A DNA stretch of 41,861 nucleotides from a virus. The position numbers were made by a program, and so were the translations under genes. Location: positions 1 to 41,861 of IMG/VR virus record IMGVR_UViG_3300027779_000055. The stretch is one strand, 5' to 3'. The number at the start of each line of letters is the position of its first letter. Position 1 is the first letter of the stretch. Shown one piece after another: positions 1 through 41,861 of the stretch. The notes beneath the pieces are model-generated. The model had not been told where the DNA came from and did not search any database. It saw only the letters and a list, made by a program, of their open reading frames with translations.

Positions 1-2
1 AC

Positions 3-1382
3 TCAGATCGGCAGATCACTTGTGTCAATATTGAAAATTATTGTGGTAGTGGCTCAGGTCTTGGACTGACGATCCTGCAGTGCAAAGAATTTTTACAATC
101 ACCCTTTATATTCTGCCCCAATGACACGGTTATTTTAGAAGAAGTACCAGAACCTACAATGAATTGGGTCGGGTATGCAGAGGTTGAAAACAACCACCAT
201 TATCGATCATTTAAGTTGTCTGAGAATAGCGTCGTTGAAAGAATTTGCGAGAAAGAAGAGGTGTTATCCTTCGACACAAAGCCTTATATTGGTTTGGCCG
301 GTATAAAAGATTACGAGGCTTTCTGGAAAGCGATGGAAGATGGTAAAAAATATGGCTCTATCAAAATTGGAGAGTCATTTGGTATCCGTGATATGGTGAA
401 GGAAAATATAGAATTCAAAGCCAAGCAATTTACATGGTATGACACAGGGAACCTTGAAAGCTTAAAAGCAGCAAGAGAAATAGTGAAGTCAAAAGATGCA
501 CCAGAAATACTGGAAAAAGCAAATGAGGCAATCTGGTTTGTTAATGAGAGAGTAATAAAATACAACAGTGATCCAAAATTCATTTCTGACCGTGCTGTTC
601 GCGCTGAACTACTGAAAGGCTATGTCCCTGAGATAACAAACGTAAGAGAAAACATGTATTCGTACAGAATGCTTACGGGTAAAACAATGTCTAAAGCAGC
701 AAACTATAAAACGTTTGAAAGGCTCCTTAATTATTTAATGTTTTTCTGGGAACCAGCAGATTTAAGTGATGAGGAATACGAAGAGTTTAGAAATGTGTGT
801 GAAAAATTTTACAAAGAAAAAACGGAAAAAAGAACTCAATTGTACTTCGATCGGTTTTCAGAAAAAGACGTACGCGAAACAATAAATGGAGTAGAAACCC
901 CAACCCTTGAGTATTTATTATCTAAAATAGATTGGGAACGATTGTATAGTGGAAAGCCGACGAGAATGCACGGTGATTTGCATTTTGAAAATATACTTGT
1001 TGCAGAAACAGGAGACTTTTATCTACTAGACTGGAGGCAAAACTTTGGTGGCCTTACATCTCATGGAGATTTATATTATGATCTAGCAAAGTTACTTCAC
1101 GGTTTAATTGTTTCTCATGAACTTGTCAATAAAGACTGCTTTGAGATAAATCAGATGGACAATATTATAACTTATGATTTATATCGCAAACATTGTTTAG
1201 TTGAGAATGAAAAACAATTTTTTGAATTTTTAGAAGAAAATCAACTCGATGTATATAAAGTTAAGCTATTAACATCATTAATCTTTTTAAATATTGCGGC
1301 ACTTCACCACTACCCTTATTCAAAGATGTTATTTTACTTAGGAAAGGAAAGCCTATATAATCTAATAAAGGAACAAAAATGA
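3..1382 (+). CDS. Bifunctional sugar nucleotidyltransferase / APH-type kinase, 5' truncated by window edge
   Basis: The frame is open from base 3 through the internal ATG at 159, and the residues before that Met read as nucleotidyltransferase sequence (GSGSGLGLTILQCKEF, then FIFCPNDTVILEEVPEPT). The gene therefore starts upstream of the window and 459 residues are visible. The first ~155 visible residues look like the C-terminal half of an NTP_transferase domain, including TWYDTGNLESLKAAREI. The remainder is a choline kinase/aminoglycoside phosphotransferase fold, with the Brenner-type motif HGDLHFEN at about visible residue 323 and the metal-binding DWR at about 343. Such fusions phosphorylate a small alcohol or sugar and then activate it as an NDP derivative, in the manner of LicA plus LicC; the actual substrate is not evident. 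It overlaps the next gene by ATGA and is the first visible gene of the glycan operon. The domain calls are from motifs; the pathway role is inferred. Confidence 0.8.
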   Translation, partial: SDRQITCVNIENYCGSGSGLGLTILQCKEFLQSPFIFCPNDTVILEEVPEPTMNWVGYAEVENNHHYRSFKLSENSVVERICEKEEVLSFDTKPYIGLAGIKDYEAFWKAMEDGKKYGSIKIGESFGIRDMVKENIEFKAKQFTWYDTGNLESLKAAREIVKSKDAPEILEKANEAIWFVNERVIKYNSDPKFISDRAVRAELLKGYVPEITNVRENMYSYRMLTGKTMSKAANYKTFERLLNYLMFFWEPADLSDEEYEEFRNVCEKFYKEKTEKRTQLYFDRFSEKDVRETINGVETPTLEYLLSKIDWERLYSGKPTRMHGDLHFENILVAETGDFYLLDWRQNFGGLTSHGDLYYDLAKLLHGLIVSHELVNKDCFEINQMDNIITYDLYRKHCLVENEKQFFEFLEENQLDVYKVKLLTSLIFLNIAALHHYPYSKMLFYLGKESLYNLIKEQK

Positions 1383-2380
1383 CAAAACTTTTTATTGGAC
1401 CCATGAGTAAAAACATAGTTGACGTGGTAGCTGAAGTCTGCCGTGAGAACAAAGTAAGCCTAGGCCTCCTTCCATCTAGAAGGCAGATCGAATTTGACGG
1501 CGGATACGTTAACAACTGGAAAACTCATGAATTCATAAGCTATGCTCGATCAAAAAACAAAAATGTTATATTACAAAGAGACCACGCCGGCCCCGGACAG
1601 GGGAGAGAATTAGATGATGGTACAGAATCCCTGATCTTAGATGCTAGTTTGGGATTCGATTATCTACATATCGACCCATGGAAGATCCATACTTCACTTG
1701 AAGATGGAATAACGGAGACAATTAAACTCATTAAAATATGTAATGACGTAAACCCAAATTGCTTTTATGAAATTGGTACAGAAGAAGCCATCAGGCCATA
1801 TACTGCAGAGGAGTTAGAAATAATAATACAGTCAGTAAAAGAGGGTGTGGGGGAGACCTTATTTAATAAAATTGTCTATGCTGTAATTCAAGGTGGCACT
1901 CGTATCGAGGGAACCAGAAACATTGGCAAATTTAACACTTCAAAGTGCAAACAGATGATAGAAATTTGTCGTACATATGGTTTGCATTCTAAAGAGCACA
2001 ATGGAGACTATCTTACCCCTGACGATATTAGAAAGCGCTTTAAGCTCGGTTTGTCGGCTCTTAATATAGCACCTGAGTTTGGGGTTATTGAGACTCAGTG
2101 TATTTTAGAGGAAATTCTTAACCATTTTGATGAAGAATCGTTAAATGAGTTTTATAAACTTTGTTATGATTCACAAAAATGGGTTAAATGGCTCCCGTCT
2201 TCTATAAATTGCTGTACAAATGAAATGAAGAAACATGTTATAATAAGGACATCCGGCCATTATGTGTTTGCTTCAGAGGAATTTAAAGTCTTAAAGGCTA
2301 AGTTTCCTGGAGTGGACGATAAAATACGACGAAGACTTCGCCAACGGATTGAGGAGATTGTGTGCGCGACAAAATTATAG
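1379..2380 (+). CDS. GatZ/KbaZ-like class II aldolase-family protein (tagatose-bisphosphate aldolase-like)
   Basis: This 333-residue protein has features of the TIM-barrel family that includes the tagatose-bisphosphate aldolase accessory subunit. These are a segment with RDHAGPGQG near residue 64, LDASLGFDYLHIDPWK near 89, YEIGTEEAIRPYT near 131 (GatZ-type proteins have a comparable IGTE segment) and AVIQGGTRIEGTRN near 161. In the family the barrel acts with, or resembles, class II zinc aldolases in C-C bond formation or cleavage on phosphosugars; related genes also occur in capsule loci. It overlaps the upstream kinase fusion by ATGA, and the following phosphatase gene begins inside its last 19 bases, so translation is probably coupled. 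Assignment to the broad family is moderately secure; the substrate, and whether it is catalytic, are not known. Confidence 0.6.
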   Translation: MTKLFIGPMSKNIVDVVAEVCRENKVSLGLLPSRRQIEFDGGYVNNWKTHEFISYARSKNKNVILQRDHAGPGQGRELDDGTESLILDASLGFDYLHIDPWKIHTSLEDGITETIKLIKICNDVNPNCFYEIGTEEAIRPYTAEELEIIIQSVKEGVGETLFNKIVYAVIQGGTRIEGTRNIGKFNTSKCKQMIEICRTYGLHSKEHNGDYLTPDDIRKRFKLGLSALNIAPEFGVIETQCILEEILNHFDEESLNEFYKLCYDSQKWVKWLPSSINCCTNEMKKHVIIRTSGHYVFASEEFKVLKAKFPGVDDKIRRRLRQRIEEIVCATKL

Positions 2381-2736
2381 CGTTTGACTTAGATGACGTA
2401 TTATGTTATAGAACACCTGCCACTGGAAAAATAAACAAGTACCATTCTTGTAGACCACTAGAACCTATGATTAAAATAGCAAATCAGTGTTATGATGAAG
2501 GGAACACTATCATTATATATACAGCCCGCGGAATGACAGGGTTCAAAGGAAATGTTAGTGATATTTATACTAATTTGTATGAACTCACTCTTAATCAATT
2601 AGATGTTTGGGGTGTTAAATATCACCAACTAGTAATGGGTAAACTTCATTATGATTTATTGATAGACGACAAGGCATGCGATTCAATTGATATGACAAGT
2701 TACGAAAACATAAAAAAAAGATTAGGTGAAATATGA
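2362..2736 (+). CDS. HAD-superfamily phosphatase, EcbF/BcbF capsule-biosynthesis type
   Basis: This 124-residue protein starts with GTG at 2362, preceded by GAGGAG at 2351-2356, which supports this start despite the 19-base overlap with the aldolase-like gene. HAD motif I is FDLDD, with D9 as presumed nucleophile and D11 as acid/base. YTARG near residue 53 provides the motif II Thr, and the C-terminal GKLHYDLLIDDKA provides the Lys and acidic motif IV pair. The short length without a cap domain, together with the TARG and IDDKA signatures, fits the small EcbF/BcbF group seen in capsule and LPS clusters, which probably dephosphorylate sugar phosphates. A second member of the same group closes this operon at 7728-8027. 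The precise substrate cannot be read from sequence. Confidence 0.8.
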   Translation: MRDKIIAFDLDDVLCYRTPATGKINKYHSCRPLEPMIKIANQCYDEGNTIIIYTARGMTGFKGNVSDIYTNLYELTLNQLDVWGVKYHQLVMGKLHYDLLIDDKACDSIDMTSYENIKKRLGEI

Positions 2737-3566
2737 GCAAAGTAGCATTATGCCTTAGCGGCAAAGTAGGAAATATACAAGGGAAATCTGGGTTTTTTGA
2801 CTCTGATCCTCGCGTTTTAATCAAGGGGCATGAGCACTATAAGCGCCATATAATTGACAAGAATGATGTTGATGTATTCGTGCACTGCTGGGATAAAGAA
2901 TTAGAAGAGAAAACAATAGAACTCTATAATCCCATTAAGAGCGTTTTTGAAGAACAAATATACTTCGAAATACCGGAGTACGTCAAAGGAGAAGACGCGC
3001 GCAAGAACAATCATTACAGCCGCTGGTACTCTAATAAGATGGTCAACGAATATCGAAAAGATTATGAAACTGAAAATGGATTTGAATATGACTTCGTCAT
3101 GACAACCCGTTTTGATTTAGCATTTGAAACCGATGTGACGTTCGACAACTTTGATAAGGATTATTTTTATTCAGGAAAATGGTCGGCAGTTATTGATCGT
3201 CATGGAAATGATTTATTTAAGGGCGGCCGCGGCCCCCTCTATGATCTAGTCGCGACCGGCCACCCAATTTTAAAAGAATTAAAGCTGGATACCAAGGGTT
3301 ACCCTAAAAACGACGAAGGGTTTTTAGACTTATGGTTCTTTGCAAATTCAAAGAATTCATCAGACTTTTTCTCCTTGTATGATCATTTAGACGAATATAA
3401 TAAGCCTGGAAATTGTGATACAGATGCCAGCGGAAGAATATCTAATCACAGACTTGTTAAATATCATTTACAAAATCTCGATTTGCTAAACAAATTAAAA
3501 TTTGAATTTCATATGTTTGATGATTTCCCAGAGGTTAGAAGAAAATATTTTGGATGTAGAGCATGA
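2733..3566 (+). CDS. Putative glycosyltransferase-like protein
   Basis: This 277-residue protein begins MSKVALCLSGKVGN, a beta-strand opening seen in nucleotide-sugar-dependent GT-A-like proteins of polysaccharide clusters. It contains VDVFVHCWDKE near residue 46 and YDFVMTTRFDLAF near 119. The RFDL segment, after a predicted strand and ahead of an acidic stretch, sits where many GT-A enzymes carry their metal-binding acidic motif, but no canonical DxD is evident. It overlaps both neighbours by ATGA and lies between a sugar phosphatase and a PhyH oxygenase. A glycosyltransferase role is inferred from these patterns and the operon; it could instead be another capsule protein of unknown activity. 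No signal peptide or membrane segment is apparent, so it is probably cytoplasmic. Confidence 0.5.
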   Translation: MSKVALCLSGKVGNIQGKSGFFDSDPRVLIKGHEHYKRHIIDKNDVDVFVHCWDKELEEKTIELYNPIKSVFEEQIYFEIPEYVKGEDARKNNHYSRWYSNKMVNEYRKDYETENGFEYDFVMTTRFDLAFETDVTFDNFDKDYFYSGKWSAVIDRHGNDLFKGGRGPLYDLVATGHPILKELKLDTKGYPKNDEGFLDLWFFANSKNSSDFFSLYDHLDEYNKPGNCDTDASGRISNHRLVKYHLQNLDLLNKLKFEFHMFDDFPEVRRKYFGCRA

Positions 3567-4420
3567 TAAAAATTAAAATAAATCCATCTTGTGCTTGGGG
3601 CAAAGATGAAGAAATCAAAAGGTATATAAAATCGATTTATGAAAGGCAAGACAAGTATGGTGTAGATATATCAGACGAGTATCTCGCCATCGCCGAAGAT
3701 GTCAATACTAACGGATTCACAAAGGTTGAAAATTTTATAGATCCTGGAAGGTTATTAGCTGTGAAACAAGAGTTTGAAGCAATCAAAGAAAAAGGCGAAT
3801 TACAATATAGCGATTTTTATACTGAGCAAGTATCCCACCCATTACTTACTTGCGACTCCGTATTTAATATCGCATTCGATGATAAAGTAGTAGAAGTGGC
3901 CAAAAATTATTTTAACTGTATGCCGGCCATAACAAATGTCCAATTGAGAAAGAGCAAGGCAACAGAAACCTTAGAACATAATATACCTGGAAACGGTCAA
4001 ACAACGCTATTTCACTGTGATAAGGATAGCCCACGCTTTATTAAATTTTTCTTTTACCTTGACGATGTGGACGAAAACAATGGCCCATTCACTTATACAA
4101 GGGGAAGTCAAATTGAGAAATTTGATGGTTGGGATTCAAAATACAGGTGGGCCCATCGAGAAATAAGCTCTATTTATGGCGAAGATAGAATTATTAAATG
4201 CACTGGTAATGTTGGTGACCTCATTATCGGAAATACAAGTGGTTTTCATAAGGGCTCAAAAGTAGAGAAAGGGGAGAGAACTTTGTTATCAGTTTATTAT
4301 GGCGTACACCCAACTGAGTGGCGCTCGACTTTTGGAGGAAAAATGAAAAAAGAACATTATGAAAGCCTGCCGGACCATAAAAAGGCGCTAGCAGACTTCT
4401 TAGTTAGGAGAGAAACATGA
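3563..4420 (+). CDS. Fe(II)/2-oxoglutarate dioxygenase, phytanoyl-CoA dioxygenase (PhyH) family
   Basis: This 285-residue protein has the double-stranded beta-helix signature of PhyH enzymes. The iron ligands would be H151 and D153 in FHCDKDSPRF and the distal H229 in SGFHKGSK, and R239 in GERTLLSVYY would bind the 2-oxoglutarate carboxylate. The intervening FFYLDDVDENNGPFTYTRGS matches the conserved PhyH core. The family hydroxylates diverse small molecules and also occurs in sugar and natural-product clusters, so a sugar intermediate or glycan is a plausible target here. It overlaps its neighbours by ATGA on both sides, so it belongs to the glycan operon. Family assignment is strong; the substrate is unknown. 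Confidence 0.85.
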   Translation: MIKIKINPSCAWGKDEEIKRYIKSIYERQDKYGVDISDEYLAIAEDVNTNGFTKVENFIDPGRLLAVKQEFEAIKEKGELQYSDFYTEQVSHPLLTCDSVFNIAFDDKVVEVAKNYFNCMPAITNVQLRKSKATETLEHNIPGNGQTTLFHCDKDSPRFIKFFFYLDDVDENNGPFTYTRGSQIEKFDGWDSKYRWAHREISSIYGEDRIIKCTGNVGDLIIGNTSGFHKGSKVEKGERTLLSVYYGVHPTEWRSTFGGKMKKEHYESLPDHKKALADFLVRRET

Positions 4421-5205
4421 AAAAATATGTAATATGTATTCCGGCATCAGACGATTTTGCATTAGCAGCCGCCGTCCTTATTCATTCTATTAAGAAGAAC
4501 TTGAGAGTGGTAGATGACTGTGACTTTGTTGTACCCTACAATAATTTAAATGAAGATAGCATGAACTTGATCAGAAAAGCACACAGTGAAACTATGTTCA
4601 AACCACCTAAAAATTCGGACTTTTATAAACACATACCGCGTACGATTTATGGTGTGGGAAATTTTGATGTATATTTGTCTTTTGAAACATTTTCTCAAAT
4701 AGGATATGAAAAAAGCGTTTACCTGGACGCTGATATGTTGTGTACAGGAGATTTTTCGGATATCATTGAAGATGACAAACAAATCATTTGGAAGTTTCCA
4801 AATTTAGGTATCCTTGTTGCAGGGGCCAAATATCTTACCGGCCATGCTTATGATGAAATGATAAAAGCAGTAATAACAACTGGTATTAAAGATAGACCAG
4901 ACGGTGACCAAGTAACTTGTCAACACTTCTTTAGCCCAAGCAACCCGGATGTCAAAGTCATAACCAACTTATATAATTTCCAAGAGTTCGGAGGCGGCGG
5001 TAAAGGAAATCCTGAACACTACGATGACAACGCTCCAAATGTTAAAGTCATACATTACAGCGGCCGCCGAAAGCCATGGGGCACTGTTTGGGACGGCGAT
5101 GAAAACAACAAGAACTGTATCAGATACGCCACCTTGATGAATGAGAACAATGCGGTTAAGATTTGGTACAAATATTATGATGATTTTAGGGAGAAGTGTT
5201 TGTGA
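4417..5205 (+). CDS. Glycosyltransferase family 8-like protein
   Basis: This 262-residue protein carries the two landmarks of GT8 retaining glycosyltransferases: YLDADMLCTGDF, with the metal-binding DxD at D104 and D106, and a C-terminal HYSGRRKPW starting at H213, the family's HxxGxxKPW motif. It begins with a strand, KKYVICIPASDDFALAAAV, followed by a helix, as expected for the nucleotide-binding half. GT8 enzymes transfer galactose, glucose or similar sugars from UDP-sugars, and bacterial members usually build LPS or capsule. No membrane segment is seen. The upstream junction is ATGA and the downstream junction is GTGA, so it is embedded in the operon. The donor and acceptor are unknown. 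Confidence 0.82.
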   Translation: MKKYVICIPASDDFALAAAVLIHSIKKNLRVVDDCDFVVPYNNLNEDSMNLIRKAHSETMFKPPKNSDFYKHIPRTIYGVGNFDVYLSFETFSQIGYEKSVYLDADMLCTGDFSDIIEDDKQIIWKFPNLGILVAGAKYLTGHAYDEMIKAVITTGIKDRPDGDQVTCQHFFSPSNPDVKVITNLYNFQEFGGGGKGNPEHYDDNAPNVKVIHYSGRRKPWGTVWDGDENNKNCIRYATLMNENNAVKIWYKYYDDFREKCL

Positions 5206-6179
5206 GCTACGACAAGAAAAAGATTTTAATTGCTGGTGGAGCAGGCTATATTGGCACTGAATTATCAAATGACTTAAGTTTAAGAGGATATGATGTAACC
5301 GTGGTCGACCTGTTTTGGTTTGGAAACTATCTTAGCGATGATGTAAAACAAATAAACAAAAATTTGATAGATTTGAAGCAAGAAGATGTTAGAGGATATG
5401 ATGCCGTAGTCTTTTTAGCTGGGTTATCTAATGACCCGATGGCCAATTTTAGTCCGTCAAAGAATTTTATAGAGAACGCCGCAGTACCCACATATCTTGC
5501 CTTTATATCTAAGCAAGCAGGAGTACCGCGGTTTGTATATGCTAGCTCGTGTAGCGTGTATGGGTTTACAGATAATGAGGTCATGGACGAGGACAGTCCT
5601 GTAAACCCGCAGTACCCCTATGGCATCTCTAAATTACAGGGTGAGTATGCAATCATGAAGATGGCAGATGAAGGCTTCAGGCCGATCGCAATGAGAAAGG
5701 GTACTGTCGGCGGCTGGTCTTCACGTATGAGATTTGACTTAGTGGTAAATACTATGACTAAGTATGCGCTATCTCAAGGAAAAATTACGGTTCACAACCC
5801 AAACTTATGGAGACCGCTCATTGATATACGAGATGTAGTAACTGCATATAGAAAAGCTATAATGTGTAGTCTTAACATTTCGGAAGTATTCAATATATGT
5901 GGTGAAAACTATACTATTGGTCGTTTGGCAAATGATGTTGTTAATGAGTTTGCTGCAGCGGGAATGGTGATAGAGGTTGATACACAAAATCGACCAGATG
6001 TAAGAAACTATTTGGCTTCTAATGAAAAAGCTAAAAGAGTGCTAGATTTTACTCCGGAGTTTGGTCCTGCCAATTCAATACAACAAATAATACGCCATGT
6101 AAAAGAAAAAAACATTGACTTAGACAACAAAAGACATTATAATATAAAAACGTTTATGGAATTAGAAGATGAATCTTGA
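5202..6179 (+). CDS. NAD-dependent epimerase/dehydratase (extended SDR)
   Basis: The GTG at 5202 is chosen over the in-frame GTG at 5196 because AGGGAG (5188-5193) lies at a suitable distance from it and it makes a GTGA overlap with the GT8 stop, matching the other operon junctions. The 325-residue protein has the Rossmann glycine motif GGAGYIG (residues 12-18), YASSCSVYG containing the catalytic Ser region near 115, and the active-site YGISK with Y140 and K144. WRPLIDIRDVVTAY near 203 is a typical extended-SDR substrate-domain motif. Enzymes of this class epimerise, dehydrate or reduce nucleotide sugars in the cytoplasm. It could be a 4-epimerase, 4,6-dehydratase or reductase; the sequence alone does not decide. 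Confidence 0.88.
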   Translation: MSYDKKKILIAGGAGYIGTELSNDLSLRGYDVTVVDLFWFGNYLSDDVKQINKNLIDLKQEDVRGYDAVVFLAGLSNDPMANFSPSKNFIENAAVPTYLAFISKQAGVPRFVYASSCSVYGFTDNEVMDEDSPVNPQYPYGISKLQGEYAIMKMADEGFRPIAMRKGTVGGWSSRMRFDLVVNTMTKYALSQGKITVHNPNLWRPLIDIRDVVTAYRKAIMCSLNISEVFNICGENYTIGRLANDVVNEFAAAGMVIEVDTQNRPDVRNYLASNEKAKRVLDFTPEFGPANSIQQIIRHVKEKNIDLDNKRHYNIKTFMELEDES

Positions 6180-6456
6180 GGAATATTATAAACACTATCT
6201 TACACTGCATCAAAGCAAATGGTGCCGGCGACTGCATTTTTTCGGTCAATTAGTAACATTATTTTTACTTTGTGTTATGATAGGTTATAAGGTGAGTATA
6301 GCAGCATATCTTATTTTACCATTTATTATATATCCGTTTGCTTGGTCTGGGCATTTCCTTTTTGAAAAAAACAAGCCGGCAGCGTTTAATAATCCAATAA
6401 AAGCAAAAATTTGTGATTGGATGATGTTTAAAGATATGTTGCTAGGAAAATTATGA
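6169..6456 (+). CDS. DUF962 / Mpo1-like small membrane protein
   Basis: This 95-residue protein matches the DUF962 (Mpo1-like) pattern. An N-terminal YYKHYLTLHQ and LHFFGQ precede two hydrophobic segments (about residues 26-42 and 45-58). These are followed by PFAWSGHFLFEKNKPAAFNN and a DWMMFKDMLLGKL tail. The conserved His residues are those proposed to bind iron in the yeast 2-hydroxy fatty acid dioxygenase Mpo1. In bacteria the family is mostly uncharacterised. The gene overlaps the SDR stop by 11 bases and the aminotransferase start by ATGA, so it is translated with the sugar genes although it is membrane-bound. It may modify a lipid or a lipid-linked glycan; this is inference. Confidence 0.75.
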   Translation: MNLEEYYKHYLTLHQSKWCRRLHFFGQLVTLFLLCVMIGYKVSIAAYLILPFIIYPFAWSGHFLFEKNKPAAFNNPIKAKICDWMMFKDMLLGKL

Positions 6457-7376
6457 TTAAATTAATGCACGTCAATGATTATGTAATTGATACATCTCAG
6501 TTCCGGCCACTACTAAATGATAAGGTGGTCCAGGAGTTCGAAGAGCGCATCGCAGACCATGTGGGCGCTAAGTATGCTTGTGCACTCCACAGCGCGACTA
6601 TGGGCATCTTTATGACCCTTTTAGAAGAAGAGGCTACGACTGTTGAAATACCATCGATTATTCCACCGGTTGTTCCCAACGCTATATTAACTTCGGGACA
6701 CGATATTAAATACCGTGATGACATCAACTGGGTAGGAAGCGCTTATACTTTGCACCGGTTCCAAAATTATAAGATTATAGATTCAGCCCAGCAACTTGAT
6801 AAAAATCAATTTAGTCAACAAGCAGATGATGAAGATCTAATGATATTCAGCTTCTATCCAACAAAACCAGTTGGCAGTATTGATGGCGGTATGATTGTAT
6901 CAAACGATGAGGACAAGATAAAGAGATTAAAGATTCTTACAAGATATGGCACCAACTTTGAAGACAACAGTTGGGAAAGAAAATTTGTATTACCCGGCTG
7001 GAAGATGTACATGAATTCAGTACAAGCTTGGGTGGGCCTAGAAAACTTTAAGAAGCTTGAAAGGAAAGCTAAAAGATATGACGAGATAAGAGAACACTAT
7101 AATAGTGCATTTGGATTATCAAATAAAAGTCGCCATTTATACAGATTGAGGACCGATGACAGAGACGAATTTATGGACTCGCTAAAGGCGGCTGGTGTTC
7201 AATGTGGTATTCATTATCGCTCGGTTCATGACATAGAATGTTATGCGCCAATCACCGAGGTTAATTTGCCGTTATCGATTATGGAATCAAATTCTACAGT
7301 TAGCATCCCATATCACGAAATGATGACAGACGAAGAAGTAGAAGTTGTAATAAAGGAGGTCAGTAATGCTATCTGA
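6453..7376 (+). CDS. DegT/DnrJ/EryC1/StrS-family PLP sugar aminotransferase
   Basis: This 307-residue protein has the fold signatures of nucleotide-sugar aminotransferases: an N-terminal FEERIADHVGAKYACALHSATMG segment, and FYPTKPVGSIDGGMI, in which K138 is the expected PLP-binding lysine. RYGTNF and the ending LPLSIMESNSTVSIPYHEMM match the C-terminal substrate region of the family (commonly LP.....L.....LP.). The family is usually about 360-400 residues, so this copy is compact, although the catalytic Lys and both ends are present. Directly downstream is an FdtA/QdtA-like ketoisomerase, the usual partner that makes the 3-keto sugar for 3-amination. Together they suggest a 3-amino-3,6-dideoxyhexose or similar product. 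An ATGA junction couples it to the DUF962 gene. Confidence 0.85.
   Translation: MIKLMHVNDYVIDTSQFRPLLNDKVVQEFEERIADHVGAKYACALHSATMGIFMTLLEEEATTVEIPSIIPPVVPNAILTSGHDIKYRDDINWVGSAYTLHRFQNYKIIDSAQQLDKNQFSQQADDEDLMIFSFYPTKPVGSIDGGMIVSNDEDKIKRLKILTRYGTNFEDNSWERKFVLPGWKMYMNSVQAWVGLENFKKLERKAKRYDEIREHYNSAFGLSNKSRHLYRLRTDDRDEFMDSLKAAGVQCGIHYRSVHDIECYAPITEVNLPLSIMESNSTVSIPYHEMMTDEEVEVVIKEVSNAI
7353..7360 (+). promoter_or_regulatory. Strong ribosome binding site for the ketoisomerase gene
   Basis: AAGGAGGT lies five bases before the ATG at 7366 and inside the end of the aminotransferase gene. It is the closest match to the anti-Shine-Dalgarno complement noticed in the operon and fixes the downstream start. 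Confidence 0.7.
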
Positions 7377-7731
7377 AAACGGAAGCAAAGAAACCGGAAT
7401 ACTGCGGTATATGGAATTAACGGATTTAAAATTTATCCCAAGAAGAATGTATTATATCACGGATACACCAAAGGGCGAAATCCGCGGAAAGCATGGACAC
7501 TATGAAGATCAGCAATACATATTTTGTGTGCAAGGTCAAGTAAAAGTAGATCTTTATTCAAAAGATGGGGTAGAGAATATAATGCTTACACCGGGAGAAG
7601 TTGTATTTCTTGACAGAATGGTGTGGGCCCAGCAAGAATACATGACCGGCCACGACATCCTATTAGTTTTATGTTCAACTGCATTCAATCAAGCAGACTA
7701 TTTCTATGATAAGGAAGAGGTACACCAATGA
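7366..7731 (+). CDS. FdtA/QdtA-type sugar 3,4-ketoisomerase (cupin)
   Basis: This 121-residue single-domain cupin matches the WxcM/FdtA/QdtA family. It has an N-terminal beta-strand block, PKGEIRGKHGHYEDQQY with H43 and H45 (the family has RGxHAHxxxxQ), VQGQVKVDLYSKDG, LTPGEVVFLDRMVWA and a C-terminal FNQADYFYD resembling the conserved YDxxDYI. These enzymes isomerise dTDP-4-keto-6-deoxyglucose to a 3-keto sugar, which the DegT-type aminotransferase then aminates. The start is set by an excellent Shine-Dalgarno, AAGGAGGT at 7353-7360, giving an 11-base overlap with the aminotransferase gene. Neither the thymidylyltransferase nor the 4,6-dehydratase step is certain within the window, so the host may supply the keto sugar. 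Confidence 0.85.
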   Translation: MLSENGSKETGILRYMELTDLKFIPRRMYYITDTPKGEIRGKHGHYEDQQYIFCVQGQVKVDLYSKDGVENIMLTPGEVVFLDRMVWAQQEYMTGHDILLVLCSTAFNQADYFYDKEEVHQ

Positions 7732-8027
7732 TTATTTACGTTGATATCGACGAGACAATTGCTAATACCCCAGAAGATAGAAATTATAGCCTTTCAGAGC
7801 CTATTGTAGAAAATATTCAGAAAGTTAATAAGTACTACGATGAAGGACACACTATAGTATACTGGACCGCCCGCGGCAGTGGTACAGGCCTTGACTGGTT
7901 TAATGTTACCAAAGACCAGCTTACTGCCTGGGGTGCAAAACATCACGAATTAAAGCTCGGTAAACCCGTCTATGATCTGTTTATAGATGATAAAGCTATT
8001 AACAGCTATACATGGGAAAAGACATGA
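7728..8027 (+). CDS. Second EcbF/BcbF-type HAD phosphatase
   Basis: This 99-residue protein has HAD motif I VDIDET (D6 and D8), WTARGSGTG near residue 46 as motif II, and GKPVYDLFIDDKAIN near the end as motifs III/IV. It aligns by eye with the phosphatase at 2362-2736 through the shared pattern TARG, then QLxxWGxKxHxLxxGK, then YDLxIDDKA, so the two are paralogues or independently acquired members of one group. It overlaps the ketoisomerase by ATGA and is the last gene of the operon; a 63-base gap follows. A role in removing phosphate from a sugar-phosphate intermediate is inferred. It is slightly shorter than its paralogue at both the N-terminal region after motif I and the C-terminus. Confidence 0.8.
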   Translation: MIIYVDIDETIANTPEDRNYSLSEPIVENIQKVNKYYDEGHTIVYWTARGSGTGLDWFNVTKDQLTAWGAKHHELKLGKPVYDLFIDDKAINSYTWEKT

Positions 8028-8077
8028 GCAACAAACGAAACTGCATTAATTTGCAACAACACCTAACCATAAAACAT

Positions 8078-8092
8078 AAAGGAGTATATTAT
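8078..8092 (+). promoter_or_regulatory. Translation-initiation element shared with the second hub gene
   Basis: The 15-base string AAAGGAGTATATTAT spans the Shine-Dalgarno and start of the 57-residue protein, and is repeated exactly at 11192-11206 ahead of the second hub-like gene. It lies in one of the few intergenic gaps of this window (8028-8090). A similar ATAAAACRTA string precedes it at 8069-8078 and the other copy at 11165-11174. It is a strong ribosome binding site; whether it is part of a promoter region is uncertain. Confidence 0.5.
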
Positions 8093-8264
8093 GGCCACAA
8101 CAAACAACAAAGAACTTGATGAGAAAGTAACAAGTTTAAACTTAAGATTAAGTAACCTCAAGGATGAAATCACGGAACTTCGCGGCGAATTAAACCGATT
8201 TAAAGCGGATGTGTCATCAGACGTAAAAGTGCTTTCAACCGTAATCAGCGGTAAGAAGAAGTAA
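8091..8264 (+). CDS. 57-residue coiled-coil protein
   Basis: The ATG at 8091 follows AAAGGAG with a 7-base spacer, one of the best ribosome binding sites in the window, and the frame ends at TAA 8262-8264. The product is hydrophilic and heptad-like (LDEKVTSLNLRLSNLKDEI, then ELRGELNRF), so it is predicted to form a helical coiled coil from about residue 9 to 50, with a Lys-rich end. It has no membrane segment, no cysteine and no recognised family. It is the first gene after the sugar operon, and the next gene starts three bases after its stop. Its size and context suggest a small phage accessory or structural-assembly factor; no specific function is claimed. Confidence 0.7.
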   Translation: MATTNNKELDEKVTSLNLRLSNLKDEITELRGELNRFKADVSSDVKVLSTVISGKKK

Positions 8265-8267
8265 CAA

Positions 8268-8498
8268 ATGGAAACCGAAGCAATACAAAATAAACTAAGA
8301 CTCTCTAATCAAGCATTAGGGGCAGTCATGATGGCTCTTCAGGAGTCACTCTTAAATGAAATGGACATTGTTCCTATTTTAAAGGGGTTCGAACTCGTAG
8401 ACTCCGAAGGTGGATTAGTAGTCACTAACCCGCCGACAGTCAGAGTCTCGACTGAGGAAAACATATCTGAACAAGACCTGCTTAATATGGTAAAATAA
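8268..8498 (+). CDS. Small protein of unknown function (76 aa)
   Basis: It starts three bases after the coiled-coil gene and ends in TAATG shared with the zinc-ribbon gene, a tight arrangement that supports it as a real gene. The N-terminal half is helical (IQNKLRLSNQALGAVMMALQ). It is followed by a short strand region, FELVDSEGGLVVTNPPTVRV, and an acidic tail. No family is recognised and there is no membrane segment or metal motif. It belongs to the run of small genes ahead of the late sigma factor. Confidence 0.65.
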   Translation: METEAIQNKLRLSNQALGAVMMALQESLLNEMDIVPILKGFELVDSEGGLVVTNPPTVRVSTEENISEQDLLNMVK

Positions 8499-8749
8499 TG
8501 CCAAAGTACTATTATCATTGTAATACTTGCCATTGTAATTTTTTTGCGTATCATATGATATCAGAGCGCCAGGAAGACTGCAGCGAATGTGGACTTCCTG
8601 ATATCTCTAAACTTTTGACAAAACCGCTATATTTTGATAAGAAAGTGAAAAAGAATGCAACTGGCGAAGTAACTAAAAAATACATTGATGATAATAAAAG
8701 GATCTTAGAAGATATGAAAAAAGAAGTGAAAGGCGAAACATATGACTAA
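8498..8749 (+). CDS. FmdB-like zinc-ribbon protein
   Basis: This 83-residue protein begins MPKYYYHCNTC, very like the MPxYEYxC opening of FmdB-family putative regulatory proteins. Two CxxC pairs (C8/C11 and C28/C31, the latter in DCSECGLPD) should form one zinc ribbon. After the ribbon, KLLTKPLYF fits the family's short strand, and the C-terminal half is a charged helix. FmdB-like ribbons occur widely in bacteria and phages and are generally of unproven function, presumed to bind nucleic acid or protein. The start overlaps the upstream stop by one base (TAATG), and the stop is overlapped by the next gene. Confidence 0.75.
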   Translation: MPKYYYHCNTCHCNFFAYHMISERQEDCSECGLPDISKLLTKPLYFDKKVKKNATGEVTKKYIDDNKRILEDMKKEVKGETYD

Positions 8750-9086
8750 ATTAGAAATTGTTCTTATTTGCGTATCTACTATTTCAATTTTATTGAATAT
8801 TGGAGTTTTTGCCTATGCCAGAGCATGCGTTGGGCAGTTATTATCTGTTTCAGAAGAGTTTGGAGATTTAAAAGAACTAATAAGTAATTTTTCTTCACAC
8901 CTTTCTGAAGTATATAAACTAGAAATGTTTTATGGAGATCAAACTCTGCAAAGCTTGGTCAAACATGCAAAGTCCTTGGACGAACAACTCGAAACATTCG
9001 AGTATATTTATAGCCTAACAGAAGAAGAATCGACAGAAGAACTAACAGAAGAAGAATTATTAAATGATCTCACAACTACCGACTAG
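8742..9086 (+). CDS. Small single-pass membrane protein of unknown function
   Basis: This 114-residue protein opens with an N-terminal hydrophobic segment (about residues 5-25, EIVLICVSTISILLNIGVFAY) followed by a helical region and a Glu-rich tail (EEESTEELTEEELL). The topology looks like an anchored protein with a soluble coiled domain. It overlaps the zinc-ribbon gene by 8 bases and the sigma gene by 23 bases, so it is translationally coupled to both. No family is recognised. It could be an inner-membrane factor or an Rz/spanin-like protein, but no lysis partner is visible nearby. Confidence 0.65.
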   Translation: MTKLEIVLICVSTISILLNIGVFAYARACVGQLLSVSEEFGDLKELISNFSSHLSEVYKLEMFYGDQTLQSLVKHAKSLDEQLETFEYIYSLTEEESTEELTEEELLNDLTTTD

Positions 9087-9774
9087 AAAAACTAGAGCAA
9101 AAAGAAGAAAAAATCATTATTTTACAAAAGTTCATGAAGACGCAATCATTAGATATGCACAAACAACCTGTATTAAAGAGCGAACCGATCTTTACGTAAA
9201 TTATATTGCCCCCGCTTTTAATGAAATGGTGGACAAGATTGTGTTTACGTACAAATTCACTAATTTGCCAAATATAGATTATTTACGTGATGAATGCAAG
9301 ATATGGTTAATGACCATACTTGACAAATATGATTCCACTAAGGGCTCAAAAGCCTTTTCTTATTTTAGTGTAATTACCAAAAATTGGTTTATTCATAAAG
9401 TAAAAAGACAGCAGAAACGCAATAAGCGAGAAGTTGATTTTGATAATATTGCTAAGCATTATGAAGAAGAATACTTGTCGACTGATGATTCTTATTTAAA
9501 AGATAGAGAAGTTGCTGAATTTTGGAACACATTTTATACAGAGCTTGATTCGTGGGATGAATCCCAAATGAAAGATAATGATCTGAGAGTGTACAAGGCA
9601 ATCAATATTTTATTTGAATCAAAAGACGATATTGAAATTTTCAACAAGAAAGCTATTTATCTTTACCTGCGCGAGATTACGGGTCTAAATACAAAACAGA
9701 TCGTAAACTCGCTCAAGAAATTTAGAAAAAAATATACTAATTTTAAAATTGATTGGGAGAACGGTGAATTGTGA
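9064..9774 (+). CDS. T4 gp55-like late-transcription sigma factor
   Basis: This 236-residue basic protein has a sigma region 2-like core. Around residues 75-125 it reads DECKIWLMTILDKYDSTKG, then KAFSYFSVITKNWFIHKVKRQQKRNKRE, the pattern of gp55-type phage sigma factors (yDxxKG.kaFsYF...NW). No clear region 4 helix-turn-helix is seen, as expected for gp55, which relies on a sliding-clamp co-activator instead. It is longer than T4 gp55 (185 residues), with extra N-terminal basic residues and a C-terminal extension. Its location just before the tail genes suggests it directs their late transcription by host RNA polymerase. The start is weakly supported by its RBS and overlaps the previous gene by 23 bases. 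Confidence 0.75.
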   Translation: MISQLPTRKTRAKRRKNHYFTKVHEDAIIRYAQTTCIKERTDLYVNYIAPAFNEMVDKIVFTYKFTNLPNIDYLRDECKIWLMTILDKYDSTKGSKAFSYFSVITKNWFIHKVKRQQKRNKREVDFDNIAKHYEEEYLSTDDSYLKDREVAEFWNTFYTELDSWDESQMKDNDLRVYKAINILFESKDDIEIFNKKAIYLYLREITGLNTKQIVNSLKKFRKKYTNFKIDWENGEL

Positions 9775-10070
9775 GCGACAAAAATATAGATAATTTGATT
9801 ACTGAAGCGCTAGATAATATCAGGAACGATCGTAAAGTCGCAAGAGAATTTCTAAATGAAATTGCAAATCAAATTGCGGCCGATGCCGAACAAAATAAGT
9901 ATCTAAGCCCTGTCGCAGCAAAGCATATAGAGACCATGCAGCGTTCCAATGAACAATTGGTAAAAATAATTGGTATCAAACAAAAAGACAAAGACAAGAC
10001 CCTTGACTTATCAGAAGATGATAAGTCAAGTTTATACGATATAATCCAGGGAAATCCCGCCAATGGCTAG
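9771..10070 (+). CDS. Small protein of unknown function (99 aa)
   Basis: This starts with GTG in a GTGA overlap with the sigma factor stop and ends by overlapping the first hub-like gene by 8 bases. The product is highly charged and helical (LITEALDNIRNDRKVAREFLNEI, and later AAKHIETMQRSNEQLVKIIG), with a Lys/Asp-rich segment KQKDKDKTLDLSEDDKSS. The size and helical charge pattern could suit a small terminase-like or DNA-binding phage protein, but no motif proves that. Only its existence and its co-transcription with the sigma factor and tail genes are well supported. Confidence 0.6.
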   Translation: MSDKNIDNLITEALDNIRNDRKVAREFLNEIANQIAADAEQNKYLSPVAAKHIETMQRSNEQLVKIIGIKQKDKDKTLDLSEDDKSSLYDIIQGNPANG

Positions 10071-11160
10071 GGACTATATAGATTGGACTGAATTTGATTC
10101 CCCTATGGCCTCGTTGGATTTAGTTAAAAATTCAATTAAAGAATCAATTGAATATGATGCCTATGGAAAGAAGAAAAACTTTAAAGCTATTGTTCTTACC
10201 CCGGCAAAAAGAATCGGCGCCGTCGAGGCGAAAGCTTTGGGAATCCCGGGAAAAGAGGGTATGACATTCCAAAGTCCGGCCTTCAAATTTAAAATCAGGA
10301 TCGTAGAAGATAATTCTCCGCATATATTACTTCCTGATCCCTGTAATTTAGCAGTCAATGCAGACAGAAGATTTGTTGAATCCATAATTGAATTACATAC
10401 GGATGTAGTATTTTTCAGGACTAACGGTCTACAACCCCCGGGCGCCGGCGATCTCATTGAAATAAAACTAATTAAAAACGATTTTTCTTATGATCTGCAA
10501 AAAGCAGAGTTTGTAAAAGTAATAGCTAGAAATTCAAGCCCGGAGACATTTTTGAGTGATAAAGGCTGCACCTTGATGTTCGATAAATTTGAGAACTTAG
10601 AAGCTTTTACTTCCACTAATGCACCAACCATCAATTCACCATCCGGCAACAATCTGGTTATAAGTACATCCGATTCTGGTAATCCATTATTAATATACTT
10701 TTATCCCGGTGTTGGTTACGGAACGCAGCCTTATGTCAAGAAAGTTATAGAGGGGCTAAATATTGGCCCCAATACTATAATAATTCTTGGAGAAACAAAC
10801 AGGACATCTTTCAGTAGTATGGAAGAAACAGCTAAAGCAGCGCTGCAGGGAAAAAACCCAAGTTCAGTTAAAGTTGGTGGCTGGTCTGGTGGTGCGATTG
10901 GGCTTGCAAGTGCATTGGGTTCCGGACAACCGTTTAATGCTATAATATATGGAGATCCATCGCCGCCAGCCCTGATTGGTAAAGCCCATCGCGATGCAAA
11001 AATGTATTATAATCCTACCAACTGGAAAGGAGACCTCATACATTTGGGCGAAAAACAAAAGACCCTAGCCGCAGAGATGGGCTCCCGCGCCGAGCTTCTT
11101 TCTGAAAATCATAATCAAATTCTTACAAAGACATTAAAAGAATTAATAGGAATAGGGTAA
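10063..11160 (+). CDS. Baseplate hub-like protein with C-terminal serine-hydrolase domain
   Basis: This 365-residue protein is built from two parts. The first ~185 residues are shared with the next gene (opening DYIDWTEFDSPMASLDL, then IPGKEGMTFQSPAFKFKIRI, PPGAGD and NDFSYDLQKAEFV) and look beta-rich, consistent with an OB-fold-like module as in the central hub/spike of contractile tails. The rest resembles an alpha/beta-hydrolase: a strand LLIYFYPGVGYG near 214, the nucleophile elbow GGWSGG with S275, a following strand ending in YGDPSPP (D298) and a late His (H327 in IHLGEKQ or H350 in SENHNQ). Membership of the triad beyond S275 is provisional. It may cleave an ester or amide on the host envelope during entry. 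It overlaps the upstream gene by 8 bases. Confidence 0.7.
   Translation: MARDYIDWTEFDSPMASLDLVKNSIKESIEYDAYGKKKNFKAIVLTPAKRIGAVEAKALGIPGKEGMTFQSPAFKFKIRIVEDNSPHILLPDPCNLAVNADRRFVESIIELHTDVVFFRTNGLQPPGAGDLIEIKLIKNDFSYDLQKAEFVKVIARNSSPETFLSDKGCTLMFDKFENLEAFTSTNAPTINSPSGNNLVISTSDSGNPLLIYFYPGVGYGTQPYVKKVIEGLNIGPNTIIILGETNRTSFSSMEETAKAALQGKNPSSVKVGGWSGGAIGLASALGSGQPFNAIIYGDPSPPALIGKAHRDAKMYYNPTNWKGDLIHLGEKQKTLAAEMGSRAELLSENHNQILTKTLKELIGIG
10474..10514 (+). repeat. 41-base exact repeat, copy 1
   Basis: This stretch inside the first hub-like gene is identical by eye to 11619-11659 in the second. It encodes the conserved end of the shared N-terminal module (KNDFSYDLQKAEFV). The surrounding module is only partly conserved, with another near-identical block at 10351-10414. 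Confidence 0.8.
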
Positions 11161-11191
11161 ACTAATAAAACGTATATGGTGATATTTACTG

Positions 11192-11206
11192 AAAGGAGTA
11201 TATTAT
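11192..11206 (+). promoter_or_regulatory. Translation-initiation element, second copy
   Basis: AAAGGAGTATATTAT precedes the ATG at 11208 and exactly repeats 8078-8092. It lies in the 47-base gap after the first hub-like gene, which also holds ATAAAACGTA (11165-11174) and GATATTTACT (11181-11190). A GATATTTATT string occurs similarly ahead of the gene at 40212, so the gap may contain a late promoter; that part is speculative. Confidence 0.45.
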
Positions 11207-11207
11207 A

Positions 11208-12359
11208 ATGGCTAGAAATTATCTAGACTGGACCGAATTTGATTCTCCGATGGCATCATTGGACTTATTTTCGCATTCAATTAAGTCCGGAGTCAAATAT
11301 GACGCATATGGAGAACAAACCCTTTTTAAAGCAATTGTTTTAAATCCTGCAAAAAGAATTGACACTGTAGAAGCGAAATCTCTAGGCATACCAGGGAAGG
11401 AAGGTATGACATTCCAAAGCCCTGCGTATAAATTTAAAATAAGAATTGTTGAGACGAATTCTCCGCACATGCTCCTTCCCGATCCTTGTAATCTAGCAGT
11501 CAACGCAGACAGAAGATTTGTTGAATCCATAATTGAGTTACATACGGATGTAGTATTCTTTCAAACTGGACAAATAGATCCCCCGGGCGCCGGAGATATC
11601 GTAGAAGTAGAATTACATAAAAACGATTTTTCTTATGATCTGCAAAAAGCAGAGTTTGTGAGAACAATAGCAAGGAATTCAAGTGCCGCAACTTTTTTGA
11701 GTGATAAAGGTTGTACAATGACATTTGATATATTTGATAAGTTAAAAATCTTTGTTGATACACCACTTCCTCACGGCGGAACAGGGGTCAATGTGGTACC
11801 AGTGGGTTCCAATATTGCTGTATCCCAAGCCATGGCAAATTTTGTAGTCGATCTTCGAAAGCTAATATCAGCACAGCAGATTGAAATTATTTATATTACT
11901 TCCGGGGTTAGAACACCAGAAGCACAAGCAAGAGCTTTGGTCACTAAAAGAAATATTAACAAATGTAATTCAGCAATTGTTGGCAAACCCTCCGCCGGCG
12001 ACCCATGCTGGCCTATTTATAAACTGTATGCACAAAAACAATTAATCCTAGAAGGACTACAAGTTAATAACGATGTTTCGTCCATGGCGGCCGTATTCTC
12101 AAGACAAGTTGCTAATGGTAAATTTTTATCCGGACATATGACCGGCCTGGGTATTGATATGAGGACAACCAACCTTACCGAACACCAGCGCGCCATGCTT
12201 ATGAAAGCTTGTGAATCTCTTGGCGCCAAGACCGTCTATGAGACTGATCCAAAACATCTTCATCTTGGAATACCAAAATCTTATCGTGAGGGAAGCAGCA
12301 GTAATTTAGCTTCCAATACACCAACCGATTCAGCAGGTGATGAACCATCATCCGCATAA
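11208..12359 (+). CDS. Baseplate hub-like protein with C-terminal M15/LAS-type zinc peptidase domain
   Basis: This 383-residue paralogue of the preceding protein shares its first ~185 residues, then switches to a peptidoglycan peptidase domain. The zinc-site pattern is SGHMTGLGIDMR (H310 and D317) and DPKHLHLGIP (H350 and H352, the HxH). IIYITSGVRTPEAQARAL upstream matches the conserved strand and YTSGYRS-like helix of D-Ala-D-Ala carboxypeptidase/endopeptidase relatives. Such domains cut stem peptides of the cell wall, and placement on a hub-like module parallels the T4 gp5 lysozyme, which opens the peptidoglycan for the tail tube. A Ser/Pro-rich tail of about 20 residues ends the protein. 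The enzyme class is well supported; the hub role is inferred from context. Confidence 0.8.
   Translation: MARNYLDWTEFDSPMASLDLFSHSIKSGVKYDAYGEQTLFKAIVLNPAKRIDTVEAKSLGIPGKEGMTFQSPAYKFKIRIVETNSPHMLLPDPCNLAVNADRRFVESIIELHTDVVFFQTGQIDPPGAGDIVEVELHKNDFSYDLQKAEFVRTIARNSSAATFLSDKGCTMTFDIFDKLKIFVDTPLPHGGTGVNVVPVGSNIAVSQAMANFVVDLRKLISAQQIEIIYITSGVRTPEAQARALVTKRNINKCNSAIVGKPSAGDPCWPIYKLYAQKQLILEGLQVNNDVSSMAAVFSRQVANGKFLSGHMTGLGIDMRTTNLTEHQRAMLMKACESLGAKTVYETDPKHLHLGIPKSYREGSSSNLASNTPTDSAGDEPSSA
11619..11659 (+). repeat. 41-base exact repeat, copy 2
   Basis: Identical by eye to 10474-10514. A second near-identical stretch, 11495-11558 versus 10351-10414, differs at only about four positions, while other parts of the two modules have diverged. 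Confidence 0.8.
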
Positions 12360-12362
12360 AAT

Positions 12363-12384
12363 AAAGGTTAAAAAAATAACTTTT
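12363..12384 (+). terminator. Weak AT-rich hairpin, possible terminator
   Basis: In the 57-base gap after the peptidase gene, AAAGGTTA (12363-12370) can pair with TAACTTTT (12377-12384), with one G-T pair and an A6 loop. It is almost all A-T and lacks a strong U-tract, so it may be only a spacer structure. Confidence 0.2.
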
Positions 12385-12416
12385 TAATAATTACATAGTG
12401 AAAAAATGGAGAATTT

Positions 12417-13400
12417 ATGTCATTAACAGGCGATCCAGTATCAGCATATGAGCCGAAAGGCGAAACCACGGTATCGGAAGACTTAGAAAGAAATCCTGAA
12501 GCTTTAAATATGGTACCCGCAAATAGCGGACTCTATCATACAAATGTGCCAATGAGGGATTTAAAGTTTAAAATTGGTTCTGGAGAATCAGTTATAAATC
12601 ACAGGGGCTGCTATATCACCATGGGTGGTGATAGACCTGGAAGTATATTTAGTGGTTTTGGAGCAAGAGGTTTTGACGGAACTGACACCATTGATTTGTG
12701 TGTCGGCCGCGGCGCCTCAGCCCGCGGAGGAAAAGGCGTTCAAGAAGGATCCGTAGTTTCGAATATGTTTTCATCAGATGCGTCAAGAATTTATATAAGT
12801 CAATTAACTTATATTGATAAAAACTTTGGAATTGCCCAAGGTAAACACCAAAAACCGAAGCCAAGAGCAGGAATTGGTATAAAATCAGACGATATTCGAA
12901 TTATTGGCAGAAACAGTATTAAGATTGTTACCGGCCGTGGTGATGGATTCCGCGGCCATGGTTCCAGTGGTGAAACCAATGCATTGGGTGGTAAATCATC
13001 TGTTGGGCCGACAATCGAATTAATTGCTGGAAACTATGACGACTCAAAATCTGTATACGGCGGCCTATACAATACACCAGAAAGGGTTCCGTATCTGCAA
13101 TCAGCGGTTAAGGGTGAGAACCTTGTTAAAGCTTTTGAAGAATTGAATCAAATCATCGGAAATATTTGGTCTGTTGTTTACAACCAAGCTTTAATTAATG
13201 CTGGTTATACTACAGTAAACTCTGTTGATGTCTGGCGCCCATGGGTTGTGACTGCTGGTGTTCCCTATTCAATATTAATGAACAGTTATGCCCTGATGGC
13301 ATTGTGGGCAACGAGAGGCAAGATGGTTGCATGGGAACAATATTATACTCAAGACAGTGGCTATCGTTCCATAAGAAGCTCAAACGTATATTTAACTTAA
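12417..13400 (+). CDS. Spike-like virion structural protein (putative baseplate)
   Basis: This 327-residue Gly/Ser-rich protein has short beta-repeat-like segments: GIKSDDIRIIGRNSIKIVTG near residue 152 and GPTIELIAGN near 200. These recall the strand repeats of phage spike and VgrG/gp5 beta-prism tips. Glycine-dense stretches (GFGARGFDGTD, GRGASARGGKG, GRGDGFRGHGSSGE) interrupt them. The C-terminal part is different, with amphipathic helices (ENLVKAFEELNQIIGNIWSVVYNQ) and aromatic residues. It lies after the two hub-like enzymes and before the 2382-residue protein, so a place at the tail tip or baseplate is likely. The family is not recognised and the spike idea is inference. TGGAGA at 12408-12413 supports the start. 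Confidence 0.55.
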   Translation: MSLTGDPVSAYEPKGETTVSEDLERNPEALNMVPANSGLYHTNVPMRDLKFKIGSGESVINHRGCYITMGGDRPGSIFSGFGARGFDGTDTIDLCVGRGASARGGKGVQEGSVVSNMFSSDASRIYISQLTYIDKNFGIAQGKHQKPKPRAGIGIKSDDIRIIGRNSIKIVTGRGDGFRGHGSSGETNALGGKSSVGPTIELIAGNYDDSKSVYGGLYNTPERVPYLQSAVKGENLVKAFEELNQIIGNIWSVVYNQALINAGYTTVNSVDVWRPWVVTAGVPYSILMNSYALMALWATRGKMVAWEQYYTQDSGYRSIRSSNVYLT

Positions 13401-13412
13401 AAAGGCAATAAA

Positions 13413-16400
13413 ATGGCAGAATCAAAATACTTAAAATTTCAAGATCTCGATCGCGACGGGCTTATAGACGTTTGCGACGATATTATAGAAGCAGAAGAAG
13501 TCCCTTGTAAGGCACCCTGTATCCCGAATCCTTTGGAAATTGTATCCGATTGGAAAGAGAGAGGGGTTGTACCGCGGCTGAACAAAAAATTCTGTTTGTT
13601 TGAAGTTACATTCGTCACCCCTCATAAAACTACGGCTTCTCAGATTATTTTGGATGAGGGAAGCGAAGATAAGATTGCCCATGCATTGAGGCTTAGATTT
13701 GAAGAATTCAAAATGGAAGCAGTCGAAAGCCTGTTAGAGTTTCAAGACAAGCTTATTGACGACGATACAAGGAAGATCGTTGCGGATGAAATACAATTTA
13801 CTAAATGGGATATAGATCCGAGACCCAACTCTAGACTTAAGTTATTGTACTCAGTAAGGTTTGATGTCCTTTTCAACTTACCAGAGGCTCCACCTGAACC
13901 AGAAGAGGAAGAAGAAGATGAACCCGGTCGTATAGCCGTAACATATAGCGCAGGTCAGATGAGATCTCAAATGATCAGAGTTAGAAAAGGTTTGAATTTT
14001 TATGGTAGATTACTCAAAGTTTATCGAGCAATCGGCGAAGGAAATGCATATTATCTAAAAGATAGAACAATCTTTAATTTAGATATGTATGGAGACTCTA
14101 CTATTTTTGATAGTGGTATGCTATCTGATTTATTCGATAACCTAGATGGGTTTTTGGATTCGAAAGGCTTTAGACTCCCGGGCGAATTCTTTGGAATGTT
14201 TAGCGCCGACTCTCTGGTCACCAAACTTAAATTTGTTTTTAAAAATTACAAACTTGTAAAACTGAAAGTTTGGACTGTGGCTTGTGCGAACAAGCCCACT
14301 GTTTTTGGGCCAAGGAGACTAAAATCTCTCAACGCCTCGGGCGCCTGGAAAGACAGAACAAATGTCGCTTATTTTGCGCAATTGCCACAGATGTACACCG
14401 GTCTCAATGCCAGGCAACAAATTCCATGGACTGAGTTTATAGAACAATACACATATCCAAAAGTCTTTTTTGATATAAAAGAAGAAAACACAGAACGCTC
14501 AATTGCCTCTTGCGTAGGCGAAGCGCTTGATAATGAATTTAAAGATTTAGGACAGGATATTCTAGATGATGTTTTCTCTATGGGAGACGCCGTTGCCTAT
14601 ATGTTTAGACAAGCAGTTTGTAGAGGAGATATATCAGATAGTATAAAAGACGATGAGTTGATGGGAGCAGCCCTAGGCCCAGATGGTGTTGATCCCACCA
14701 AGGTCTTCGCCATGGCCCAAGAACAACGATATAAAAAATTAGAATCAAGCCAAAACACATTTGTCATCTTATGTGTAGCCGTACTTTCTTCATCAACTCA
14801 GTGGGGTCCACTTAAAAGTAAATTATCTGATATGTTCCAGTTAGGAATATTCAGAATTAAAGAGTGTGGCCTTCTTGACATGTTAATGTCAGCAATTCAG
14901 TGTTTAACTAGTGGTATGACCATGGACGAGATGCTTAGCCAAATGGTTAGTGCTGCGCTCAAAGCAATGAGCATAGAAAATTTTGGTGAATTATTTGTTG
15001 GACTACCTCCGGAGAAGCAAGAAGAATTAGAAGCAATGGTCAAGAAGCAATTGGAAGAAGGGGAATTTTTCCAAAGTGTGGGGGTCATTGCGAGACCATG
15101 GGAAGCTCAAGAAATAATTGATAAAGAGAGAGCAGAAACGATTGAAGGAGCCTACGAATCCCAAGTGACCCCAAACACCTCCGGAGCATATCAATCTTCA
15201 GGGGGGTTTGTTGAAGAACGTTCTGTCATGTCATCATTCGACGCCGGTATTGGTGAGCTAGAAGAAATCCCTGTCGACAATATTATGCAGGCGTATCTTA
15301 AAGCCATAGTGATGGTATATAGTGATAATTTGCTATCCCTGGTAGATGAGTTAAACAAATTCCCCGGCGCCCAGATTGTTAGCAGCATCTTGACTTTTCT
15401 TGATTGCCCGCACCCACCTTTCATGACTCCGTCAATTGCAGACTTCATTAAAGATCTAACACTTCCGTTCTGCAGAAACATGAACGAGTTTAGAACCACG
15501 CGCTGGATGTTTGAAAACCCGCTTAATTACTTTGCTGATTTTGCGGATATCACTAGACAACTTTGGGTTCTCGCCAAGCTTGTAATTATGGAAATCATTG
15601 CGATTATCCTATTCAATATTATGATCAAGTTGTGTGAAATCATCGGCAAAGCGCTTTGTAAGGCTCTAGAAATAACTGGAGATGTTATAGCGGCTTTACC
15701 AGCCGCAATGAGCGGCCGCACTACGTTAGCCGCCGTTATTAAGGAGTCAATCTGCGGCGAAGATGCTGATGACGAGAAGGTAAACGATACAGTTATTGAC
15801 CTCATGAGCCAATTGGGTCTTGGGGCCGCGGCCTATGCGGACCAAGAAACTACTCTTCAGTTTGGTATGGATTTATCAGCGGCCGTCACTCAACAAGAAA
15901 TGATTGAAGCGCTACTTGGTAACCCACCAAAGGCTTTCCTTGAAGCTGCAGACCAATTAATAGAATATGAATACCCTCAGTTTAGAGAATCAATGCCGAA
16001 CAAAAGATCGATTGGAAAATTCTTTGGTAATGTTGGCAACTTGACCCCATTAAGTTATAGGGCACAACTTGAGGACTTTATTGCTCTTGATCCCGGAGAT
16101 GATGATGAGGTTCTACCAGCAAATCCCAGCATCTGCGCTAATCCACAGAAAATAGAAGAGTTCAGAAAGATGCGCGCCCAGCTTTTAGAAGGAAGAACAA
16201 GTCCTAAACAGGCGCACGATCTTTTCTGCAATTTCAGAGAAGAGAATATGCAAGATTTGGGAGACTTAGCCAACGTTTTAAACAAAGGATTTACATCGCA
16301 ATTTGCTGATCAGTTTCCGCCCTTATTCTCAGAACCGGGCTGTGATGATGGGTTGATTCCATATGAATCCCCACAGGCCGCGGCAGTTGTCATGGGCGCC

Positions 16401-19400
16401 ATGGGAGGATCTTTGGATTCTTTGGAAATGGCATACTTGGAAGATATGCTCGGTAATGGTAGTTTCTGGAACTCGGATTCATCTTGGGGATTCATCAATA
16501 TGATTATGTCCGATACTCAAGGAAATCCATTAACAGCACACCATAGAAAGGCTTTTAACAATAAATCCTACGTAAATTTTGCAACTAATCTTAAAAATGG
16601 TGGAGAATCCACTTCTGGGTTCTTTTCCTCTTTCCAAAGTTCTGCAGGCTTCAGTGCCCAAGAGGGACAATTTCCTTATTATATTGGTGAATGGTTGATG
16701 AGACAGTTTTTAAATGCCGGCTGGGAGGCCGGCGGAGACGGTTCGCGAACCAATAAAATTATTAAACCCGGTAATTTTAAATTGGAGCATATGGGAGAAG
16801 ACTTAAGAAGAAGTATGGTCGACAAAGGCGGATTTATATCAAACAATTCAGCCAAAGGCAAGAAAAAGCACTGGGTAGATTTTGAAAAATTACAATATAA
16901 TAATTTATTTGGCTCTATGACCCAAGGGGTTAATTTGTTTATGATTCCAGATTTCGGCTATAATACAACCGTGTCCGTTGATGAAAGCATTGAAAAGGTT
17001 GTTATCACAAGAGAAATCAGAAAAGGTGGAGCTAACACCGGTGAAGACTCTCAAGCATGGAAAAGAGACGGCGCAGATATCTCACTAGATTTCCGGGATA
17101 ATGCGGCTGGAAGCAGGCTTGGACCTATAGGTACCGACGGCAAGTGGGCCAGTTCAAATAATGGAACCGGCCGCGACACATCTGCCTTTAGCACCAGTAC
17201 AGAATGGTCATATGGGTTTGATGTTAAGTGTTATTATCATGATATTTATGAAAATGATGATGGAAGGGTCTTAAATAGATTTGATGATAATATGCGTGTT
17301 GAGGTTATTGAAAAATTAAATTTTGGTTCTAAACATATAGGTCCTTTGGGCTCAGCCCTCGAAGACGACTTCACGAAAGTTCCAATGTTCGATTTACCAA
17401 ACGGGATTGAGAATATACCGATTGTGGGTTGGGCTCTTGAAGGGCTAATCAACTTAATACTTTTTCCTTTTTCACAATTGATTGGGCGCGCCATCGCCCG
17501 GGCAAAACTGAGAGGCAGTGAAAGAATAATTAGAGCAAGAGAGTTTGAGTTTGTTGCCACGGATGATGCCCTCGATGTTTTTAATCAAGTGCAAGATCCC
17601 GTAGAAAGCAAGCTAAACCCTCTTCCAAAATTATCTGATTTTCCTAAATTTAAAACTGTGCTACGCAGTTTGCCATCTGTATCTCCTCCTGTTTTGATGT
17701 TGTCTGATTTGACCGGCCTAACCACTGCCGAATCTAAACAAAGATATGACGCAACAATGAATTATTTATATCAGAATTTTTGTTATGAAATAGGCAGTAA
17801 TAAAAATGGTTTCCTCTATGGTGCAAATTACGACTTTTTAACAAACAGTGATATCGACTACGGAATGATCGATAATGGCAAATTTATACCTTATGACGGC
17901 TACATGGTGCAAGACGTGGATGGTTTTGATCGAGCACCAAAGGAAGAAGACATGATTTTGGGAGTAAGTCGCGATTTTTATAATAATGGAGCAGATGCTC
18001 GCGTCATTTATTTAGATCCGAAAACTTTCGGTGGAAGTTATACAAAGCCGCCTCTTTATATAAGACCCAATAAACACAATGGTTGGTATGGGTATGTCAA
18101 GGTGTTGTTCCCTGAGTATACTCCCTGTAAACCACATAGACAAGATTTAATTGATTTTGATGAAATTAAGGGATACATAGACAAATTCTATCCACAATTA
18201 GCTGAGGATCCTAGACTTACATCAGGTAGTGAAGAATGTACCAGGGAGGTGCCATTTAAGAGAATTCTTAATAGACAAGCAAAAATCGGCCTCTATACTA
18301 CAATTTTAGCCGGCATCCGGATTTATGCAAGTACTCATATTTTTAAAGCTATCCCTACTTTTTCAAAGATTATGCCAAAATTTCCTGACAATTTTAGTTC
18401 AATTTACTCCGCATATATTGTAGAGAGGATGGAAGAAGATTTTAAAGATGCCCAGGGAGCCTTCTGGGAGGCTTTTACTACCTTCAAAGATGAAGAGTTC
18501 TGGTATGCGTTCTTGGAGCAAGCAGTGGAGTGTTATGACTTCTTAGTAAACGCCGGCGCAATGGACCCTCCGACAGAGGGAGGCCACCTACAAGATGCAT
18601 TTGACAATATCAATAATCTACAGACTGATTATCCGTTTACTTATCGACCAACGAGTACTCGTCGGTACCGTCGTTCTGATGGCGAAAACGTAAAACAGAC
18701 GGTACTCGGTATGCACGATAAGAAGGTAACCGGCGAAGCTGGCTGGTTCCAGAGTTTAGAAGGTATCAGAGCTGATCAAAATCTTGAAGCGGTCCAATCG
18801 GTAGAAGAATATGCAAAGATAATCTTACAACAACTTGTAAATTTCGAACTTAGCAAAATGGGCGAAAAAATGGTTAACAATATGAGACTCCAAGGCTTCA
18901 ATCCGGATATCTTTGATTTAGATTATTATATTTTTGAAAAACTTTGCGTGTCGAGTAATTTAAGATTTGCGGGCCCAAGTATTATAGAGGTACCCGCTGG
19001 CCTCCCAACTCCCACCAACCCAGATCCGAATAACCAAGGTGATACTTTCCCAGGACCCTATTATACTTCTGGCGGTGAATTTAGAGTAGCTGTTAATAAT
19101 AATGAATCTGATGGGTTTAACTATGCCGATGAATTTGTTGGGTATTATCACGCACATTACGATGAAGTAGGCGACATTATTTACATGATAGGAGAATATC
19201 ATTCAGAAGATCCAGAAAATGGCTCACATGACATTCTCACTCCCATCGATCAGCTAGTTTCTGTTAACACACAGGGGTACATTGAACACCGGCAAGACGA
19301 AGATAAAATAGCAGGGTATGCCGGCGGCGATGACGACGGCCCCACTGACGATGATGATTCTGATCCGACATCCGGCGATGGCCGACAAAGTTCACCTGAT

Positions 19401-20561
19401 AGTGGCGCCTCGCCATATGATAAAATAGAACTAATTAATGTTCCTATTGGAGATGTGCCATCATTGGGTACGATACCTGCAGGCGGCGGTGATATGACTC
19501 AGCCGTATGGAATAGAAAAATATATATCTATTAATGGTCAGAAATATTCACCCTCGTCGGCAGTATCAAAGATAAAGTCAAATGATAGTCAGCTGAGACT
19601 CTCGGACGTATACCCGGGTACGATGGAACAGATTTTTGACGCCGGCAATAACGTCATAGGAATCAAAGGCCAAATGGGTGTTCGATATGGTTTGAATTTT
19701 TATTATATGGATGGCATGAAAAAGTTGATAACCTCTGTTGAAGTGGATGCCCTAGACTTAAAGATTAATCAATTTAGAGAGATGAAAGCAAACAGTAAAC
19801 TTCTTTTCTGTTTGGTCAACCACCTCAAAGAAGATCCCAAATACAAACTATTAACAAATTACGTTTTTTCAATTAAAAAGGTAACAGGGACATTGGCGAT
19901 TTATAATGATATGGCACTCCTCTCCTCAATAGGAGAGGTCACTCCCGGTAGTGGCGACCAATTTTCTTGGCTTCCAACAAGTGAATTCTTCGCCGCATGG
20001 CCCTTGGGAAGTTTTATTGCCAATCCAATGAAAAGGAAGGATTGGATGTCAAGCACAAACTTTGATCAAGTAAGGGTGAAACCAGGCTCTCGTGCATACG
20101 TGTACAAGAAAGAGAGAGACTACTCGTTTGAAAGTTATACTCCACCTAGTCTCTTTAATCCTTTTGGGAGCGATGATCCTATTGAGGGTACAATCGTCAC
20201 TTTTAATAAGAAAAAGAGTGGAGTCACAGGAAACGAGGGCTGGGCCTCATATGATGAAAGACAACCTGGCTTTTTTGGTGGGTTATGGGTATGCGAATGG
20301 GACAACTGGGATAGGATCCTATTACGTAACAGTAAAAGTCGTCTTAAGAGAATGTTTAAATCTTATTATTATTCTCGCGACTTCAAACCCGGAGATTCTT
20401 TAATCGGTGATGAAGATAGCCCAGTAAAAGCACTTGCGAAAGATCTGAAAGCAAGGATGTTCCCAAATCCCGCCCGTGGAATGCTTCCATGGTGGCAACG
20501 TGGACTCTTGAGAAGCAACCCTTATAATGCAAAGGGTGGTCTTTGTGATGGAAAAGATTAA
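13413..20561 (+). CDS. Giant virion protein (2382 aa) with membrane segment, probable baseplate/tail component
   Basis: This uninterrupted 2382-residue frame lies between the hub/spike genes and the gp25-like wedge gene. It has an acidic, Pro/Glu-rich linker at about 160-172 (PEAPPEPEEEEEDEPG). A long helical N-terminal third includes one strongly hydrophobic stretch at about 720-745 (LVIMEIIAIILFNIMIKL), followed by further small-residue helices. An Asp/Ser-rich linker lies at about 1971-2000 (GGDDDGPTDDDDSDPTSGDG). The C-terminal third is beta-rich and aromatic. The membrane-like segment could suit a protein that contacts or penetrates the host membrane at injection, or a tape-measure-like function, but the beta-rich parts argue for a composite baseplate protein. 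No family is recognised. The next gene starts 29 bases downstream. Confidence 0.6.
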   Translation: MAESKYLKFQDLDRDGLIDVCDDIIEAEEVPCKAPCIPNPLEIVSDWKERGVVPRLNKKFCLFEVTFVTPHKTTASQIILDEGSEDKIAHALRLRFEEFKMEAVESLLEFQDKLIDDDTRKIVADEIQFTKWDIDPRPNSRLKLLYSVRFDVLFNLPEAPPEPEEEEEDEPGRIAVTYSAGQMRSQMIRVRKGLNFYGRLLKVYRAIGEGNAYYLKDRTIFNLDMYGDSTIFDSGMLSDLFDNLDGFLDSKGFRLPGEFFGMFSADSLVTKLKFVFKNYKLVKLKVWTVACANKPTVFGPRRLKSLNASGAWKDRTNVAYFAQLPQMYTGLNARQQIPWTEFIEQYTYPKVFFDIKEENTERSIASCVGEALDNEFKDLGQDILDDVFSMGDAVAYMFRQAVCRGDISDSIKDDELMGAALGPDGVDPTKVFAMAQEQRYKKLESSQNTFVILCVAVLSSSTQWGPLKSKLSDMFQLGIFRIKECGLLDMLMSAIQCLTSGMTMDEMLSQMVSAALKAMSIENFGELFVGLPPEKQEELEAMVKKQLEEGEFFQSVGVIARPWEAQEIIDKERAETIEGAYESQVTPNTSGAYQSSGGFVEERSVMSSFDAGIGELEEIPVDNIMQAYLKAIVMVYSDNLLSLVDELNKFPGAQIVSSILTFLDCPHPPFMTPSIADFIKDLTLPFCRNMNEFRTTRWMFENPLNYFADFADITRQLWVLAKLVIMEIIAIILFNIMIKLCEIIGKALCKALEITGDVIAALPAAMSGRTTLAAVIKESICGEDADDEKVNDTVIDLMSQLGLGAAAYADQETTLQFGMDLSAAVTQQEMIEALLGNPPKAFLEAADQLIEYEYPQFRESMPNKRSIGKFFGNVGNLTPLSYRAQLEDFIALDPGDDDEVLPANPSICANPQKIEEFRKMRAQLLEGRTSPKQAHDLFCNFREENMQDLGDLANVLNKGFTSQFADQFPPLFSEPGCDDGLIPYESPQAAAVVMGAMGGSLDSLEMAYLEDMLGNGSFWNSDSSWGFINMIMSDTQGNPLTAHHRKAFNNKSYVNFATNLKNGGESTSGFFSSFQSSAGFSAQEGQFPYYIGEWLMRQFLNAGWEAGGDGSRTNKIIKPGNFKLEHMGEDLRRSMVDKGGFISNNSAKGKKKHWVDFEKLQYNNLFGSMTQGVNLFMIPDFGYNTTVSVDESIEKVVITREIRKGGANTGEDSQAWKRDGADISLDFRDNAAGSRLGPIGTDGKWASSNNGTGRDTSAFSTSTEWSYGFDVKCYYHDIYENDDGRVLNRFDDNMRVEVIEKLNFGSKHIGPLGSALEDDFTKVPMFDLPNGIENIPIVGWALEGLINLILFPFSQLIGRAIARAKLRGSERIIRAREFEFVATDDALDVFNQVQDPVESKLNPLPKLSDFPKFKTVLRSLPSVSPPVLMLSDLTGLTTAESKQRYDATMNYLYQNFCYEIGSNKNGFLYGANYDFLTNSDIDYGMIDNGKFIPYDGYMVQDVDGFDRAPKEEDMILGVSRDFYNNGADARVIYLDPKTFGGSYTKPPLYIRPNKHNGWYGYVKVLFPEYTPCKPHRQDLIDFDEIKGYIDKFYPQLAEDPRLTSGSEECTREVPFKRILNRQAKIGLYTTILAGIRIYASTHIFKAIPTFSKIMPKFPDNFSSIYSAYIVERMEEDFKDAQGAFWEAFTTFKDEEFWYAFLEQAVECYDFLVNAGAMDPPTEGGHLQDAFDNINNLQTDYPFTYRPTSTRRYRRSDGENVKQTVLGMHDKKVTGEAGWFQSLEGIRADQNLEAVQSVEEYAKIILQQLVNFELSKMGEKMVNNMRLQGFNPDIFDLDYYIFEKLCVSSNLRFAGPSIIEVPAGLPTPTNPDPNNQGDTFPGPYYTSGGEFRVAVNNNESDGFNYADEFVGYYHAHYDEVGDIIYMIGEYHSEDPENGSHDILTPIDQLVSVNTQGYIEHRQDEDKIAGYAGGDDDGPTDDDDSDPTSGDGRQSSPDSGASPYDKIELINVPIGDVPSLGTIPAGGGDMTQPYGIEKYISINGQKYSPSSAVSKIKSNDSQLRLSDVYPGTMEQIFDAGNNVIGIKGQMGVRYGLNFYYMDGMKKLITSVEVDALDLKINQFREMKANSKLLFCLVNHLKEDPKYKLLTNYVFSIKKVTGTLAIYNDMALLSSIGEVTPGSGDQFSWLPTSEFFAAWPLGSFIANPMKRKDWMSSTNFDQVRVKPGSRAYVYKKERDYSFESYTPPSLFNPFGSDDPIEGTIVTFNKKKSGVTGNEGWASYDERQPGFFGGLWVCEWDNWDRILLRNSKSRLKRMFKSYYYSRDFKPGDSLIGDEDSPVKALAKDLKARMFPNPARGMLPWWQRGLLRSNPYNAKGGLCDGKD

Positions 20562-20590
20562 ACGCTCTATTTATAAACAGGAATTAAATT

Positions 20591-20956
20591 ATGTCTTTAG
20601 CTGTTAAATTACCAATCAGAAGATCCACATCCGATGGATACCAAATGATCAACGATTTCCAAACGTTAATTAGACAAAATTTAAAAATGCTTGTTTTGAC
20701 TGCTCCGGGTGAGAGAATCATGGAACCAGATTTTGGTGTTGGAGTTCGAAATTATCTTTTTGAGAATTTTAATAATATGACGTACAACTCCATAAATACT
20801 AAGATTCGAGAACAAGCAACTAAATATTTACCTGTGATTGATATAATAGAAATTAGTTTTACTGACAGTGATCCAGACAGAAACTTTCTTGCAATAAAAA
20901 TATTTTTCTCTATTCCGAACATTGGAATCACAGATTTGTTAGAATTTACTATTTAA
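20591..20956 (+). CDS. gp25-like baseplate wedge protein (GPW/gp25 family)
   Basis: This 121-residue protein matches the GPW/gp25 family in length and pattern: an N-terminal SLAVKLPIRRSTSDGY and QTLIRQNLKMLVLTAPGERIM, then PDFGVGVRNYLFENFN (the family's PGER..P.FG..l..lFE), then a strand-rich end. T4 gp25 is an inner wedge component next to the hub, and homologues are found in all contractile injection systems, although the lysozyme-like activity once ascribed to it is doubtful. It is followed after 14 bases by the gp6/J-like gene, the same neighbourhood as in other contractile tails. The gap before it (20562-20590) contains CTATTTATAAACAGG, which includes a weak RBS. Confidence 0.88.
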   Translation: MSLAVKLPIRRSTSDGYQMINDFQTLIRQNLKMLVLTAPGERIMEPDFGVGVRNYLFENFNNMTYNSINTKIREQATKYLPVIDIIEISFTDSDPDRNFLAIKIFFSIPNIGITDLLEFTI

Positions 20957-20970
20957 AAAGAGGGTTTTAG

Positions 20971-22767
20971 ATGGCCAACGATCAGAAAAAGTTTGTACCA
21001 ATAAACTATACTAGCAGGGAGTTCAGCACAATACGTGATGACCTTCTGGAGATGGCAGAGAGATTGTATCCTGATTCGTTTCAAGACTTTAGTGAAGCTT
21101 CATTTGCTTCTCTAATGGTTGACGCGGTCGCTTATGTTGGAGATCAACTGTCGTTTTATACAGATTACAATGTTAATGAATCTTTTCTCGACACAGCATA
21201 TCAATACAATAACATTTTGAGACACGGCCGTGTACTGGGTTATAAATTCACTGGCCGCCCATCGACGTTTGGAGAAGTTTCGTTATTTATTATGGTCCCG
21301 ACTTCTACTACTGGCCTAGGCCCAGATAGTGATTACATACCAATTTTAAAACGTGGAACTCAATTTACCGCGACAAATGGATTAAACTATTCTTTAATAT
21401 CGAACATAGACTTCTCGGATTCAAAATACCCGATTGTGGTAGCTAGAGTAAGTAATTCTACGGGCGCCCCGACTCATTATGCCATTAAAGCGTATGCTAC
21501 AGTCGTATCGGGTATTTTTACAACAGAGAAAATTGATGTTGGCTCATACGAAAGATTTAAACGAGTCAGATTAGGTACTGCAAATATCTCAGAAATTATT
21601 TCTGTGTTTGATTCAGAAGGCAACGAATATTTTGAGGTTGATTATCTTGCACAAGATATGGTATATAAAGAAATTGCTAATAAAAATTATAAATCTGATA
21701 ACGTTCCATCGATTATTAAGCCTTTTCTTGTTGCTAGAAAATTTACTGTTGAAAGAAACAGAAACAATGCATTTCTTCAATTTGGTAGTGGAAAAGCAAA
21801 TGAAAGTTCGGTTGTTGCAGATCCTCAGTCTGTTGCTATGGATATATTTGGTAAAGATTATACAACTTCAACAACTTTTGATCCCACACGTTTAAGCAAA
21901 AATGAAAGTTTTGGAATCGTTCCATCTAATACTTCCCTTACTGTCACACTCAGAACCACAAACCCAACTAATTCAAATATAAGCTCCGGCCAATTAACGG
22001 CCATTGGCGCCAAATTCTTTCAATTTAATGATAGAGCCAGTCTAATAAGAACTAAACTTATTGCAGTCGAGGGATCTCTAGAAGTAAATAATGAAACACC
22101 AATCACTGGCGATGTTACGAACATGGATTCCTCCGAGGTTAAACAAAAAATATTTGATACTTTCCCAACCCAGGATAGGGCAGTCACGCAGGCGGACTAC
22201 GAAAACATCGCGTATAGGATGCATTCTAAATTCGGATCGGTCAAAAGAGTTTCCGTTCAGAAGGACGCAAACTCAGAAAAAAGAAACTTAAATATGTACG
22301 TTATTTCCGAAGATAGTTTTGGTAAATTGATTAAAACCAATTCTACAATAAAAAGAAATTTAAAAACCTGGATTAATCAGTATAGAATGATTAATGATAC
22401 GGTGGATATTTTAAATCCCTATATACTAAATTTTGGAATCGAATTCAGTATAAAAACGGTTTCAGGAGCAGATAAATTTACTACAATTAATAACTGCATA
22501 AACAAATTAGCTAGCTTCTATTCGTCCGGCTTTTTCATTGGTGAACCGTTTTCAATTAGTGATATATACGCACAACTTAAAGCTGTCCGCGGCGTTTTAG
22601 ACGTCTTGAAAGTAAAAGTTGTTAATAAAACTGGAACAAATTATTCAGGTGCAACAATTCAAATTGAGAAGAATCTTTCTCCTGACGGAAATATGATAAT
22701 TGTACCTAAAAACGCCATAGTAGAGTTAAAGTATCCAGCATCAGATATCTCAGGAAAGTCTAGATAA
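20971..22767 (+). CDS. gp6/J-like baseplate wedge protein
   Basis: This 598-residue protein has the T4 gp6/baseplate J-like arrangement. The N-terminal INYTSREFSTIRDDLLEMAE and SEASFASLMVDAVAYVGDQ are typical of marine T4-like wedge proteins. The later QDRAVTQADYENIAYRMHSKFGSVKRVSV (about residues 396-425) matches the conserved J segment, where a strand and helix follow a T..DYE motif. Two copies of such a protein dimerise with gp25 and gp53-like partners to make the baseplate wedge core. The RBS is AGAGGG, before the ATG at 20971. It shares TAATG with the next gene. Family assignment is strong; sub-assignment to gp6 rather than generic J is by similarity of the N-terminus and length. Confidence 0.85.
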   Translation: MANDQKKFVPINYTSREFSTIRDDLLEMAERLYPDSFQDFSEASFASLMVDAVAYVGDQLSFYTDYNVNESFLDTAYQYNNILRHGRVLGYKFTGRPSTFGEVSLFIMVPTSTTGLGPDSDYIPILKRGTQFTATNGLNYSLISNIDFSDSKYPIVVARVSNSTGAPTHYAIKAYATVVSGIFTTEKIDVGSYERFKRVRLGTANISEIISVFDSEGNEYFEVDYLAQDMVYKEIANKNYKSDNVPSIIKPFLVARKFTVERNRNNAFLQFGSGKANESSVVADPQSVAMDIFGKDYTTSTTFDPTRLSKNESFGIVPSNTSLTVTLRTTNPTNSNISSGQLTAIGAKFFQFNDRASLIRTKLIAVEGSLEVNNETPITGDVTNMDSSEVKQKIFDTFPTQDRAVTQADYENIAYRMHSKFGSVKRVSVQKDANSEKRNLNMYVISEDSFGKLIKTNSTIKRNLKTWINQYRMINDTVDILNPYILNFGIEFSIKTVSGADKFTTINNCINKLASFYSSGFFIGEPFSISDIYAQLKAVRGVLDVLKVKVVNKTGTNYSGATIQIEKNLSPDGNMIIVPKNAIVELKYPASDISGKSR

Positions 22768-24305
22768 TGGCAATTAAAAAGTTTACAGCTAACGCCGACA
22801 ACACAATTGTTAATTCATTTGAAACAAATATGTCCACCCGGGCCACAGGGTCTAATACTGGTGAATCAGACATCGTCGAAGTATATTCAATCTGGGCCAG
22901 ACAACAGGTCAGCAGTTCTGCCGCCACTGGCTCTCAGGAACTATCAAGAGTCCTTATGAATTTTCCAATAACAGATATTTCTTCCAGCAGGGTTTCAAAT
23001 GTTATACCTGCTAGCGGCAGCGTCAGTTTCTATCTTAAAGTTTTTGAAGCAGAACACTCGCGAGCCATCCCAAAAGACTTTGAACTAGTAGTCCAGGCCA
23101 TCTCAAAATCTTGGGAAGAAGGCGATGGATTAGACATAACCACTTATAAAGATTTAACAAAGAATGAAGAAGGTTCAAATTGGATGCGAGCATCTAAAGC
23201 TGCAGCCTGGGATAGCGCCGGCGCTGATTATCATGCAAACCCAACTTTCGTTCAGTATTTTACAGGCGGCATCGGCGACGTCGAAATTAATATTACGGAA
23301 CTTGTAGAAGAATGGATTCACGGGAATAAGTCAAATTATGGATTAGGGATTCGTTTATCTTCAAGTTACGAGGCATATTATTCTAGCTCCACCGGTGCCA
23401 ACGTCGGAGGTATTATACAAAATCCCGACGGTGCTAAAAAATCATATTACACAAAGAGATTTTTCAGCCGCGGCTCGCAATTCTATTATAAGAGACCCAG
23501 AATTGAAGCGCGCTGGAATTCTGTAACTAAAGATGACAGAGGGTTGTTTTACTTCAGTAGTTCACTGGCACCCGCCGAGGACAATTTAAATACGTTATAC
23601 CTTTACAATTATGTCAGAGGAAGACTTAGAAACATCCCAGCCATCGGAACCGGTTCTATATATGTTAGTTTATATTCTGGATCTTCCGATGACACCTCTC
23701 CAGGTGGCTCGCGCCTTGTTCTTTATGACAACAACACGGCCATCACAGGGGGCTATGCTAGCACAGGTATATATACTTGCTCAATCGGCATGACAAAATC
23801 TACTAGTACCACCTTAGACACTCTCTATGACGTGTGGCACAACAACAGTTCAACCCAGTATTTTACCGGAGCTATACAAACTAATCAATATACCGGTAAT
23901 ACTCACACTCGCGAACCGACTTATTATATCAATATAACAAACTTGCAAAATTCTTATATGCGAGATCAAACAGCGAGATTCAATTTATATGTAAGAGAGA
24001 AAAACTGGAGTCCGACCATTTATACGAAGGCCACCGACACTGCAGAACACTATACAATTCAAAGTGCTTCTTATCGAGTGGTTAGAATAATTGATGGACT
24101 CGAAGCGGTCCCTCATTACACAGGTTCTGATTTTGCGTCCGGCCTTTCATATGATGTATCAGGAAACTATTTTGATTTTGATATGAACCTGCTCCAACCC
24201 GGATACGAATATGGATTTAAGTTTGCCTTTTACGATGATGAATTATCATCTTGGCAAGAGCAAAACGAACTGTTTAAATTTAGAGTAGAGAAATATGAGT
24301 ATTAA
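22767..24305 (+). CDS. DNRLRE-like beta-sandwich virion protein
   Basis: This 512-residue protein opens with the pattern of the DNRLRE (CBM96-like) domain: FTANADNTIVNSFETNMS, then EVYSIWARQ, then LSRVLMNFPITDISSSRV and SVSFYLKVFEAEHSRA. The same module continues through WEEGDGLD, WMRASKAAAWDSAGADY and VEINITELVEEWIHGN to about residue 210. These beta-sandwiches bind polysaccharide or mediate adhesion in cell-surface proteins and occur in phage tail components. The C-terminal half is Ser/Thr/Tyr-rich with beta repeats. Its position immediately after the gp6-like wedge gene and before the giant LamG-bearing wedge protein suggests a peripheral baseplate or fibre-network protein. It shares TAATG with the upstream gene and overlaps the next gene by 11 bases. 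Confidence 0.65.
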   Translation: MAIKKFTANADNTIVNSFETNMSTRATGSNTGESDIVEVYSIWARQQVSSSAATGSQELSRVLMNFPITDISSSRVSNVIPASGSVSFYLKVFEAEHSRAIPKDFELVVQAISKSWEEGDGLDITTYKDLTKNEEGSNWMRASKAAAWDSAGADYHANPTFVQYFTGGIGDVEINITELVEEWIHGNKSNYGLGIRLSSSYEAYYSSSTGANVGGIIQNPDGAKKSYYTKRFFSRGSQFYYKRPRIEARWNSVTKDDRGLFYFSSSLAPAEDNLNTLYLYNYVRGRLRNIPAIGTGSIYVSLYSGSSDDTSPGGSRLVLYDNNTAITGGYASTGIYTCSIGMTKSTSTTLDTLYDVWHNNSSTQYFTGAIQTNQYTGNTHTREPTYYINITNLQNSYMRDQTARFNLYVREKNWSPTIYTKATDTAEHYTIQSASYRVVRIIDGLEAVPHYTGSDFASGLSYDVSGNYFDFDMNLLQPGYEYGFKFAFYDDELSSWQEQNELFKFRVEKYEY

Positions 24306-27300
24306 GAAGCTTTTTGACAGTACTACAACAAAAAATTATGCAGCTGGAACATCTCAAAAAGAAAAATTTGGAGAGATAGAATCAGCAGAAAATGCAGAGC
24401 AAATCGCTTCCGAACAAGAGCGGTTTGTTCCATATGTAGACTATTCTGATCCGCAAAACTTTGTTACGTTTGGTTCTGCTCGCCTTTATTACGAGTCTGC
24501 GATGACAAGAATAACGGATTTTTATCCGTATGATGGCTCAAACAAGGAAGTAAATCACTTTTTAAATAAATCTCTAGATATTGAAAAGTATATTTTAAAG
24601 TATAAGTATCCCAGAACAACAGGGTATGCTACGTTAGCTAGAAATGGTTATGCGGTATCAACGGTAACTAACGGCTACGGTGTACCAACATCTGCAGAAT
24701 ATATTGATTTTAAGGGCGGCCCCGGTACCGGTTCAGCAACCTCCCTGGCACTTAAGAATTTAATGCCCAATCCATATAGTGGGAAAAATAATCATTCTAA
24801 CATTTATGATGAAGACATTTATAAAACTGCCAAATTGCCAAGCGATTTTGGAAAAGGAACTCGCACCTCCAACTTAAGAGCAAATTTTGACGATGGAGTT
24901 ACAGTTGAATTTTGGATGAAAACTGGTTCCATAGCAGAAACAATTACTAAAAAGCAAGTCATTTTTGATATGTGGAACAATGCAGGATCGTCTAGTACCG
25001 ATTACGGTCGAATTAGAATTGAATTAACTGGTAGCGGTTTCACAACAGACTCCCTGGGACAACCATTCCTTATTACAGTAGAGTCGGGATCAGACAGTAT
25101 TAGCCAACAGCAGCTGGGTACCGCCAGTCTACACACCACAATGGGAGACTGGAACCACTACGCGATTACAATGCAGAACACTGGTAGCAGCTTCGCAATT
25201 GAACTTTATGTAAACGGACAATTTCAAACCTCTGCGTCATCTGACAATCACGGCTATACAACCATAGGAGAAATCAATCCTAAAGCTGCAGTCGGTCGAA
25301 TTGGGGCTCTTGTGACATCTCCGAGTGGCGCGCATGGACCACATGCTGCAGCCGGCGCCGGTAGACTTAGCGGTTCCATAGACGAATTCCGTTACTGGAA
25401 GGTTAAAAGGACAGCGAAAGACATCGGGCGTAATTGGTTTACACAAATTCGCGGCGGTGCAAATAACGATGTTTCAAATGCCGACTTGGGAGTATATTAC
25501 AAATTCAACGAAGGTATAACTGGCCATACCGGCACCGATAGTATCGTATTAGATTATGCTGGACGAGCAACCAACGGTGCCTGGACAGGTTACAGTTCCA
25601 ACGCAAGAAACACAGGATCTGCGATCGTGTCGGCTTCTGCCGCGGCATCAGAATATCATGATCCAATTATACGCACAAATCATCCCGATGTCATAAGTCT
25701 AAAATCTGAATTAATTGAATCCGGATCTTCGTACGATTATAACAATAACGCTTCAATGATTTCTATGGTACCGGGCTGGATCCAAGATCAAGAATCAGAA
25801 AACGAAAATTCAGACTTAAGGTATATTGCCCATATTATGGGTGCTTATTTTGATAAACTGAAGCTTCAAATAGCTGAGATTCCGAAACTTAGACAAATAA
25901 ATTATCCAAGTGCATCGTTTAAGCCATACCCCTTGGCAGAACACCTTCCCCAATCATTGGGTTTGTATGTTCCAGAATTGTTTATTGATTCGACTATTAT
26001 TGAAAAGTTCTTAAATAGAAACGAAGATACAAAGTTCGAGAACAGTTTAAGTGATACGAAAAACTTAATCTATCAAAATCTTTATAACAACCTTACCCAA
26101 ATATATAAGTCCAAGGGTACCGAAAAAGCAATAAGAAACGTAATGAGATGTTTCAATGTCGATGATAAAGTCCTCTCTCTTCAAATAAATTCGAACAATC
26201 AAGAATACGAACTTAGAAATAATTTACAACAACAGTTGCTAAATAAAAACTTTATTAATTTTAATACAGTTAATAACAGCAAAGCAATTGTTTATCAGAG
26301 ATCAGCATCTCTGCCCGGCCTTGATAACATCGATGTGTCTGGTTCTATACAAGGAAATGAAACTCAAGAAGCGTACGGGTTAACTTATGAAGGAAACTTC
26401 TTGTTCCCTAGTTATAATAATCAAAGGCCAGCTTTTGTCAGAGATAACAACTATGATAAAGTCTCATTATTTGGATTTGTTCATGTGGATACAGGGACCG
26501 GTGGCGGTGGAAGTGTTTCTAATAAAGAAAAGGGAGTCGCGACCACCACAGAGCTGCAAGACGACCGCGCAACATTAAAAATATATGCAGTGCGCGACGA
26601 CACAGCTTCAAAAAATGTATATTTCCAATTATCGTCTTCATTTACCACTGGTTCAAGCAATTTTTCTTTAACAAGCAGCACCTTATTCGATGTTTATAAT
26701 AATGAACAATGGAATTTATCTGTAAGAATCAAGCCTAAAAAATATCCATATGCACCCTTTGTTACGGGCTCCGGAGATAGCACCTACGAAATTATATTCT
26801 CCGGATATAATCCGCAAACGGCCGGCCACTATGATAGTTTCTCTCTCTCTCATGACGTAACGGGCAACATTGCCAAGCAAATAATTCGCGCCCGTAAGCG
26901 GCCGTATGTAGGAGCAGACAGGACAAACTTGACTGGCGCCGTTCAGTACAGAAGTGATGTATATGCATCTTCGGTGGCTTTTTGGACAAAATATCTTAAC
27001 GATGATGATTTAATACAACACGCATTTGATTTTGAAAATATTGGAATCTCTGCTTCTTATAGACCAATATCTGCCCTTGACACTGGCAACAGGGGTTCTG
27101 ATATTAAGAATATAAACACCCTTGCTTTAAACTGGAATTTTAGGAACGTAACCGGCTCAGATTCTGCAGGAAACTTTGTGGTACAAGACTTTAGCTCTGG
27201 TTCTCTTGAAAATAGAAATAGCTATGGATGGGTTGGAAAAATTTCGGGATACCAAAACACAGGCTATGGTTATGGATTTATCGCTTCCGACACCGGTGTT

Positions 27301-30300
27301 GTAGATAAGAAAAAAATCAACACATACAAGTTTGTAGATCCTGAAAAAGTTGTATCAAGTGACTTAGTACAAACATTCTCGGATGAAGATGTACTCTTCC
27401 CAAACTTGAGAAGAAGTGAGATTGTTCCAAGCTATGTATATTCTTTAGAGAAGAGCCTTTATAATGCAATCAGTGAAGAAATGCTTGACTTTTTTGCGGG
27501 CGCCGCTGACTTCCATACGTTAATAGGCCGGCCAGTAAACCGATATCGCAATAGATATAAAGCTATGGAAAAACTTAGAGAAACGTTTTTTCGTAGGGTG
27601 AAGGAAGTTGCAACAGTAGAAAAGTATATCAATTATTATAAATGGTTTGATGATGCGATAACTGCAGTTATATCTCAAATGGTTCCCGCGTCTTCTGAAT
27701 TTGTAAATAATGTAGGAAATATTATTGAAAGCCATGTATTGGAAAGAAACAAATACCAATCAAAGTTAAACATAATCGATTCAGATCAATTCTGGAGAGA
27801 TTACGAGCCAGTAATACCGCCAGTTACAAGTGTTTCACCCCACAGCCCCACTCCGGATCTCGGTTTAGCAGACTCCGATGGGTCGGCCGACGATGGTACC
27901 ACTTCAGTAACATCTCTGGATAGTGCGCCCGAGTCTCCACGTGACATCAATAGATCCCACAACTATTGGAAGAAAAGAGCTGAATCGAAACAAAGTGAAA
28001 TTTCTTCAGGCAATTCTTTTGTTGATGACCACAGAGATATATTCAAAAAAATTATATATTCACAACCCGCATACAGTAATAGTGCAGGCCTTCCAAATCT
28101 TCAAACCAAAGACGGCGTAAGATATGAAAGTAGCAGATATGCCGATAGAAATTATGGCTCTAGAACCAACTTGTCCATGGACTTTGATCAAACAAGAATA
28201 ACCCGAAATCAAATCAAAGGTGGCACGAATTTTAAGAGACTAAAAAGTATTGATTTTACACAAGTAGCCTTAAGACCGGCCGGCCCTGTCAACAAGGGTG
28301 AGAACATATTCACTCCAACTAACGTACTGATTGCTTTCACTAGCGAGTCTGTATCTCAAACAAATTTCATCAATCGCTCTTGGCCTGACGAATTTATTAG
28401 AACAGAAACCAAAACCTTCAATGTACATCACGGTCGCGATTGGGAGGATGGAGTAGGTTACAAAAACTTAAAATCTTCAGTAGCACTCCCATTTAACATC
28501 ATTAGCTCCAGTGTAGAATTGAGTTCGGGATACAACGTTCAAATTCTTGATAAGGTCGGCCGAAATCTACAAATAACCAATCTTCATCATGACGCTTACG
28601 GAGAGCAATTAGAAATTCCAATGCAGGGTCCCTTCACTTATAACACAGTTGGCGGCCACCAATCACGGCATATCGGCCTAAACGACGGAACAGATAATCC
28701 TGAAACCCGAGCTGAAGCCTGGAGAATTTTATTGGGAACATGTGATATTGTCCCTCATGGTGCTATTGGTATGGTCGGTCCAGATTATCCACCGCCAGAT
28801 TTGAAAATTGATACAGCCCTTCCTTATCGGGAACCTTACCCTTATGACAGACACCAAAAGGCTTATTTATACAGAGATTTCATCGCTAAACGCCCAGTTA
28901 ATATTAAGAATATTTCGCGACAATCTGGCAGCACAACAGTCCCGGGTAATTATCAGAATCAATATGAGATAATACACTCGTTTGGTGCTACTAATAATCC
29001 GCGCGCCTTTATTGAAAACCAGCCTACATTACCTCCACAACTAGATAATGTAAGACACACAACAAATGTTATGACTTTCTTGGAGCGCCACCGCGGCTCG
29101 GAAGAACACTTCCAGTTTGTAGATGAATATAATACCGGATACTTAACAGGCGCAGTTAATAAAAGTATCATAATTACTCGGTTTGCCGCTCCCGGCGGTC
29201 CCGAGGTAGAAAGCCGCGGCTACCAAGATTTTAAGGCATCAGAATTTTCCCCATACAATGCATTAACTTACAGAAACTTGTCAGTTCTAAAACCCACCCA
29301 GGGGCCCTCTGGTTCGACTTCTGAGCCTCATGGCGGTACTCCCACTACTTCACGCGTCTTTGACATTCACGGCAAAGACTACGGGCTTAATTCACATACC
29401 GCACGTCGTACCGGCAAGTTCGGTCGCGACTCGGTGTTCCAAGGCTCTCCCGGAGCCTCATACGATCAGTTGCCCGGGTTTCACAAAACTCATAGAAATC
29501 GTAAATATAGAATAGAAATTTCCGGAACACGAGAAATAAGCTATAATACGAATAAAGATATATCAAACACATATGGCTTAATGTTCAGTGGCTCTTCTGG
29601 AGTCACTGCCGCGTCCGCACACCTGAAGCATAGCGGTTCCTTTAAAAACAGTGCCGGCGGCACATGGACTGCTAAGACTTTCACACTAAGCACATGGATC
29701 TATATGCAAGCCGGCCAGAGCAACACTAGAGCAATATTGACTCTTGGTGATGCAGCTGCTACTATCGGACCCGCAGCCAACCGAGCGCTTCTGTGGGGAA
29801 TTGGCGCCGATGAAAAGCCACAGTTTTGGATCCAAACAAGCGTAACAAATAGATGCAAATGGCGCTCCGATGCCGCATTAGCTACGGGTTCTTGGTTTCA
29901 TCTGGCAGTAACTTATGATGGTTCGTCAGCTGCAAATGAACCAGTATTCTATCTAAATGCCGTGTCACAATCAATAGATCGTTATGATGGTTCTATGAGT
30001 AGTTCAATGCAGAGCATTAATGAATATGGTGGAGATGGCAATGCATATATTGGTGGAATCAATACTGCCGGCAGCGCCTACAATCCAATATCCAAAACTG
30101 CTTTAGATGACATGGCAATTTACGATGAAGTATTTTCTGCTGCTGAAATTAGCACTTTATATGCCGGCGCCGGAATTTTAAATCTTACAAGTACCATCGC
30201 TCCAAATACTGGTTCACTGGCAACTTGGATTCGTTTTGGAGACGTTAGTGGCGATCCAACCAATAACGACTTAATGACACAAAGTGCGGGCGTTGGACCA

Positions 30301-33300
30301 AGATTCTTTGATAAAATGGGTCGTAATAATTTTGATATTCGATCTTCTGCATCAGATATTAAAGCATTATTGATAAGTAGTTCGTTGCCAAACCACCCGG
30401 ATGTGTTACCAACTGCATCAATAATGGCAGTAACTACAGAAAATGTATATTTAACAAGATCAGTTTACGATAATTTGAATATTCAACATCAAATTCCGAG
30501 ATCTGATAGACAGTATATGTGGATATCTCGATCAGTTGTTGATGTAGGAAATATGAGATATGCAGGCTACCAAAACACTACTAACTCCACCAGAATGGCT
30601 TGGACGTCTTCAGCCGGCCTAACACCTTACTGGGTGTTCGTAAGCAGTTCAGACGCGTATACAGGCAGTTCACCGAATCGCTTTCACCAGCCTACGAACA
30701 GGCTTAACATTATTGTCTTAGACCCTGTTGATGATGATAACGGGCTCATGGGAAATTCTGATGGAACGGTCGAAATAAACGAGGATCTTGTTGGTGCTGC
30801 TCGTCCGGTTGCTAATCCGGATTATTTGAATCAGTTACTGAATAAACGCGGCGCCAAATACGGCTGGGGATGGAATGCCTTACGTCAACAAGACCACCAG
30901 TTGATTCTTAAACAAAGAAAAGAAAATGAATTAATAATCAGAAAAGATGCAACCGACACTTTAACAAAATACAACTTACCTCCGGTTTCGATGAAAGGCA
31001 GGGTTGCCTTGGTTAATATAGATCAAGTAGCCCTAGATCTGACAGTTCCCGCCAGCAAAGGCTTAACTAAACAGAATGCTACATTTAAGGTGTCCAACAC
31101 TAATGAAAGAATTTTCTTTAACCAGTTAGATATGAACAATATTGCAAACATCGATGTTGAACAAACCTATAACCCACTTAAAAATGTGCTTCAATTTGCA
31201 AATTATACTCCCGGCACTAAATTAAACTGGGTATTATATTCCCAAAACATATTCCCGTCAATGAGAAATGAATTCGTAAGTGGCACCGATCGCCCAAACT
31301 TTGATAATATGTATTGGAGAGACAGCATTGGTGAACGAGCAGCACTTACTGTTGATCCCCGCGGTAGTGCATATACACCCACCAATAACGTTGCCGGCGC
31401 AAACTCATTTGGAATTTTTGTGACCCAAAGCGCTTGGTGTCTTGATGCAATGCCTTCGTTCCTTACAAGATCCGGACTAGAGGTCGCTCCAATTACTAAT
31501 ATGCTCACCAACTCACTACCCGCGGGAGAGCTTCAAAATTCATATTTTAGATGGAACAGGATACCTCCGTTTAACCAACCCGGCGCTTTGTATGCTAGAA
31601 TGCACACTCTCGATACCCCAAGATCGGTTGCAGCTCCAACGGGCCCGCGCATTGCTGAGACAGGTTCCTTACCGGGCCGTAGTGCATCGTTTGAATATGC
31701 CAGTGCTATCAAAAACTGGGGTGCCGGCGAGGCACTATGGGAAGCTGGAGATCAGGCCGGCCGCATTGAGTTTATTATTGGCAAGACGCCTGAAAAGCGC
31801 GGAGCCGCGGTACCAAAAAGGTTTGTATCAGCTTCATCACAACCATGGTGGAACAATTACGAATCATTTAAAGAGGACTTAAAATTAAAAGCCAAAGGCT
31901 TCGCAGTTATACCCGAGTTCAGAATTAGCGAACAAGTGGATAATTATCGAAAACTTGGAACAGATACTTCAAAATTTACTGGTATACCAAATTTCGCAGT
32001 TGTTGGTGCAAATAGTAGCAGCGTACAAAACGCTATCACAGATGCACATCATCGAAATTTCTATAAAGATTATTCAAATTCTGATTTCTTAGAGGGATTC
32101 TTAGGAATTCAAAAAGACAGTCTTCTAAAAGCTAAAGAAATTAGACTGACTTGTACCGGCGCAATTCGATACAATGCTTATAAAGGGTTCTACCCGGCCC
32201 AGCGAACACTCGACTTGGTCACTCAATTTAGTAAATCTTTTTACTCACAGTTAATCATTAGTCAATCTAATGCCAGCGCCGGCGCGTCATTTTTATATGG
32301 TAAAGATAGTTCACTTGATGAAATGGGTGGAACATTAAAACAAATTTTTGATCCAGTCTTTTCTCCGGGTATTCTTTATAATTCAATCAAATCTGGCATA
32401 GCGGTCGACTATCCAATAATCCATGATGGTACAAAAATCAAACTTGCGCACTATGGAAAAACAACTGCTGATAATAACTTTGCTCTTTCTATCACCGGTG
32501 CTGTTGGCGATGCTACACACGAGGGAAGTAGCAAATTCAAAATTGGTATGTCCGGTGGCATCGGCTATGCCGGCGGACAATTTTGGGATCGCAGGATCCC
32601 TTTCGAGGCGATTATTAGACCAAAATCATTCTTCCCTGGATATACATTCTTAAATATGGAAGCTCACCCAAGTGCAAGTGTTGTTCAAGCCACTACTAAA
32701 GGTGGTCAAACACTCAATGCATTCGAGGTTACAGCCTCTTTGGCAGATGGCGGAGACGACTTATATCACTTAATGGCTAAAAACTTCTTTGGAGAATCAG
32801 CGACATTCTTCTTGGATGATTCTGAGCTTACAACTTTAGAATCGAACACAGTAACCAATGATCTTAGATTCCGGCCCGGCGAAGTTTACATGTCCAGAAT
32901 TAAACTTAGGCGTTCACACAATGGTGCCCGAACTTATCAGCATGAATTTGACTCTTTTGCACTCACAGCCGACGGCAACGACGGTGACATAGGTACTGGT
33001 GTCGTGGGTATTGTCATGCAGAACAGCGGCTATGGAAACTATGGCTGTAGAACCTATGTTTCTTCATCAAGAAAAGATAGCTCATTTGCCGGCTCTCCGG
33101 CCGGAAACAATGTTTTATTGCAATCTGAATTTCCACTTCCTCAAGATCCAAAAATGAATCCGGATTTCAAAGAAACCTTCACAATGTATTCCCGTCCTTC
33201 TGCGTTTGGTCCTCCGGTTGCCGGCCGCCCAACGGGCAGCCACGCAACCCGTAATATTACATATCAGGTTGGTGGCAATAAACTAAATGGATTTTATACC

Positions 33301-34812
33301 TCCTCGTTTGAAAAAGCGTCATTCGACAGCTTTGAGGGATATAACCCGGCATTCACTCCCCCATATACAAACGGAGAAGCTTGGGTTGATTTGATCTTTA
33401 GGCCATCAGCAAGCATTAGTTATGATTTAGAAAGAATTTTGGCAGAAACAGAAACAGTTTGTTGGCGATTTGATGCTGGACCAAAAATACGCCTCAGTGG
33501 ATCAACTGCATTTACAGCCAAACTACCAAAACCCGGCATCCCAATGCTAATACCAGTACAACAACGAGAGGGTACAAACGCCGGCGTTATCAATGAATCC
33601 GAGTCGCCCAACGATGATAATACCATACCCTCCCCATATGACGGTTTAAGAATTAATGTTAATTCGATGCAGATCACATCTAGCATAGATATTTTTGGTG
33701 TTGAAAGGGTTTTAGAAGAAACCAGCACTGGATTAGTAACAAATAAATCGGTTGGCCAAAAATGGTTAATCCGACCGAAATGGGAAACACCAATGATGAA
33801 TTTCAATGATGAGGGGATACACCCGATTACTGCACACGCTAGCACATTAACGCTTCCGACTTTTGCATCAGCTTCTGTTCCGCGCGGAATGTGGCACCAA
33901 TTCGGAGTGATGCCCGAAGATCCAAACATCGGTGTCTTCATGGAGATCTCGGAGATACCCTTACAGTGGCTAACTAATCACTATGATGTTGTTAATGAGC
34001 CAAGCGTATACAATGATTTTTCAGTTGATAATGCACGCAGCCTGCCGAACAAAGTTAAGTCTTTGGCCAAATTGTGTGGATTCAACAAAAACAACAACAC
34101 TAAAAGATTGGGAGAGTTAAAAGATAAATTGACGGTTAAAGAAGCAATTGTGGCGGTTCCTTATATAACCAAAACAATTAATTCCAAAGCTAATTCTAAG
34201 CTTGGCACCGGTGGGAAGAAAAACAAGATAAAAGAAACCCTCAAACAATTCATCTCTATTCCTAAGCGCCGGTGGAGTGCGGCTCTTAAAGAATCACAAG
34301 GGACGTCTGTACAATCAGACTCACTTGGTACTAGTGGTGAATCGATTAGAAAGTTGGCACAGTCGTTGCAGAACTATGTATTCCCTCCCCAATTTGATGC
34401 AATTAACAATCCAAAAATCAAGCCGATTGCTATGTATGTGTTTGAATTTGAATATCAATTTGATAAAGATGACCTATCTTATATGTGGCAAAACATAGCC
34501 CCAAAAGATTATAAAAAATTATCTTTCCAAACGCAAACTGTTACACACAATCTGGGGGATAATGAACTAATTAACGAAAAGATATTATCAAATGAAAATC
34601 TTCGTTGGATGGTATTCAAAGTTAAACAAAGAGCAACCTCAGATTATTATGATCTGCTTGTTGATCAAGCCGGCGAAGCAACAACTCAGATTAAAAATAC
34701 CAAGAAAAAGAAACAAAAATATGAAATTGGATACAACTGGCCCTATGATTATTTATCCTTTGTTGAGCTAATTAAGATGGATGTAGACATACTATTTAAG
34801 AGTGGAAAATAA
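24295..34812 (+). CDS. Giant baseplate/tail protein (3505 aa): gpI/gp7-like motif plus two LamG/ConA-like domains
   Basis: This 3505-residue frame, about a quarter of the window, is open throughout. A concanavalin/LamG-like sandwich lies at about 195-405 (VTVEFWMKTGS, WNHYAITMQNTGSS, IDEFRYWKVKRT). At about 600-620 there is IYKSKGTEKAIRNVMRCF, the signature of phage tail protein I/T4 gp7-like wedge proteins (typically YKSKGT..SI..ll..fg). A Pro/Ser/Asp linker is at about 1172-1217. A second LamG-like domain lies at about 1765-1985 (FTLSTWIYMQAG, WFHLAVTYDGSS, LDDMAIYDEVFSAAEI). The remainder is beta-rich with no recognised family. It probably combines a wedge component with receptor or glycan recognition. 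It shares TAATG with the next gene. Confidence 0.65.
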   Translation: MSIKKLFDSTTTKNYAAGTSQKEKFGEIESAENAEQIASEQERFVPYVDYSDPQNFVTFGSARLYYESAMTRITDFYPYDGSNKEVNHFLNKSLDIEKYILKYKYPRTTGYATLARNGYAVSTVTNGYGVPTSAEYIDFKGGPGTGSATSLALKNLMPNPYSGKNNHSNIYDEDIYKTAKLPSDFGKGTRTSNLRANFDDGVTVEFWMKTGSIAETITKKQVIFDMWNNAGSSSTDYGRIRIELTGSGFTTDSLGQPFLITVESGSDSISQQQLGTASLHTTMGDWNHYAITMQNTGSSFAIELYVNGQFQTSASSDNHGYTTIGEINPKAAVGRIGALVTSPSGAHGPHAAAGAGRLSGSIDEFRYWKVKRTAKDIGRNWFTQIRGGANNDVSNADLGVYYKFNEGITGHTGTDSIVLDYAGRATNGAWTGYSSNARNTGSAIVSASAAASEYHDPIIRTNHPDVISLKSELIESGSSYDYNNNASMISMVPGWIQDQESENENSDLRYIAHIMGAYFDKLKLQIAEIPKLRQINYPSASFKPYPLAEHLPQSLGLYVPELFIDSTIIEKFLNRNEDTKFENSLSDTKNLIYQNLYNNLTQIYKSKGTEKAIRNVMRCFNVDDKVLSLQINSNNQEYELRNNLQQQLLNKNFINFNTVNNSKAIVYQRSASLPGLDNIDVSGSIQGNETQEAYGLTYEGNFLFPSYNNQRPAFVRDNNYDKVSLFGFVHVDTGTGGGGSVSNKEKGVATTTELQDDRATLKIYAVRDDTASKNVYFQLSSSFTTGSSNFSLTSSTLFDVYNNEQWNLSVRIKPKKYPYAPFVTGSGDSTYEIIFSGYNPQTAGHYDSFSLSHDVTGNIAKQIIRARKRPYVGADRTNLTGAVQYRSDVYASSVAFWTKYLNDDDLIQHAFDFENIGISASYRPISALDTGNRGSDIKNINTLALNWNFRNVTGSDSAGNFVVQDFSSGSLENRNSYGWVGKISGYQNTGYGYGFIASDTGVVDKKKINTYKFVDPEKVVSSDLVQTFSDEDVLFPNLRRSEIVPSYVYSLEKSLYNAISEEMLDFFAGAADFHTLIGRPVNRYRNRYKAMEKLRETFFRRVKEVATVEKYINYYKWFDDAITAVISQMVPASSEFVNNVGNIIESHVLERNKYQSKLNIIDSDQFWRDYEPVIPPVTSVSPHSPTPDLGLADSDGSADDGTTSVTSLDSAPESPRDINRSHNYWKKRAESKQSEISSGNSFVDDHRDIFKKIIYSQPAYSNSAGLPNLQTKDGVRYESSRYADRNYGSRTNLSMDFDQTRITRNQIKGGTNFKRLKSIDFTQVALRPAGPVNKGENIFTPTNVLIAFTSESVSQTNFINRSWPDEFIRTETKTFNVHHGRDWEDGVGYKNLKSSVALPFNIISSSVELSSGYNVQILDKVGRNLQITNLHHDAYGEQLEIPMQGPFTYNTVGGHQSRHIGLNDGTDNPETRAEAWRILLGTCDIVPHGAIGMVGPDYPPPDLKIDTALPYREPYPYDRHQKAYLYRDFIAKRPVNIKNISRQSGSTTVPGNYQNQYEIIHSFGATNNPRAFIENQPTLPPQLDNVRHTTNVMTFLERHRGSEEHFQFVDEYNTGYLTGAVNKSIIITRFAAPGGPEVESRGYQDFKASEFSPYNALTYRNLSVLKPTQGPSGSTSEPHGGTPTTSRVFDIHGKDYGLNSHTARRTGKFGRDSVFQGSPGASYDQLPGFHKTHRNRKYRIEISGTREISYNTNKDISNTYGLMFSGSSGVTAASAHLKHSGSFKNSAGGTWTAKTFTLSTWIYMQAGQSNTRAILTLGDAAATIGPAANRALLWGIGADEKPQFWIQTSVTNRCKWRSDAALATGSWFHLAVTYDGSSAANEPVFYLNAVSQSIDRYDGSMSSSMQSINEYGGDGNAYIGGINTAGSAYNPISKTALDDMAIYDEVFSAAEISTLYAGAGILNLTSTIAPNTGSLATWIRFGDVSGDPTNNDLMTQSAGVGPRFFDKMGRNNFDIRSSASDIKALLISSSLPNHPDVLPTASIMAVTTENVYLTRSVYDNLNIQHQIPRSDRQYMWISRSVVDVGNMRYAGYQNTTNSTRMAWTSSAGLTPYWVFVSSSDAYTGSSPNRFHQPTNRLNIIVLDPVDDDNGLMGNSDGTVEINEDLVGAARPVANPDYLNQLLNKRGAKYGWGWNALRQQDHQLILKQRKENELIIRKDATDTLTKYNLPPVSMKGRVALVNIDQVALDLTVPASKGLTKQNATFKVSNTNERIFFNQLDMNNIANIDVEQTYNPLKNVLQFANYTPGTKLNWVLYSQNIFPSMRNEFVSGTDRPNFDNMYWRDSIGERAALTVDPRGSAYTPTNNVAGANSFGIFVTQSAWCLDAMPSFLTRSGLEVAPITNMLTNSLPAGELQNSYFRWNRIPPFNQPGALYARMHTLDTPRSVAAPTGPRIAETGSLPGRSASFEYASAIKNWGAGEALWEAGDQAGRIEFIIGKTPEKRGAAVPKRFVSASSQPWWNNYESFKEDLKLKAKGFAVIPEFRISEQVDNYRKLGTDTSKFTGIPNFAVVGANSSSVQNAITDAHHRNFYKDYSNSDFLEGFLGIQKDSLLKAKEIRLTCTGAIRYNAYKGFYPAQRTLDLVTQFSKSFYSQLIISQSNASAGASFLYGKDSSLDEMGGTLKQIFDPVFSPGILYNSIKSGIAVDYPIIHDGTKIKLAHYGKTTADNNFALSITGAVGDATHEGSSKFKIGMSGGIGYAGGQFWDRRIPFEAIIRPKSFFPGYTFLNMEAHPSASVVQATTKGGQTLNAFEVTASLADGGDDLYHLMAKNFFGESATFFLDDSELTTLESNTVTNDLRFRPGEVYMSRIKLRRSHNGARTYQHEFDSFALTADGNDGDIGTGVVGIVMQNSGYGNYGCRTYVSSSRKDSSFAGSPAGNNVLLQSEFPLPQDPKMNPDFKETFTMYSRPSAFGPPVAGRPTGSHATRNITYQVGGNKLNGFYTSSFEKASFDSFEGYNPAFTPPYTNGEAWVDLIFRPSASISYDLERILAETETVCWRFDAGPKIRLSGSTAFTAKLPKPGIPMLIPVQQREGTNAGVINESESPNDDNTIPSPYDGLRINVNSMQITSSIDIFGVERVLEETSTGLVTNKSVGQKWLIRPKWETPMMNFNDEGIHPITAHASTLTLPTFASASVPRGMWHQFGVMPEDPNIGVFMEISEIPLQWLTNHYDVVNEPSVYNDFSVDNARSLPNKVKSLAKLCGFNKNNNTKRLGELKDKLTVKEAIVAVPYITKTINSKANSKLGTGGKKNKIKETLKQFISIPKRRWSAALKESQGTSVQSDSLGTSGESIRKLAQSLQNYVFPPQFDAINNPKIKPIAMYVFEFEYQFDKDDLSYMWQNIAPKDYKKLSFQTQTVTHNLGDNELINEKILSNENLRWMVFKVKQRATSDYYDLLVDQAGEATTQIKNTKKKKQKYEIGYNWPYDYLSFVELIKMDVDILFKSGK

Positions 34813-35945
34813 TGGCAAAGTTTTTAGATAAGAAAGAAAGAGTGTTCGATTTTGAATTAACTCCTTATGGAAAGCAAAGGCTTTCTGTTGGGAGGTTCAA
34901 ACCTATTTACTACGCTTTCTTCGATGATGGTATTTTGTACGACAGCAAATATGCGGGCTTTTCTGAAGCCCGAAATACCACAAATGAAAGAATAAAAGAT
35001 AACACCCAGTTCATTGAAGGCATTTTATCTTTTTCAGAAATAGAAAATTTCGCACCTGCAGGGAATTACCTTAACGTTGCGGCTGCAGATATTGAAATGG
35101 ATCCCGCCGATATTGATATTTCTCCGGTAAGTCAGATTTTGAGAACTGATAAGTTTTCTTTTGAATCTGCAATCGGAGACGCGCGCTTCGATTCAGATGA
35201 CAATCAGAATGCACCAGCAACCAAAATTGTAACCTGTCAAGGTGAAATTATAAATATTGCAACAAAAGATTCGTCAAGCTATGATTTTACTGCATCGCCG
35301 GAAGATACAGAGAGTCGCGAATTCAATATTCCACAAATTGACATCTCGCTTTATTATACAAAGACAATTACTGAACCAACATCAATATTAAATTCTGAGA
35401 ATGTGAATGATACGATCAATCAAACCCAATTATTTTCAGATGGAAAGGTTATAAAACTTGAGAGAAACGATTTAGTTGTTTACGCGGAGGAAGTTAATAC
35501 CGAATTGCTAACAGAAAACTATGATATTGAAGTATTTGAAATCTTACCTAGTGTTCCCACCAACTTGGAACAAAAGTATTTTAGAAACGTCGATGAGCAA
35601 GTAGTTGATGGTATAATGGTATCAAAAAATCACCAGCAAGTGTTTTTAGATACAACAGATGAAAAAGCTGTTGAATTTTATTTTGATGTGTTAACAGATT
35701 CACAAATTAATGCTAAAATAGCATGTAACTGTGCAAGTAGTTTTAATGCCGATTCTTTTTATGTTGACATAGACTTTGATTGTGAAAACCTCAAAGCGGA
35801 AGAATTATATTATGATATCTATGGAACAGTCACAGTACCTGAGATATGTGATTCAGGTTCTTCAACCTCTGCTGCAGCTGCAGCAATAAATGAAGATGGC
35901 GAAGAAATTGATAGCGATGATACTATAAATTGTGAGGATAATTAA
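34812..35945 (+). CDS. Virion-associated protein of unknown family (377 aa)
   Basis: This 377-residue protein is coupled by TAATG to the giant wedge protein upstream and to the 1397-residue protein downstream. The N-terminus (LDKKERVFDFELTPYGKQRL, then GRFKPIYYAFFDDGILYD) is compact and aromatic and may be an interface domain. The middle is acidic and beta-rich, and the C-terminus contains a Cys cluster (CNCASS, DFDCEN, EICDSG) and an Ala/Asp/Glu tail. No signal peptide or membrane segment is seen. Context makes a tail or baseplate role likely; function is unknown. Confidence 0.6.
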   Translation: MAKFLDKKERVFDFELTPYGKQRLSVGRFKPIYYAFFDDGILYDSKYAGFSEARNTTNERIKDNTQFIEGILSFSEIENFAPAGNYLNVAAADIEMDPADIDISPVSQILRTDKFSFESAIGDARFDSDDNQNAPATKIVTCQGEIINIATKDSSSYDFTASPEDTESREFNIPQIDISLYYTKTITEPTSILNSENVNDTINQTQLFSDGKVIKLERNDLVVYAEEVNTELLTENYDIEVFEILPSVPTNLEQKYFRNVDEQVVDGIMVSKNHQQVFLDTTDEKAVEFYFDVLTDSQINAKIACNCASSFNADSFYVDIDFDCENLKAEELYYDIYGTVTVPEICDSGSSTSAAAAAINEDGEEIDSDDTINCEDN

Positions 35946-38900
35946 TGGCAAATGTAAATCTTAAATTGAATGCTGAAAGAACTTTTGGAAATGTGTTGCC
36001 CACAGTACACTTGAAAAAAGTGTATGTTGCGCTTAATGAAAGCGCAGACGACCCCGCTGAACAAGATAATATTAGAATAGAGGCAAACTTACAAATTTCT
36101 TTTACAAAACCAGACAATCTCGAAGATCGTGGTTCCTTGGGCGAAGCTGAATATTTGGGACCCTCCGTAGAAGAATTTGTAAGAGATAACTTAGATAATT
36201 TGTGCCTATATACATGGATATCCCCATTTCAAAATTTGAACATAAACCTAGAAAACAATTCTCTTCATTTAAAAGATCTATTTACAGCCTTCAGTAACCT
36301 GAGCAATGTTAATATGGATAATTTCACGTCGGAGAGTCCAATTTGGCCGATAGTAAAAGACCACGCTTTCAATGCCATGGCTAACCAAGATTATTTTTAT
36401 GCCGCTAGAATTCCCGATGATGAAGAACTAGCTCGACTTGGACTTGACCCCGACGAAGAATGGAATGATTTAGGCCATGGCGGCTGGATGACCGCCGCCA
36501 TCTTATTAGAAAACACCGATCTCGCCATAGCCGGCATTATCAAGAACTGGGCCGATCTGGCGCGCTCAGCCCTGGAGGCCGGCCTCGAAATCGGCGGGGA
36601 TGGCTCTGGAACCATGGACTCCCTAGTTGAAAAAATCATGTACGGGCCAGCGGGCCCCAACGGGCCATGGAATACTCCAAATAGTATTACTTGGGATTTT
36701 CTCAGGTTTGTTGATATCACAACCGATGCAGGCATGCCTGAATATGATGCCGGCATAGCAAAGCACAAAAGTACAGTTTCAGCTGAGGCGCGCGAAGCCT
36801 CTTTGACGTGGTCCGATTCAGATACCTCCCGTCATAATAGTTATTTATATGAACATCTTGGAACGTTCCTGGCGACCGAGGGCGAGAATGCTGAAGTATT
36901 TAATATGTCTCAAAAAATTAAATTATCGGATTATGCACTCTCTACTGACGACAACGGCCGTTCACAGATGGTTTTTAACAAAAATTATGATATAAATAAC
37001 AAAGAAATTTTTACAATTTCAAATATAAAATTGAATTTTGTATTTGAAAAACAGATGGCTTCGTACGGCTCTGCCAGGACTGATCCTAAATATGTAGAAG
37101 AACTTATAAAAAATTTAGAAAGAGTGTTTATCATTTCTACTGTCGGTCTAGATATGGAAGATAGAGTAACCTCTGATATATCAGTTGAAAATGAGGTTCC
37201 AAGAGAATTATTTAATAGCTTCTTTGGAAATATCACATACGAGAACGTATTGTCTTATAACACAGTTCCAAATCCATATTATGAATATTATGTTTTTTCT
37301 GATTCAAAATTAGAATATGATGGCCTCCCGATCATGGGCTTAAATGGCAAGTTATATGCCGCAGAACCATATTCATTAGAGAAAGTGGTAGAACAGTACA
37401 AAAAATTAATAAAAAAATGGACGCCAAAAGCCCGGGCCGATCGCGCGCTTAAAGGACATATAAGAAATCTAAATATGATTATACTATCGAGTGGTACATC
37501 GCCCTCTTTAATAGCGAAAATAAAGATGTTTCAGCGGACGTTTACAGACAAATCACAATCAAAAATATCAGGGCAGTTTTATTCTGAATTTTTGCGGCTC
37601 ATGTCTATGATAAATAAAAGCGTTATGAAACAAAAACAAGTTGAAAAACGGATAGGAACAAGTGGCACTTGTATCGATATTCGCCCTCCACGCCATATTG
37701 GTGACACCTACATTTTGCCGGAACCCAACCTGGCCCCAGGTGGCCTTGAAAAATTCTCAACAGATTATGACGAGAATAAACTCCGCAGCCCATATATTCC
37801 ACAGACATGGTCTAGAGTATTTAGAGAACTACAATTCCTTGAACCGACGGACCCCTATTACGCTAGCGAAACAAAAACATATAGAGATCAACTTATTGCT
37901 AAAACAATAGAGCGCTACAGAAGTTCCCCCGGCATCGATGAAGCTCTAATCGCCGCGGCCGTGGAAGAAGCACTAGCAGCAGAATTTGGCGATAGCGCCC
38001 TCACCGCAGACGAAACGACGATTGATTGGAATCTGGATATGATTGTTAAGAATCATGGTTATTTCTTTTTTGATTGGGAAAAGGCGCTTCATACTCGATC
38101 CGCAATAGCTAACATAATAAACTTGCCAAAGCTTTCTGTTTTCCTCGGCGCCGAGGTACCATATTCTTATTTTAGAGTTAAGGTTGTGAGATTAAAGAGA
38201 AAAGAATTGAACTTAGATTGGACTGTGGAGGGAGGCATGGAGTCCGTAGCGGGATACGGAGGCGCAGTCCCAACACATACCGTCGAAATGGAATCATATT
38301 TCAAAGCCGGCGGCGAGATTCCAGAAATGGTTAGAACAGAACATTTTGTAACCGACAATAACTACGTGTATGGGAAGCCGTTTGTCAGCAATCAACCCAC
38401 ACACACCGGTAGAGACTACTCTCATGTCAAATATGTGCTCTTTAATCCGGCCGGCGATTCCGGAGCCCGCGGCGCCCATGCCGATGGGTCGCTTGTAAAC
38501 ATCATGCAAGTTCCGTTCCAGCAGCTCAACCTGCAGTCAGAAGGCTACGGAGCACCAGCATCCGACCTCACCGGCCGTGGTACCAAGCCCGACCCCATGG
38601 GTTTCATGAAGTCTTATAGGATCTTAGCATTTGAATTTGTTGATTATATGGATGATGATGTTGCACTCATGAATACTGGCACAGGCGCCGGCAATTACGC
38701 CGATTCTGATACGGCTGCCCCTTCCACTGATCTGGATGAAGCGCGCAGAGAAATTATCGGCACGCATTTAAATCCATTTGGAGACAAGGCTACTCATTAC
38801 GAAGTTGAAATTGATGTAAAAGACAATACAATGGCATTCCTTGACTTGCTCTATACAAGATTCATTAGTCCGATGATTGCTGCTTGGGAAGAATATTTTG

Positions 38901-40138
38901 CATATGCGGAAGAATTATGTAGCTATAATAAATCCGAAGAAGAATTTAATCAATTTTTCGTCGACGCGATGTTAGAAAAATATCAAGGGAGGGATTTTGA
39001 TACCTATTCCGTAGACACCTCCGCCGCCATGGCTGCGATTTTCGGGATGATCATAGGGGATGAGGCAAACACTATAGACACCGCGGATACATCAGTAATA
39101 AATTTTGAAGCACTCGCCAGAAATCTGCCGCCATGGGTCAGCGGCGCCTTCCTGTCTGCAGTTATAAAAGAGCTGTTTTTTAATAATACCCCCAGATCAC
39201 AGCTCCTCAAGACCCGGCGCGCCCTCAGCAATAGTTTCGTTGACTTTGATGCTTCCCTAGGACAGCCCCCCGATCCGGCTGTTATTGCATTCACAAGAGA
39301 GATGTATTCGATATCCCCACAGAAAGGCAATATAATGAGCCTTAGAAATTTTGATGAAAGAATTCGACCATTGATAAACATATTTAGATTTGAACAAGAA
39401 CAAATAAGAAATAAATTATTAGAATTATTTGGAGGCGACAGTTGGGGCGATGACGCAACCGGCACCGCAATTGCCATGCACGTTAACGAAAACCCGCGGA
39501 CTATAATGTTTAATTCATCAATAAAGATTGACACCCCTGTCGCCGTCGGCGAAGATAGAGACAGCTTCTACTTTAATTCCTACAGTAGCCGCCCCGGCGC
39601 CGGTGACGTTCCGGAAATAGCATCGACGGTCGTCCGCCAATCGATCGCCGGCCCCCCGGGACTTATGTACATCCCCCGCGGCGGAGTGCCGGCCACCGCC
39701 GACAGGCACCTATTAAAGGCCGTGCACCACCGCGTAGAAGCATATATGATTGCTAATATACCAGACGGCCCCTGGCGCGGCCCCATGGCCACTGTTAGTG
39801 ATTATGTTTTTACTTTACCGGACCTTGAAGACTGGCAAAAGCGCGTTCTCTCGCCTGGCACGTTAGAGTCATTGCCACACCCGCCGGGCATAAAAGTCGA
39901 TGGTGACCTAACGTCGAGAAGATTATATCTCCCAGCAGAACATTGCAATGAAAAAGTTTTAGCATCGAACGAAGAACATCTCTCTTATTTTGAAGTTATA
40001 GAATGGGATGACACTGAGTCCGCCCCCCTCCCGCGAATAATGCGACTAGTCTGGTACGAAGACCCGGGATCTCTCTCTGACACTAAAACGACTGAAGACA
40101 TCGCAAGAGACGTCGCCGGTGCACTGGATGGATATTAA
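35945..40138 (+). CDS. Large virion-associated protein of unknown family (1397 aa)
   Basis: This 1397-residue continuous frame follows the 377-residue protein through a TAATG junction. It opens with NVNLKLNAERTFGNVLPTVH, a beta-strand start, and mixes beta-rich and helical segments with many acidic residues. No membrane segment or enzyme motif is seen. Several short sections (36,460-36,670, 38,440-38,610 and 39,580-39,800) use GC-rich, C-ending codons, while the surrounding codons are AT-ending. The product is likely a baseplate, tail fibre or collar-type component by position, since all neighbours are virion genes; no family is recognised. Confidence 0.6.
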   Translation: MANVNLKLNAERTFGNVLPTVHLKKVYVALNESADDPAEQDNIRIEANLQISFTKPDNLEDRGSLGEAEYLGPSVEEFVRDNLDNLCLYTWISPFQNLNINLENNSLHLKDLFTAFSNLSNVNMDNFTSESPIWPIVKDHAFNAMANQDYFYAARIPDDEELARLGLDPDEEWNDLGHGGWMTAAILLENTDLAIAGIIKNWADLARSALEAGLEIGGDGSGTMDSLVEKIMYGPAGPNGPWNTPNSITWDFLRFVDITTDAGMPEYDAGIAKHKSTVSAEAREASLTWSDSDTSRHNSYLYEHLGTFLATEGENAEVFNMSQKIKLSDYALSTDDNGRSQMVFNKNYDINNKEIFTISNIKLNFVFEKQMASYGSARTDPKYVEELIKNLERVFIISTVGLDMEDRVTSDISVENEVPRELFNSFFGNITYENVLSYNTVPNPYYEYYVFSDSKLEYDGLPIMGLNGKLYAAEPYSLEKVVEQYKKLIKKWTPKARADRALKGHIRNLNMIILSSGTSPSLIAKIKMFQRTFTDKSQSKISGQFYSEFLRLMSMINKSVMKQKQVEKRIGTSGTCIDIRPPRHIGDTYILPEPNLAPGGLEKFSTDYDENKLRSPYIPQTWSRVFRELQFLEPTDPYYASETKTYRDQLIAKTIERYRSSPGIDEALIAAAVEEALAAEFGDSALTADETTIDWNLDMIVKNHGYFFFDWEKALHTRSAIANIINLPKLSVFLGAEVPYSYFRVKVVRLKRKELNLDWTVEGGMESVAGYGGAVPTHTVEMESYFKAGGEIPEMVRTEHFVTDNNYVYGKPFVSNQPTHTGRDYSHVKYVLFNPAGDSGARGAHADGSLVNIMQVPFQQLNLQSEGYGAPASDLTGRGTKPDPMGFMKSYRILAFEFVDYMDDDVALMNTGTGAGNYADSDTAAPSTDLDEARREIIGTHLNPFGDKATHYEVEIDVKDNTMAFLDLLYTRFISPMIAAWEEYFAYAEELCSYNKSEEEFNQFFVDAMLEKYQGRDFDTYSVDTSAAMAAIFGMIIGDEANTIDTADTSVINFEALARNLPPWVSGAFLSAVIKELFFNNTPRSQLLKTRRALSNSFVDFDASLGQPPDPAVIAFTREMYSISPQKGNIMSLRNFDERIRPLINIFRFEQEQIRNKLLELFGGDSWGDDATGTAIAMHVNENPRTIMFNSSIKIDTPVAVGEDRDSFYFNSYSSRPGAGDVPEIASTVVRQSIAGPPGLMYIPRGGVPATADRHLLKAVHHRVEAYMIANIPDGPWRGPMATVSDYVFTLPDLEDWQKRVLSPGTLESLPHPPGIKVDGDLTSRRLYLPAEHCNEKVLASNEEHLSYFEVIEWDDTESAPLPRIMRLVWYEDPGSLSDTKTTEDIARDVAGALDGY

Positions 40139-40211
40139 TGTTTTATCAAGTCCAAATTTATATTTTGCTGTTAAATATTAAACATAGAGATATTTATTTA
40201 AAGGAAGCACA
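40139..40211 (+). promoter_or_regulatory. 73-base AT-rich spacer, candidate late promoter region
   Basis: This is the longest intergenic gap in the window. It carries GATATTTATTTAAAGGA (40189-40205), similar to GATATTTACTGAAAGGA at 11181-11197, and ends with an AAAGGA-type RBS before the ATG at 40212. The shared part may reflect a promoter plus ribosome binding site, or simply AT-rich composition. Confidence 0.35.
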
Positions 40212-40739
40212 ATGTCTAAGACACCCTTAAACGGAAGAATAATAGACTCAGACACACAGCCACACAGCATGATACTGCAGTTAGCTGCAGCACACCTGCG
40301 TAGTGCTGGCTATATGTCGGGCACCAATAGTGAAGATTTTTTCCAAGCTAATTTAATTTTAAGTTCTTTGAATGTTACAGTTTCACGAGAACCTATAACA
40401 TTTTCTCTTGCGTCTGCTGATAACAAAGATGAAGGAATTGACAATCCGCTTATAGCGGATCCTGATATTGCCGGCCTCACACCAGAGCCGGCTTCATCTG
40501 AAGATAAATTTCCAGCATACAAAGAATTTCAGGCCAAGAACTCCGTTGATGCTTTTTACGAACAAGACGAAGAATTGACCGAAAGACAAAAAGAAGTCAT
40601 AGAAAAGTTAAAAAAGAAAAATGCTCAAATAATATTTAAATTAGCGTCAGGTCTTTCAATAGGGCAATCTGAAACACAAAAAAACAAATCTGTCAATAAG
40701 TATTTTGTCTCACCCCAGCCGAGAGGAGAGGGAATATAA
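40212..40739 (+). CDS. Virion-region protein of unknown function (175 aa)
   Basis: This 175-residue protein begins after AAAGGA with a 7-base spacer. The N-terminal third is mixed (MSKTPLNGRIIDSD, then SMILQLAAAHLRSAGYMSG), and the middle has Asp/Pro-rich linker sequence. The C-terminal third is a strongly charged helix (QDEELTERQKEVIEKLKKKN). Its stop is followed immediately by the next ATG at 40740. No family is recognised; the pattern suggests a small structural or assembly protein. Confidence 0.6.
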   Translation: MSKTPLNGRIIDSDTQPHSMILQLAAAHLRSAGYMSGTNSEDFFQANLILSSLNVTVSREPITFSLASADNKDEGIDNPLIADPDIAGLTPEPASSEDKFPAYKEFQAKNSVDAFYEQDEELTERQKEVIEKLKKKNAQIIFKLASGLSIGQSETQKNKSVNKYFVSPQPRGEGI

Positions 40740-41861
40740 ATGTCAAGCGATGCAATACACAGTAGCTTTTACACAGATTATAAATTTTCTTATTTTACTT
40801 TGAGTTCTGACATCGCCAAAGATCCAACCACCGGTATATACGTTGATGTACAGAAATATAACCCCCTCGATGGCGCGTCTATCCCCGGCGGCACTCAAGA
40901 CTTCAACCTCCCCGACTCCGGAGACGTGTCCCTCCTGGGCGTGTCCTTCAGCAGCATAGAAAGCGCGACTGAAGATGAACTCGCCGCACTCGCCGCCCCC
41001 GGAGTCGTCGAAGCCTTCATAGACCTCGGCGGAAACATGATCACCGACACCGCCCCCCGGCCAGAAATTGTAGACTTTAAAATTGTTCAGGATCAGCCCC
41101 TAATCGCCGGCTGGTCCGTGCTCGCTCATCCTCTAGAGCTAGAGGCCTATTCGGCCCGGGCCAATCAGATGCAACAACCAAGTTTTGTAAGGGATCTCGA
41201 CTCCGAATTTAGGGACAGAGACCTTTTCAACAGTTTCAGAAGATGTCATTCTTTAATAATATCAGGCGCCCCCGGATTTCTAGAAGACGGCTTTCTGGAT
41301 CCAGACTCAGATTTTACTTATACAAATTTTCGAAGTCTTTTCGGTATCGCCAAGCTGAGCAGCAAACTCGTAGTTCAAGAAATCACACCAGAGTCTTTCC
41401 ACTCCGTTGCCGGCCGGCCGGCCAGTGACAGCTGGACCGAACATGAAATGGAATATTGGGATATTCAATATTCTGGACCGCTGCCGAGCCTTGCACAGTC
41501 CAATGCCGTATCCAGCAACATCCGCACCCCCGATGCCGCGAAGTTTGTGTACACCAGTTTTACTGTTCAAGTGGATTTCGAGTATTTAAAATCCACAAAT
41601 GCAACAACCAACGAGTATAGTCCGTACTATGGTGGCGGCGACTGGCGAGACCTGCACGACAACGCGGTCAATGCCGGCACCAAACCACTAAATTATAAAA
41701 TTGCCGCGGCACGTTGCAGTACCGAGCGCGCCATGGGTACAATCATCGAGCCGCATTACACCACGGATTCTGACATCGCCAAACGGTTCGAACTCGCCAT
41801 GGCAGATGGCGATGCCGGCACCGGAGGCTCCGGAATCGGTGCTAGCATTGGCCGCATTTTC
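40740..41861 (+). CDS. Virion-region protein, 3' end beyond the window
   Basis: The ATG at 40740, preceded by GAGGAGAGGG, directly follows the TAA of the upstream gene, and the frame stays open through all 374 visible codons to the window edge, so the gene is 3' truncated. It starts MSSDAIHSSFYTDYKFSYFTLS and shows no recognised domain, signal peptide or membrane segment. Codons between about 40,860 and 41,130 are strikingly C-ending and GC-rich compared with those before 40,850. Position suggests another tail or baseplate protein; function is unknown. Confidence 0.65.
   Translation, partial: MSSDAIHSSFYTDYKFSYFTLSSDIAKDPTTGIYVDVQKYNPLDGASIPGGTQDFNLPDSGDVSLLGVSFSSIESATEDELAALAAPGVVEAFIDLGGNMITDTAPRPEIVDFKIVQDQPLIAGWSVLAHPLELEAYSARANQMQQPSFVRDLDSEFRDRDLFNSFRRCHSLIISGAPGFLEDGFLDPDSDFTYTNFRSLFGIAKLSSKLVVQEITPESFHSVAGRPASDSWTEHEMEYWDIQYSGPLPSLAQSNAVSSNIRTPDAAKFVYTSFTVQVDFEYLKSTNATTNEYSPYYGGGDWRDLHDNAVNAGTKPLNYKIAAARCSTERAMGTIIEPHYTTDSDIAKRFELAMADGDAGTGGSGIGASIGRIF

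Follow-up and report, generated by a model that had tools for sequence, protein, structure and literature searches.

Hub lysozymes are usually regarded as a matter of one protein and one enzyme. VgrG, which belongs to the type VI secretion system (T6SS), is a fusion of gp27-like and gp5-like parts, with the effector placed after the spike. Specialised (‘evolved’) VgrG proteins are spike-complex proteins with interchangeable C-terminal domains, and specialised VgrG heterotrimers with different effectors have been described for T6SS (PMC10433429). In phage T4, gp5* combines an OB-fold, the fold of the gp5 N-terminal domain, with a lysozyme, and is cleaved from the beta-helix spike gp5C (PMC3004832). 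Flavobacterium phage immuto and Microcystis phage Mel-JY01 have gp6 genes related in sequence to that of the DNA studied here, and in both a hub-like gene occupies the corresponding position, between sigma-factor and baseplate genes. Their presumed hub is a single gene with, by eye, a barrel-like N-terminus and a spike-like C-terminus but without an obvious enzyme. Profile-based searches and comparisons of this hub gave no significant match.

The window analysed here is an entire IMG/VR record of 41,861 bases. Its tail region carries, in order, a gp55-like late sigma factor (9064..9774, + strand; phrog_234, E=5.5e-4; 31% identity to immuto35A_152), which occupies the same relative position in immuto; a conserved 99-aa gene (9771..10070, +); ORF A (10063..11160, +; 365 aa); ORF B (11208..12359, +; 383 aa); ORF C, a putative spike (12417..13400, +); a 2382-aa protein; a gp25-like baseplate wedge protein (20591..20956, +; phrog_261, E=8e-22); and a gp6-like baseplate wedge protein (20971..22767, +; phrog_6, E=9e-18). 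The 3' end of the 99-aa gene overlaps the start of A. ORFs A and B are both intact and lie next to each other; the 47 nt between them include a ribosome-binding site for B, AAGGAG (11193..11198, +).

As in T4 gp5, a predicted OB-fold-like N-terminal domain precedes an enzyme that cuts the envelope, and genes of the baseplate lie nearby. Unlike gp5, the module has no sequence similarity to it detectable in PDB, Pfam and PHROG searches, and the putative spike, with a fold known from prediction, is the separate gene ORF C rather than a part cleaved from one chain. Further differences are that the enzyme can be exchanged and that copy number ranges from one to three. Interchangeable C-terminal domains on a presumed spike-complex protein recall specialised VgrG. 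In contrast to VgrG, the order here is N-terminal module then enzyme, with the spike candidate apart, and the system is that of a phage, whose enzymes presumably aid entry.

Two features of the surrounding DNA are also worth recording. Sugar and surface-modification genes form a block (159-8027) adjoining the tail genes, comprising an APH-like kinase, PhyH oxygenase, glycosyltransferase 8, NAD epimerase, DegT aminotransferase and FdtA/WxcM; its gene order is kept in the related locus L066 for the portion that L066 covers. The tail region further contains two giant ORFs, one of 3505 aa (24295-34812) with lectin-like Laminin_G_3 domains, and the 2382-aa ORF (13413-20561), which has no Pfam family match.

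A shared module with two different enzymes

The original prediction described A and B as adjacent paralogues that share an N-terminal module and end in different enzymes, marked by GGWSGG in A and by SGHMTGLGID and HLH in B. This description holds. By BLASTP, the two proteins are 71% identical over 208 aa (E=1e-108), with the similarity confined to their N-termini; residues 1-182 (10063..10608 in A and 11208..11753 in B, both +) are 77% identical, and the C-termini are unrelated. At the DNA level, identity per 60 nt is mostly 70-90% over codons 1-180, with one block at 58%, and falls to 27% past codon 180. Because of this collapse, the module has a sharp edge.

The duplication that produced A and B is lineage-specific. 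Their closest relative, L066/L149, has one copy only, of the B type. The tree groups A with B as sister copies (100/90) and places the single-copy L066 outside them (100/98). The ratio dN/dS between the two modules is about 0.11, with dS at 1.25 and near saturation, and therefore points to purifying selection on both copies. Sister copies within a single locus were also recovered in L118 and L142 (100/99 each) and in L119 (100/98), so several rounds of duplication with subsequent enzyme exchange have taken place.

Peptidases of the M15/LAS type are recognised by SxHxxGxAxD and HxH zinc-ligand motifs and an SGxR motif upstream. The M15-type domain of B (11790..12281, +) contains this motif set, as TSGVRT at residue 231, SGHMTGLGID at 308-317, in which Gly replaces Ala, and HLH at 350-352. 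Matching M15 motifs are conserved in L066, L070 and L172. Many relatives match Pfam VanY, the M15/LAS family in question, but B itself has neither a Pfam match nor an M15-family profile match; it is linked weakly (E=4.5e-4) to L133, which is filed under M15 by motif. It represents a divergent M15 subtype, common to L066 and L172. The peptidase of B probably cuts peptide crosslinks of peptidoglycan.

The C-terminus of A (10648..11157, +) carries GGWSGG at residues 272-277, with Ser275 as candidate nucleophile. This GxSxG motif is followed by an Asp and a His in the canonical alpha/beta-hydrolase order, and all three residues of the putative triad (Ser275, Asp298 and His350) are kept in a homologue in locus L181 (E=7e-16). 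In the AF2 model, most of residues 265-325 have pLDDT below 50. The domain has no match in Pfam, PDB or cultured phages, a pattern scan of 84,980 bacterial and archaeal species genomes returned no homologue, and its sole relative found is that of L181/L182. It is, by its alpha/beta-hydrolase-like motif pattern, a predicted orphan serine hydrolase, and probably an esterase that would act on envelope acyl groups.

A bounded cassette with exchangeable enzymes

Direct searches with A and B against Pfam, PHROGs, PDB and INPHARED returned nothing, and neither A nor B, used singly to scan viral contigs, retrieved a relative. Relatives were fetched from viral contigs through the gp6-like gene, then an alignment of ORF C, then an alignment of the N-module, and the fetched loci were screened for N-module and ORF C by HMM search. 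In IMG/VR, this identified 119 loci with both components, which reduce to 75 distinct cassettes. By sequence, the N-module family has no representative in Pfam, PHROGs, PDB or cultured phages.

The layout of the cassette is constant. ORF C lay directly downstream of the N-module proteins at every locus checked. This held for 33/33 loci retrieved with the module as sole query (gap -93 to +219 nt) and for each of the 75 distinct cassettes. Both borders are visible in 67 of them, with the 99-aa gene marking the upstream edge and ORF C the downstream one, and the whole lies inside the stretch from sigma factor to baseplate. These complete cassettes hold one (54 cassettes), two (8) or three (5) copies of the module, and never more than three.

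Some copies depart from the usual form. In divergent relatives, the module opens very large proteins directly upstream of ORF C (L065, 9491-14041, 1517 aa; L143, 2185-5823, 1213 aa; L144, 3631-5811, 727 aa). The first copies of two tandem cassettes are enzyme-free (L119, 148-813, 222 aa; L142, 1553-2161, 203 aa), ending after the module as if they were structural placeholders only.

Across the relatives, the slot holds more than a dozen kinds of enzyme, mostly peptidoglycan hydrolases, and the C-terminal enzyme is freely swapped among module proteins. Pfam identifies VanY/M15 (the commonest, with VanY matched by 24 of the 75 members), M23, Amidase_2, DUF2272, Muramidase, Phage_lysozyme2 and Phage_lysozyme; the groups LysYQF, NNNVAG and YkuD-like are defined by motifs and clustering only. 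The Phage_lysozyme domain, which is of the T4 type, is on L175, and this locus would repeat the OB-plus-lysozyme layout of T4 gp5* (PMC3004832). Dual-specificity-type phosphatases (L096, L113, L124, L152, L155 and L162; motif HC-T/A-HG-x-DRTG) and an SGNH hydrolase (L130) are called from weak Pfam matches below the cut-off, backed by motifs. The phosphatases partly share descent in the tree. The phosphatase copies always come first in the cassette, on presumed tail-tip proteins; we know of no tail-tip phosphatase in the literature.

The distribution of these enzymes differs with copy number. Phosphatase, SGNH or serine-hydrolase domains are present in 9/15 tandem cassettes versus 0/60 single ones (Fisher 4e-8, kinship ignored) and, among complete cassettes only, in 8/13 versus 0/54 (P 2e-7, kinship ignored). 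Within a tandem cassette, assigned enzyme classes never repeat (shuffle P=0.014, kinship ignored). In L181, an M15 copy comes first and is followed by the copy with the homologue of the A hydrolase. The same enzyme-type pair has thus arisen on a different module, which lies on a different branch, and in reversed order. The L181 arrangement also led us to drop the idea that the slot beside ORF C is reserved for peptidoglycan hydrolases, as a serine hydrolase is found there. On current domain assignments, the distribution of enzymes fits a mixed hub that would act on two envelope layers.

A proposed place for the module at the tail tip

The fold of the N-module was modelled with AF2 and compared with PDB by Foldseek. 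In A, block-mean pLDDT is 69-95 over residues 11-160, and the PDB neighbours are mainly OB-folds (ribosomal uS12 and uS17, and RPA), all of them weak (best E=7.6e-3, probability up to 0.91). The top 50 PDB matches include no phage hub. Among matches from a viral library, a marine-virus protein named ‘Peptidase M23B’ ranks first (E=5.6e-7). Two further matches are A0A1B1IUR3 and A0A1B1IUR4, whose consecutive accessions suggest that they may be another tandem pair. The model of ORF C (mean pLDDT 81.5) is beta-rich with long C-terminal helices and has no PDB match, so its proposed role as spike rests on position and appearance. No sequence similarity of the N-module to gp5, gp27, VgrG or cultured-phage hubs was detected, and hhalign comparisons of ORF C and of the N-module with the presumed cultured-phage hubs were negative. 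PHROG labels such as tape measure and baseplate hub were rejected as evidence for a hub because the matches fall on the enzyme parts and not on the N-module.

The anticipated modular platform with swapped enzymes is thus strongly supported by the 75 distinct cassettes. The further proposal that this platform is a hub or spike component stood in part: the OB-fold neighbours in PDB, the location between sigma factor and baseplate genes and the member with a T4-type lysozyme speak for it, but gp5 and gp27 did not appear among the matches listed and the hub profile comparison failed. The suggested structural comparison with these two T4 proteins gave a confident module and weak OB-fold neighbours, and neither gp5 nor gp27 was among the fold matches listed. 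The assignment of the predicted module to a hub or spike is supported but not proven.

The reading that we favour, and consider probable, places A and B at the tail tip of a contractile-tailed, T4-like marine phage, as paralogous lysins from a gp5*-like slot that has duplicated to accommodate a second activity. Each protein would consist of an adaptor with an OB-fold, similar to the N-terminal domain of T4 gp5*, and an enzyme that differs between the two, and ORF C would supply the spike as a gene of its own. After a recent tandem duplication, B would have retained the M15 peptidase and A would have gained the serine hydrolase. Both would dock at the spike or tail tip through the common module and be carried into the envelope by tail contraction, where B would cut peptidoglycan peptides and A would strip acyl groups off another component. 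For both proteins, we infer presence in the virion, docking at the spike and substrates.

The composition of the complex is a separate matter. The ceiling of three copies agrees with a threefold site and hence with a mixed trimer, as in specialised VgrG (PMC10433429). By this analogy, it is possible, and we propose it tentatively, that the cassette is a phage counterpart of VgrG heterotrimers. The one spike site of each virion would be filled by one to three different OB-fold paralogues, one of them a peptidoglycan hydrolase and the others an esterase, SGNH hydrolase or phosphatase for a different envelope layer. Both proteins could instead belong to the tail tip with each trimer homomeric, either A or B being used per virion or the two being stacked separately, so that no mixed hub exists. 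The T4 gp5 homotrimer makes this the default, and no computed result points to contact between A and B; yet a range of one to three copies suits a three-subunit site, heterotrimers have a precedent in T6SS (PMC10433429), and we judge exclusively homomeric trimers to be rather unlikely. It is unlikely, too, that the module serves to load enzymes onto ORF C in the manner of cargo, as an adaptor associated with the spike or tail rather than a gp5-like structural subunit. The missing profile match to known hubs and the enzyme-free first copies of L119 (222 aa) and L142 (203 aa) would suit such an adaptor. Against it, no cassette found lacks the module, which always adjoins ORF C, as expected of an essential structural part, and a few loci encode it fused into larger proteins (727-1517 aa).

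Two further explanations are much less likely. That A is a recent redundant duplicate with a functionless new C-terminus accords with its lineage specificity and orphan domain, but is very improbable given the dN/dS of the module, the Ser, Asp and His kept in the independent L181 homologue and the integrity of both ORFs. Least probable, to the point of being barely credible, is that A and B are intracellular enzymes of lysis and release (endolysins): many domains do match PHROG endolysin families, but these matches lie in the enzyme part, and the fixed location in the baseplate region, the presence of the N-module on every enzyme type and the linkage to ORF C all argue against it.

Taking A and B as tail-tip lysins, a large, uncultured and apparently mostly marine group of phages keeps a dedicated, bounded slot in which enzymes are swapped and up to three gene copies are present. 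The cassettes provide a catalogue of envelope-active enzymes, several of them without close Pfam models, together with a natural attachment module. Recognisable non-peptidoglycan enzymes are seen only where a second copy exists, which poses a testable question, namely whether a contractile tail tip can carry a mixed set of envelope enzymes. If it does, a single tail contraction would deliver the whole set.
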